Below, piece after piece: positions 1-64,000 of a stretch of DNA of 64,000 bases. The DNA is from Heliocidaris erythrogramma (Eukaryota > Echinodermata > Echinoidea > Camarodonta > Echinometridae). Location of the stretch: assembly GCA_025617745.1 (NCBI GenBank), contig CM046870.1, positions 4,779,285 through 4,843,284 of the forward strand. Reading direction: 5' to 3'. Position 1 is the stretch's first letter, and every line of letters starts with the position of its first letter. The notes under the pieces are model-generated. The model did not search any database and was not told the origin of the DNA. It worked only from the letters and a program-made list of their open reading frames with translations. The translations under genes and the position numbers were made by a program.

Positions 1-2028
1 CTTGGGAGCTCGCTTTGCGTGCTCATCACCAATTTCGCACTCTTCGCGTGCTCACAACCGCGCCCCTAAAATGAAATCCTGGCTATGCGTTTGGATCCTT
101 CATGTCCGGCCCCCCTATTGAAAAATCCCGGCTACGCCTGTAATGATTTGTATCATAATTTGTCCAACACCAAAACAAAGCTCTCAAAATGTTATCTATC
201 TTTGTTTTTACAGACCCAACATTCTGAGTAATTCACAATGGCTTCAGTGAATATTTCAAGGCGAAGGCTTTTCGAAATAATTCACTCTTATGAAAGTAAA
301 GCAATAGGGCAAAAGAACCTAAAATATACATGGATTTTATCAGTCAGTATTATGATTTTGATAACTCCATAGTACCTACAGAATTACTTCTCAGTGATAC
401 AGGTACGTTTCAGTTTCGCAAAAATTATCAAGGCTACAGAGGGCGCACTTTCTTATTTTTTAAAAACTTCATTTAATAACTAATTTTTCAGTTAGCTGAA
501 TCATACTATGTTATTAGTATATGCATTATCAAGGTGTAATTTCAAGTAATGACATCATTCATACATTACAATAACATTGCAAATTTCTCATTATTACAAA
601 TATTTTCCAGTACGGCGCCCCCCCCCCCCTTAAGTCACTCTTACGTACCATATGCCTGAAGTATGAAAACCATTGTAAAGCGAGAAATGTGTTATTTTCC
701 ATTGAATTAGGGCAGCCAATCAGAAATCGGTATTTTATTGACGTCATAGGTATTTGAAAATATTTTCATTGGATTGTACGGGTCTGAATACCCATAAACC
801 CATCATCTAAGTTTAAATTTTAAGTAAAACTCAGTGAATATGAATTTTGGCGCACTTTGGAGCCATTCTGGCCCACTGTACGGCAGGGCTTGCCTTTCGG
901 GCGGACGGACGTCTGCTAGCGCACAATGTCATTGGATGTCGATCTCACGTGGTCGATACTACACGCCCACATTACGTTATCAATAACAAACGGTTGCACC
1001 TATTATATGGCAAATTATTATTTATTATTTTTTTGTCAAAACCATGCATATTCCCGTTTATTTATGCGGGATCTATAGGACTCATCGAGCCTTAACTATA
1101 CCTTTTCAGAGCTTTAAATTTCATGTAAATCACATTTTTCATAATTTCAAATAAATAAGCGATTTCGTAATTAGGATTTGCGCATGAGCAGATAAAGGTC
1201 ATATGACATAAACTAGCATGTTCGTTTAAACTTCATTGTGATAAGCATCGACGTGATGTAATGATTATTCATATATTCATTTAATTATACTTTTCATTAA
1301 ATCCACTGAAAAGCAACAAAGTGTTCATTGATGGTTGGTATTTGACAGTCTGCCAAATGATAGCCAACTTGCAAACAATGCACTTTCCCAAGTGTTCATT
1401 GACGTGCTATTCTAGTCACCTGGTCTACGATGTCTTTCTTTCATAGAGTTTGAATTCTGTAGGTTGCTATGTCGGGCAAGCTTACGTATTATCTTTCTTT
1501 GAAAAGATGCCTATCCTAATGAAAAAAGGGAAAGGTCATTTGCCAAAAGTTGTTCATGGGCCAATTACGAAATCGCTTATACTAGTAACTGTCATATGGG
1601 AATAGACCTGTTTACTAAGTGATTCAAATTTATGGATGTTTCTTTCCTGGGGACCTAGTAACGAGGTATTCCATTAACCTGTTATTAATGAATGAACTAC
1701 AATACTTGGAATCCAGTTTGCATACATTACTTGTTGCTATGTCTGACAAGCCTCTGGCAAGCTTTCAGGTTGTCAAGAACAACCTTTGTTTCAAAAGTAT
1801 GCATAAAATTTGAATCACTTAGCAAACCGGTCTATTAAAATCATTTCAAAATCCCTGTTTTTGCGTGTTAACCTAGAGGCAGCTGGAAGGCCAAAAGCAT
1901 GCATATTTCCGTTTACTGGTCTCTTCCACTTTTTGAGCCTTCATTATAAGCTTTTTCAGAGTCTCAAAGAAAATATAAGCCACATTTACAATAAATTCAA
2001 GGAATAGGGGAAATATAATCATTCTTAA
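1..2028. other. Non-coding AT-rich DNA with degenerate repeats
   Basis: I see no convincing exon here. Short open frames lack recognisable domains. A 20-bp inverted pair reading roughly ATAAGCGATTTCGTAATTAGG lies at 1155-1175 and again inverted at 1560-1580, which could be the ends of a small inverted-repeat element of about 430 bp. A diverged direct repeat (1040-1150 and 1895-2010, sharing the ordered phrases 'catgcatattcccgttta', 'gagcctt', 'ctttttcagag' and 'cacattt') brackets it. Later exons of the minus-strand methyltransferase gene would be expected this way or further left, but I found none. Confidence 0.5.
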
Positions 2029-2971
2029 AGTAGATATTCAAAGAAAATCACAAATATGGCAATTAATGTATCACTAGAAACTGGGAAGCTTACAGATGGC
2101 AATCGTATAAGTTTTATGTCAACTGCGTATCTGGTGATTATAAAAACAACACAAATAAAAGCTCTTCTCAGCATCTGGAATATCCGAGGATTCGCCAGAA
2201 ATATAGCGATGTTTTGATGTCGTCACACTCGGGATCGATCCTGCTTAAGCAGACGACGTCCTATAATGAATGAACGTAATTGCAATGCAATTATTTATCA
2301 AATTATAAAGAGTTTGGTGTATTTAAACATGACCTTATTTCACACCATTATAAAGGGAAAGTGAAACTGATTCTGATAGCTAAAACCGTTTGATTGTAAA
2401 TACATAGGAGAAAGGTCAATGATCAATGAAATAAACCCCACTTTCAAATTGAAAAGCCCTCCGAATAATAGCAGGATGGTATTCGTTCCCTCTTGAAACG
2501 CCGAACATGCCGCGGTGCAAGCAGCTGAAAATACAATGGCGTCTTATTTTGTTTACAAGTGACTGATTCCTTTATTTTTTTAACGCTGCATTTTTCATCA
2601 AAATAATACCATACACGAAGTTAAGAGTGAGGCAACAGACTAACATTAAGACTGACGCTAGTCAAGTAAGAGAAATAAGTGAAGAGGAGATGACAAAACA
2701 GGCACTGAAAAATGTGTAAGATGTTATGGGACATCGTCTGCTTAGGCAGGACTGATCCTTCGTGTGTCGTCACACATCTCAGCAGCGTTCAAGGAGCTCT
2801 TCAGCTGCTATATCGGGGGCTGTATTTTACCGTTTTATAATTGATAATAATCATTAATTCAAATGTTTCCAAGCGTTGAATTTGGATAACCTTGTATAAT
2901 TTATGCCATTTATGCAATAATAAGTATTAAGACAATATTTATTTTGATGGAATTTTCTTGCAATGTGATCT
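2029..2971. mobile_element. Non-autonomous TTAA-class DNA transposon, copy 1 (943 bp)
   Basis: The element is flanked on both sides by TTAA (2025-2028 and 2972-2975). Its right end reads as the inverted repeat of the better-preserved left end of copy 2 at 11658 (AGATCACATTGCAAGAAAAT); the left end here is diverged. It carries a long subterminal inverted repeat: the block near 2215-2262 (containing GCTTAAGCAGACGA) returns inverted near 2730-2775. No transposase frame is present. TTAA target duplications with ends starting AG are known for Kolobok/T2 and piggyBac-type elements; assignment to Kolobok is inference. Its length equals that of copy 2 once the nested insert in copy 2 is subtracted. 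Confidence 0.8.
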
Positions 2972-3064
2972 TTAAAAATTATGCCCACACAAAGATGAAG
3001 ACTTGTAAAGGACATGTATGAACAATGTAGATTTACGTACAGTTGTAATAACCATTTAGCTTAC

Positions 3065-3225
3065 CTGAATGATATATTCGTTTGGTTTTTGGCAGTCTTT
3101 GCTACATCTATCTGGGCAGGACTGACATCTACTCCTAGAACCTGTTCGAAGTGGGGAGCTAAGCATCTGGTTAACTGCCCAGAGCCACAGCCTACGTCAA
3201 GTGCCATCTGAAATGGTTTATCTCT
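3065..3225 (-). CDS. SAM-dependent methyltransferase, internal exon (motif I)
   Basis: This 161-nt exon encodes a class I SAM-dependent methyltransferase core. It reads RDKPFQ followed by ALDVGCGSGQ (motif I, the glycine-rich SAM loop), then LTRCLAPHF, then LGVDVSPAQID (motif II acidic residue and post-motif). On the minus strand it is bounded by a polypyrimidine-CTGCAG acceptor just upstream of 3225 and a CAG|GTAAGC donor after 3065. It enters in phase 0, matching the phase-0 donor of the exon at 40050-40157, and leaves in phase 2. The order of motifs fits the small Methyltransf_11 family typified by uncharacterised 'putative methyltransferase DDB_G0268948-like' animal proteins. The substrate is unknown. 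Remaining domain parts (motifs IV-VI) are not in the window, so the gene must continue left of base 1. Confidence 0.88.
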
Positions 3226-3554
3226 CTGCAGAAATAAGATTCAATTTGCTTTAAAAACATCAACTTTTCATTTCTCCCAGTCAGTATGTTGGCTTCGTAC
3301 ACATACACACACACACACACACACACCCCCACACACACACACACACATCCCCCCCCCCCAACGCAGTCCACACCCACATGCACACTTACACACGCACACA
3401 CACACGCACGCCCAAACAGCTATATACACCACGCACACATATACTCACAAAAAATGGAAGCAGGCGTAATATCCCAGGTGTTGGCCATTGGCGTAAATCC
3501 GTTCCGAGGAGTGGGGGATATTAGTCCGGGAGCCAGGGAGGGGGGGGGGGGGGG
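3226..3554. repeat. CA-rich microsatellite and G/C homopolymers
   Basis: (CA)n with interruptions runs over 3298-3430, mixed with C runs at 3349-3359. A G run of about 17 follows at 3539-3554, next to the start of the satellite composite. Open frames across it are low-complexity artefacts. Confidence 0.9.
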
Positions 3555-4800
3555 TCAACCTAGCTGGAAAGGAAACCAATTTTCATGTGCATGAATGTAA
3601 AGATCGCATAGTCCGATATAACGAATTGACCGTCTGGCATGTTCTATTTGATGGGTGTGGCCAGGGGGATGTCACAAAGTGGTCAAAAAATGAGCTATAG
3701 ATCAGCTGGAAAGGAAACCCTTAGAAACCTATATCAAAAGATTAGCCATAGTCCCAAGATACATGAATGGACAATGCCAGACGTTTTAAGGAGTGGGGGT
3801 GCCCGCCAGCGAACTTTTTTTTCCCACGAACTTCTGTCATTATCGTCCTTGACGCATGCGCAACTTTGAAATAGCCCTACAATGCTTGGAGTTGGATGAG
3901 GTTTCAAAGTTTCATCCTACTTTTAGTAAAAATAAAAATACAAGACGTTATTTTTGTAATGTCCAAACTGAGAGTCCAACCCACATACCTCAGGTTAAAT
4001 GTCCGAGGGCTAACGCATCTCGCCACAGCACGACGCTGGGAGCAACCGTCATTATATCGCTTACGGAATAAACCCTATGATTGTGAAATTGATTTAGATC
4101 GGAAAGGATCAGGTGCGCATGCGCCAGAGAGGACAGGGACAAAAAGTTCGTGGGGAAAAAAATGTAGCTGCCCGCCAGACGCCATAGTCCCAAGATACAT
4201 GAATGGACAATGCCAGACGTTTTAAGTGGTGTGGAGTGCTTGCCAGACGCCACTAAAGTACCCCAACCCCCAATATTGAGCTAGATCAGCTGGAAAGAAA
4301 ACCCTTAGAAATCTATATCAAAAGATTCGCCATAGTCCCAAGGCACATGAATGGGCAATGCCAGACGTTTTAAGTGGTGGGGTGCCCGCCAGACGTCCCC
4401 AAAGGGGATCCAAAAATTGAGCTAGATCAGCTGGAGAGGAAACGCAAGTGATTACTACTAGACGATTTAAGTGGTGTAGAGTGACTGTCAGACGTTACTA
4501 ATATACACGCCCTATATTTTGAGCGAGATCGGACCTGTGCAAACGAAAGTTCGTGGGAACAAAGAAAAAAAAAAAAACAAATAAACAAATTAGCTAGACT
4601 TACATAGATACTGCCAGATATTATCATGATTATATATTGTGAGATCTACCTGCCAGACGTCCCCCATCCCCCATGTAAAGAATGACACTTAAATTGTGCA
4701 AATTAACAGTCATAGTTGTCAGACAAACACTGTAAAACCAGTAAAATGTGATTGATTTAACGCACGTAAGGAGTTTACTCCTATTAATTAATACCTTTTA
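3555..4800 (-). repeat. Satellite-bearing composite, minus orientation
   Basis: Four or more diverged tandem monomers of about 145 bp run through 3660-4660. Each carries the phrases GATCAGCTGGAAAGGAAACC, 'cctatatcaaaagatt', 'gccatagtcccaag', 'gccagacgttttaagtggtg'. The region 4665-4800 is the reverse complement of the left terminal segment seen on the plus strand at 5870-6045 and 16605-16770 (shared 'ggagtaaactccttacgtgcg'). The region 3555-3660 matches the right terminal segment seen at 14230-14400. It is therefore an inverted copy of the composites at 5870-16600 and 16605-17870. No coding function is evident. Confidence 0.8.
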
Positions 4801-5869
4801 ACAATGTGGATTATGGTTTGTTGTGATTGTTAATGATCATAGTATGTTATATAATTGACATTAGTTCTTGACTGCAGTGGAAAAACTCCGTTATGCCAAG
4901 TATTGTCGTTATAAATATATAATTCATGATAGACTTATAATTATTTTATATGTTTATAGCAAGCACCAGCAAATGTTTTATTACTGATATAAGCTGCAAA
5001 TTATAAAAATTTTCAAAAAGGGCCTGCGCAATTAAGCTTTAGTCAAATTTGGGCCGGTTCACTGATTACCCTATCTACAGTATAGACCATTCTGGGGCCA
5101 GTTTCTGTGATTTTCTTGTGCGAATGGAGAGAGGAGTTTTATATTAACACAGTATAATATTTGTACGGTATATTTGACATATTGGTATAGTTTGAAGTTT
5201 GAATTTTGAATTTTTATTTGTTCCACTTTCACATCAAAAACAATTCAGTTATTACTAGCATATAAGCGTCAATTTCAAAACGTACGAGTAAAGAACTAAA
5301 GTCAAGAAAAATGTGCACTAAATAGGTGGAAAGTTTAGATTTAGAGATATCCATGTTGGAACAACTGGGAGAAAAATAGATATTTGTAAACGATGAGAAG
5401 CCTAAATAAAAAGCATTCAGCTTGTAAATGATTAGGCTCCCGTTTAGAGTACTTGATATTATAAGTAATTGTGATTAATATGTAATAAAAAGCGAAACGG
5501 AATAGAAATATCAGATTTACAAAACGTTCCCGAACAAGGAGAGCAAAGCTCATAATGTGGAGGAAAGAAAAGAAAAGAAAGAGACTAAAGAAAAGAAGAA
5601 AAAGAAGAAGAAGAAGAAGAAAGAAGCGAAAGAAAAATTGTAAAGGCAGGACAGTGTAACAAGAAGAAAGGCTATGTGACCATCACCTGTACGATCCAGC
5701 ATGACAGAATTGTTGGAGGAGCTATCAACCAGTTATATATACAAACACTCGAAAAGTAATTTACCGCATGATTCCTTCCTATTTTTCACCCCAACATTAT
5801 GCTGTACATTCCTAGCACAGGAGTTTTATGAAGGTTATTGGTATTTACAGACCTTATGTTCCACCTGAG
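4801..5869. other. Spacer with possible LINE 3'-UTR remnant and purine tract
   Basis: A tail-like run of GTTTGAA/TTTTGAA repeats at 5188-5215 resembles the 3' tails of the minus-strand LINE at 18128, so 5190-5550 may be a LINE 3' untranslated remnant. An almost pure purine (AAGAAG)-type tract spans 5560-5636. No exon is recognised. Confidence 0.4.
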
Positions 5870-6045
5870 CTGTGTCAACAACCCATAATTCTCACTGTTA
5901 AAAGGTACTAATTATAGGTCTGGAGTAAACTCCTTACGTGCGTTAAATCAATCATATTTTGCTGGTACAGCGTTTGTCCGACGTCGAGTATCTCAAAAAT
6001 GATGACTGTTAATTTTCATATTTGTGTGTCATTCTTTAGGAGGAT
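5870..6045 (+). repeat. Left terminal segment of satellite composite
   Basis: This segment is nearly identical to 16605-16770 and inverted relative to 4665-4800. The next bases of this composite resume at 11093, after the LINE, at the point matching 16795 in the uninterrupted copy. This shows that the LINE inserted into it. Confidence 0.85.
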
Positions 6046-6172
6046 TTTGTTTTCATCGAAGATGGAGTAAGCAGGATGTGTATAGCAAAGTCTCTCAGAA
6101 TTCTTCATTAAATCTGATATTCACGAGTACCCCAGCGTTTTTTTACCTCAAACCAGATCGAGTACTGTCATC

Positions 6173-7147
6173 ATGAGTCAGACGGGCAGGAAACCCCTCA
6201 ACAGGAAGGTCAAGAAAGACAACTTTGGACCAGAGAAGGTACACAACTATCCCCCAGGGTGCTCGCCGGAAAACCGGCATGTTTCTCTCCAGAATCCGTA
6301 GCTACCAAATATTTAGTGCATCTGCTATGCATAATAGCATAATAAGAGCAACTTTTGTTCAAGAAGTATGCAGAAAATTAGTAAACAGGTCTATTCCACC
6401 AGATTCGGCAGCCCAATTCACCCAAAAATACACGGCGACGATTACAATCAGCATGACAATGAGCATGACGTAACAACTCCTGCTGGCATCGCATGGTACT
6501 TTAAAGCTGCAACAGCAAACTTTGAAAAGATGATACAAAAGGCCGTATCTTCTTTAGTCGACAACATAAAGCAGGTCGAATCTCAGCTGGGGGCAGCTAT
6601 TGAACATGAAAGCAAGAGAGTTACGGAGATAAATGCCAAGTATTCGCAACTGGAGAAACGAATGAAGGAGATGGAGAAGGAGGTCAACGCACTGAGGTCA
6701 GAAGTTTCCAAGCAAAAACAAGAGATCAACAAGAACGAACGCTTCTCGCGACGGAACAACATCCGCGCAATCGGGATTCCGGAATCTGCTACCGGCGAGG
6801 ATTGTGCCGCTCTGGTAGAGAAGATAGCCCAGGAGAAGTTCGGCATGACCCTCAAGGTCGAGAGAGCCCATCGCGATGGGAAACCAGCAAATGATCGCTC
6901 ACGGCATATTCTCTTCAAAACGCTATCGTATCGCCAGAAAATGGACATAATGAAGGCCCAGCGCGAGAAACTAGCTAACGAACGCTTCTACATGACAGAC
7001 GACCTGACAGCCGATGACCTCAAAGAGAAGCGGAAGTGGTCCGCTACCGTACAGGAGTGGTACAACACCGGCGTCAAGCTTCGGTTCTATGCGGGAAGAT
7101 GGAGAACCAGAGGAGGAGCACCGTACATCTTCAACTCCTCAGCTTAG
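6173..7147 (+). pseudogene. LINE ORF1 protein (coiled coil plus RRM-like)
   Basis: The likely start is the ATG at 6173 (MSQTGRKPLNRKV), but the frame changes around 6270-6370; the open part runs 6368-7147. A heptad-rich segment (about 6530-6740: IKQVESQLGAAIEHE, then EKRMKEMEKEVNALRSEVSK) predicts a coiled-coil trimerisation region. It is followed by SRRNNIRAIGIPES, the hallmark of the L1-ORF1-like RRM, and by a C-terminal part with VERAHRDG and RFYMTDDLT. ORF1 proteins bind LINE RNA as a chaperone. Here the protein ends GAPYIFNSSA. The same architecture recurs at 30996-31808. Confidence 0.8.
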
Positions 7148-7488
7148 AACACTCTCCGGTAACTTCACACTCTGTTTCTTCCTCTATTTCTCTATTTCTT
7201 TGTTTCGCTATTTCTTGTTTCTTCCTCTATTTCTTTAGTTCTCTCTTGCCACTTTAAGCATAGATTATATTACTTTGTAATTACATTTGTAATTGGCGAG
7301 AGACTTGCTATTTTCCAACGTACACTTATGCCACATTTTCTTCGAGTCTTTTTCAATATATTCTGTACCACGCACTGTATACATACTCCTTTGCCTGTAC
7401 CCCAACTGTTTTTCGTATTCTTGCCAGTTACGCTCATTTGCTTCTGCCAAGGCATGGGTAACTATATGTACTTATTTGAATCTACACC

Positions 7489-10400
7489 ATGTCTGACCTA
7501 AATTGTAATGTTCAACCATATGTGAAATGTCAATACTATCTGCCTGATGAGTTCAACTGTACTTTTTCAAACTGTTCTGAAAAAACCGGTTTATTGCATT
7601 GTAATGCCCATAGCCTTAATAAGAATTTTGATAACATATCTGACTTATTGGTAAACCTCTTTTTCATTTTCAATAATTGGCGTCACAGAAACATGGTTAA
7701 ATAATAGATCTCCAAATGTATATGATATTAATAATTACCATTATATCCGTAATGATAGACAGAACTGTCTTGGTGGTGGTGTTGCCTTTTATATATCCCA
7801 ATCGTTATCGTATAAATTCAGAGACGAATTTTCTCTTGTTAATAGCTCCTCTGAAATATTATGTATTGAGATTAATATAAAGAATGGGAAAAACTTAATT
7901 GTATGTGTTATTTATCGTCCACCTAACAGCAATGTTGATACCTTTTTAGAAGATTTTGATAATTTATTGAATAGTCTGAGCCCAGGAGGCAAATTAATAT
8001 GCTTAATGGGAGATTTTAATATAGACCTTAAAAAAGATAATAATACTGTCAATCCATTTAAAAGTATCATATATTCACATGCTTGTTTTCCTGTTATAGA
8101 CAAACCCACAAGAATTGTAAATCAATCTTCCACTATCATAGATAATATAATTTTTAATGATGATACTTACAGAATTAATTCCGGTCTTTTATATTCTGAC
8201 ATTTCAGATCATATTCCTGTTTTTTAATGTTTAATATCCTTTCCCCTTTTAGAGAGAAAGAAACAAAATATACACGGAAGTTATCCCCAGAAAATATATA
8301 TAGGTTAAACGAACACTTACAGAGTGAAGAATGGGAAGATGTTTTAATGTGCAATGACACTGAAAGAGCATATCATTTATTTTGGTCAAATTTTGAGTCA
8401 TATTTTAATACTAATATTCCTAAAGTGAAAGTTGGGGGGAAACTCAATAAACCTATCAAACCGTGGATTACAAGAGGAATTCTGAAATCTATTAATAAAA
8501 GAAATACCCTATATAAAATAAGCCTTTCTGAACCAAACCCTATAAATGTGCGTAATTACAAAATGTATCGAAATAAGTTAACAAGTGTAATAAGATTATC
8601 AAAACGGATGTACTTTTCTAATAAAATAGATAATGCTCAAGGTAATATTTCAACCACATGGAAAATAATTAACGAAATCCTTTATAAGAGTAAATCGCAA
8701 ATTAATTCCCAAGTATTTAATAAAGATGGTAATTCTATCAAAAATCCCCCTGAAATAGCAAACATGTTTAACGAATATTTTGTTAATGTAGGTCCTAACC
8801 AAGCTGCTAAAGTTGATGAGAGTAATTGTAACTTTGTAGAATTTTTATCACAATCAATAGATACATCCATATTCTTCATCCCCACTGACTTTATTAAGAA
8901 TCGTCCGCACCCTTAAATGTAGTCACTCCTCTAGTCATGATGAAATTAGTACTCACATATTGAAACAGATTATAGATAATATTTTGTCACCTCTAGTCCA
9001 TATTTTTAATCTCTCACTCTCCTGCGCTGTCTTCCCGACCCCCTTTAAAATTGCAAAGGTTATACCAATTTATAAGAAAGGCGATCCTTCTTGTATATGT
9101 AATTATCGACCTGTTTCTATTTTGTCAAGTTTCTCAAAGATTCTTGAGAGGATTGTCTATAATAGGTTATATGGATTTTTGTCTGAAAATAATTTTTTTA
9201 ATCCTAATCAATTTGGTTTCCGTAAGAATCATTCAACTGATTTAGCCTTAATGCAGTTATTTGACAGAGTATCAGATGCTTTGGCAAATCATAAACATGT
9301 AATATAGGATTTGAAGGTTTGCATGGTGAAGTTGTAATTCAGAAAAACGGTTTGCGGTACAACCATGTGAGTTGGAATAACTCCACGTTCCGGTCAGAAT
9401 GCTCTGGCCATCGTCAGGAGAATAAGAAGAGCGAATGAATCAGCAGAATTTATATATGAAGCGGTAGAAATTCTACAGCTTCATAACTTGTTTGTAATGT
9501 TAGGCAATTCACTTTTAAAAAGGAGGCAAACAATAACATCACGGAATTAGTATAGAAAGAAATAGTAACAATAACATCAAAGTACCTGCATTGAAAGGAT
9601 AAATAAGATCAAGGTACCTGCATTGAAAGGATAAGTGACACCAAACTAATCCTGCGTTGAAAAAACATTGAAAACAAGTGAACAATAGGACTAAGAAAAC
9701 CAATTAACCGTCTGGATCAGCTGGAAACAAAAGGGGGATGAGGACCGTAGAATCTGTGGAGAGAAACGTGACATCCTGTTGAACAAATGTTTTCTGTTCA
9801 CACTCTGACTTACGCCGTTTGAAAAGTTATCTACATGGTTTAAAAGTAATATCTTGTCACTCAATTTAAAGAAAACCAACTTTATTTATTTTAGAGGTAA
9901 AAGAAAAGTTGACTTGCAAAATCATGATTTATATATTGATGGAAATCTTCTTGAAAACAAAATAATGACTAAATTTCTTGGTGTGTATATTAATGAACGT
10001 TTAAAATGGAATGATCATGTAAAACACATAATTTTACCTATCTCTCGTAATGTTGGTCTGTTAACTAAGCTAAAATATTTTTTACCTACTTCTGTACTGT
10101 TTACGCTGTATAATACGCTTATCTTGCCATACATATCATATTGTAATATTATCTGGGCAACTCATAAATGTTATACAAATCCCATATTAATTCTGCAGAA
10201 AAAAGCCATCCGGGTGTGTAGTGGGGCAAGTTTTTGCTCTCACACTGACCCTCTGTTTTTTCGTCTTAAGTCCCTCAAGGTCAATGATATTAACTTCCTG
10301 CAAAAAGCTCTATTCATGTTTAAGTATAACTCCAACCTTTTACCCCCAGTATTTGCAACATTATTTCAATCGAACACACAAATTCACGCATATCCCACCA

Positions 10401-10543
10401 GACAATCAAAAAATGTGCATTTATTTAACCCCAGGGCTGCTCTTGCACATAATTCTATTAGGCACTCAGGCCCTGATGTATGGAATTCTCTTCCTCCCGA
10501 AATAAAATACATGACTTTAATGTACTCTTTCAAAATCACCTAA
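7489..10543 (+). pseudogene. LINE ORF2: endonuclease and partial reverse transcriptase
   Basis: An APE-type endonuclease runs from about 7570 to 8226. Motifs include LHCNAHSLNKN, an out-of-frame GVTETW-type stretch near 7680, YRPPNSN, LMGDFNIDL and SDISDHIPVF. A linker (8227-8915) ends near NEYFVNVG. The RT fingers follow at 8960-9303 (KIAKVIPIYKKGDPS, NYRPVSILSSF, FGFRKNHSTD). The frame then stops in a foreign segment and resumes at about 9835 with thumb and C-terminal parts (LSLNLKKTNFIYF, FLGVYINERLKWNDHV, LPYISYCNIIWA, VWNSLPPEIK). There are at least four frame breaks. The catalytic aspartate motif is absent, so this copy cannot be active. Confidence 0.85.
9304..9835. mobile_element. Foreign segment replacing the LINE RT core
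   Basis: The LINE frame breaks at ANHKHV and resumes at about 9835; the roughly 530 bases between do not encode LINE protein. The reverse complement of 9350-9425 contains 'ctgacgatggccagagc' and 'attctgaccggaacg', followed by a frame reading WSYSNSH. This resembles the terminal region of Penelope-like elements, but that is recalled resemblance, not a tested match. A short tandem pair, 'acctgcattgaaaggataa', lies at 9583-9602 and 9616-9634. About 130 codons of LINE RT are lost, so this is a replacement rather than a clean insertion. Confidence 0.5.
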
Positions 10544-11092
10544 TTAAGCAATATTCCCCACACTAATGATTTTGTAGTACACCCATAATACCTGGTATAA
10601 TTATGTAAATAGTACCCATGACTTGGCACATTTTCACCTCTTTGGGAGGCAGATATGATATCAGTTTACAAAACGAGTTTACCAATTGCTATTATGTTAA
10701 TATAATGTCTGCCTCTCAAACCGGATGATTAACTCTCTATTGTTAATACAGTTGTTATTTAAAAATATTTGGAAAGGTACAATTGCCTCACTTTATCCTC
10801 CTCTCTTCATCCGTATTTCTTTCTGTATCTTCTTCTCTTTCTCTCTCTCATTATTTTATCATTATACTTTATCTCAAAGGGCTTTCATGCTGTCAAGCCT
10901 CGGCTTATTATGAAAACCCTCTTGTTTGATTTCTCTTTCTATAATCCTACTGTTAGCCTTGTAGTTTAAGATATATTAATGTCATGATGTTCCTTTGTAT
11001 TGTATATCGCATAATTTGTATAACGTATGCATTCCATTATTTGATGAATTGAGAAATCAAGCAGAAATAAATAAATCAAATCAAATCAAAAC

Positions 11093-11657
11093 ATGCGGTA
11101 GGTAGATCCCACAATATATAATCATGATGATTCCTGCAGTTTCTAATTATGTAAGTCTGGACAACATAGCGGGGGTATAATAAAGTCTAACAGTCACTCT
11201 CCACCACTTAAATGGTCTAGTAGTGGTCGTTTGCGCAACTTTGGACTCTGGTGAGCAATTTCACAGAGGTTCCATAAAGTTTCCTTTCCAGCTGATCTAG
11301 CTCAATAATGGTGGATGTATTACCATAGGGACGTCTGGCAGGCACTCTCCATCACTTAAATCGTCTGGCATTGGCCATTCATGTGCCTTGGGACTATGGC
11401 GAATCTTTTGATATAAGTTTCTTAGGGTTTCCTTTCCAGCTGATCTAGCTCAAGTTTTGGACCTCCTTTGGGGGCGTCTGGCGGGCACCCCCCCCCCCCC
11501 AACACTTAAAAAGTCTGGCATTGCCCATTCATGTGCCTTGGGACTATGGCGAATCTTTTGATATATGTTTCTTAGGGTTTCGTTTCCAGCTCATCTAGCT
11601 CAATATTGGGGGTTGGGATACTTTAGGGGCGTTTTGCAAGCATTCCCCACCACTTAA
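11093..11657 (+). repeat. Satellite array of composite unit 1, left part
   Basis: After the resumed left terminal segment, three monomers of a 147-150 bp tandem repeat run to 11657. Markers per monomer are TCCAGCTGATCTAGCTCA, 'gggcgtctggc', 'ccaccacttaaa' and 'gggactatggcgaatc'. The array is interrupted at a TTAA within 'cacttaaaacgt' by the element at 11658 and resumes at 14157. Confidence 0.85.
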
Positions 11658-14152
11658 AGATCACATTGCAAGAAAATCACAAATATGGCAATTAATGTAT
11701 CACTAGAAACTGGGAAGCTTACAGATGGCAATCGTATAAGTTTTATGTCAACTGCGTATCTGATGATTATAAAAACAACATAAATAAAAGCTCTTCTAAG
11801 CATCTGGAATATCCGAGGATTCGCCAGAAATATAGCGATGTTTTGATGTCGTCACACTAGGGATCGATCCTGCTTAAGCAGACGACGTCCTATAATGAAT
11901 GAACGTAATTGCAATGCAATTATTTATCAAATTATAAAGAGTTTGGTATATTTAACATGACCTTATTTCACACCATTCTAAAAGAGAAAGTGAAACTGAT
12001 TCTGATAACTAAAACCGTTTGATTGTAAATACACAGGAGAAGGGTCAATGATCAATAAAATAAACCCCATTTTCAAATTGAAAAGCCCTCCGAATAATAT
12101 CACAGATTGTATTCGTTCCCTCTTGAAACGCCGAACATGCCCCGGTGCAAGCAGCTGAAAATACAATGACGTCTTATTTGTTTACAAGTGACTGATTCCT
12201 TTATTTTTTAACGCTGCATTTTTCATCAAAATAATACCATACACGAAGTTAAGAGTGAGGCAACAGACTAACATTAGTTATGTTCACACGTAGTACATAG
12301 CATCGATGCTATGTTAGCATCAATGCTATGTAAGTTTCAAAAATATTTCCAGTACGTTCAGACAGGCCGTGATCGACTTGCTTCTATCACCCACTCGTGA
12401 CTATTCATCGCTCACCCGCTGCCAAAACAATAATTACTGCGCCACACAGAGTGACCCGAGTATAATTGGTATGCATGGTCAAACGCGCGGAAGTTATATG
12501 TCTTCATAAATCAACATAATAACACAATAACAGTTCATTTGTAATACAATCAAGTAGCAAATACATGTGTTATAATACTTAATTTTAAATAAACCTTGTA
12601 CATGTCAAAATTGACTGAACTCCAATTTTATGCCAAAATAAAACACATGCATGCACACTATATTCTCTGGTAAGCACATGTAAATCAATATCTAAAGACC
12701 ACATCATACTTTAGTTAAGGTCTGATTCTGAAAGAGCAGATTCTCAGCTTTAAAATGATATATAACTCATTGGATGTTCATAACTCGATGTACAAAGAGA
12801 AGAATGCACAGTCCCTCATAATGTTACTTGTTAAAGTTTGCAGTCTATTGAAGCACTCTGACTTGCAAAGTGTTGTGCTAAGGTGACAAATGGAGGATTA
12901 GAACTCAATGAAAATTTCTATGAATGGATTATCAGATTGTCCTAAAACTTGGCATACTACATAGACATATCCTGTTTATCATAGTGCACAAGTATCAATG
13001 CAAGAACTTACTCCGGGAGATTTATGGAGATTAAAATGAGACAAGTATTCAGGGTCGTGAAAAAGAAAAGTAATACAACAAAATCCAGAGAAGACACACA
13101 TAAGTCTGATAAAAAGCTGGCAAAAATACCACTTCTAGATTGTTTGGTGCCTCCACATTTTAGATTACTTAGAAAAAAGTATACTCTTTCAGGAAATACC
13201 CAAAACTAGAATTTGACCATGCATGCCAACCAAAACACATTGATTGATCTCTAACTGAAAATCACAGTGCGACTTTTGGGTGGTTTTGTGGTGCCTGGTC
13301 ACATATATAAAAAAGAAAAAGATAAAAAGAAGGACCCCCCCCCCCCCCAAAAAAAAAAAACCTTCCTCACCACACAGTATGCACATTACCCTACTATACC
13401 CCTATATACATCACATGAATACATACATTACATTACAGTACCAGATCAAACAGACAGAATGATAATAGAAAAAAAAAAGTAGGGAAGAGGGTTCATCACA
13501 TGAATACATACATTGCATTATATTATAGCACCACATGAAACAGATAGAATTATAATAGCAGCGAGTGAAGATAGCAGCGATTGCGCTCACACGACAAATA
13601 GTCATAAGCGCGGTGGGTGGTCTACCGCAAAGCGTCGATGCTTTGTCTCTGGATCCTGAGATTTACTCCTGCTAAACTCGCTGCAAGAATAGTTTGGAAA
13701 CTCGCTGCTATCTCCTGACTATCTGCGTTCAGACAGCGTTTGGTCTCGACACTATCTGGTCTTCACCAAAATAGCATCGACACCTCGATAGCATCGATGC
13801 TATCGCTCTACGTGTGAACGTACCTAGTAAGACTGACGCTAGTCAAGTAAGAGAAATAAGTGAAGAGGAGATGACAAAACAGGCACTGAAAAATGTGTAA
13901 GATGTTATGGGACATCGTCTGCTTAGACAGGACTGGTCCTTCGTGTGTCGTCACACATCTCAGCAGCGTTCAAGGAGTTCTTCAGCTGCTATATCGGGGG
14001 CTGTATTTTACCGTTTTATAATTGATAATAATCATTAATTCAAATGTTTCCAAGCGTTGAATTTGGATAACCTTGTATAATTTATGCCATCTATGCAATA
14101 ATAAGTATTAAGCCAATATTTATTTTGATGGAATTTTCTTGCAATGTGATCT
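11658..14152. mobile_element. TTAA-class DNA transposon, copy 2, carrying a nested TA element
   Basis: TTAA duplications lie at 11654-11657 and 14153-14156, inside the satellite phrase 'cacttaaaacgt', which is restored when the element is removed. The terminal inverted repeat AGATCACATTGCAAGAAAAT is exact at both ends. Subtracting the nested insert at 12277-13827 leaves about 942 bp, matching copy 1 at 2029-2971. There is no transposase frame. The family is probably Kolobok or piggyBac-like by target site. Confidence 0.9.
12277..13827. mobile_element. TA-inserting inverted-repeat transposon nested in TTAA element
   Basis: This 1.55-kb insert is absent from the copy at 2029-2971. TA flanks it at 12275-12276 and 13828-13829. 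Ends share an imperfect inverted repeat of about 37 bp containing GTTCACACGTAG and ATAGCATCGATGCTA. The interior (about 12720-13305) contains a diverged relative of the short inverted-repeat element at 61743-62403: shared 'agctttaaaatgatatataa' on the left and 'tttgtggtg' plus 'ggtcaca' on the right. A C run and A run abut at 13338-13360. No transposase is seen. Confidence 0.8.
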
Positions 14153-15333
14153 TTAAAACGTATGGCATTGTCCATTCATGTATCCTGGGACTATGGCGAA
14201 TCTTTTGATATAGGTTTCTTAGCGTTTCCTTTCCAGCTGATCTAGCTCATTTTTTTTTACCACTTTGTGATCTTCCCCTGGCCACACCCATCACATAGAA
14301 CACGCCAGACGGTCCAATTCGTTATATCGGACTATGCGATCTTTACATTCATGCACATGAAAATTGGTTTCCTTTCCAGCTAGGTTGACCCCCTGGTTCC
14401 CGGACTAATACACGAACTTGAGATTTGCTATAATGCACAAAATGTTCTAAATATTTTTTTGTTCTATTCTTTGTGTGTCTGTGTGTGTGGACGTGTTTAG
14501 CCGTGTGTCCGAGGACATTTTCGGACAGAGAACAAAAAAAAAATAATGAGAACAATGGTCCTCGAACGTCGAACAATGAATTTATGCCTTATTCCGTCGA
14601 CTGTCCGAGGACGGAGGAACAATAAAGGAACAATACTTGTCCTCGGAAGTAAAGCCATGTAAAACATGTGTGTGTGTGTGTTGGGTCATTTGTGTATCTT
14701 TGGACTATAACGAATCTTTTGATATAGGTTTCTTAGGGTTTCCTTTCCAGCTGATCTAGCTCAATAATGGTGGATGGATTACCATAGGGGCGTCTGGCAG
14801 GCACTCCCCACCACTTAAAACGTCTGGAATTGTCCATTCATGCACCTTGGGACTACGGCGATTCTTTTGATATAGGTTTCTAAGGGTTTCCTTTCCAGCT
14901 GATCTAGCTCAAGTTTTGACCTCCTTTGGGGGCGTCTGGATGGCATCCCCCACCACTTAAAACGTCTGGCATTGCCCATTCATGTGCCTTGGGACTATGG
15001 CGAATCTTTTGATATAGGTTTCTTAGGGTTTCCTTTTTCTTAGGGTTTCCTTTTCCAGCTCATGTAGCTCAATATTGGGGGTTGGGATACTTTAGGGGCG
15101 TTTTGCAAGCATTCCCCACCACTTAAAACGTCTGGCATTGTCCATTCATGTATCTTGGGACTATGGCCAATCTTTTGATATAGGTTTCTAAGGGTTTTCT
15201 TTACAGCTGATCTAGCTAAAAATTTTGGAACCCCTTTGGGGGCGTCTGGCTGGCACCCCCACCACTTAAAACGTCTTGCATTGTCCATTCATATATCTTG
15301 GGACTATGGCGAATCTTTTGATATAGGTTTCTA
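14153..15333 (+). repeat. Satellite array of composite unit 1, right part
   Basis: The segment starts with one broken monomer and the right-terminal segment (14230-14400, with 'ggccacacccatcacatag'). After a TG-rich spacer (14455-14690), about five further monomers follow with periods of 144-166 bp. The spacer holds an odd run of related phrases on 'gtccgagga' (14509, 14603) and 'gtcctcgga' (14639) around short A tracts. Confidence 0.75.
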
Positions 15334-15757
15334 AAGCCCGGCGCACACTGCACGATCTGACTACTATGCGATTTTGGGAAAAGTTATTACATTTATTACA
15401 TTTGATATGAACCTTCGATCATGTAAAATCTTCGTGATCAAAGTTCCGAATAGTAGTATGAATACTAAAATCGAAATTCCGGGCTGCTGCGAGCCCCCGT
15501 ATAGGAATAAAAGCGAATTCAATTCCAAATCGTAGTGACGTCATACCAATCTTGCGATCGACTAAGATTTGAAGCCGATTTGGCCTTTACTCTAACCAGG
15601 AGAACTGCAGTTAACCAAAATTTCGATATTAGTATTGGTTAATTATTCCGAACTTCAAATGAGATAATTTCACTTTTTAAAACTTTCACATTTAATGCAA
15701 AATGCAATTTGTTCGAAAATCGGGTCGCAGTCGGATCGTATAGTGTGCGCTGGGCTT
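15334..15757. mobile_element. Short TA-inserting DNA element (MITE), copy 1
   Basis: This is a 424-bp element with terminal inverted repeats AAGCCCGGCGCACACTGCAC (left) and its near complement at the right end, flanked by TA inside the satellite phrase 'ggtttctaaggg'. A 418-bp copy sits at 22041-22458 at the identical satellite position, so the two arose by duplication of the host unit, not by two insertions. It has no coding capacity. Confidence 0.88.
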
Positions 15758-16604
15758 TAGCCTTTCCTTTCCAGCTGATCTAGCTCAATTTTTTTGACCA
15801 CTTTGTGACCTCCCCCTGGCCACACCCACCACATAGAACACGCCAGACGGTCAATTCGTTATATCGGACTACGCGATCTTTACATTCATGTACATGAAAA
15901 TTGGTTTCCTTTCCAGCTAGGTTGACCCCCTGGCTCCCGGACTAATACACGAATTTGAGATTTGCTATAATGCACAAAATGTTCTTTGTGTGGGTGTGTG
16001 TATGTGTGTGTTTGAGGGAGACTGCAGCCCCCAAGCCATCCTCCTCCCCAGCATTAGGCCAGTGACATACGGCCCATCAATTATGTTTAACATTGTAGGC
16101 CCAATGTGCAGACAAAGTTATGTTGATGAGTTTTGCAGAACTATAATGTGGTGTCATGAACTATGATTGCCAAGTATTCTAAAAAACATTCTATGTTAAA
16201 GGGAGATCCAACTTTAATGGTAAGTTGCTCTGAAAGAAAAAGGGAAAATCAGAGAAACATTTTGGTGAAAGTGTGAACGAATCGGACAAGCAATAAGAAA
16301 GTTATGAATTTTTGAAAGTTGTAATGACTATACAAATTGGCCCGAGAGGTAATGTCACTGTTATGTAGTTGCGGACAACTCCCCCATTAGCTTCAACACA
16401 CAAATTCTCATCCCCCCCCCCCCCCCCCCAAAAAAAAAAAAAAATAATAATAATAATAATAATATTAATGAATAAATAAATAAATAAATAGATAAATAAA
16501 TATAAAAATAAAAAAATTTAAAAAAATGAATAAAAATAAAATTAAAATAAAAAATTAATGTAAATTAATGTAAATTATATAGTACACTATATAAACAATC
16601 TCAA
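15758..16604 (+). repeat. Right flank of unit 1: D segment, C/A homopolymer and AT-rich tail
   Basis: The right terminal segment (15760-15995) is followed by a conserved non-coding D segment (15995-16410, from 'tttgagggagactgcag' to 'caacacacaaattctcat'). A C tract passes directly into an A tract at 16411-16444, and then TAA/TAAATA repeats run to about 16560. D recurs at 18025-19040 and 22690-23110. An internal TTAAAGGGAGATCC at 16198 resembles a T2/Kolobok-type terminus. Confidence 0.75.
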
Positions 16605-18127
16605 GAACCCATAATTCTCACTGTTAAAAGGTACTAATTATAGGTCTGGAGTAAACTCCTTACGTGCGTTAAATCAATCATATTTTGCTGGTGCAGCGTT
16701 TGTCCGACGTCGAGTATCTAAAAAATGATGACTGTTAATTTTCATATTTGTGTGTCATTCTTTAGGGGGATGGGGGGGGGGGGGACATGAGGCAGGTAGA
16801 TCCCACAATATATAATCATGATGATTCCTGCCGTTTCTATATAGTTATGTAAGTTTGGACAACATAGCGGGTGTATAATAAAGTCTAACAGTCACTCTCC
16901 ACCACTTAAATGATCTAGTAGTGGTCATTTGCGCAACTTTGGACTCTGGTGAGTAATTTCTCAGAGGTTCCATAAAGTTTCCTTTCTAGCTGATCTAGCT
17001 CAATAATGGTGGGTGGATTACCATAGGGGCGTCTAGTAGGCACTCTCCGCCACTTAAATCGTCTGACAGTGGTCATTTGTGTATCTTTGGACTATGGCGA
17101 ATCTTTTGATATAGGTTTCTTAGGGTTTCCTTTCCAGCTGATCTACGCTCAATAATGGTGGGTGGATTACCATAGGGGCGTCTAGTAGGTACCCTCCACC
17201 ACTTAAATCGTCTAGCAGTGCATGGTCATTTGTGTATCTTTCGATTCTGGCGAATCTTTTGATATAGGTGTCTTAGGGTTTCCTTTCCAGCTGATCTAGC
17301 TCAATATTAGGGGTTGGGGTACTTTAGGGGCGTCTGGCAAGCACTCCCCACCACTTAAAACGCCTGGCATTGTCCATTCATGCAGCTTGGGACTATGGCG
17401 ATTCTATATACGTTTCTAAGGGTTTCCTTTCCAGCTGATCTAGCTCAAGTTTTGGACCTCCTTTGGGGGCGTCTGGCGGGCACCCCCACCACTTAAAAAG
17501 GTCTGGCATTGTCCATTCATATATCTTGGGACTATGGCGAACCTTTTGATATAGGTTTCTTAGGGTTTCCTTTCCAGATGATCTAGCTTTTTTTTTTTTG
17601 ACCACTTTGTGACCTCCCCCTGGCCACACCCACCACATAGAACACGCCAGACGGTCAATTCGTTATGGACTATCGGACTATGCGATCTTTACATTCATGC
17701 ACATGAAAATTGGTTTCCTTTCCAGCTAGGTTGACCCAGCCCCCACCCCCCCCCCCCCCCCCTTCCCTGGCTCCCGGACTAATACACGAACTTGAGATTT
17801 GCTATAATGCACAAAATGTTCTAAATATTTTCTTTGTTCTATTCTTTGTGTGTGTATGTGTGTGTACATGTATACGCATTCAAACCGATGACATCGAACA
17901 ATGGGTCATCGGTAGTAATTCAATAGGTCATCGGTTGTCAACAATTGGTGAGGTTTATTCCGTCAATGAATTTTGTGACGCAATTCAATAGTGGAGTCAT
18001 CGGTTGAAATTCGAACATAAGCTTACAAACATGTGTGTGTGTGTGTTTGAGGGAGACTGCAGCCCCCAAGCCATCCCCCTCCCCACCATTAGGCCAGTGA
18101 CATACGGCCCATCAGTTATGTTTGAAG
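16605..18127 (+). repeat. Composite unit 2: terminal segment, satellite, right flank
   Basis: This is the uninterrupted reference copy. It has the left terminal segment (16605-16770), a G run, four satellite monomers (16880-17600, period about 147 bp), the right terminal segment (17600-17800), a TG-rich spacer and the start of the D segment at 18025. Around 17885-18010 short phrases on 'catcgg' repeat with variations. Confidence 0.8.
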
Positions 18128-18728
18128 TTTGAAGTTTGAAGTTTTATTAACAACAACATATGTACATTTACATATTACAATAATGATTATACAAAGAATA
18201 TAATATAAAAAGGAACATATAACATAATATTATACAAGTATTGTTATAATATTGTTACAAAAGTACAAGTTATTCAGCAAGACAAGCAAAACAGGAATAA
18301 GCACGATTGATACATAATGTACATGCCTAGTTGTTTCCGTTCTACATATCCTACTTGTGTATAGTGTACAGTATGGAGTTGTCAAAAGGATAAAAAGATA
18401 GCACAGGTGCTAGTTGTTATTGATCCTTTTAACTCTTTGGCAAATTTTTTTGACTAGAGAACTAGAACAAAATAAATGAGATATGGGTACTGTAAATTAT
18501 AATCCATAATCGCATGAACTTAGTACAATACGTGTATGAACAATATACGATATTTACATGTCATAAAGATAACGCACCAGGTGTTTTCGAAATGTATTTC
18601 TGGATTTATTTTCCCTTATTTCTTTAGGCAAAGAGTTCCATAATTTAGCTCCCACAAAAGAAATTGCAAATTGACCAAGAGTTGTCCTACATTTTGGTAA
18701 ATAAAGCAGTCCAAGATTAAGATTGTAA
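18128..18728 (-). mobile_element. 5'-truncated LINE inserted in the D segment
   Basis: On the minus strand the segment encodes the C-terminus of a LINE ORF2: LGLLYLPKCRTTLGQF, then GAKLWNSLPKEIREN, ending RYLYDM and a stop at 18554-18556. A 3' UTR follows, then a heptamer-like tail (CTTCAAA)n at 18128-18150. It is absent from the D copies at 15995 and 22690, which run straight from 'ttatgttt' to 'cccaatgtgca', so it inserted after those copies separated or was never shared. Confidence 0.85.
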
Positions 18729-19824
18729 GCCCAATGTGCAAAGTTATGTTGATGAGTTTTGCAGAACTATAATGTGGTGTCATGAACTATGACTGTCGAG
18801 TATTCTAAAACACATTCTATGTTAAAGGGAGATCCAACTTTAATGGTAATTTGCTCTGAAAGAGAGAGGGAAAATCAGAGAAAAATATTGGTGAAAGTGT
18901 GAACGAATCGGACAAGCAATAAGAAAGTTATGAATTTTTGAAAGTTGTAATGACTATACAAATTGGCCCGAGGGGTAATGTCACTGTGATGTAGTTGCGG
19001 ACAACTCCCCCATTAGCTTCAACACACAAATTCTCATCCCCCCCCCCCCTCCAAAAAAAAAAAAAAAAGAAAAAAGAAAATAAATAAATAAATAAATAAA
19101 TAAATAAAAAAGAAATAAATAAATAAAAATAAAATAACAATCAATAAATAATTTTTTTAAAATAAAATTAAAATTAAAAAAAATATATTACTCAGTAGGA
19201 TCTTTTTCTTTCATGATGACCTATAACAATAAAAATTATGCTTTCTCCTATATATTTTGAGTACTATATACATGTAATAATATTTTTGTGTACGACAAAC
19301 GGGAGAGTTGTCCGCAAGTTTGTCACAATTGACTTCACCAAATTGCCAATGTGAGATTCGCGTAGATGTAGTGATCTCATTCTTCAATAAGCTTCTAAGA
19401 CATTTTTCTTAATTTCCAAGGTCGCAAATATTTAAATTGGGCCCCCTGTTAATATGCAAGTATCCGTCTTAATATTGGCGTGGTTACATAGTGAAACCAG
19501 CGAAAAAAGATATATATTCTGGGCACCGGCTGAGTACCTAGGTGCCGCGTTAGACAGACCAAGGTGCTCACGTTAGTATCTCGTGGGCGGGGCCCTTACC
19601 ACAATCTCAGGACCCACGACATATATTCCACCTGAGTATCTAGTATCTTAAGGCCATGACTAAAAGAAAGTAAAAAAGAGCCACGAAATTTGTAGGCCCC
19701 ATATTTGTGTTCCATTAATTGTCTATCTTAAGCCGACAAGCTAATAACTGGGCATTGGCATAGCCATGGGATGGACACAAATGATAAGGAAAAAATGAAT
19801 TGAAAGAGAGAGAGAGGGGGGGGG
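18729..19824 (+). repeat. D segment remainder and shared flank of foldback element
   Basis: The D segment continues to 19040. Then come a C run, an A run and (AAAT)n to about 19190, and a 600-base non-coding stretch ending in a GA/G tract at 19805-19824. The same order recurs at 22795-23904, so the two foldback elements have homologous left flanks and descend from one insertion followed by duplication. Confidence 0.8.
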
Positions 19825-21779
19825 TGTAGAGCCCACAAATGTAAAAATCAACCACAAATGTAAAAATATGCACAAATGTCATAACATGAGAACCACAAGT
19901 GTAAAAATAACCACAAATGTAAGAAAAATCGCCCACAAATGTAAAAATCTGTTTCACCACAAATGTCAAAACATCTCGCCTACAAATGTAAAAATTTCCA
20001 TTTTTACCACAAATGTCATAACATGTCAACCGCAAATGTAAAACTCATTGCTTGCATAATGCACCGATGTAAGATAAGCTGTTATGAGATGTATGTGTGG
20101 GCGCGCATGTATGTGTGTGTGTGAGGTTTTCCTGACCATTAAAATCCCTAAAATATTGAAAAACCCTTTACCACAAATGTCAAAACATGTCAACCGCAAA
20201 TGTAAAAATTTATAAAACTAGTGGTTTCTCCTTTATCAGTTAACAGAGACGAGGGGAGGAGCCGATCATAAACTTCAATGTCAGGAAAAATTCACTTAAT
20301 CCATCGATCTCTACATCGAACAGCAATTTATTTTATGAGTCTTAAGAGGGCGCTTCATATACATTTAATTTGAACGTAAATTTTACTTTTTATTCAAGCG
20401 ATTTTTAGTGATGAAATATTTAATGGTGACAAATGTCTGAAACCTGCATGTTATTGTTTCAATCTAGTGATAATCAAAGATAACACAAAAGTAGAGGGCC
20501 TACACTATAGGGCACACGCTGCATGTTGTTTTGATTAAAAATAAAGGGTTTATTGCCACTTAGTCTACAGCTAGTTGGTCTAATATTATTCGGTCTAATA
20601 TCAGTTGGTCTAATAACCAATTGGTCTAATCATCATTTAATAATAATAATATTCCACTTTTATATAGCGCCTAATACATCTGCAATGTCTCTAAGCGCTT
20701 TACAGATATATCTCGCCCAGTTACCACTTGGTATAACTGCCATTTCGTCTAATTACCATTTGGTCTATAGTCAATTCGTCTAATAGCCATTTGGTCTAAT
20801 CAACAAATGGTCTAAATCCAAATGGTCTAATACCCATATGGTCTACTATCATTTGGTCCATTTGTCAGTTAGTCTAACCTCAGTTGGTCTATCATCATTT
20901 AGTCTACACCTATTTAGTCTAATAGCCATTTGGTCTAATTGTCATTTGATCTAATAGCCGTCTTGTCTAATTAACATTTGGTCTAATCATCGTTTCGTCT
21001 AATGAATTTCAATTGTTTTTATTGCACTTTGCTCTTGTTATTTTGTTTTTTATCCTTTCATTTCTTTCGCTATCTTCTCTGATGTATATATTTATCCTTT
21101 TATCATTTCTCTATCTTTTGTTATATTATTCCTTTGCATTTATACTTCCATATTTCCATCTTTCCTTTAGTTGTGCTATTCTTTGATTCCTTCTATCACC
21201 TTTTCCATCTTTCCGTATATTAATCTTTATATTCTTTCTTCTATCATCTTTCTCTTTCTCTTTTCACTCTTTTATTCCTTGGTTTATCCTTCTATCATTT
21301 TGCGTATTTTGCATTATTTTTTCTTGTTATCTTTTTTTATTTTTTTGCTTTTCATCTCTAAATTATGTTATTCTTCTTCTTGTTTTGCTTGGCCTTTTTT
21401 ATAATCTTCTCTTCCATCTTTCGCCATGGTTTTCTTTATCCTTTCACAATTTGCGAAAGAAATGAAAGGATAAAAAACAATAACAAAAGCAAAGTGCAAT
21501 GAAACAATAATTGAAAATTCACTAAAATATTAATTGATCAATTAATTAATCAACTAATTCACAATATAATTAATTAAGCACATGTGATTAATTCATGCCA
21601 TGCTCCATCTGGTCACCTTTTTTATCCTCTTTTTTACGCCCCCCCCCCCCCAAAAAAAAAAACAACCAACAACAACAAAAAGCCACCTAGAGTATTGTAG
21701 GGGGAAATAAGAAATTAGCCCAGTTGGTCAGACGAAACGATGATTAGACCAAATGGTAAATATACCGGACGGCTATTAC
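19825..21779. mobile_element. Foldback (TU-like) element 1, right arm truncated
   Basis: Modules in order: block A of degenerate tandem 'ccacaaatgtaaaaat' units (19825-20220); a unique stretch (20221-20560); block B of degenerate 'ttggtctaatagccatt' units (20560-21006); a core hairpin with arms 21007-21070 and 21452-21517 around a pyrimidine-rich loop; a spacer with a C/A homopolymer (21641-21662); and the beginning of inverted block B (21728-21779), cut off where composite unit 3 begins. A SINE tail fragment (about 20637-20715, 'tatatagcgcctaatac') is embedded in block B. Drosophila FB and sea-urchin TU elements are known to have long inverted repeats built from tandem subrepeats; family membership here is inference. 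Confidence 0.78.
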
Positions 21780-22690
21780 ACCAAGTTTTGGACCTCCTTT
21801 GGGGGCGTCTGGATGGCATCCCCCACCACTTAAAGCGTCTGGCATTGCCCATTCATGTGCCTTGGGACTATGGCGAATCTTTTGATATAGGTTTCTTAGG
21901 GTTTCCTTTCCAGCTGATCTAGCTAAAAATTTTGGAACCCCTTTGGGGGCGTCTGGCTGGCACCCCCACCACTTAAAACGTCTGGCATTGTCCATTCATA
22001 TATCTTGGGACTATGGCGAATCTTTTGATATAGGTTTCTAAAGCCCGGCGCACACTGCACGATCTGACTACTATGCGATTTTGGGAAAAGTTGTTATTAC
22101 ATTTGATATGAACCTTCGATCATGTAAAATCTTCGTGATCAAAGTTCCGAATAGTAGTATGAATACTAAAATCGAAATTCCGGGCTGCTGCGAGCCCCCG
22201 TATAGGAATAAAAGCGAATTCAATTCCAAATCGTAGTGACGTCATACCAATCTTGCGATCGACTAAGATTTGAAGCCGATTTGGCCTTTACTCTAACCAG
22301 GAGAACTGCAGTTAACCAAAATTTCGATATTAGTATTGGTTAATTATTCCGAACTTCAAATGAGATAATTTCACTTTTTAAAACTTTCACATTTAATGCA
22401 AAATGCAATTTGTTCGAAAATCGGGTCGCAGTCGGATCGTATAGTGTGCGCCGGGCTTTAGCCTTTCCTTTCCAGCTGATCTAGCTCAATTTTTTTGACC
22501 ACTTTGTGACCTCCCCCTGGCCACACCCACCACATAGAACACGCCAGACGGTCAATTCGTTATATCGGACTATGCGATCTTTACATTCATGTACATGAAA
22601 ATTGGTTTCCTTTCCAGCTAGGTTGACCCCCTGGCTCCCGGACTAATACACGAATTTGAGATTTGCTATAATGCACAAAATGTTCTTTGT
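21780..22690 (+). repeat. Composite unit 3: satellite, MITE copy and right flank
   Basis: Two satellite monomers (21780-22038), the second MITE copy (22041-22458) and the right terminal segment match 14920-15990 closely. The unit starts abruptly inside a monomer, at the point where foldback element 1 loses its right arm. This is the signature of an unequal-recombination or duplication joint. Confidence 0.8.
22041..22458. mobile_element. Short TA-inserting DNA element (MITE), copy 2
   Basis: Near-identical to 15334-15757, with the same TA target, the same terminal inverted repeats and the same position within the satellite monomer. It differs mainly by a short indel near 22092. Confidence 0.88.
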
Positions 22691-23904
22691 GTGGGTGTGT
22701 GTATGTGTGTGTTTGAGGGAGACTGCAGCCCCCAAGCCATCCTCCTCCCCAGCATTAGGCCAGTGACATACGGCCCATCAATTATGTTTAACATTGTAGG
22801 CCCAATGTGCAGACAAAGTTATGTTGATGAGTTTTGCAGAACTATAATGTGGTGTCATGAACTATGATTGCCAAGTATTCTAAAAAACATTCTATGTTAA
22901 AGGGAGATCCAATTTTAATGATAAGTTGCTCTGAAAGAAAGAGAGAAAATCAGAGAAACATATTGGTGAAAGTGTGAACGAATCGGACAAGCAATAAGAA
23001 AGTTATGAATTTTTGAAAGTTGTAATGATACAAATTGGCCCGAGAGGTAATGTCACTGTGATGTAGTTGCGGACAACTCCCCCATTAGCTTCAACACACA
23101 AATTCTCATTTCCCCCCCCCCCCCAAAAAAAAAAAAAAAAATAAATAAATAAAATAAATAAATAAATAAAAAATAAATAAATAAATAAATAAATTTAAAG
23201 AAAATAAATAAATAAATAAATAAATAAAAAATAAAATAACAATAAATAAATAATTTAAAAAAAATTTAATTTAAATTTTTAAAAAATATATTACTCAGTA
23301 GGATCTTTTATTATGCTTTCTCCTATATATTTTGAGTACTATATAATAATATTTTTGTATACGACAAACAGGAGAGTTGTCCGCAAGTTTGTCACAATTG
23401 ACTTCACCAAATTGCCAATGTGAGATTCGCGTAGATGTAGTGATCTCATTCTTCAATAAGCTTTTAAAACATTTTCCTTAATTTCCAAGGTCGCAAATAT
23501 TTAAATTGGGCCTCCTGTCAATATGCAAGTATCCGTCTTCCAGGTGGCGTGGTTACATAGTGAAACCCCAAAAAAATATATATATGTATATATTCTGCGC
23601 ACCGGCTGAGTACCTAGGTGCCGCGTTAGACAGACCAAGGTGCTCACGTTAGTATCTCGTGGGCGGGGCCCTTACCAAAATCTCAGGACCCACGACAGAT
23701 ATTCCACCTGAGTATCTAGTATCTTAAGGCCATGACTAAAAGAAAGTACAAAAGAGCCACGAAATTTGTAGGCCCCATATTTGTGTTCCATTAATTGTCT
23801 ATCTTAAGCCGACAAGCTAATAACTGGGCATTGGCATAGCCATGGGATGGGCACAAATGATAAGGAAAAAATGAATTGAAAGAGAGAGAGAGAGGGGGGG
23901 GGGG
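22690..23904 (+). repeat. D segment copy 3 and foldback left flank
   Basis: D segment (22690-23110), C/A homopolymer (23112-23142), (AAAT)n to about 23245 and the 600-base flank with a GA/G tract, parallel to 18729-19824. It lacks the LINE present in copy 2. Confidence 0.8.
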
Positions 23905-26144
23905 TGTAGAGCCCATAAATGTAAAAATCAACCACAAATGTAAAAATAACCACAAATGTCATAACATTGCACCCGCAAATGTCAAAATAACCACAAATGT
24001 CATAACATGTCAACCACAAATGTAAAAATAACCACAAATGTAAAAATCTGTTTCACCACAAATGTCAAAACATCTCGCCTACAAATGTAAAAATTTCCAT
24101 TTTTACCACAAATGTCATAACATGTCAACCGCAAATGTAAAACTCATTGCTTGCATAATGCACCCATGTAAGTTAAGCTATTATGAGATGTATGTGTGGG
24201 CGCGCATGTATGCGTGTGTGTGAGGTTTTCCTGACCATTAAAATCCCTAAAATATTGAAAAAACCTTTAACACAAATGTCAAAACATGTCAACCGCAAAT
24301 GTAAAAATTTATAAAACTAGTGGTTTCTCCTTTACAGATATATCTCGCCCAGTTACCACTTGGTCTATAGTCAATTGGTCTAATAGCCTTAGTCAATAGA
24401 ATAGCCATTTGGTCTACTATCATTTGGTCCATTTGTCAGTTAGTCTAACCTCAGTTGGTCTATCATCATTTAGTCTACACCTATTTAGTCTAATAGCCAT
24501 TTGGTCTAATTGTCATTTGATCTAATAGCCGTCTTGTCTAATTAACATTTGGTCTAATCATCGTTTCGTCTAATGAATTTCAATTGTTTTTATTGCACTT
24601 TGCTCTTGTTATTTTGTTTTTTATCCTTTCATTTCTTTCGCTATCTTCTCTTATGTATATATTTATCCTTTTATCATTTCTCTATCTTTCGTTATATTAT
24701 TCCTTTGCATTTATCCTTCCATATTTCCATCTGTCCTTTAGTTGTGTTATTCTTTGATTCCTTCTATCACCTCTTCCATCTTTCCGTATATTAATCTTTA
24801 TATTCTTTCTTCTATCATCTTTCTCTTTCTCTTTTCACTCTTTATTCCTTGGTTTATCCTATCATTTTGCGTATTTTGCATTATTCTTTCTTTTTATCTT
24901 TTTATCTTTTTTTGCTTTTCATCTCTAAATTATGTTATTCTTCTTCTTGTTTTGCTTGGCCTTTTTTATAATCTTCTCTTCCATCTTTCGCCATGGTTTT
25001 CTTTATCCTTCCATAATTTGCGAAAGAAATGAAAGGATAAAAAACAATAACAAAAGCAAAGTGCAATAAAACAATAATTGAAAATTCACTAAAATATTAA
25101 TTGATTAATTGATTAATCAACTTATTAACAATATAAGTAATTAAGCACATGTCATTAATTCATGCCATGCTCCATCTGGTCACCTTTTTTATCCTCTTTT
25201 TTTTACGCCCCCCCCCCCCCCCAAAAAAAAAGCCACCTAGAGTATTGTAGGGGGGGAATAAGAAATTAGCCCAGTTGGTCATTAGACGAAACGATGATTA
25301 GACCAAATGGTAATTATACCGGACGGCTATGACACCAAATGACAATTAGACCCAAATGGCAATTAGACCAAATGGTTATTAGACTAAATGGGTGTTGACT
25401 AAATTATGATAGACCAACTGAGGTTAGACTAACTGACAAATGGACCGAATAATGTGTAGACCAAATAGGTATTAGACCAAATGGTTTTAGACCAAATGCT
25501 ATTAGATGAATGGACTATAGACCAAATGGACGACATGACAAAACAAATGGTGAATGGACAAAATGATGATTAGACCCATTGATTATTAGACCAAGTGAAC
25601 ATTAGACCAAACGGTTATTTGACGAACTGAGAATTGGACCAAACAATGATTAGACAAAATGATAATTAGACGAAATGATGATTAGACCATTTGGTTATTA
25701 GACCAACTGGTTTTAGCCGAAATAGATATTGAACAAAGTGAACATTAGACGAACTGATTATTAGACCAAGTGGTGTTTAGACCAAATGGGTTTAGACCAA
25801 ATGGATATTTAGACCAAATGGGTTTTAGACGAATTGTCTTTAGACGAAATGATGATAAGACGAAGTGATTAAACTGACTATTAGACCAAATTGTTAAACG
25901 AAATGTTGATTAGACGAATTGTTGTTAGAACGAATGGTGTTAGACCATTTGGCTATTAGACCAATTGGCATTAGACCAAGTTGCAATTTACCATAATAGC
26001 TTATCTTACAAAAGTGCATTATGCAAGCAATGAGTTTTTACATTTGCGGTCCACATGTTATGACATTTGTGGTAAAAATGGAAATTTTTACATTTGTGGT
26101 TATTTTGACATTTGTGGTTGATTTTTACATTTGTGGGCTCTACA
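23905..26144. mobile_element. Foldback (TU-like) element 2, whole palindromic structure
   Basis: The element starts TGTAGAGCCCA and ends with its complement TGGGCTCTACA. Modules mirror each other: block A (23905-24330), block B (24345-24590), core arms (24573-24640 and 25020-25085), inverted block B' (25268-25990, about 40 units of the type 'attagaccaaatggt') and inverted block A' (26020-26144). Compared with element 1 it has lost about 455 bases of its left arm, joined at a 'cttta' shared by both breakpoints (around 24333). B' is much longer than B. There is no protein-coding frame, so it would need a transposase in trans. Confidence 0.82.
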
Positions 26145-26860
26145 GGGGTATCCTTCCCCCCCCCCCCCCCCCCTCTTAATGCTCTAGTGTCACGTTGAGA
26201 ATTGGGACTCTAATTTAGTTTCGATGTGCACTTAAAGCACCTTTCAGAAGCAGAATTTTGAGGCCTGATAATTAGAAACATAAATTGCTTGTAATTTAAC
26301 ACATTTAAGTATACTTTGGGCCCTGTTTTCATAATGAGCACCTGTGGCACATATTTTGATAAATTCTGAAGCACGTAGTGCTTACCGTATCACAATTAGA
26401 ATCTTTTCACACATTCCAAAACTTTATCATCCGTTGATATATAAAATGGACCTTTATTTGACAAAATGGGCACTTAAAGTTTCTCTTCAGAATTTAGAGG
26501 CCTAGAAATTTTGAATATTGTTTTAATATATTCCAATAAACCTATATTTCCCATAAATATCGAGGAAAAAGTACCCTGACGGCCATTTTGAAACATGAGT
26601 AAAACAGGCCTCAGGAGCAGAATTTGAGATGGCTCAATATCCACTTTTGCTTATTAAATATTGACCTACATGAGTGCGAATTTTGGTGCTTTTATCATAA
26701 AATGCACAGTCTGGCTGAAATATGACGCTATGCCACCCCACTACAATGAGAAGAGAAACATGTTTTAAATGTTATATAGTTAGAATGTTGATTAGTATAT
26801 ACATTTCCAGCATACCGGTACTAACTAAATAAGCTTTCAGACAAAGAGTAACTTTATACA
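26145..26860. repeat. Non-coding repeat related to 37040-38100
   Basis: After a C run (26157-26173) the sequence shares ordered phrases with 37150-38060: 'gggccctgttttcataatg' and 'gggcctttttgtcataatg', then 'cacctg', then 'gaaatcc/ggcctag'. It ends at the target site of the LINE at 26861. Confidence 0.55.
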
Positions 26861-29560
26861 GAAAAAGAAGTAGAAGAAATAAATTTGGAAATCTTATTGA
26901 ATTATGATGACATTCCCAAATTGTCATCAAAAATGTCTTTATTGCTTGAAGGTCCATTAAGTATCGATGAAGTTTATGCTATGTTAAAACATATGAAAAA
27001 AAAATCCCCTGGGCAAGATGGCTTTACGGTAGAATTCTACCGTTTCTTTTGGGAAGATATAAAACATTTTATAGTAAAGTCTTTGAACCATGGTTATTTT
27101 ACAGGACAATTATCACAATTGCAAAAATTGGGGATTATAACTTTGATTCCGAAAGGGAACAAGTCTCGAGATTTGCTTAAAAATTGGCGCCCTATTTCCT
27201 TGCTAAACGTTATTTATAAAGTGGCATCCGGTTGTACAGCTAATAGACTAAAAGGTGTTTTGTCTTACTTGATACATGAAAATCAAAAGGGATTTATAAA
27301 GGGTCGTTTCATAAGGGAAAATATACATTTATTATATGACACATTACTTTACACTGAAATAAATGATATAGCAGGCATGCTACTGGTTATTGACTTTGAA
27401 AAGACATTCGACTCTGTGTCTCACAAATTCCTCTATACAGTTTTGGATTTCTTTAAATTTGGCCCATCTTCACAGAAATGGATTAAATTGTTTTATGGAA
27501 ACGCTTCCTCGTGTGTCTAAGTTAACGGACATTGTACAGATAGATTTTTAATAGGACGAGGGTGTCGCCAGGGAGATCCTTTGTCTCCTTACCTGTTTTT
27601 GTTAGTGAGTGAAATACTTGGTATCTTAATGCGTCACTCAAATTCTTTAGTTGGATTGCATATGAATGGGAAAACACTCAAACTGTTGCAATATGCAGAT
27701 GATACCCTTTTGAAACTTAATGGTACCAGGCAAAATTTATAGTGTGCTCTCGAAATACTTAATGACTTTAAACAGATGTCCAATCTTAAAATCAACATAA
27801 CAAAAACGCACGTTATATAGATCGGGAAGAACAGGTCTCTTAAAACAGAAATTTTACATGAATACAAATTGAACTGGATATCTGAAGGTTATTTTAGGTA
27901 CCTAGGTATAGACTTTTCAGTACATTTATTACAGATGGTTGAACATAATTATTGTGAAAAGATAAAAGAAATTAAAAATCAAACGAACCCATGGTTGAAA
28001 AGATTATTAACCCCCTTAGGACGAGTAACCATAATTAAATCGTTATTTATACCCAAATTAAACTAATTGTTTCTATCACTTCCAGAACCAAATTCACAAA
28101 TTATTAAAGAGGTAAATCAATGTTTTTACTCGTTTATATGGGGTAATAAACCTGATAAAATAAGCAGAAAACAAATGCGTCAGTTATATAAGGATGGTGG
28201 AACTAAAATGACTGATATTTCTATACATATGAAATCTCTTAAGATATTATAGTTTAGAAGATTTATTAGCGACTCATCTGATAGCAACTTTACTTATCAT
28301 ATGTTTCTCTCGTTTTTTTCCTCCATCATATTCTCTCCAATTATATAGGGGGTCCGAACATTACAAACAATTAGCTACTGTCACGATTAATCCATTTTGG
28401 AAAGAAGTGCTTTTCGCCTTTTCAGATTTGGTTGAACTCACTGTAGATACTATTGCATGTCAATCTCTCTGGAATAAATCTGGATAAAAGTGAATAATAA
28501 TTCAATATATTTTGAATCTTAGAGTATGAAAGCAATACGTTTCATCAATGATATTTTGAAAACAGATGGTACATTTCTATCGTATTTTGACCTTCAACAT
28601 AAATTCAATATAAAATAACTTTCCTTCAATACTACGGGCTGTGCAATGCTATTCGGTCTGGTTTTAAAAAGAGTGTTATATCAAAGTTGATGGAACCTAC
28701 ATGTATTATACCTGAAGCATTACTTCTTATATTGAAAATGAAAAAAGGGTGTTCACATATTTACCAGTCGTTTTTAAAGCATAACGTTAAAGAAATGTAT
28801 CAGCCTTGCAAAATGGAAACAAGATTTATAACTCGAAGATAAAGCATGGTATTCATATTGTTTGACTCCCTTTCAATCAACTTTTGATATAAATATGAGG
28901 TGGTTTCAGTTTAAGATTTTAAACAGAATGCTTTACATGAAAGATTCATTGTTAAAATTCCAATTGGTTACTGATAAGAAATGTACATTTTGTAACAGCA
29001 GTGTAGAAACTATTACTCATATTTTTTGTTACTGTCCACATTCAAATGTAATATGGTTAAAACTTGAGGAATGGTTGTTCCGTAAGACTGATATCAAGCT
29101 TAAACTCACAAACCAAACTAAATTGTTTGGCTTTAATGGATGTCATAACAAAGCTTTTATTTGTATTCTAATTATTGTAAGAAAAGAAATATATTCAGCT
29201 AAATGCAAAAACCACATACCACTGTTATGTTAGCTGTTAAATCTTATTATGATAAGGAAAGTTATATAGCAAAAACAAGTCTTAAAGAAAAGAATTTTAT
29301 GAAAAAATGGTTTCATTTTACCAAATGTTTCTGAATGTTTTCGTTTAAATTTTGTTTGTTTGATTGTGATAAAATTAAGATTACAAATTATATTTTCTGT
29401 GTCCTATCTTATATGTCACAGTGTGACCAACATTATTTTTGTTATGTTCTTATGTTTGACTATTTGACAATGTCATGGAACAGTGCATGTATCGATTTTT
29501 TGTGAAATGAATGTTTATACATAATAAAGGAGCCCTGTGGAAGGGTAAATATATTTTTAA
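26861..29560 (+). mobile_element. 5'-truncated L1/Tx1-like LINE with target-site duplication
   Basis: The target site AAAGAGTAACTTTA(TA)CA at 26843-26860 is repeated at 29561-29576, bracketing a 2.7-kb element. It holds the RT and C-terminal part of ORF2, then a 3' UTR ending 'gccctgtggaagggtaaata'. The RT motifs (SPGQDGFTVEFYR, NWRPISLLNVIYK, QKGFIKGRFIRENI, GCRQGDPLSPYLFL, QYADDTLL) are of the L1/Tx1 type and differ from the CR1-like LINEs nearby. The catalytic YADD is intact at about 27697, but the frame is broken in several places. The tail lacks a long poly(A). Confidence 0.92.
26885..29233 (+). pseudogene. LINE ORF2: reverse transcriptase and C-terminal zinc-knuckle region
   Basis: The open frame 26885-27520 covers RT fingers and palm start, with LLVIDFEKTFDSVSHKFL (motif A aspartate retained). 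After a stop, 27528-27840 carries CRQGDPLSPYLF and YADDT. The region 27869-28250 reads FRYLGIDFSVH and LGRVTIIKSLFIPKLN. The terminal frame 28862-29233 reads CTFCNSSVETITHIFCYC, the CCHC-like motif typical of L1-type C-termini. There are about six stops or frameshifts overall. Confidence 0.88.
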
Positions 29561-29576
29561 AAAGAGTAACTTTACA

Positions 29577-29718
29577 TTGAATACAGTCACATCTTAAATC
29601 ACACTGGCACAAGCAAAACTAACTGCCTGCACAGCCAAATTTCAAGAGATGTTTGCATGTAGGAATATTTTAACACTTCAGCAGCCATTTTTAATATGGC
29701 CATCCTCTTGTGAGGGAA

Positions 29719-29763
<45 letters not shown>

Positions 29764-30189
29764 TGAACACTTGTAATGCGCCGGTGTCCATCATGGGTAG
29801 ATGCTCATGGCGCAGTGAAAGGAAGATAGAAGATATAAAGATATAAGAAAAGGGATGAAGGGAACATTTACAAAAAGGCTTGTCTAAATAACCAGGTTTT
29901 GAGTGAGTTCATAAAGTTCCTGAGAGAGGATAGATTACGAATGTCTTGTGGGAGTTTATTCATAGGAATGGATCAGCATATAGAAATAATCGATTCCCCC
30001 AAGAATTATGAGTTTGTGGTATGGCAAGTAGAGATGAGTTTGAGGACCTAAGGCTCCTCGAAGGATTGTATGGAGTTATTAAGCTACAGTTGTAATGTGG
30101 AGCAGTTCCATGCAGTGAATGAAAGACAAGAGCAACTTAAAGATGATACGATATTGATACGATGTAGAGCGATAAGTACAGGAGTTATG
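29577..30189. repeat. (AAT)n microsatellite with SINE-like tail
   Basis: An (AAT)n run at 29719-29763 directly adjoins 'aacacttgtaatgcgccgg' and 'tcatggcgcag', the kind of conserved 3' tail seen on the tRNA-type SINEs at 47892 and 50620, read here away from the microsatellite. The rest (29780-30190) is unassigned. Confidence 0.5.
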
Positions 30190-30625
30190 TGTTTCCTCTT
30201 AGGTGACAATGAAATTATACGGGCAGCATTGTTTTGAAGCTTTTGGAGACGATCTAATTGGGATTGTGAAATATTATACAGTAACCATTACAGAAATCCA
30301 GACGAGAAGTAGTGAGGTATCTTCTGATGAATCCTAGGCTACGCAGTTGGTATTGTACAGATTTACAGATACTAGAGACGTGATTTGACATAGACATAGA
30401 AGAATCAAAAGTGACACCAAGATTTCTACATTTATTTGACATGGTAATTATAGAATCCCCTACTTTGATGGAACATACTTCAGATTTTGACAACTGTGCC
30501 CTTGAACCAAACAACAGTCTCTGTTTGCCTGTTGTCAGTTTGATATGAATTAATTGCCAAATCTTTCACCACTGAGCCACCGAGGAGTTAGTTTCTATTC
30601 TGGCCATGTTTTTGTGACATTGTAG
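30190..30625 (-). mobile_element. CR1 LINE fragment
   Basis: On the minus strand the frame reads LLFGSRAQLSKSEV, NLGVTFDSSMSMSNHV, YQLRSLGFIRRYL and SRLDFCNG, the typical order of CR1 ORF2 after the RT palm. Upstream sequence reads ARIETNSS and IKLTTGKQR, a diverged 'KLNxxKTE' region. It is truncated at both ends. Confidence 0.85.
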
Positions 30626-30709
30626 ATGACTTTCTAAGTGTGCGATATCGGGATTCGAGGTGCTTTTTGTTCAACATAGTCCCACGTACCCGAGCATTTT
30701 TGTGTTTTG

Positions 30710-30891
30710 TGTGTGTGTGTGTAATTGGGTTTTTTACAGACGTGTATCAATCAGATATGATTATTTACGTCTGGGACCGACCTTTAACGTCACCATCCGA
30801 AAGACGTGACTCAGTCTCGAACCTGGGTCCACTGAATCAGTTTACAACTTCCACTGGTAGCTGGATTACAGGCGCACGCCACAACGCCCAG
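30710..30891 (-). mobile_element. 7SL-like SINE, copy 1
   Basis: Read on the minus strand from 30891, the head runs GGGCGTTGTGGCGTGCGCCT then GTAATCCAGCTACC, closely resembling the 5' Alu domain of 7SL (SRP) RNA. The following CCCAGGTTCGAGACTG is in the position of the Alu-domain box B. A body with 'cgtctttcggatgg' and 'gacgttaaaggtcgg' comes next and ends in a (CA)n tail at 30710-30722. Copy 2 at 49331-49512 has the same length with only a few differences. The 7SL relationship is by eye. Confidence 0.7.
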
Positions 30892-30995
30892 TTTTGTCAT
30901 CGTGTTGTATCAATGCGAACCCTTACTGCACTTGTCGACACTGCTATTGTTACTAGTGTGATTACGTAACTTCGCTTGTATTATCACCGTTAATC

Positions 30996-31808
30996 ATGTC
31001 TACCGAGGACAAATCACTCAGCACCGCTCAAATCATGGGCGCCAATCCTCACAGGAATTCTATTCAAGTGGGGGGACACACCTGGATGCAACAATGGGGT
31101 GTCCCCCCCCCCCCCCCCCCCCACTTGAATAGAATTCCTGTGAGGATTGGCGCCTGTGGCTCAAATCAACCAGATTGATTCTGTTGTCCAGAAGGCAGTC
31201 GCCGCGGCAATGGAGAGAGAGCGTCAGAAGATCAGCGATGACTTTGACCGGCGTGAAGCCCGCCTGCGTAAGATCATGGATGAAAAAATCTCATCTCTTC
31301 ATGATCTTGAAATTGCCATCGACTCCAAGCTAAATGATCTCCGTAGAATCGAATCAACAGTAGATTCTAACAAAGTCAAAGTGGATGAATTCTCCGCTCG
31401 AATAGATTTAGCCGAACAATATTCTCGACGAAACAATATTCGGCTACTGGGAGTTCCTGTGACCCCTAATGAAAATACAGATGCTATCGTGTGCGATGTC
31501 GCGAAACAGATTGGAGTTGACATCAGCATCGACGACATCGATCGTTCACACCGTGTCTCCGTGTCATACAGACCGTGTCATACAGACTCAAATTCAAAAT
31601 GATGAAAAATAGAAGAAACTTGAAAGGGAAAGGGATAGTGATCGTCGAAGATCTGACTAAGAAAAATCTTGATCTGCAAGCTCAAGCATCCAGACGACCA
31701 AACGTCACAGCGACATGGACTTGGGACGGTCGTGTCTTTGCCATGGTCAAGAGCGAACATGGACGCATTGCAAAAAAACTCATCAAAAGACTATCAGATT
31801 TGAAATAG
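30996..31808 (+). pseudogene. LINE ORF1 protein (coiled coil plus RRM-like), with internal hairpin
   Basis: The frame opens with MSTEDKSLSTAQIMGANP at 30996. It is disrupted by a long palindrome at 31038-31154 and continues as INQIDSVVQKAVAAAMERE, then a heptad-rich helix, then YSRRNNIRLLGVPV (RRM-like signature as in 6368-7147) and IDRSHRVS. A frame change near 31590 leads to the C-terminal domain GIVIVEDLTKKN and FAMVKSEHGRIAKKLI, ending at 31808. It resembles the L1-type ORF1 plan. Not active as it stands. Confidence 0.82.
31038..31154. repeat. Long near-perfect palindrome in LINE ORF1
   Basis: The left arm (31038-31082, from GGCGCCAATCCTCACAGG) is repeated inverted at 31098-31154, around a 15-base centre. 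Arms match over about 45 bases apart from extra C residues in the right arm. The palindrome duplicates ORF1 sequence in inverted orientation. Confidence 0.9.
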
Positions 31809-33967
31809 ACCATTATGACTGTATTCGTGCCAGACTGTCTATCTTAACAATCTAAATTGTCATAACTTTACCGGTCATTGGCCGCCTGCTGGTAAGATAT
31901 TTTCATTAGTTTTTTTATATGGTTCTTTGCTTTTGACTATTATTGTTAATATTTTTTATGCAATTTATTGAATTATTCGTTACAATTAAATTTTGTTTTT
32001 TTAGATTGTTAAACTTGATATTTAAAAATACTCCTGGTGGTTCCCTTTAGTTGTACTTCGTTGTACACTCTTTTTGTCGTTCTCCTTGTTGTTGCTTAAC
32101 TTCTTGTCTGTGTAGTCCATTGTTTAAATGTTGTAAATGTGCCTGACGTTAATTTATATAGACAAGGGATGCAAAACGCTAATTTTCTTCGTATATCTGA
32201 GCTTCTATCTCCACTTGATAATGATAATGAACAGAGTTTGTATGGTCCCCAACAAAATTGTTTCGTGCCAAATAAATTCAATATTTTTTTTGCGTGAACA
32301 ACAATCCAACAATGATATCCATAAAGCATTTTCTTGTTTACACCTTAACTGTAGAAATATAAAGAAAAACATTGATAATTTTGTTACTTTTTTACATGAT
32401 GTTGAATTAAATTTCTGTGCAATAGGTATAACAGAGACATGGCTAAAATGTAACGATCCTTGCTATAACATTGATGGTTATAATTTCATTAGTAACTCCC
32501 GTCAAGATCGCAGGGGTGGAGGTGTAGGAGTTTATATCAGAAATGATTTTAACTTCGTACATATGAGTGATTTAGATATATTTTCGGAATCTATGGTATA
32601 TTTTTGTTGAAATTAAGTCCTTTTCTAAAAATATAATATTTAGTGTAATTTATAGACCGCCAAATTCAATGTTGCCTGAATTTTTAGAATCTCTTACTAC
32701 AGTACTAAATAAAATTTCTACAGAAAATAAATTATTGTATTTGGTGATTTTAACCTTAATTTATTAAATGCTGATTCTTGCCCACAGGTTAGTGATTTTT
32801 TAGATGTATTTATAACCAGATCAATTTATCCCGTCATTCATTTCCCAACTCGAGTATCTAAACACTCCACTATCTTAATTGACAATATCTTTACAAATAA
32901 TATAAGGAATATCTATTCTGGTATTTTCTTAATTGATATAAGTGACCATTTCCCAGTGTATTGTATTCATAGTCATTATACTAGCAAACCAAATACAATG
33001 TTTAATGAGGCGACAAATAAATGATGAAAATATACGTAGCTTTATTACAAAGTTAAAAAATATTGAATGGTATAGTAAGTGTAATGATCCAAATCTTATG
33101 TATGATACCTTTTTAAACCAATTTTCGAATCTATATAATGAATGTTTCCCTAAAACTAATGTTAAATGTAAACGTCGTAAAGATAAACCATGGTTCAACG
33201 ATGATTTGAGAAAAATGTGCAATAAAAAGTATCTGTTATACAAGAAATTTATCAAAAACCCTACTATAAATAGAGAGAATACATACAAGTCCTATCGTAA
33301 TGTAAATAACGTAAATAATAAAATAAAATGTATCAAAAATGAATACTATAGAAATTTATTTTTGAATGTCAAATGCAATCTTTAAAAAACTTGGAATATT
33401 ATTAATAAAACAATGGGGAGAATGAATAACCAAACTACAATTGAGAGCGTAAATGTTAACAATGATAAAGTAGTTGGTGATTATGACATCGCTCAAGCAT
33501 TCAATGATTATTTTGTTAATATTGGTTTATCTCTTTCAAATAGTTTACAATCAAATACTAGAAATAATTTTGTGCAATATTTAAAGGGTCATTAAAAAAT
33601 TAAAAAATAATTGCCCATTTTTCGTAGGAAGGTGTCATCAGGAGCCAAAAAATATCCATCACACAATTTTTTATGCATTCAGTCATATTTTATAATCATT
33701 TGAAAAGTACATTTTTGCTGATTTACACAGTCATAAGCCCCGCCCCTAAAAAAACCCATCGAAGCGACATCGTGATCACGTGATCTGTGACGCATGAAAA
33801 GTAAGGGGAAATATATCACTAACCTATACCGTACGCGCTCGGAGGCCCCCGGCAGGGCCAGCCCGGTGCCGAGCATGATATTCACCGCATCGAAAATTTG
33901 CATTGCGTATTTTCGTGTGTTTAATTCCTCACAATAACTTTGATTTTGGGACACAGTTTCATCAATA

Positions 33968-34334
33968 ATGCCTAATCGGTGTATAGTTGCGGGCTGTAGC
34001 AAAACCCCTAAAGATGGTGTAAGCCTACATCATTTTGCTAAAGATGAAAATCTACGGAAATTATGGGTCGCCAATGTAAAGCTCACGCGGGCAGAGTGGC
34101 AAGGGCCGGCCAAGTGAGTGGAGTACAATCTGCAGCGATCACTTTGCCGAAGATAATTTTGAGGATCCTCGCCTGTATTCCGAATTTGGCATGAAGAAGA
34201 AGGATAAGCTAGCTAAAAGATTCAGCTATTCCAACGATCAGACTTGGAATCAAGTCTTCCAATCTGTTTTTCAACGACAGCAGCTGCAGCAGCTTCACCC
34301 GTATAGACCGAAAATTCTGTCTCTCGTTCGTTAG
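33968..34334 (+). pseudogene. THAP zinc-finger domain, frameshifted
   Basis: The ATG at 33968 begins MPNRCIVAGCSKTPKDG, the classic THAP start with the first two zinc-binding cysteines (C-x4-C). It continues with LHHFAKDENLRKLWVANV and EWQGPAK to a stop at 34115. In the next frame from 34122 follow STICSDHFAEDNFEDPRLY (the C-x2-H pair) and a basic stretch MKKKDKLAKRF. The shift comes from a 4-bp tandem duplication (agtg-agtg) at 34114-34121; without it the W-S-T-I-C-S-D-H-F order would be continuous. A GTGAGT donor-like site falls at the same point but no usable acceptor follows. The final codons run into the hairpin element at 34304. THAP domains bind DNA in the termini of their transposons; host co-option is not indicated here. 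Confidence 0.82.
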
Positions 34335-34375
34335 CTAAGACGACCTAACGAACAAGAGAAAGCATTTTCGGTCTA
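34304..34375. mobile_element. 72-bp hairpin mini-element with 11-bp flanking repeats
   Basis: The ends are perfect inverted repeats (TAGACCGAAAA and TTTTCGGTCTA), with further pairing inside (CGTTCGTTAG / CTAACGAACA). The direct repeat CTTCACCCGTA flanks it exactly at 34293-34303 and 34376-34386. This fits a tiny inverted-repeat transposon inserted in the THAP-bearing element. Confidence 0.8.
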
Positions 34376-36758
34376 CTTCACCCGTAAATCCAGGGAGCTC
34401 CCTGGAGTTACTTCACCCACGGCCCTTCACCGTATTCTGCGAGGGGTTCAAACATAATGGTCGAATTTCCCCTTGCCACTCGAGCTTCATTGCCTTCGGG
34501 GTCTGATAAGTCATCGTATCTGCATGGCTCAGAAAGGTCCTCCAACTCGGAATCGCGGGCACTTTTCCTCTCTCTATATAAGTTACTCGAATTCAGCCAA
34601 AATCTAAGTCAGTACTAACGTGGGCCTACTATGTAAAGCGAAGTAAAAAAAAAAAATGCCGTAAGTGAAATAAACAAAACAAAAGCGTTCACCAGTCGCT
34701 ATGTATGAGGGGAACATAGTCACTGCCGTACTAAAGATGTGTAGGACATTATACATACAGACGCATAAAACGGCTGTGCACGCGTTTATGACCAATGCAA
34801 AACTTTCGTTTGGCAAGCTCAGATGGATGAGAACATTGTTCAAAAGAAAAGCTAAAAAACAAAACAAGAGCTGTATATTTGGGCAAAAGCGTTTTCTGAT
34901 CTTGTAGAAAATATATTGCTAATGATTATTCACTCCTAAGATTATATTGATTAATTTCCCTTTTTCATAAATCGTCCGTTAAACAGAAGGGTCAAATACC
35001 GCATTCTGTGTACAATATTATATGCTGCAGCCTGCAGATCTTGTGCCTCTTACTTTTCATACGTCACTTGGGGGTTAGCCAATCAGATTACGAGTTTTAA
35101 GGAACGGTCCCAAAACCTCTACTTTTCCCCCTTTTTCGCCAAAACGAGACATAATTTGGACAATCGATTGGCAGATTCGTGATTAAAAGGCAAAACTGCA
35201 TGGAAAGAGCACCCATTTTCTCTCTAATTTAGTCAACCTTTAAATAGAAACAATAACAGTGTTTTTTTTTAATCTCATCACTCCGGGAGAGATTATTAAC
35301 ATTGTATGTAATTTTGATTGTAATTCTGCTACAGGGTATGATGAAATTAATATGTCAGTTGTTAAGAAAGCAATACACATTATTTGTTATCCCTTATGCA
35401 ATATCTTTAATTCTGTTTTAACTACTGGTATTTTTCCTGATATATTAAAAATAGCACGTGTTGTTCCAATTTTCAAGAATGGATCAAAGTCAGAATTATC
35501 TAATTACAGACCTATATCAGTCTTGCCAGCATTTTATAAAATTCTCGAAAATGTATTTATAATCGCCTTTCTGATTTAGTAGATATATATATAATATAAT
35601 GACACCTTCCCAATATGGATTTCGCTCCGGGCACTCCACATCCCATGCTTTAGTTGATTTGGTATTTGAAGTTTCTCATGCTTTTAATTCTCGATTCATT
35701 TTATTTGGTTTGTTTTTAGATTTAAGTAAAGCTTTCGATACGCTCGACCACTCTGATTTATTAGTTAAGAAAATACAGTGTATGATTTTTACTAATAAGA
35801 AAATTGAATATAATATGAATATCAAGATGAATAATGAAGATATAAAAGTGGTACGTTCTCTAAAATTCCTTGGCGTTATTATTGATTCCAAATTAAATTG
35901 GCATGAGCATATAAACGAGGTTTGCAACAAAGTTTCAAAATGTTTAGGTGTATTATATAAATTACGATTTTTTTTTTCCTCGAAACATTTTATTAATGAT
36001 ATACAATGCCATTGTAACCCCACGCCTTAATTATTGTAATGTCGCTTGGGCTTCTTCTACAAGTTACTGTATGTTAAGACTATTTCGTTTGCAGAAAAAA
36101 GCAGTTCGTATTGTCTGTCATGCCAATTTTCTTGCCCATACATCACCTATATTTATCGAGTTAAAATTGTTAAATATATATGATCTGAATGCTTTTAATA
36201 TTGCTATCTTCATGTATTTGATATTTAAAAATGTTGCACCTATATGTCTCTTACAAAAATTCACTTTGACTTCTGAAATAACTTCTTATGACATGCGAAA
36301 GCAGTTTAATTTCTATTTACCACTTTTTAAAACAAATGTTGGCGTCAATTCAGTTTTCTATAAAGGACCAAAAATTTGGAATGCTCTGTCTGAAGAAATG
36401 AAATCAAGTCCTTCATTAAATGTTTTTAAAAAGAATTACAAGAAACTACTCTTACAAAATTATATGTAAATTATCTATTTTATCAGGCCCATTTTATGTT
36501 ATGTCCGTCGAGGGTTTGTAACGTTTTATTAACTGTTCCATTTATCTTATTGTTATAAGCTCCTTCGTTTTATTTAAAATATGCTTTTTTACTCATTTTA
36601 TTCTTGTATGTAACATGGTGTTTAATTACTTATATATTGGTCGCAGCATTTCATAAGACATTGTTCTTCTAAGCTGTCTCCGTATTCTTTTTCATTGTAT
36701 TTTTTACCTTGTAATTGTTTCTAATTTTGAATGAAATAAAAGCAAAATTGAATTAAAA

Positions 36759-37037
36759 ATTGAACATAAATTCAGACTTAGCATTGTTGAGTTTAAGACA
36801 GTGCGAGCACATCCATACTATAACATCCTCAATACACGCTTCAAGCTTTTTTATAGCAGAGACACTGTTTTCTTGACCAGGAACAAAGGATAAGTACAAC
36901 TGCACATCGTCAGCGTAACAATCGTACTTAACAGAGTGCTTATGTAAAACATGGCTGAGTCCACTTAGGTATACAGAAAAAAGCAGGGGTCCTTCCACAG
37001 ATCCTTTGGGTACTCCACTTTCCAGGTGGAAAATCAT
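36759..37037 (-). mobile_element. CR1 LINE fragment with RT palm
   Basis: The minus-strand frame reads SGVPKGSVEGPLLFSVYLSG, then YDCYADDVQLYLSF (YADD catalytic motif intact), then KKLEACIEDVIVWM and LKLNNAKSEFMF. It is truncated on the 5' side and stops where the LINE tail at 36758 begins. Same clade as the fragment at 30190-30625. Confidence 0.85.
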
Positions 37038-39127
37038 TTTTTTTTAAAGAATTGTCTTCAATGGGCCATCGATGGGCCTATGTGTCGCATAAGTGGGCTT
37101 TTCAAAATTGCTGTCTACCATAGAAAATTAAAATCAAAGACTAAAAACTCTTATTTTGCACATAGATTAATTTGGGCCTTCCTTGGGCCTTTTTGTCATA
37201 ATGGGCACCTGTTCCACATATCTTGTTAATTTCAAAGACATAATGTCTCACTGATCACAATTAGAAGCATTTTACTTATATTCAACAGATCAGTGACTTT
37301 GTAACATTTTGATCATGGGATGGCCCATCATTTTTTAAGATTTATGCCGATACTATTTTTTGTTTTTATTAGTCTTCAACCTGTAATAACCGGTTAGATG
37401 CTCATTAAATCAAACATGGTACTGTATTATTATTATTTTATTTTTTAGTAATAACTTGGCAGAATTTGAATTTCAGGTTTACTAAGCATATTGTTATAAG
37501 TATATTTGAAATACACATTGCTTTAGGATGCACTCCAGCTCAGTAGGAACCAACTTTCACTTTACAAGCCTTGCTTTTTAGTTGGTTCCTACACATTTCA
37601 CAGTTTATTTCGGTATGGACTTATATATTTGGTTAAATTATACACTTGATTTGGGCATTGTATACTTTAATGAATATTTTACTATTCTTACCTTGTACTT
37701 TATGTATATGCTTGAACTGTACGTGAAAAATTATTCTTCGTCCAGACGTGACACCTTTGTATATTTTCGTTGTGAAATGTGAAAAATAAATTCAATTCAA
37801 TTCAAATTCAATTCAATTCAATTTGAAATTATGGGCACCTAAAGCACTTGTATGAATGTTGAGGCCCGGAAATCCTCCACAGTACGTTATATATCAAAAC
37901 CAGATATGAATAAATCAATTATGAAGGAAAAATAACCGAGAGGGCCGTTATTTTAAGAAATGGGCACAACGGGCCCCAGGGCCCGGATTTTAGGTGACCC
38001 CATATCCAGAATTATTCAGCATCAAAAACTCTACCGACATGCAAAATTTCATGCTTGTATGAAAAAGTGCACAATATTTCACCAATCTGCTGTACTATAC
38101 TAGTATGATTATATCACTCTCAACACATTTAAGCAAGCAGGTTATCATTGTTTCTACTTGTTGGAAAGCATGATGGCGTTAAGAGGTCCGATTTTAGTGC
38201 AAATTTTACCACTTTTTTAATAATGGTGAAACAATAATGGTGAAAACTTATACAGCGCACACACCGTCCAAGGACGCTCATGGCGCTAGCTCAGTTTAAT
38301 ATATTGGATTATTAATACTAAAAACTTTACATTTGCATCACCCACTGCGACTCTCGGCTCCACCCGGTGAGGCCTGGTGCCCTCTTGCTACTCCGTTCAC
38401 AGACAATTCATGGGACAAGCCCAGTCAGCACGTAACTCACAGGAGCTATAGCACCCGAGACCACCAGGCCCCACACGGGTATAGGTGGAATCTAGGTCAA
38501 CCGAATCACAATATTAATTCTCTAAATCGATTCCTCATACTGATATTATTAAGGAAAGCTATATTCTTTATACATGTACTTGCATGATTTCTAATTCAAA
38601 AGATATGCTAATTATAAAATTTCATCAAAAATCCAAGATGGCTGGCAAAATGGCCGATTTCGAACCCTATGGGACACGATTTGGCAATGGGAACATAAAA
38701 AGCAATAATTAGCAGGTCATCATCGTTTCTACTAGTTGGAAAACAAGATGTCGTTAAGACGCCCGATTCTTAGTACAAATCAGTTTACCACTTTTTTCAC
38801 ACTGTTTGATATTTAGTGGAATATAGTTCAACCAAATCACAAAATTAACTCCCTAAATGGATTCCTCATATTGATGGTACTCAGGAAAGCTACATTCGTT
38901 ATACTTGCATGATATCTAATTCAAAAGATATGTGGCACGAAAAGGATATGCTAATCATAAAATTTCATCAAGAATCCAAGATGGCCGATTTTCAACCCTA
39001 TGGGACACGATTTGGCAATGGGATCATAAAAAATCGTTAACTAGACACTTGAGGCATTAAAAAAAAATAGGTTAAGAAAACGTATCTTGATGGTGCACGG
39101 CGATCCCCATTTCTGACTATAGACTAT
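37038..39127. repeat. Non-coding repeat with internal tandem duplication and SINE remnant
   Basis: The left part resembles 26145-26840. From 38146 to 39035 a unit of about 330 bp is present twice. Shared phrases are 'gtttctact-gttggaaa', 'tcattcctcat'-like runs, 'aattcaaaagatatg', 'aatccaagatgg', and 'gggacacgatttggcaatgg'. The first copy is split at about 38222-38482 by a fragment with 'cttatacagcgcacacacc' and 'gctcatggcgc', which looks like a SINE 3' part. A pentamer-like (TTCAA)n tail at 37788-37822 marks another LINE 3' end on the plus strand. No exon is recognised. Confidence 0.6.
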
Positions 39128-40049
39128 TTGGACTTAACAAAGTTTTCAGAACATACTTTTCTCGATAAAACAATTTTCAGAATACCACCCCAGGTGCTCT
39201 CCAAACAGGTTCGACATTTCGAGAAAACTCTTCCTGAAAAGCGTTATTTCATGAATCCCTATGCCATGCGGTATAAATCTTTACTTCCAATGTATATCTG
39301 GAATAACCATATTATTTGTGATGTCTCTAATCCGTGGGGTTTTTAAAAATAAATGTCTGCAGGATTAAAGATTAAAGATTCTGTAACGGGGATGGGGAAA
39401 CTTCCGAAAATTTCCTGACAAACAAGAAAGAAGGAAAACAAAAGAAAAAGGGGTGTTTTTCTTTATTATTTTTTACATTTTATTTTACTCGAAAATTCTC
39501 TGACAATCAAAGCTATTACATTTTTTCCGGTGCCTTTCGTGTCAAAAATTTGATATTAAAGACATTTTGGGCTAGTTTAATGTAGGTATGCCACGTTGTT
39601 TTTAAAAACGGGGAGGGGGAGGGCTCGGCCGGTTGTCCCTCTCCACCCCCAATCGACATGACGCCTTGTGCGCAACATGCATCATACCCTTAAATGCACT
39701 ATGGAACCTCTAAAAGTGCATGCAACTTATGGCTGGGGTACATTGCTGCAAATATGTTTTAAAAAGACACTCTATCGGGTTTAATGTTGCACTTCAAAAG
39801 TTCTGTTAAGCTACTTTTATTTAGGACTGAATGTCTAAATCCTTCTTTTTTTAGTGACGGTCATCAGTCATGTCAGTAAACCAATCTGTCTTATACTTTC
39901 AGGAACAAAAGGCAATGATTTTGGCAACCCTGCCGCTGTGATATTGTCATGATTGTAAACTACATAATTTATTTTAAAGACCTGATAGGGCACAGTGACA
40001 ACTCCATGAAGTATATTGTCTTTCATAATGTTTATATATATATACTTAC
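39128..40049. other. Unassigned intronic sequence
   Basis: A 72-residue open frame at 39128-39346 (beginning MDLTKFSEHTFLDKT) has no recognised domain. The rest is AT-rich with a short G-rich stretch at 39607-39625. It lies just inside the first intron of the methyltransferase gene. Confidence 0.4.
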
Positions 40050-40157
40050 AAATTCAGATAAGTGATTCACGATCAATTCAGCCACTGCTGCTGAATATTG
40101 CGGTCGGTATTTCAGATAATTGACGGCTACATCTTGATCTTCAAAGAAGCGATTCAT
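40050..40157 (-). CDS. SAM-dependent methyltransferase, first coding exon
   Basis: The exon encodes 36 residues beginning MNRFFEDQDVAVNYLKYRPQ and ending NHLSEF, with a TTT|GTAAGT donor in phase 0. The pattern FFE-x(n)-Y-x-KYRPxYxxxVxxxI is the conserved N-terminus of the same methyltransferase family whose motif I lies in the exon at 3065-3225; there it is expected directly before a DKPFxxALDVGCGSG segment. The ATG at 40157 is chosen because it gives the usual family start and stops lie upstream. This gene is transcribed leftward, away from CLP1. Confidence 0.85.
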
Positions 40158-40330
40158 GATGGAGATTGTGCAGTGTCACACTACGAGCTATCTTCGCAAA
40201 TCGCAAACCTGACTAGTTGGTGTCTGAAAGTCGAATGAGAGCCGCTGTGGCCTTACCATCTCGATGACCAGTGGTGTAAATCTTCCAAGGAGTGGGCGGG
40301 GCTGGGTGATGATCGCAATCAGGCGCCGAG
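40158..40330 (-). promoter_or_regulatory. Probable methyltransferase promoter/5' UTR region
   Basis: The 170 bases upstream of the start codon are richer in GC than the surroundings and contain a GC-box-like GGGCGGGGC at 40296-40304. No TATA box is evident. The transcription start is not determinable from sequence. Confidence 0.35.
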
Positions 40331-40455
40331 ATTTCTTGCGCGAACACGAATGAGTACACGCGCAGAAACACACCCATACGTACACGCACGCACACCCACA
40401 TAATAATACACTTTGCATAAAACTATACATATATTTGTACACGCATATACACATA

Positions 40456-40666
40456 CAGCACTGGAAAAATTATTAGACCAAGCTTCTGTAATAAGGGTAC
40501 TATAATATGCAAACAAAATTGTAAAAATGATTTGTCTTTGTATTTCATGGAATGAATACCAAATTCCAGCAATTATACCTTGCTTTTATAATATTTTATT
40601 TCCTTCTTACCACAAAAATAACACCATCAGTAACCATTTTTGGTCTAATATTTTTTTCCATGGCTG
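40456..40666. mobile_element. Tc1/mariner-type MITE
   Basis: TA flanks at 40454-40455 and 40667-40668. The inverted ends read CAGCACTGGAAAAATTATTA and, on the complement, CAGCCATGGAAAAAAATATT, both followed by GACCA. The CAG-x-x-x-TGGAAAAA start with a TA duplication is typical of Tc1/mariner relatives. At 211 bp it is non-coding. It sits about 300 bp upstream of the methyltransferase start. Confidence 0.85.
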
Positions 40667-40685
40667 TATATGTACATATACTTGT

Positions 40686-40716
<31 letters not shown>

Positions 40717-41500
40717 GGCACAAACACACACACACACACGCACACACCTTTGTATGGCTTTATTTATTTATTGTTCTCATGAATTTTCTTTTGTGCTCTG
40801 TCCGAAAATGTCCTCGGACATACGGCTATACAAGATCACACACACACACACCCACACACACACACCCACACACACACACACAAGCACTCAATGACATAAT
40901 CCTAAATATAAACTGATTTATTTTAAAATTATATTTTCCTTCACATGTGGTGGAGGGGGTATTTTTGTAATGGCCATTCCAATCTACGTACGCCCTTGTC
41001 AGTGACCTTGAATATTCATTGATTTTCAACCAATCAGGATGGCGTATTTTGGACTTGCGTTAATAGTTGTGTTTAAGCGCAACTTCTTATGCAAGAGGGC
41101 CTTGCAGTCATGTACAGTACATGTACGTCCCAGAACAGGTTAATAGTTGGAAAAAAAAAGATACCGTATTTCAAAATATTTTCAGGAAAGTTTCATCCTA
41201 TTGCATTGCTAAGGGTCTCTTCTATGAAATGACACCCAAAAAAATCTGACGATATAAATAACGCTTGAGTGAGCAAACTGTAAGCGAAAGGGTGCAAAAT
41301 TAAAACTTGACAAGAATTGGTATTTTGTTCTGGCTGGTATGAACAAATTTGAGAACAAAAAAAAATCCCCAAATACATATTTCAAAATATTTTCAGGAAA
41401 TGTTCATACTTGTGGATAGCTTTGGGTCTCATCTGTTTGTTTGGGTTTTTTTTTTCTTTTCAATTTCACTTCGGATATGTGTCTATTTTTCTTTCTTAAA
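40667..41500. repeat. CA microsatellites and unassigned intergenic sequence
   Basis: (CA)n runs lie at 40686-40750 and 40837-40882, separated by a phrase 'ctgtccgaaaatgtcctcgg' also seen near 14510 in inverted form. The remainder shows no gene signal. Confidence 0.7.
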
Positions 41501-42120
41501 ATGCTCTTTTCTCCTTCTGATAAGTCCCCCTTATCAAATATAATGATTGCCCCTCTTATCTCCCTAATATGTGCCTATTTCTCCCTTGATAAGTGCATTT
41601 TTAGGTGCCCCCTTTCCCTTCTAATAAGTACCTATTTTCCCCCTTTTGATAAGTGCCCATTTTCAAATCTGATAAGTGCCCCCTTTTGATTATATTTTCC
41701 CACTGTTTCTTACATATCTAGCATACCTAGCTTCAAATAATCGGTGCGGCTTTATGTAGTAACATGTACCCATATACTACAACTACAATTGATGTAAGGC
41801 AGGAGAGCTGACGGCAAGAGGAACACAATGCCCCTCACTCGAATGTGCTAATAATTGACACCAAGTATAAGGGCGATATTTACTGAAAATTTTCCCCAAA
41901 TTCGCTCGCTACGCTTGCTTGCTCTTATGTTATGGTACGCAAGTCAAACGCAAGTTTCATCAAGCGTTTTGTCAGTGATTTTTACCAATAACTGTTATAG
42001 CTACTGAAATCCTTGCATCTGATTGGCTGAGAGCATATTTATCAGTAAAAATCACTGACAAAACGCTTGATGATTGGCTGAAAATAAAGTTGCGTTTGAT
42101 TTTCTTCAGTTGCGTTCAAA
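41500..42120. repeat. Degenerate short tandem repeat and a foldback element
   Basis: At 41515-41695 a phrase like 'tgataagtgcccccttttt' repeats about six times with changes. At 41957-41985 and 42045-42073 there are perfect 29-base inverted arms (CATCAAGCGTTTTGTCAGTG and complement) around a 59-base loop, with further weak pairing outside on 'cgcaa' phrases. This looks like a small foldback transposon. Confidence 0.75.
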
Positions 42121-42579
42121 AGCAAGTTTTGTGCAACGGGCCCCAGATCGCATAAAGTATGTTGATATCGATGTAATCATCGTAATCCTAAAGAAAAACG
42201 ACAGGGTTATGATTATGTACGAATTAAAAAATCATTAGACATTCCCCTAAAATTGATTTGCTGTTGTCATTTTCATATATCGCTGTAAATAATGCACAAC
42301 CCAAGGACTCAGGCATTAGAAAAAAAGTTTTTGCTCGCTCGCACCTGAATCATTAGGCCATTACACACAACTGCTAAATGGAGAAGCTGAAGCAGTGTCC
42401 AGAACCACTGTAAATAAAAGAAAGAAGATGGAGTTAGACTGTAGGGTAATACCAATGTCGCAAAATGGTCCCTATTCTTGCTTTATGTTCACCCTTACAT
42501 AGGTGCCCCCTTTTTTCCCCAAAGTGCCCTTTTTGGTTGTGCCCCCCCCCCCACACTTCGAAAGACTCTCCGCCGCCCC

Positions 42580-42870
42580 TGTCTCTGACCTACAAAGCCC
42601 GTGTCAACCAGCTGAGAGGGAAAGTCAGCGCCAGCTAGAGTGCCCTTCTTCACAAGCTGAGCACATCAAACTGGGGAGCAAATCCTACTACCATCAGGTC
42701 AACAGCTCTGGCTCTCTGTTTCTCTCTGCCGAGTAGGCCTGCGCAGTGTGGGGACGATCAGCTCATCATCATGCAACGAAGATAGATCCTGTGCTGAACA
42801 GTGAACTCAAGCTGCATCGCTGCATCACCCGCTATCTTCTCTCCGGTATCCCCACCCGCCCCCTCCCCCC
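42580..42870 (+). mobile_element. LINE ORF2 C-terminal fragment
   Basis: Across shifting frames it reads LTYKARVNQLRGKV, LLHKLSTSNWGANPTTIRST and ALALCFS, then a WGRSAHH-like part near 42750, and later LNSELKLHRCITRYLLSG-like codons. This order is that of a jockey/RTE-type LINE C-terminus (the 'SALALCYSAAEYACPVW' region). It is strongly decayed. Confidence 0.6.
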
Positions 42871-42959
42871 TCTCCGAGATAAAACGGACGGTTGTAATCA
42901 TTAAGTACATCACAGTGTTTTAAATCATCAATAAAAGCATCTCATTGAAGTTCTTGTAG

Positions 42960-43002
42960 TCTCTATAACGTACAACATTATGTACGACCCCCCCCCCCCC
43001 CC

Positions 43003-43034
<32 letters not shown>

Positions 43035-43135
43035 GGGGTCCCCCCGGATCGCCGCCCATGGCACTGTCCCCCCCCCCCCCCCCCACCCAGGGAATGTCTC
43101 AATGAGACCTGTACATCATCCGCGTAAATTAATTT
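42960..43135 (-). mobile_element. CR1 RT fragment next to C/A homopolymers
   Basis: The minus frame reads LIYADDVQVSLRHSLG at 43090-43135, a catalytic YADD remnant. It abuts a C run (43066-43084) and a C-to-A homopolymer (42989-43030). A similar YADDVQ piece in the opposite orientation lies at 48318-48345. Confidence 0.5.
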
Positions 43136-43407
43136 CAGTAGGAGTAGTTTTAATATACCCACCTAACATCTCTGATTTTTATACCCTCTCAACGGCGATT
43201 TTATTTCTTTCGTGGTATTTTACATTGTATTTGAGGATCACATCATCGTAGAGATTTTTTAGCCAAAAAGGAACCGTACAAGAAATTTAACCTAATTTGG
43301 AACACATTACCGAAATATGTTTCCATCCCTGATTTCCATTTCACCTCTGAATTTGATACCCTTTTTCTTGAATTTGCTATTTTTGATACTAAACGCGTAA
43401 CCCGAGT

Positions 43408-46072
43408 TGAATGAATGAATGAATGAATGAATGAATGAATGAATGAATGAATGAATTTATTACCATTTCTAAAACAATATATGAAACATATTTACAAGGC
43501 ATTTACAAATGTGAATGGTAATGGGAGACCACGAAATAGCTGAAATGGCTAATGAATATGTGGTTCCCTGACAAAAATTATGTAAATGTGATATAATTAA
43601 AGACTACGTAAAACACTAATTAAATTTTACGAATACAAATACTCTACCAATTAAGGTCTTACAATAATCAGTAAAAACTGTAAATACTGGCAAGAAGAGT
43701 ATGTATATATACACACACGCAATCAACATCAATAAAAGCAAAAACAAAAGTTTGTTCATTGAGTATAAACAAAATACCTGTATCTATAAAACTATAGGTT
43801 ATATATTCACAAATACCAAGGGGGGAAACAAAACAAAACAAAACACACACAAAAAAAACAACAAACAAACAAACAAACAAAAAAGTGATACATCACTGTA
43901 GATATTCCATTAGCATCATTTCTCCTAACTTCCTACAAAATGTTTTGACAGACGGTTTCTGTTTAATATCTAAGGGCATGAATTCCATATTCTAGAACCG
44001 TAGAATGAAATTGACCTCTTTCCATGCTCAGTCTTTACTTTTGGTAAAATGAGACTTTTGCTATCTTTTTGTCTCGTATGATACCAGTGATCGAAAAACT
44101 GGCAATATTCATATACAGAATGGGGAAGTTGTTGATGTATTAACTTATACATGAAGGTAGCTGTTTGAAACCTGTGAAACTTGTAAATATCTAAGATTTT
44201 CAAAGCGAGAAATAAAGGCGCAGACGGTGGCATAAATCCACTAAAGGTAATAGCCCTAACAATCATTTTCTGTATAATGAATATTCTGTCAACAAATGAA
44301 CTATACGCACATCCCCATACTTCAAGGCCATAGGAAATGTGTGGCTGAACAATAGAATGATACAACAATAATAGTATGTAACGTGGAACAAAGTGCCTCA
44401 ACCGATACATAATTCCAACTTTTTTGCGGAGCACTGTGCATTTTCTATTTATATGATTCTTCCAGGTTAAATAATTATCAATGTGAATCCAAACAAAGGA
44501 TGCAACTTCAACCTCATTCAGAATGTGGCCCTTCATTTTGATAAAACCTTCCGTATTTACCCGTTTTCTTTTGGATTTAATCACCATATAATTTGTTTTA
44601 TTGATATTTATTGTTATTTTATTTGCATCACACCAATCATTTATATAAGTCAAATTTTTGGTAATGTCTGATAAATCAATGTTTACTTGATTGGAGGGAA
44701 ATGCATGGAAAATATTTGAATCATCTGCAAATAGTCTGAAATTAAAATAGGTAGATGATTTAGGTAAGTCATTAATGTATATTAAAAACAGAGTTGGTCC
44801 CAAGACAGATCCTTGAGGAACCCCACATACAATTGGTGAAAGCGAGGAAGTTGCACCATTGTGGTGTACATATTGAGACCAACAATGCAAGTAATCTCTA
44901 AACCATTTCAATGCGAGTCCACGAACACCATAATTCTGTAGTTTAGATAATAATATAGTGTGATTGATACTATCAAAAGCTTTCGCAAAATCAATGAAAA
45001 TACCAACAGTTGTTCTTCCTTCATCTTGATAATGTATCAGTTGATTTATCAAGTTTATTACTGATAGTTTGGTGCTATACTTTTCCCTGAAACCATATTG
45101 ATGCTTATACAATATGCTGTTTCTTTCCAGGAAACTCACCAAGCGATTATTAACCAATTTTTCAAAAATCTTACTTAAAACTGGTAAAACCGATATGGGT
45201 CTATAATTACCTGGTTGATTTTTGGCACCCTTTTTAAAGACTGGACTCACTTTCGCAATTTTCATTGAATTTGGAAATTGGCCTGATTGTAATGATAAGT
45301 TGAATACAAATGAAAGTGGCTGAGATATATAGTCAGCACCATCACAAATAAGGTTCATCGGGACATTATCATGCCCACACGCCTTTTTTTCTATCAGAGT
45401 CTTTCAACACATTTTCTATTTCATTCTTAGTAATTGGAAGCCAGAAAAACGATTCTTGAACAGGATCACATAGATAATGATCAAATTTCATATTGGCGTT
45501 CTGGATTTGTTGAGCTAAATTATGACCAACATTAACAAAGAAATAATTAAAAATTTCAGCAACTTCTTTAGGGTTATTTGATTCACGCTGTACACCATTT
45601 ATATCATCGTTTAATTTCTCCACTGATGCTTTGCTACCATCTTGTCTACCTAATAATTCATTGATTGTATTCCAAGTTTTACAAGCATTACCTTTGTGCT
45701 TCTGGAATAAGTTCCCATAATGTATTTGTTTTGCCTTACGCAAAGTTGTCGTTAACATATTTCTATATTTCTTATACTTTAAATGCACATCAGGATCAAA
45801 GTTTGATTTGAGAACCTTAGAGTACAGTCGATGCTTTGTCTTAATCGATTTGTGAATTGCCTTTGTTATCCACGGTTTAGAATGTATTTTAGAATAAGAT
45901 TTTGTATCAAGTGGTGCATGCTTATTACAAGTTTTCATGAACAGAGCGAGAAACTTTGAGTATGCTTTATCAACTTCTTTACATTCATATACCTCATTCC
46001 AAGGTAGAGATGCAAGATCTTCATGGAACGAAGACTTCTTTGATAGTGGAATTGTTCCGACGGTCTCATAAA
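43408..46072 (-). mobile_element. CR1-like LINE 3 with nearly whole RT
   Basis: The 3' end on the left is a (GAAT)n tail at 43408-43456 (ATTC on the coding strand). ORF2 covers 43970 to about 46070: a linker with SKPWITKAIHKSI and NYFFVNVGHN, then an uninterrupted 462-codon RT and C-terminus. The 5' side, including endonuclease and ORF1, is missing, cut at about 46072 where another LINE starts in the opposite direction. Confidence 0.9.
43970..45938 (-). pseudogene. LINE ORF2 reverse transcriptase, long open part
   Basis: The frame 45358-43970 holds all RT blocks: [68 protein letters not shown] (motif A), [20 protein letters not shown] (B), [13 protein letters not shown] (C, FADD intact), and the thumb ending SRIWNSCP. 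The upstream frame 45938-45369 (linker) is separated by one frameshift near 45365, in HDNVP/KKGVWA sequence. It is the least damaged LINE RT of the window, suggesting the youngest CR1-like insertion, yet it lacks the endonuclease. Confidence 0.9.
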
Positions 46073-48311
46073 ACCGTTGTATAAAGGCAAAGGTTCCTCA
46101 GATTCAGCAGATAATGATAGAGGAATAACACTGTTAAGTTGTGTGGGAAAGCTTTTCACTGCCGAGTTGTTAATTTCATCGAGTCGAATGATATGATAGG
46201 AGAAGAGCAAGTTGGTTTCAGAAGTGGTTATTCGACTATGGATCACCTGTTTTCACTGCATGTCATTCTTGATTGGTATCTGAAAAAAAGATAAAGAGTT
46301 TATACTGCCAAAAGGCATTTGATTTAATCGATAGATCATTCTTATGGATGAAACTTATTAATCATGGGATTTGTGGTAAATTGCTCAGAGTTATAAGACA
46401 AATATATGATAAGTCAAAGTTTTGCATCTCATAGGAAAACAAAACATCGGAGTATTTCCGAAGTAATATTGGAGTGAATCAAGGAGAAAATTTATCTCCG
46501 ATATTATTTGAATTATTTCTAAATGACTTTGAAACATTTATCCATGAAAGATACTCTGGGTTAAGATCTCTCTCAGCTTCTGTTCTTGATGAGGTCTGCT
46601 CGGATCGAGAAAGCGAGATATTTTTTGAATTATTTACCTTACTTTATGCAGATGATACAATTGTGCTGGCTGAATCTGCTGAAGAGCTATACAATTAGCA
46701 CTTTAAAGCATTAAAATGCTTTAAATGACTATTGCCAACTTTGGCATCTAGCTATAAATACATCAAAAACAAAAGTAGTTATTTTTTCTCCAGGAAAGGT
46801 CAGGAAAATACCTATTTTCCGTTTTGGAAGCGACGAAATTGAGGTTTGTGATGATTATGTTTATTTAGGAACAACCTTTAATTATAGTAACAAATTCAAA
46901 AAAGCCATTAATAAAAAGGTTCCCCAAGCAAGAAGGGCATTATTTTCAATGAAAAGTATTTTTTTTTCATTGCGCTTGCCATGTTGATATGCAACTTGAA
47001 TTGTTTGACCATTTGATTTTACCAATATTATTGTATGGAAGTGAAATCTGGGCTTTTGATAATATATCTCCTATTGAAACATTCTTTTTTGGATGTTGTA
47101 AGGAATAGCTTAGTGTGCATAGAAGGACCCCAAATTGTATGATTTATGGCGAAATAGGAAGACAGAAGCTTGAAAAGAATTGTTTCAGAACGCATGCTGA
47201 TGTTTTGGTACCGGCTTGTGAGCAGTAAGACTTCCAAAATATCTAGTATCTTGTATCATTATCAATATTCTTTATATTTGAGACAAGAAATAGGCAAAAT
47301 AAAGAATCTGCTAGATAAGTTGGGTTTAAGAAATATCTGGAATAATCAAGCGTCAGATTTGAGTATGAATAGGTTAAAAAAATTGGTTAAATCAAGATTA
47401 CATGATACTGGTAATCAAGAATGGCACAGTGATGTCGAAGAAAAGCATTGTTTAAATTATCGAATCTTTAAAAATTCAAACCATTTTGGAAAATACTTTG
47501 AAGTATTGAATGATTGAGAAATTAAATTTCGTTGTGCGAATCGCAAAATGCACATTGTTAAGGGCAGACATAATAACATTCCGAGAAATAACAATTCCGA
47601 GAAAGGAAAGACTACGGTCATTTTTGTGATAAAAGTCAAATTGGCGATGAATTTCTCTTTTTCAATGTAATGTTTATGATGAGCAAAAAAAAAAATATTT
47701 GAAACGTTATTACTGGAATAATTTAACAGTGAAAAGAAGACTGTCCTTTCAAATTTGGCCAAATTTTGTGCTTACATTATAACTTTTTTAAAGCATTGAA
47801 TATGTTATTATCATGGTGTATTTTTTTCGCTGAAAACATTGGCCTTCCTTGCTTTCAGGCTGTGCCATATTTATATTTAATTTAATAAAAATAATAATAA
47901 TACATACATACATAATTTATATTGCGCTTAATACAATGTTTCTAAGTGCCTCGCCATATCCCAGCTGCCCTATTAGGCACTGAAAGCATTCAAGGAATAA
48001 ATTCCTACCAGGTACCCATGCACCTGGGTGGAGAGTGGCAAAGGACTCGAACCGCGAACCATGAGATCCACAGTCCGGTGACGTATTCACTAGACCACGA
48101 CAACTCTACAAGTTTTTATCTACATATTTATCTATATATGTTTTATTTCTTTTTTATTTATTTATTATTTTGGGTTGTTTTGGGGGGTTTTTTTCATTCT
48201 TATCTTTCCTTTGAATTATTTTGGTACTCACTGAACAAGAAATTGAACAAAATTGTACTCTGATACCTTAAAAGTTGAGTTTTCAATAAACTTTCAAACT
48301 TTCAAACTTTC
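46073..48311 (+). mobile_element. LINE of a second clade, 5'-truncated, with nested SINE
   Basis: It begins inside the RT with PLYKGKGSSDSADNDRGITL, then LLSCVGKLFT, a frame change, NFIESNDMIGEEQVGFRSGY, NQGENLSPILFELFLNDFE and LLYADDTIVLAESAEEL (YADD intact at about 46653). The C-terminal part, 47170-47517, reads RMLMFWYRLVSSKTSKI and LGLRNIWNNQ. There are many frame breaks. The 3' UTR is split by a SINE at 47892-48110, and the element ends in a tail of CTTTCAAA repeats at 48286-48311. The sequence type differs from the CR1-like elements and from the L1/Tx1-like one. Confidence 0.85.
47892..48110 (-). mobile_element. tRNA-derived SINE, full head
   Basis: Read from 48110 leftward, the head has a box A-like GTGGTCTAGTGAATA and a box B GGTTCGAGTCC. 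A conserved body follows ('gccactctccacccaggtg', 'atgggtacctggtagg', 'gcctaatagggcagctg'), ending in a 'aagcgcaatataaat' tail and a TATG-type microsatellite. Box spacing and a degenerate acceptor show it is a SINE rather than a functional tRNA gene. Related bodies lie at 50620 and 20637. Confidence 0.85.
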
Positions 48312-48577
48312 ATCGCGTGTACGCGGATGATGTACAGGCCTCAATGAGACAGCCCCCTCCCCCCCCCCCCCCCCCATAAACATTTTCGACTTGTTGGCTC
48401 TGATTTTCAACGAGCACTTATAGGGTTTGCGGGTTGCTTAACCGAGTTTCAGCAACTCGCCATGATTTTGGACCTCTTTACTCTAGCGCCATCTCTAGTC
48501 TCCAGTTGAATATTTATTATAGATTAGCAACAATAATCAGAAGCTAGCCAAGAACCGTTACAAACTACTCAGATTCA
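48312..48577 (+). promoter_or_regulatory. Likely CLP1 promoter/5' UTR region
   Basis: This runs between a C homopolymer (48353-48376) and the candidate CLP1 start. It includes a 30-base YADDVQ LINE remnant at 48318-48345 in inverted arrangement with 43096-43124. No TATA box at a convincing place; an AT-rich stretch 'gaatatttattatagatta' lies about 60 bases before the ATG. Assignment rests only on position. Confidence 0.3.
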
Positions 48578-48610
48578 ATGGCTGAAGGAGAGGAAATAGA
48601 GCACTTGCAA
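48578..48610 (+). CDS. CLP1: CLP1, probable first coding exon
   Basis: A short phase-0 exon encoding MAEGEEIEHLQ with a consensus donor CAA|GTAAGT. Joined to the exon at 59371 it gives a 26-residue lead up to ELRF, nearly the same length as the vertebrate CLP1 lead, which also begins with an M-x-EE type acidic stretch. The intron would be 10.8 kb. An exon-like ORF at 52477 offers an alternative start. Which of these is used cannot be told from DNA alone. Confidence 0.6.
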
Positions 48611-48930
48611 GTAAGTTCTTGATATTTAAAGAACCGAAGTATATTCTGAAATAACTGTCATTTAACATATAAAACGTATAAGTTGATATTTTGGTTTCTA
48701 AATTGTGTTTTTGAAGTAACTATCATTAGACGCTCCTCGAGTCGAGACAGAGTGGGCGCGGGGAACTTACCGGTGTGGACAGACTAAAGATGCGCTGGAA
48801 GTCGTGTCGCGATCGACTGGCAGTGGCAGACTGGCAGTCACTCTGTGACATTAAACTCGCCCAGTGACGAAGTTTTATTTTGAATTGGGTAATACGTAAA
48901 TTAAAATATTGGCAAAATATATGCAGTTTA

Positions 48931-49125
48931 GGGCAAACCCGGAGAATAGGAGACCAGATGGGCGTGATGTATTCAATACTGTGTGTGACAATACGGTTTA
49001 TTCTGCCAACTGAGTGTCATTGTCAAGAGACAAACGCGCGTCTGGCGCATGCCATTGTCACACCACACACAATATTGAATACCGTACAGCACGCGCGTCT
49101 GGTCCCCTATTCTTCGGGTTTGCCT
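48931..49125. mobile_element. Foldback MITE with long terminal inverted repeats
   Basis: The inverted arms span about 70 bases each, starting GGGCAAACCCGGAGAATAGG and ending with the complement of a close variant. AGTTTA flanks both sides (48925-48930 and 49126-49131), a likely 6-bp target duplication. Confidence 0.85.
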
Positions 49126-49330
49126 AGTTTAGGCAAAAATGGCGTTCATTCTGAAAGTATCACTATCAGCTTTCTCAGGAAATAAGCCACCAGTTATCGA
49201 GTGTGTAGACACACAGTGACACACTGCTGTGTAATGGAAGATGTGAACCCTCGATAGCCATAGGCCTTGGCATTGCACGCAATAAACTGCATGTAAAAGT
49301 GAATGTGAGGTAGCTTATTTCACAAGAATA

Positions 49331-49512
49331 TGTGTGTGTGTGTAATTGGGTTTTTACAGACGTGTATCAATCAGATATGATTATTTACGTCTGGGACCGA
49401 CCTTTAACGTCACCATCCGAAAGACGTGACTCAGTCTCGAAACCTGGGTCCGCTGAATCAGTTTATAACTTCCACTGGTAGCTGGATTACAGGCGCACGC
49501 CACAACGCCCAG
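49331..49512 (-). mobile_element. 7SL-like SINE, copy 2
   Basis: Nearly identical to 30710-30891 across head, box-B-like CCCAGGTTTCGAGACTG and body, with the same (CA)n tail (49331-49342). Two such similar copies 18 kb apart in different hosts (a LINE boundary and the CLP1 intron) show this is a dispersed retroposon rather than a unique gene. Confidence 0.72.
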
Positions 49513-49681
49513 TTAAATGCCAAGGTATCAAGTATATGAAGCATCAAGTATGCATTAATTACCAAAGTTAGACCGAAAAATCAGTCTATTTTGTTCGGGA
49601 TATGTTCCGCTGAAATGGCTGAGACTGCGTCTGGCTTCACAGAATCCCTCTCCCTTAGTTAGACCAAAGACAAGTAAGCCT

Positions 49682-49751
49682 GGGTGGTATTCTGAGATTT
49701 ATTTTATCTTTTCACTAAAATCAAGATAAAATAAATCTCAGAATACCACCC
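49682..49751. mobile_element. Perfect hairpin element
   Basis: 29-base perfect inverted arms starting GGGTGGTATTCTGAGATTTA, around a 12-base loop. Compact palindromes of this form are probably remnants or minimal forms of a DNA transposon. There is no coding content. Confidence 0.85.
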
Positions 49752-50619
49752 CTGGACATGGTCGTTCTCGTTGGGGCTCTCCACTACAGTCAAAATTTGG
49801 GAATTTTTGAAGTTGTAATCAATCAAATACAAATTGGCAACTTGAACTTCTTGACCTACTTGTATATGTAGGCCCTATGATCTTGCGAGCTCCTCTCCCA
49901 TTTGCTCTGTACCCCCAGAAATATGAAACAAATCTATTCCTTCATCAAAAATAAGAAAATGAAACTTCATGAGATTTATGTGAGCAAATGGTAGAGGAGC
50001 TCGCAAGATACATGTACACAGATTTGCCAATTCGTGTTTGATTGATTACATCTACATGTACAAGAATTAATAACTTTCTTGTTGGATTTTGATAAAACTT
50101 TCACTGATATGTTACTCTCATTTTTCTTCTTTTAATTTATTCAAGTCCACTTAATACCAGGGTGGACTTTCCCTTTAACAACATTAAGATAAAGGTAGCA
50201 TGCCAAGCTCTGCTAAGTAGGATTCTATTATTAGGCCTGTGAAATCTCCGCTTTTTAGCGGAAATCCACTTTTTTTATTATTCTCGCCAATTTCAATTTC
50301 CGCTTTTTTCCACGTGTGCTATTCCCACTATTTCTCTGACAACCATTATTTCAATGGTTTTAAACGGCTGGAAACGTAGTTTAGCAAAATGGCTACAAGC
50401 ACGAGCAGAGTCTAGCTCTCTTGTGATCAATGGAAAACAATATCGTACATGTATATGTACTTTATGTGTTTTGCCTTCGCGCGCAAATTGAAGTTCATGC
50501 TGCTTGCATTCGTATACCGAAGAACTGTTGACTGCGCCGTCGCATGTGTCGGGCGGGCCGCCAGTTCAATCTGCATTACGTCAAAAAAGCGGAAGATAAG
50601 TAAATAGATCAGGTAAACT

Positions 50620-50875
50620 TTGCCACTCTCCACCCAGGTGTTAAATGGGTACCCGGTAGGATGCGAAAGTTAATGTCGTTTGCTTAGCAATGTGAGCGTC
50701 AGTGTACTGCCCACTGCTGGAATACTCCCCAGGGAGCCGAGAATGTGCATACATTGTGTGCGGGCATGCCAGAATCCGATGACCGGGGTAATAATATATC
50801 TGTAAAGCGCTTAGAGACATCACCGATGTATTAGGCGCTATATAAAAGCGGAATATTATTATTATTAAAAGGTAA
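50620..50875 (+). mobile_element. tRNA-type SINE, 3' part
   Basis: The body begins at 'gccactctccacccaggtg' and includes 'aaatgggtacccggtagg', 'aaagcgcttagagacatc' and 'taggcgctatataaaagcgg', with an (ATT)n tail at 50866-50875. The tRNA-like head is missing. Same family as 47892-48110 by the shared first and last phrases, but with a longer middle. Confidence 0.75.
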
Positions 50876-50879
50876 AATT

Positions 50880-51400
50880 AAGGCTCGACTAATCAAAAAG
50901 ACCCCTCATAAACCCAAGGGACTATAATTCATGCTGTTCACAAAAAAAAAGATTTCGCCTGCCATATGTTTATACGCAAAAACAAAGAATTTTAGAATGA
51001 TTATAGTCCATCTAATTTTTGTTTTGAAATGTGAAAAATGTGACATGTAATTTTAGACTCTCAGAAATCTTAAATAAAGGCTAGAGAATTTTAAAAATTA
51101 AAAAGACCCCGCATAAATCCCAGGGAATATTCATGCTTTTAACCTTCCAACTGCCATTGGTTAACATGCAAAAACAGGGATTTTGGAATGACTTTAATTC
51201 CCATAGTAGATATTTGAAATTTTGAAAACTGTGACTTAAATGAAATTTAAAGCTGTATATTATAATCATGGCTCAGCTAATGGAATAGACCCCTCATAAA
51301 TCCCAGGGACTATCTTGCTTTTGACCACAAAGAAAGTCAGCTGCCATACAATATGTATAACAGATTTTGATGTCATGTGGGCGTGTACGAGCGCCCTTCA
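50880..51400. repeat. Three-copy diverged tandem repeat
   Basis: Units start near 50880, 51078 and 51262. Each carries 'aaagacccctcataaa' with variants, 'cc-agggactat', 'catgcttttgac' and 'gaaatgtgaaaa/gaaaactgtgac'. Spacing is 205 and 183 bases. No function is evident. Confidence 0.6.
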
Positions 51401-52476
51401 CATTTATACTCTGTTCTTACTCCCATTAGGTACTAGCTATCTCATTCCATTTAAGAAATAAGATTTAGCTTTCAAGTTTCAGTTATATTTCTTTAGCTCT
51501 GTCAGTGGTAAACTTGATTCATCAGTTGAATCAGAGATGGGGTTATGGGGGGTTGTCATATTCCCCATTCCCACGGAGTAATCATATTGATCATCCAATC
51601 CATCTCATCATGTTCATCTTGCTACCTCCTAAGAGGTAACAGGAAAGGATTATCCCTAACTGATGAATATGTCATGAGGGTAGAAAAAAGAATATGTAAT
51701 AAACCATACTGTAGAATTTCCTGGTTAGTGATTTGATTAATGAGATAATTATTGATTTTTCTCTTTAATAGTTATTTTAATGTATCCAACAGGTTGATTT
51801 TCATTTTTGTAATAATTTTTGTGACCTCATTTCAAATTTTCCTGGTGAAATTTGCAAATAGTTGTTCCAAAATCAGAGAAATTGCATCTGTTTGTAGACT
51901 CTGCACAGGCAAAATGAATATGCATTATAAGCATTGTGCATATTCATGAGGTGTAGTTTTTACATTCAGTCTGTATTTAGTTAAGTTGTCACTGAAGACT
52001 TTTTTTTTTTTCATGGAAGGAATTGCTGGTTCTATGTCCTGCTGATGTGAAATAATGGTATCCTATCATCCTGTGCTTATTTCCAGCTCTTATGTCTTGC
52101 TTGAGAAAGATTTGGACCACCGTAATAATGGTTTCATTCTTTTCAGTCAAAATGTCTGTGAGAAAAGACTAATACATGTCTTGTGTATTGACATGTGCTC
52201 AGTGAAACACGGCATAAAGCACTGTGTTATAGCACTTGTACACTTCAGTATAGCACAACAATGGGTGTATACAACATGTGTGTGTACATACACATGTGTG
52301 TGTGGTGTACAAGGGGCCAGGCCAGATGGTGAAACTGAAGCATGTCTCATAGTTTATAGTCTGCAGGCTAGGATCATGTGTACAATATACATGTACATTC
52401 ATTATTAGCTCAGAGCCTTTCAGTGTTGTAGGCTGGGAACTGCTAGTTCCCAATAGCTCTCATAATTCCATATGAT

Positions 52477-52566
52477 ATGGAACCTCCTGAAGAAATATCT
52501 GTAGAAAATGCAAAAGATTGCTCAAATTGGGAAGAGTTGAAGGCTCAAGCTAATCTGGGAGCTGAG
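52477..52566 (+). CDS. Exon-like ORF, possible alternative first exon of CLP1
   Basis: Ninety bases from an ATG encode MEPPEEISVENAKDCSNWEE and ten more residues ending LGAE, with a consensus donor GAG|GTAAGA in phase 0 compatible with the exon at 59371. The composition looks protein-like, unlike the surrounding intron. However, no good acceptor precedes it (the nearest CTAG at 52452 lacks a pyrimidine tract), and vertebrate CLP1 has nothing of this length at its N-terminus. It could be an alternative first exon, the first exon of another gene, or chance. Confidence 0.4.
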
Positions 52567-53572
52567 GTAAGAATCATATTTCAAATATTTCTATTTTTTT
52601 TATTCATTGAATTTGAAAATAAGAAAATATATCCATTCATACATTTATACATGTACATGCTGACATGTTAGTGTACCAAAGTCAAAGAAAATGAAATTAT
52701 ACAGAAATATCGTTTATTGATGTTCATGATTGTCAGATTTGAACAGTCTTTTTGCAAAGTGCTAATGAATAATCATGTTTCCTTATTTTTCTTCGATCCA
52801 ACTTATAAAAAAAATATTAATTTACAGTATCCTATGGAAAATTTATTTCAATCATCTTCCTAAACATGAAGGCTGTACTACTTTGAGGTGCATAACCTGT
52901 TTATAGTATAATTAATGTGACAATATACATGTATCTTACATACACAGTCAATATTCATTAATTGTACAATCAATGAGTTTAAATTCCAGGAGGATGTTTT
53001 TTTTGTTTTTTTTGGGGGGGGGGGGGGGGGGTGGTATTATGTACATACAAATATACCCCTCACTTTCCAAGGAAAAAAATAATCAAAATCAATCAGTTGT
53101 TAAATTTTGACTCTTATAGTAGTGATAAATTGTCTTCAAAATGTTATTAAATTACTAAAAATAGATTTACAACATGTAGAACATACTCAATTGAATCCAA
53201 TTTTTTTCTTCAAACGCTCACATTACAATTTTGTTTTCTGCGAGTGCAAATCTCAGTGCCCGATTACGATTATCCTCCAACCACCCCCCCCCCCCAAACA
53301 TATGGCGATAAATCAGGAAAATTTTGCGGATCAAACAACTTCCTCACTTTTTCAAGCAATGCTCATAAAATTAGGCACACACATTGTTCTTGTGGTACAG
53401 ATGTGCAAGACATATATTGTTTCAATGTGTGGCAAACTGTGTTGCCATACTAACGACATATGGCAATAAAAAACAGGAAAATATTGCAGATCAAACCACT
53501 TCTTTGGCACACATTGGGGCAGGGGTATTAATCACCTTCAGTGATATTTCTAGTTATTGTATCCGGCGGCGG

Positions 53573-53636
53573 GACGATGCCAAATCCATAGTATCCCCGA
53601 ACTCTAGTTCGGGGATACTATGGATTTGGCATCGTC
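53573..53636. repeat. Perfect 64-base palindrome
   Basis: The 31-base arms start GACGATGCCAAATCCATAGT and pair perfectly around a 2-base centre. It is followed by two copies of 'tgtgagcgctctaccggctg' (53671 and 53827), which mark a tandem repeat of about 156 bases. Confidence 0.9.
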
Positions 53637-54939
53637 GCGCCGCGTCCGCGTCCGCCGCAGAGATTTTCTTGTGAGCGCTCTACCGGCTGCAGTTTTTGTC
53701 GGATCATCTTCATATTTCACATGGAGGTGCATTATAGTAAGATGAAGACGCCTATTGTTTTTGGTGTGGGTGCAGTCATCGTTGCCATGGTAACCATATT
53801 TTTTAAAGAAATGGTAAAGACTCTCTTGTGAGCGCTCTACCGGCTGCAGTTTATGTCGGATCACCTTCAATTTCAAAACAACTAAAAAATGACAAAAGTA
53901 CAAAAAGGTCGTTTTTGTCAGCAGTGATACCCCAGGTCCCAAATTGCCACTTTATCCATTTCAGTCACAACATTGATTCAAATGGGGGATGGGTGACGGG
54001 TTCGGGGGATACATGTACATGTACTCGGACTGGTCCCCCCTCCGAGTGCTCTAGTTATTATTGTAATTATTATGATCATCATTATTATTATAGCCTGATC
54101 GATTAAGAGTAGGCATTTTGTAGGATTATAATTTTATTAGACGATCATATGGCAACCAAATTTTGTCAAATTTCAACTCCTTCAGTGATGCCCTTCACAG
54201 TGAAACATAAAAATAACTCTCTGCAATTGAATACATGTACTTATTTTCTACAGGCCTTCAAACTTTCAACATTTGTCAAATGTCCTTCCGTGACTAACCG
54301 ATCAGGCTTGGTATATTATCATCATTTTTATTTTACCTAATGTACCTTCGGTGCTAGTGACAGACAACTGATTTACAATTCTCATTCTGTACAGAATTTT
54401 AAAAGGGCTCGATCAGTTGAGCTTTTCTTCTCCAATTTGGCAACAATTTTTTTTACTCTCTTGTCAGTTTTAGTGTTGTCATATTTACTACTATTAAAAA
54501 TTTGTTGTGACTTGTCACTTATGCCCGGGAAGGGAAAAGTGAACTGAATCACTGTAACCCTCAGATCTCGCAAGGTAACATAATACAGTCAAACCTGCTT
54601 TAGCGACCACCTGTCTATAAAGCAAAACAGATCTCTCCTAGATTTGCAGATTTTGAAAAAAATACTGATGTTATCAAACATACATGTAGGTGATTACAGC
54701 ATAGCGGGGAGGGAGCATGTGGACTACAACGTGAGTGCTACTGCTATGCCCTATGAATTATTAATGACTAGCTTATGAAACTACAATATCGTTGAAAATA
54801 AAACCCATCTCATCAGCTGAGAGCTAGAGAAACCTATACAGGTGATACCATGAGGTTGGGACAAAACTTAGGACGATGTCCATTAACACTGGTATGAGAT
54901 CTTCTATTACACATGGAAGATGAAATCATCTGTTGCGGA

Positions 54940-55130
54940 TCCAGGGGGGGCACAGGGCCAGGGCCACGTGCCCCCCCCCCCCCCGGGCCATTTTTTTTTT
55001 TCTTTTTCCTTTTTGCTTGTCAGGGAATTATGGAGGGAAACTGGACCCCCATAACCCCCCCCCCCCCCCAATGAGGGAATTTAAAAAGGTCTGGTGAAAA
55101 CAAATTTTGTCGACCCCCCCCCCCCCCCCC
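54940..55130. repeat. Cluster of poly-C tracts
   Basis: Three C tracts of about 14-22 bases (54971-54984, 55057-55071, 55117-55133) lie within 165 bases, with shorter C and G runs between. Confidence 0.85.
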
Positions 55131-57311
55131 CCCTAAATTTGAATTCCTCTGAAATGTTTGTAGGCCTACCTCTTTAAAAAATAGAACCTGAAAGCCACAT
55201 GTAAAAGTGGAATGTTCAGAATTTACCGTTCATTCCTTAAAGGGATACTCAACTGCAGATTGTGGAGGTTTTTATACCGCGAGAGGGCACGCGTGATCGT
55301 TACCTGATTATGCCGTTGCCCCGCGGGAGCAAACTTCGAAAAGGCTGTTCACCGCGCAACATGCACGCTCCGCTTGAGCTCGAGCTCGAGCTCTCGTGCG
55401 AGATTCGGTCGGCTTCTTGCAGTCCGAAAAGTAACCCTAGTAGTCCAACGGACGCGTTCGACGCACAATTTTGTGTACGAGTGAATGGGGCTTACGCAAT
55501 GCTGGCTTTGCCCACGGCCGCCTGGTGGCGTATCACTTTAACATCTGCTTATTACATTGACGTCATGACGTCAATGCTCTGTTATTGTTCGTGTTCTGCA
55601 TTCTTATTCTTCTTCTTCTTCTTTTTCTTCTTCTTCTTCTTAGACCTCAGACCCCATTCGTTTTGCACAGGGTGTTTGTGAGCTCTGTCTAGGTCCTTTC
55701 CCCTTGTCCATTTCATTTCAAATTTCGTATGCATGTTACTTGGCATCCCTTCTAACTTACTGAGGTCTTCGTTTTCCGAATTCACTCATGCATGACCGTC
55801 CAGGCGCCATTTTGTCCGTTTTAGGGCCATTTTCATGCCTTTTGTTCTCCTTGCCTATCTCAGCTATCCTACATCCTACAGACTTCTAAAAAATTCCTGT
55901 AGATAGTCCAAGAGTTGCTCTGTACATTCTAATAAAAAAATTAATACGAAAAATGCCATCTTCACACTGTAAATTTAAGTCCGCAATCGGCCATATTGAA
56001 AAACTCTAAATTTCTTGTTATTTTCACTCCCGAATATCAAAAATTCCTATAACTTTGTCATATCAATTGATTTCTGTCTTAAACTTTTACCATGTCTTGG
56101 TCTTGGCGTTACACACATTTCTGCTACATTTCATGCATTTCCGATTACGCATTATATAAACAGCGCCCTCTAAAGTTTTCAAAATGGCTCTCTTCGTGTG
56201 GCCGTATCTCCGTCATGCTTGGGTAAACCCGTACCCTTTTTTGGATTTAGATACTTCAAGATATACCCTTTTCAGTCAAATTAAAAAATATATACCTCAT
56301 CACTGACCGACTTTGAGAAAATTGCACTTGAAAATCACAATATTTGCATAAATGCCGAAATAAAGACAACTTGCTCTAATTTTGTGAACATTCATCGTAC
56401 GTCTTTGAAATTTGGTGGGTATGTGTATTTGTGTATTTGACAACTGTTAACCAAATTTGGTTGAAATCGATGACGTCATCGCGAAGATATTACGTAAAAA
56501 CCGTAATTTACTATGCATTACATAATATTGCATAATATGCTTATTTCAAATGGCGCGCTAGTCGCAGTTGGCTCACAATGACCGCAATGAAATTCCCTTG
56601 TCCGGGATGCCAAAAAAATATATATGGTCTCACAGAATATTTTGAGTAAATCGCGATTGAAGTCAGGTCATTATACGGATCATGCACATGTATTACACGT
56701 ATTGTCTATGGGGCAAATCGGTTTCCCAACTCTGACCCCCTGAACGATCTTTATTTTTCTTGAAATTTGGCAGGTACATGCTTCGAGGTAAAATGAAGAA
56801 ACTCTCGAAGCCGGATTTTCAAAATCTATCAAGCGCTTCGTTTTAAACGCTATATAGTGACAGGTACTTAACAGAGTCTGCAAATACAGACTAGCACGTA
56901 GACCCAAATATAGAATGACCTTCAACCCATGAGTCCATGACTCATGCCAGCTCAGTTCTACTTGTCTATCTCCACTATTCTAGATGCTACAGACTTCAAA
57001 CAAATTTCTATAGGTAGTTTAAGTGATGCTCTTTATTTTACTGTTCAAGGAAATACAAAATACAGACGTCAATGCATGCACATCGTTCTGATACGATTGC
57101 AGTTCTAGTTTTACAGTCCACTAATGAATTTGAAGTACATACTTGGTAGTTGCTTTTTTCTTCACATCCTTGGTACATGTAGTTAATTCATTTTCTATAC
57201 AATCAGATGCTTAAAATCTGAAATTTTGATCTTGAGTACTGGTACTCCTTGAAATTGTAATCATACATGCAGCCTTTGAGTAAAATCCATCGTATGGAAA
57301 GCTTATTAGTA

Positions 57312-57681
57312 TAAAGCTGATTATAACTAATCAGCTCCAAAGCTCCCTGTGTGAACATCGAACTATACGATGTTCTTACAGATACGAACTCGCAATCTAA
57401 AGATGGTCACTGCAGGCTACAGATACATGTACATGTACAAAGTTCGTATAGAGGAGGCAAGAGATCTTGTGTGTGAACGGATATACGTCTTTAACTGGGC
57501 GGAGCTAGGACCGGGCGCGCGCTTTGATTGACATGACCTGCTATTATGCGCAATGATCCTACTGCGCATTTAATCAGCATTGAATCTCTAACGATCGCAC
57601 CGAAATTTTCTCTGTGTCAATGCTGTCGTATTAAACTTTAGAGCTGATTAGTTTAACGCTCTTTAAACTAATCAGCTTTAA
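57312..57681. mobile_element. MITE with AT-rich terminal inverted repeats
   Basis: The ends read TAAAGCTGATTATAACTAAT (left) and the complement of AAACTAATCAGCTTTA (right), with a second internal copy AGAGCTGATTAGTTTAA at 57639, so the right terminus is duplicated inverted. About 370 bp, non-coding. Confidence 0.7.
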
Positions 57682-58734
57682 ACATAGCCGATGTACATGT
57701 AGGCCTACATCAAATTGGCATCATTTTCGAAATATTCCAATCATCTGTAGCACTTTCCTCCATCACTTATCTGCTGAAAGCTACATGTAGAAGGGATATT
57801 AAAGCTCTTTGTATTTGAGTTATGGGTCATTCTACGGGGTTGGGGCAATTTTTATGACATATCAGAAGTGAGGAACTGTACATGTACATGTATGTCTTCT
57901 ATCAACCATAACAATGTTTGCTAAAATTGAGTTTAGTGTAAAAAAAGCATAGCCGCAAAAGTGACTTACAATGTAGTTGGGAAGTACATGTAAATCTACA
58001 TGTACTCTAGCTTCATGGTCAATCAATATGGCAGACCAAAATTGTATGTAATGTTTTATAAATGTGATATCCATGTAACGGTCGTAAAAAAAAGAAATGC
58101 ATTTTAAGCAACGCTTTGAAAGAGTACCAACTGAAACGGAATGATTCTGGCTGGACACTACTACCGGTATACATATTCATTGCATAAAAATCTGCAAGAG
58201 ATGATTTCATAGATCTTCCATGTGTAATAGAAGATCTTATACCAGTGTTAATGGACATCGTCCTAAGTTTTGCCCCAGCCTCATGGTATCACCTGTAACG
58301 TTTCTCTAGCTCTCAGCTGATGAGATGGGTTTTATTTTCAACGATATTGTAGTTTCATAAGCTAGTCATTAATAATTCATAGGGCATAGCACTCGCGTTG
58401 TAGTCCACGTGCTCCCTCCCCGCTATGCTGTAATCACCTACATGTATGTTTCATAACATCGGTATTTTTTTCAAAATCTGCAAATCTAGGAGAGATCTGT
58501 TTTGCTATTAGCATTGATTTGTTGAACTTCTGTATTTTGTATAGAAAGTGTATTATAGTGCCTTTTCTTTACGTTTTGACACCAAATGAAAGAGGTACAC
58601 ATTTGCAATTTTTTTGTTTTTTTTTGTTTTACATTTCTTTACCCGTTGCTTGGTTGATTGAAATCAGTACATTCGACTAGTTTGTTTCCTCCCGTCTCCC
58701 CTCTGTTTTTGTTTCTTCCTTCCCCATTCCTTTC

Positions 58735-59240
58735 GCTTACTCTCTCTCCCTCCCCCCCCCTCTCTCTCTCTCTCCCCTCCCCCCCCCTCTCTCCCCCCCC
58801 CCCCCCCTCCCTCTCTCTCTCTCTCTCCCCCTCCCTCCCTCTCTCCCCATCTCTTTCTTCTCTTGTTTTTTTTTACTCTTCTATCTAATCTACCCTTCCC
58901 TTTCATCTGTTTTCTTTTATATTCTCTCTTCTCTCTTCTCTTTCCACTTTTTTCTCTCTTGAAGAACTTTTCCTCATCTCTCTCTTATTTTTCCTCTTTT
59001 TACTCTCTTATTATCTCATCTTCCTTTTCTTCTTTTCTCTCCTTTATGATCTCATCTTCCTTTTCCTCTTTTCTCTCCTTCCTCTTTAATTCCAATTCCA
59101 CTTCCTTTTTATATTTTCTTTCCCTTTTCCTCTTTTCCACTTTTCCTCTTTTCCTCTTTTCCTCTTTTCCCCTTTTCCTCTTTTCCACTTTTCCTCTTTT
59201 CCTCTCTTCTCTTCCCCATTTTCTTCTTCAAAATTTCTTC
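58735..59240 (+). repeat. Pyrimidine-rich tract before CLP1 exon
   Basis: About 500 bases of almost pure C and T on the plus strand, including a C-rich part (58751-58810), (CT)n and a 'cctcttttc' tandem (59128-59200). Long frames across it on both strands are compositional artefacts. Confidence 0.9.
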
Positions 59241-59370
59241 TTCTCCCAAATTCTCTCTTCACTTTGGATAAATAGCATTAAATTCCTATGTTCTTGTCCC
59301 CACCCGTCTTCTATCTTTATAATTCATGTTGATATCTTTTCTCTTCTTTTTCTCTTTATACTTTATACAG

Positions 59371-59448
59371 GGTGGTAAGGAGTACATTCTTTCTCAGGAC
59401 AACGAGTTGAGATTTGAAGTAGAAAACAATGAAGTCGTGCAAATGGAG
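59371..59448 (+). CDS. CLP1: CLP1 exon: N-terminal domain start
   Basis: The 78-nt phase-0 exon encodes GGKEYILSQDNELRFEVENN and EVVQME, with acceptor TTTATACAG and donor GAG|GTAACT. It matches the vertebrate CLP1 region FELERETELRFEVE...VQLE. In CLP1 the N-terminal beta-sandwich packs against the ATP site of the central kinase domain. CLP1 phosphorylates RNA 5'-hydroxyl ends and works with PCF11 in cleavage factor II and with the TSEN complex in tRNA splicing. The match continues without gaps into the next exon. Confidence 0.93.
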
Positions 59449-60334
59449 GTAACTATTTCTTCTTTAGATTATAATTTTCTAAAAACAAAACCATTGCCCC
59501 ATGTGCAAAATGGAAAAGCCAATATTTCTCTGGTTACTTGTATAACTGATCACACTTCAATAGCATCACAGTCACACCCACAAACTGATTCCAAACAGAC
59601 CTACTTTTATAATCCACAAAATTGTGGCCATTTGGGGTGTTGCTCTATTGTTGGTCTGTTGTTGCATGCTGTTGGTAGTGTAAGAATCAACCAACTGTTA
59701 CAAATATGAATTATCATCATCATCATCATCATCATGATTATCAGTAATTACTATTTATGTATTTTACCATGTTGATATACATGTATTGTTTTTATGAAAA
59801 TGTGGAAATAAACTTTGAATTTTAAACGTTGAACTTTGAACGTTATCATCTGTATCATTATTATCACCATCATCATCAGTATCATCATTATCATTATCAT
59901 CATCATCATCATCATCAGTATTATCATCATTATCATCATCATCATCATCATCATCGTCATCATCATTATCATCATCATCATCATATCATCATCTTTATCA
60001 TCAGCAACAGCAGCATTATTATCATCATCATCATCTTTATCGTCGTCAGCTACAGCAGCATCTTCATTATCATCATTATCATCAGCGGCAGCAGCATTAT
60101 TATCATCATCAACATTATTATCATCATCAACATTATTATCAGCAGCAACAGCAGCATCATCATCATCAGTATCATGAGCATTATCATTATCACCATCATT
60201 ATTATCCTCATCTTTCCCATTCATTATCAATGTTATTATTATTGTATTATCATTATTTTGTAATATTATTTTTGTTGTTGTTGTCATTGTTATCATTCTC
60301 ATTGTGTTATTCTCTCTTGTTTTATTTCTTTCAG
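59449..60334 (+). other. CLP1 intron with large (ATC)n-type microsatellite
   Basis: GT-AG intron. A compound trinucleotide repeat of the TCA/TTA type fills 59711-60250, with CAG-type insertions (TCAGCAGCAACAGCAGC) dispersed through it. All the long frames in it are repeat artefacts on both strands. Confidence 0.9.
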
Positions 60335-60448
60335 ATCAAAGAGGGCTTTGCCGAAGTGTTTGGCTCGGAGCTGATGAAGAACAGAATTTACAAGTTTGCG
60401 TCAGGTTCTAAAGTTGCAGTGTTCACATGGCAGGGATGCAAGATTATA
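60335..60448 (+). CDS. CLP1: CLP1 exon: N-terminal domain end
   Basis: The 114-nt exon encodes IKEGFAEVFGSELMKNRIYK, then FASGSKVAVFTWQGC and KII. Vertebrate CLP1 reads LLTGMAEIFGTELTRNKKF, then TFDAGAKVAVFTWHGC at this place, residue for residue. The acceptor is TTTCTTTCAG. The exon ends before ATATCCTTT, a U12-type AT donor; continuing to a later GT would add about 14 residues not found in the family and break phase with the next exon. Both boundaries are phase 0. Confidence 0.93.
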
Positions 60449-61535
60449 ATATCCTTTTCAACAATGACAAGTCCAGTCAATTTTCTTGCAGTAATTTTTT
60501 GACATTTACAAAATAGTCCAATTACATGTATATAACCATGTACATGTATACAGAGTGAATATAAACGTAACACAAGAACATGGTAATTCCTGGAATAAGG
60601 CATGTACATATATATCTACATGTATATGTGTCTTTATGAAATCAATTTGCATAAGTAATAATAATTGATGAAAATAGCCATTTTCACAGTAAAGAATGGT
60701 TTGATTTTTTTTTTTTTGTGCACAGTATGCAAATTTTTTGTTATTGATCTGAGATCTCAAGGGCGGTCATCTTGTTATTTGTGGGTTAAAGGGAATAGTC
60801 GCACATACATTGTATGTGAAGTGTACATGACATCAGATCCTCCCTCCAAAATTGTAAGAGACTTTGAAATGGTTAACAATTAAATAGCAACAAGGAAAAA
60901 AATAATTCTATGCCATTTATTGCAAGGACCTTAAAGGTTACCAGTCACCCCAAAAGTTAATTTGCTCTGTATGTTAGAGGTTCCATGTATTGCTTCTATA
61001 AAGAAATATTCCAAGTTTAACTACACTCTCTACAAGTGTAAAAGCGACTGGTGAGTAGACTACTCGACGCACCCATAGTCATACGCGCTATCCAAGATAA
61101 GGGCTCGCGCGGAACCCAACTCGGGAGTTCAGTTCCGCGCGCGCACCTTCTTCTTATCTTTTATTTCCTTCTTATCTTTTATTTCCTTCTTACTCCTTAA
61201 ATGTTAGGTCTAAAGAATGCCAGATGAAGTTCTTTGAGGTTAATTTCATATTTTCTACATGTAGCTTTACACAATTTGTTTTTCTTCAGATGATTGGTAC
61301 ATTTTAACTTATCAAGCAGTGTATCAATACAAGTCATTTTAACTTTATTTAGATTACAAATTTGGTATTAAGACTTTATCTCCTGACAAAAGTAATATTT
61401 GGAGCTGATATTTTGAATAAATGTTATAGCAGCCTGATACCTGATTGTCCAGAATAAAAAACAGTGCTTATTTTAAGACGCAGTATAACCTGCTTTCGAG
61501 ACTTTGTATCTTTTTTCTTGACTGTTTGCCCGTAC
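60449..61535 (+). other. Candidate U12-type AT-AC intron of CLP1
   Basis: The 1087-base intron starts ATATCCTTTT (the strict minor-spliceosome 5' splice site is ATATCCTT) and ends AC at 61534-61535. The branch-like TTTCTTGACT at 61514-61523 (consensus TTCCTTRAC) places the branch adenosine 14 bases before the exon, inside the window typical of U12 introns. Joining at these points gives [15 protein letters not shown], which aligns with vertebrate GCSVQLSGRTEVAYV with no gap. No pair of GT-AG sites does this. Confidence 0.88.
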
Positions 61536-61661
61536 CTTCGAGGGAAGACAGAAGTAGCGTATGTTTCTAAGGAGACACCCATGATTACGTATCTCAACAC
61601 ACATGCAGCTCTAGAACAAATGAGACAACAGGCTGAACTGGAGGCTACTCGGGGACCAAAG
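61536..61661 (+). CDS. CLP1: CLP1 exon preceding the P-loop
   Basis: The 126-nt phase-0 exon encodes [20 protein letters not shown], then [15 protein letters not shown], ending EATRGPK, with a donor AAG|GTTGGA. It corresponds to vertebrate [20 protein letters not shown] and THTALEQMRRQAE, then the short acidic linker. The exon begins after AC rather than AG. Confidence 0.93.
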
Positions 61662-62973
61662 GTTGGAAAAATGTATTTCATTTATATTGATTTATTCTTC
61701 AGATTGTACTTGAGTCGTGCCGTAATGTATGTTGTTGAATTGTGACCCTCCACCACAAAACGACCAATAAGTCGGAAATTTGGGTTTTTTAAATTTCAAC
61801 GCAGTTTGAAAGCCTAGATTCTAAGCTTTAAAATGATATATAACTCATCTTGTATGGACTAAGTAAACCCTTTTAAATTACAATGAGAATGTCAACGTGT
61901 CAGACAGGCTAATGAACAAAAAAACAGAGAAAACGGGCTCTAAAGAAGAGTGACCATTTAAGAGCGCCTAATCTGTGTCCTTTTGTTTGTCACACAAAAG
62001 GTTGTGTCAAAACTCCCTTGCACACACTGTGAAGTACTAATTGTATTGGGTTGAAACTTTCCATACCTTCAGAATAGATATATTTCCATGTTTCTTTAGA
62101 TTTTGAATATCAGAAAGTACATAGTTTTGAAGCTATATCAGAAAAGCGATGTGAAGTACAATCCCAGCAAGTTGACACACAGAATTTGAATGTCCAGGAA
62201 AACATGGTCATTTTGAATGAGAGTAAAAACATATTTCAGCAAGGTATTTTAACCTGAAATTTTGTCAGATGGTAGATTAATACATGAACTTTCAGAAAAT
62301 GCAAAAAAGTTAAAATAAAAATTTCCACCCCAAACCACCTTTTTCAGCTGTTTACTCTAAAGCTCCCATTGCGACTTATTGGTCGTTTTGTGGTGGAGGG
62401 TCACAATTGTGAAAGGGGTAATGACAAATATTAGCAGCACTTTCTCTTGCCATTGGAGTGGTTAAATTTTCTTGATAAGCTTTGGCAGTCTAGCCTAAAA
62501 ATCCAGCCCCCCTCCCCCATTAAAAAAAAAAAAAAAAAAAAAATACACAGACAAAAATTCCCAGCTTCCCTATAACAAATTTGTAGAAATGGAGTGCAAT
62601 TTAGAACTGGATAGTGTCAAAAAATTCACTGGAAAGAAAAAGATGAAAAAAAAATTAAAACTAAACTAAAACAGCCCTTTAAGGGAACTCTTTCTACATT
62701 AAGAATCGGGTTAAACACTTCCTTAGAACCAACAAGTTTAAAATACACTATTCATTAACACGTAAAAGAAACTGCTTGAATCATGAAATGTGGAGTTCAA
62801 AACACAGAAGAACAAAAATCAATTTCAAAAAATTCCAGATGCACATGTACATGTACCTGCAAGTATTATGGTTGCTGCACAACAGAATAGTGGCATACAT
62901 GTATATGGCAGTATATTTTTATCTTACATGTATTTCTTTGTTGTTGTCTATTTGTTTTGTCACACAAATCTAG
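61662..62973 (+). other. CLP1 intron with inverted-repeat element
   Basis: GT-AG intron holding a 661-bp element at 61743-62403 and an A run at 62522-62543. The acceptor is CACAAATCTAG. Nothing else is recognised. Confidence 0.8.
61743..62403. mobile_element. 661-bp inverted-repeat DNA element
   Basis: The terminal repeats are 32 bases and perfect: the left starts TGACCCTCCACCACAAAACG and the right is its complement. The surrounding 'aattg' on the left and 'caattg' on the right may contain a short target duplication. A diverged relative lies inside the nested element at 12277-13827. Confidence 0.88.
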
Positions 62974-63087
62974 GTGATGGTTGTAGGACCGGGAGATGTA
63001 GGCAAGAGCACAGTTTGCAGATTACTACTTAACTATGCAGTCCGGGTCGGTAGGAGACCTACTTTCATTGAATTAGATGTCGGTCAG
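62974..63087 (+). CDS. CLP1: CLP1 exon: Walker A P-loop
   Basis: The 114-nt exon encodes [20 protein letters not shown], then [18 protein letters not shown], with donor [18 protein letters not shown] is the P-loop (vertebrate GPTDVGKST) that binds ATP phosphates; the lysine and serine needed for catalysis are present. ELDVGQ is the Walker B-like segment of the family. Phase 0 at both ends. Confidence 0.95.
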
Positions 63088-63887
63088 GTGAGTCAGATTT
63101 TTACGAATTGGAATCAAATCACATTGTGCGAGTTTGTGATGGCAAGAAACATGGATAATTAACTTTTGTCCTCTCATTCTTATACGCCTTTCAAACCAGT
63201 TTCCCCAAGTGAACTTCCCCGGTAAACACCTCCAAATTTTACGAGAAAGAATTCCTGAGGTTATTTGGAAAAGTACAGGTCCACCTGTCACACTGACAAC
63301 ACCTCTCCGGGGAACTTGCCATTGGTAACGAATTCCACGTTCAATCGGCCAGCAGTCAGGTCAGATTCAGGGCGCGCATGTTTGTGTTTTCGTGCAGGGT
63401 TTTAAAATGAATGTCGATGCGACGTCATAGGATCATAGTGTGACCGGCCGGAAGTGATAATTGATCTGACGTATTTCACCGGGGATGTTCTCCACCGACC
63501 TTTCAAACCGACCACTTCCCCGCTGAAACTCTCTTTCCCTGCGTAAGTCTTCACCTCGGTAGGTGGAGAAGTCACCCGGGATAGTTCTTCAGCTTTTTGC
63601 AGGGAACTTTTCCCTTGTTCCTTTCAGACCGGACCTTTCCCCCACGTAACTCTGAACTTACGGGAAGTGCGTGGTTTGAAAGGGGAAAGTTCTTCGTCTC
63701 CTCCTCGTCAATTTCGAATATTAATTTAATTCCCAACTTCCACCCTGGAGACGACACTATACCTTCATGTAATGGAGAAAAAAAAAAGAGCCTTGCAGAA
63801 AAAAAGTTCAGATCAAATGCTGCTGTATTAAAAAGTGGATTAACTTATAATATGATCTTTATTTATCTTCTTCTTTATACCCTGCAG
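63088..63887 (+). other. CLP1 intron with GC-rich foldback-like element
   Basis: Between about 63187 and 63683 the ends carry inverted CCTTTCAAACCA / TGGTTTGAAAGG, and the same core (CTTTCAAACCG, CTTTCAGACCGG) recurs inside at 63499 and 63623. This suggests a small DNA element rich in such motifs. The acceptor is CCCTGCAG. Confidence 0.6.
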
Positions 63888-64000
63888 GGGTCTATATCCG
63901 TCCCAGGTACAGTAGGGGCATTGCTTGTAGAGAGACCGGCCGATGTGGAACAAGGCTTTGCTCTAACTGCTCCTCTAGTCTATCACTTCGGTGCTACCTC
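63888..64000 (+). CDS. CLP1: CLP1 exon, cut by window edge
   Basis: It encodes [20 protein letters not shown], then [17 protein letters not shown], and runs off the window within a codon. Vertebrate CLP1 has [20 protein letters not shown], then [17 protein letters not shown]. The rest of the kinase domain and the C-terminal domain must lie to the right. Confidence 0.95.

Follow-up and report, generated by a model that had tools for sequence, protein, structure and literature searches.

A very probable U12-type AT-AC intron in the CLP1 gene of Heliocidaris erythrogramma

The CLP1 gene of Heliocidaris erythrogramma is very probably interrupted by a minor (U12-type) spliceosomal intron of the AT-AC subtype, an assignment read from the DNA sequence of a 64,000-nucleotide stretch (the window, C18:4779285-4843284 of a 1.064 Gb assembly in 26 contigs), at the right end of which the gene lies on the plus strand. 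A preliminary description of the same DNA had proposed an AT-AC intron at this place, and the present analysis recovered it exact to the base, with a 9/9 donor, an 8/9 branch motif and a terminal AC (Table 1). The U12-type reading given in that description is likewise upheld by the exon boundaries, the homology of the encoded protein, the eight GT-AG introns elsewhere in the gene, the four minor snRNA families found in the genome and a positive control in PHB2.

Table 1. Features of the CLP1 locus in the window (a slash marks an exon-intron boundary; intron letters next to it in lower case)
Feature	Position	Strand	Basis
CLP1 coding exon E2, first one found	59371..59448	+	acag/GGTGG ... ATGGAG/gtaact; human CLP1 match
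CLP1 coding exon E3, 5' of minor intron	60335..60448	+	cag/ATCAAAG ... GATTATA/atatcc; human CLP1 match
Probable U12-type AT-AC intron, 1087 nt, phase 0	60449..61535	+	best of 102 in-frame pairs; donor 9/9, branch 8/9
U12 5' splice site ATATCCTTTT	60449..60458	+	predicted pairing with AAAAAGG, 5' end of own-genome U11
In-frame stop upon intron retention	60500..60502	+	sequence reading
Branch-point-like TTTCTTGAC, putative branch A 61521	61514..61522	+	predicted pairing with GAGUAAGGAAAA stretch of own-genome U12
AC 3' splice site	61534..61535	+	best-scoring boundary pair
CLP1 coding exon E4, 3' of minor intron	61536..61661	+	joined reading frame; human CLP1 match
CLP1 coding exon E5, P-loop GPGDVGKST	62974..63087	+	human CLP1 match; Pfam
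CLP1 coding exon E6	63888..64000	+	leaves window; end 86 bases past it (64086 counted on)

The CLP1 exons read through as one protein. When joined, they match human CLP1 (8hmy; E 1.2e-82) over query residues 5-181 with zero gaps, which bears out the gap-free joint claimed previously, with further matches to worm clpf-1 (E 2.1e-56) and a weak one to yeast Clp1. The Pfam domains CLP1_N and CLP1_P are both present (PF16573, 1.8e-34; PF16575, 1.5e-27). Much of the intron directly 5' of E3 is occupied by a long simple repeat of the ATC/ATT type (59830-60240), which gives rise to chance open frames in that segment.

The boundaries of the minor intron read ATA/ATATCCTTTT ... TTTCTTGACTGTTTGCCCGTAC/CTT. 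The donor agrees with RTATCCTTT at 9/9 positions and meets the extended U12 donor ATATCCTT (+1 to +8), while TTTCTTGAC agrees with TTCCTTRAY at 8/9 positions, with one mismatch; ATATCCTT and TCCTTAAC are given as the U12 donor and branch consensus in PMC2831892. After the putative branch adenosine there are 14 bases up to the last base of the intron, the distance that the preliminary description had reported. This spacing is just beyond the optimum of 11-13 nt (PMC3584512), and phase 0 is a minority phase, comprising on average about 22% of minor introns (PMC10639083); together with the branch mismatch, these are among the weaker points of the assignment. By our own count along human CLP1, the intron would fall between human codons 74 and 75.

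The choice of boundaries was assessed by enumerating donors at 60400-60502 against acceptors at 61440-61599 with GT-AG, GC-AG, AT-AC or AT-AG ends, which yielded 102 in-frame, stop-free pairs (35 AT-AC, 28 GT-AG, 27 AT-AG and 12 GC-AG). Among all 102, the pair 60449/61535 ranked top in the comparisons with both human CLP1 (276) and worm CLP1 (209). The runner-up against human (268/201, human/worm) is an AT-AC pair with its donor 3 nt upstream and a U12 match of 4/9, and the runner-up against worm (262/203) is the AT-AC pair 60436/61522, with a U12 match of 3/9. It is very unlikely that E3 and E4 are instead joined at ordinary GT-AG (U2-type) sites, giving a slightly altered protein and leaving the U12-like motifs as coincidence. 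The 28 GT-AG pairs, for example 60471-61542, do offer such joints, but the best of them score below the AT-AC pair against both proteins (256/189 for the top pair, which adds five residues, and 252/193 for the sole pair of equal length); moreover, their donors are weak, as in CAA/GTCCAGTCA, and some of their acceptors trim conserved residues. Up to 4 nt from the junction there is neither a GT at the end of E3 nor an AG at the start of E4. Following the enumeration, GT-AG joints for E3/E4 were rejected on their lower human and worm scores.

Coincidence of the paired U12 signals has, moreover, a rough chance of only 7e-7 to 2e-5. Dinucleotide shuffling of the window (60 replicates) gave, per 64 kb strand, about 1.5 donors of 9/9 and about 29.5 ACs preceded at 8-20 nt by an 8/9 branch motif, and the rough expectation of finding the paired signals at one of 61 sliding joints is 6.5e-7, or 2.0e-5 when an indel of ±15 nt is allowed. 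The real window holds two 9/9 donors and 20 ACs with an 8/9 branch motif on the plus strand, and one and 19, respectively, on the minus strand. Single U12 signals are not rare in the window, and the significance of those in CLP1 is their location at exon ends. The remaining 9/9 donors in the window are at 8234 (+), adjoined by retrotransposon-like reading frames, and at 38949 (-). Genome-wide, the 9 nt donor occurs 29,604 times on both strands versus 29,182 for its reversed control, a slight excess that carried no weight in the assignment.

It is more improbable still that the major spliceosome removes the AT-AC intron in the manner known from some sodium-channel genes. AT-AC ends alone are insufficient to assign the class (PMC2831892; PMC3584512); U2-type AT-AC introns share these terminal dinucleotides. 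U12-type introns are characterized by the lack of a distinct polypyrimidine tract, and the 3' end of the CLP1 intron is fairly pyrimidine-rich, with 15 pyrimidines among the 20 positions from -22 to -3 (18, 13 and 17 for the three introns of GT-AG type in the window). However, the U2-type AT-AC introns of sodium-channel genes carry G at +5 (PMC2831892), whereas the CLP1 intron has C at this position within a full U12 donor, which matches the U2 consensus at 2/9 positions and that of U12 at 9/9, and it also contains a near-consensus U12 branch motif. The eight other CLP1 introns resolved are all GT-AG; two of them match the U12 donor at 6/9 and 7/9 positions, and in all eight the branch motif in range reaches at most 7/9. 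The donor after E4, AAG/GTTGGAAAA, is a poor U2 site (5/9).

A damaged CLP1 copy, or one broken in assembly, in which the intron signals would be irrelevant, is equally improbable: the model does lack the first coding exon and an acceptor is tandemly duplicated downstream, but with the downstream DNA the gene comprises ten exons and 378 residues with zero stops (the first coding exon and the extreme C-terminal end excluded), and a search of the 1.06 Gb genome with the E3-E4 DNA for a spliced retrocopy, in which the joint would have been directly visible, returned none, both candidates being E3 and E4 themselves; diverged copies can escape such a search. The duplicated acceptor consists of a 46 bp unit repeated five times in tandem within CLP1 downstream of the window (L017:5672-5908; TRF score 406), each unit containing a complete 3' splice site together with the beginning of a CLP1 exon, and the last copy joining the exon, so that several possible acceptors stand in a row at that exon.

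The genome also contains matches to the RNAs that a minor spliceosome would use. Matches above the Rfam cut-offs numbered 11 for U12, five for U11, seven for U6atac and one for U4atac, and the 14 control genomes gave no minor snRNA match, a weak control as these genomes may all be prokaryotes. Five of the seven U6atac matches span the full model and two are partial; the weakest barely passes its cut-off, and the weak ones are perhaps pseudogenes. Among the copies inspected by sequence (2/11 U12, 2/5 U11, 3/7 U6atac and the single U4atac), those of U11 retain AAAAAGGG at the 5' end, those of U12 GUAAGGAAAA and those of U6atac AAGGAGAG; for U12 and U11, one copy each was also aligned to its Rfam model in a second scan. 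The U12 genes are clustered, with ten of the 11 matches in two groups on C6:35735849-36367688 in which copies are 1.2-2 kb apart, and four of the five U11 matches, on C15:19734588-19770075, are spaced by 1.3-3 kb, the fifth lying about 30 kb away on the opposite strand.

Pairing energies were also considered as a discriminator. With pieces of the human snRNAs, the predicted pairing of the donor with U11 (-5.8 kcal/mol) was matched or bettered at 190 of the 1327 positions of 60335-61661, and that of the branch motif with U12 at 36 of the same 1327. In the lowest-energy duplex predicted with the U12 of the genome itself, the bulged nucleotide is the G beside the branch A and not the A. The U11 pairing is unremarkable, and as a discriminator these energies are weak.

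A positive control was provided by PHB2, which is entered as AT-AC in a fly-human table of U12 introns with U12 in both class columns (PMC2831892), and which was located in the same genome by a protein search. The PHB2 exon ends in ...GCCGCCAAAATG/ATATCCTTTTCA, and the 12 nt donor ATATCCTTTTCA is identical to that of the CLP1 minor intron; the branch motif TTCCTTGAC matches at 9/9 positions, with 19 nt from its A to the end of the intron at ...GATGCAC/TTAGGAGAA, and the AT-AC join falls at the position expected from the human protein. In this single control gene, the genome has therefore apparently kept a minor intron of the AT-AC subtype whose donor is the one found in CLP1. The two introns share donor and AC end and differ in the branch, which is 9/9 at 19 nt in PHB2 and 8/9 at 14 nt in CLP1; for PHB2, conservation of the minor intron between fly and human has been reported (PMC2831892).

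Compared with the U12-type AT-AC class as a whole, the CLP1 intron agrees in its donor ATATCCTT, in a branch motif close to TCCTTRAC near the 3' end and in its AC terminus, and it is a single minor intron amid GT-AG introns, as is found in the class. There is no difference in kind: its branch distance (14 nt) and its phase (0) both occur in the class, if not as the commonest values. CLP1 is an ordinary instance of a well known intron class and represents no new phenomenon.

Elsewhere in the window, a full-length gene for the U8 small nucleolar RNA lies at 51530-51666 on the minus strand (Rfam RF00096; 82.9 bits, cut-off 41), about 7.7 kb upstream of E2, the first exon located for CLP1 (59371). 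Reading frames resembling non-LTR retrotransposons occur at 6338-10540 (+), 26852-29230 (+), 31144-36466 (+) and 43973-46097 (-), and, judged by eye, resemble coiled-coil, endonuclease and reverse-transcriptase parts. The motif TACATGTA is present 30 times in the window versus 2.2 expected, an abundance that would be usual in echinoderms.

From these signals we infer that the minor spliceosome would remove the CLP1 intron and that the adenosine named in Table 1 would be the branch nucleotide. In the proposed course of splicing, U11 would recognize the donor ATATCCTTTT and U12 the branch motif TTTCTTGAC, U6atac would then displace U11 at the donor, and the exons would be joined between two codons to encode GCKII-LRGKTEV, with a predicted spliced junction (60448/61536) of ATA/CTTCGAGG. 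If the intron were retained, translation would end after 17 intron codons, inside the N-terminal domain, so that production of CLP1 would be expected to hinge on the minor spliceosome.

A literature search found no paper on a minor intron in CLP1; supplementary tables and intron databases, which were outside its scope, may well list the intron. In PMC10639083, PMC2831892, PMC7367187, PMC6717393, PMC6865273 and PMC2846911, the main text does not mention CLP1; the name occurs once in PMC11817330, and the passages covered of two papers on the CLP1 disease mutation (one of them PMC8488643) contain no CLP1 gene structure. That a minor intron should sit in the gene for an RNA-processing enzyme such as CLP1 is of little surprise, since minor introns have been reported to be enriched in RNA-processing genes (PMC6865273).

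As to the age of the intron, loss of U12 introns is reported to be commoner than their conversion (PMC2831892), and in one worked example the ancestor of Chordata and Echinodermata had a minor-intron density about 25% above that of human (PMC10639083). On these grounds, it seems likelier that the CLP1 minor intron is old and was lost in other lineages than that it is new. A further proposal, that this is an ancient animal intron lost from some well surveyed lineages and that its retention acts as a brake on CLP1 output, is rather doubtful; if true, it would place mRNA 3'-end cleavage and the handling of tRNA introns downstream of the minor spliceosome in those animals that keep the intron. CLP1 has a role in mRNA 3'-end formation and has been linked to tRNA splicing (PMC8488643), and a well-delimited minor intron within it represents a possible link among three RNA-processing pathways, as well as a good character for tracing the loss of minor introns among animals.
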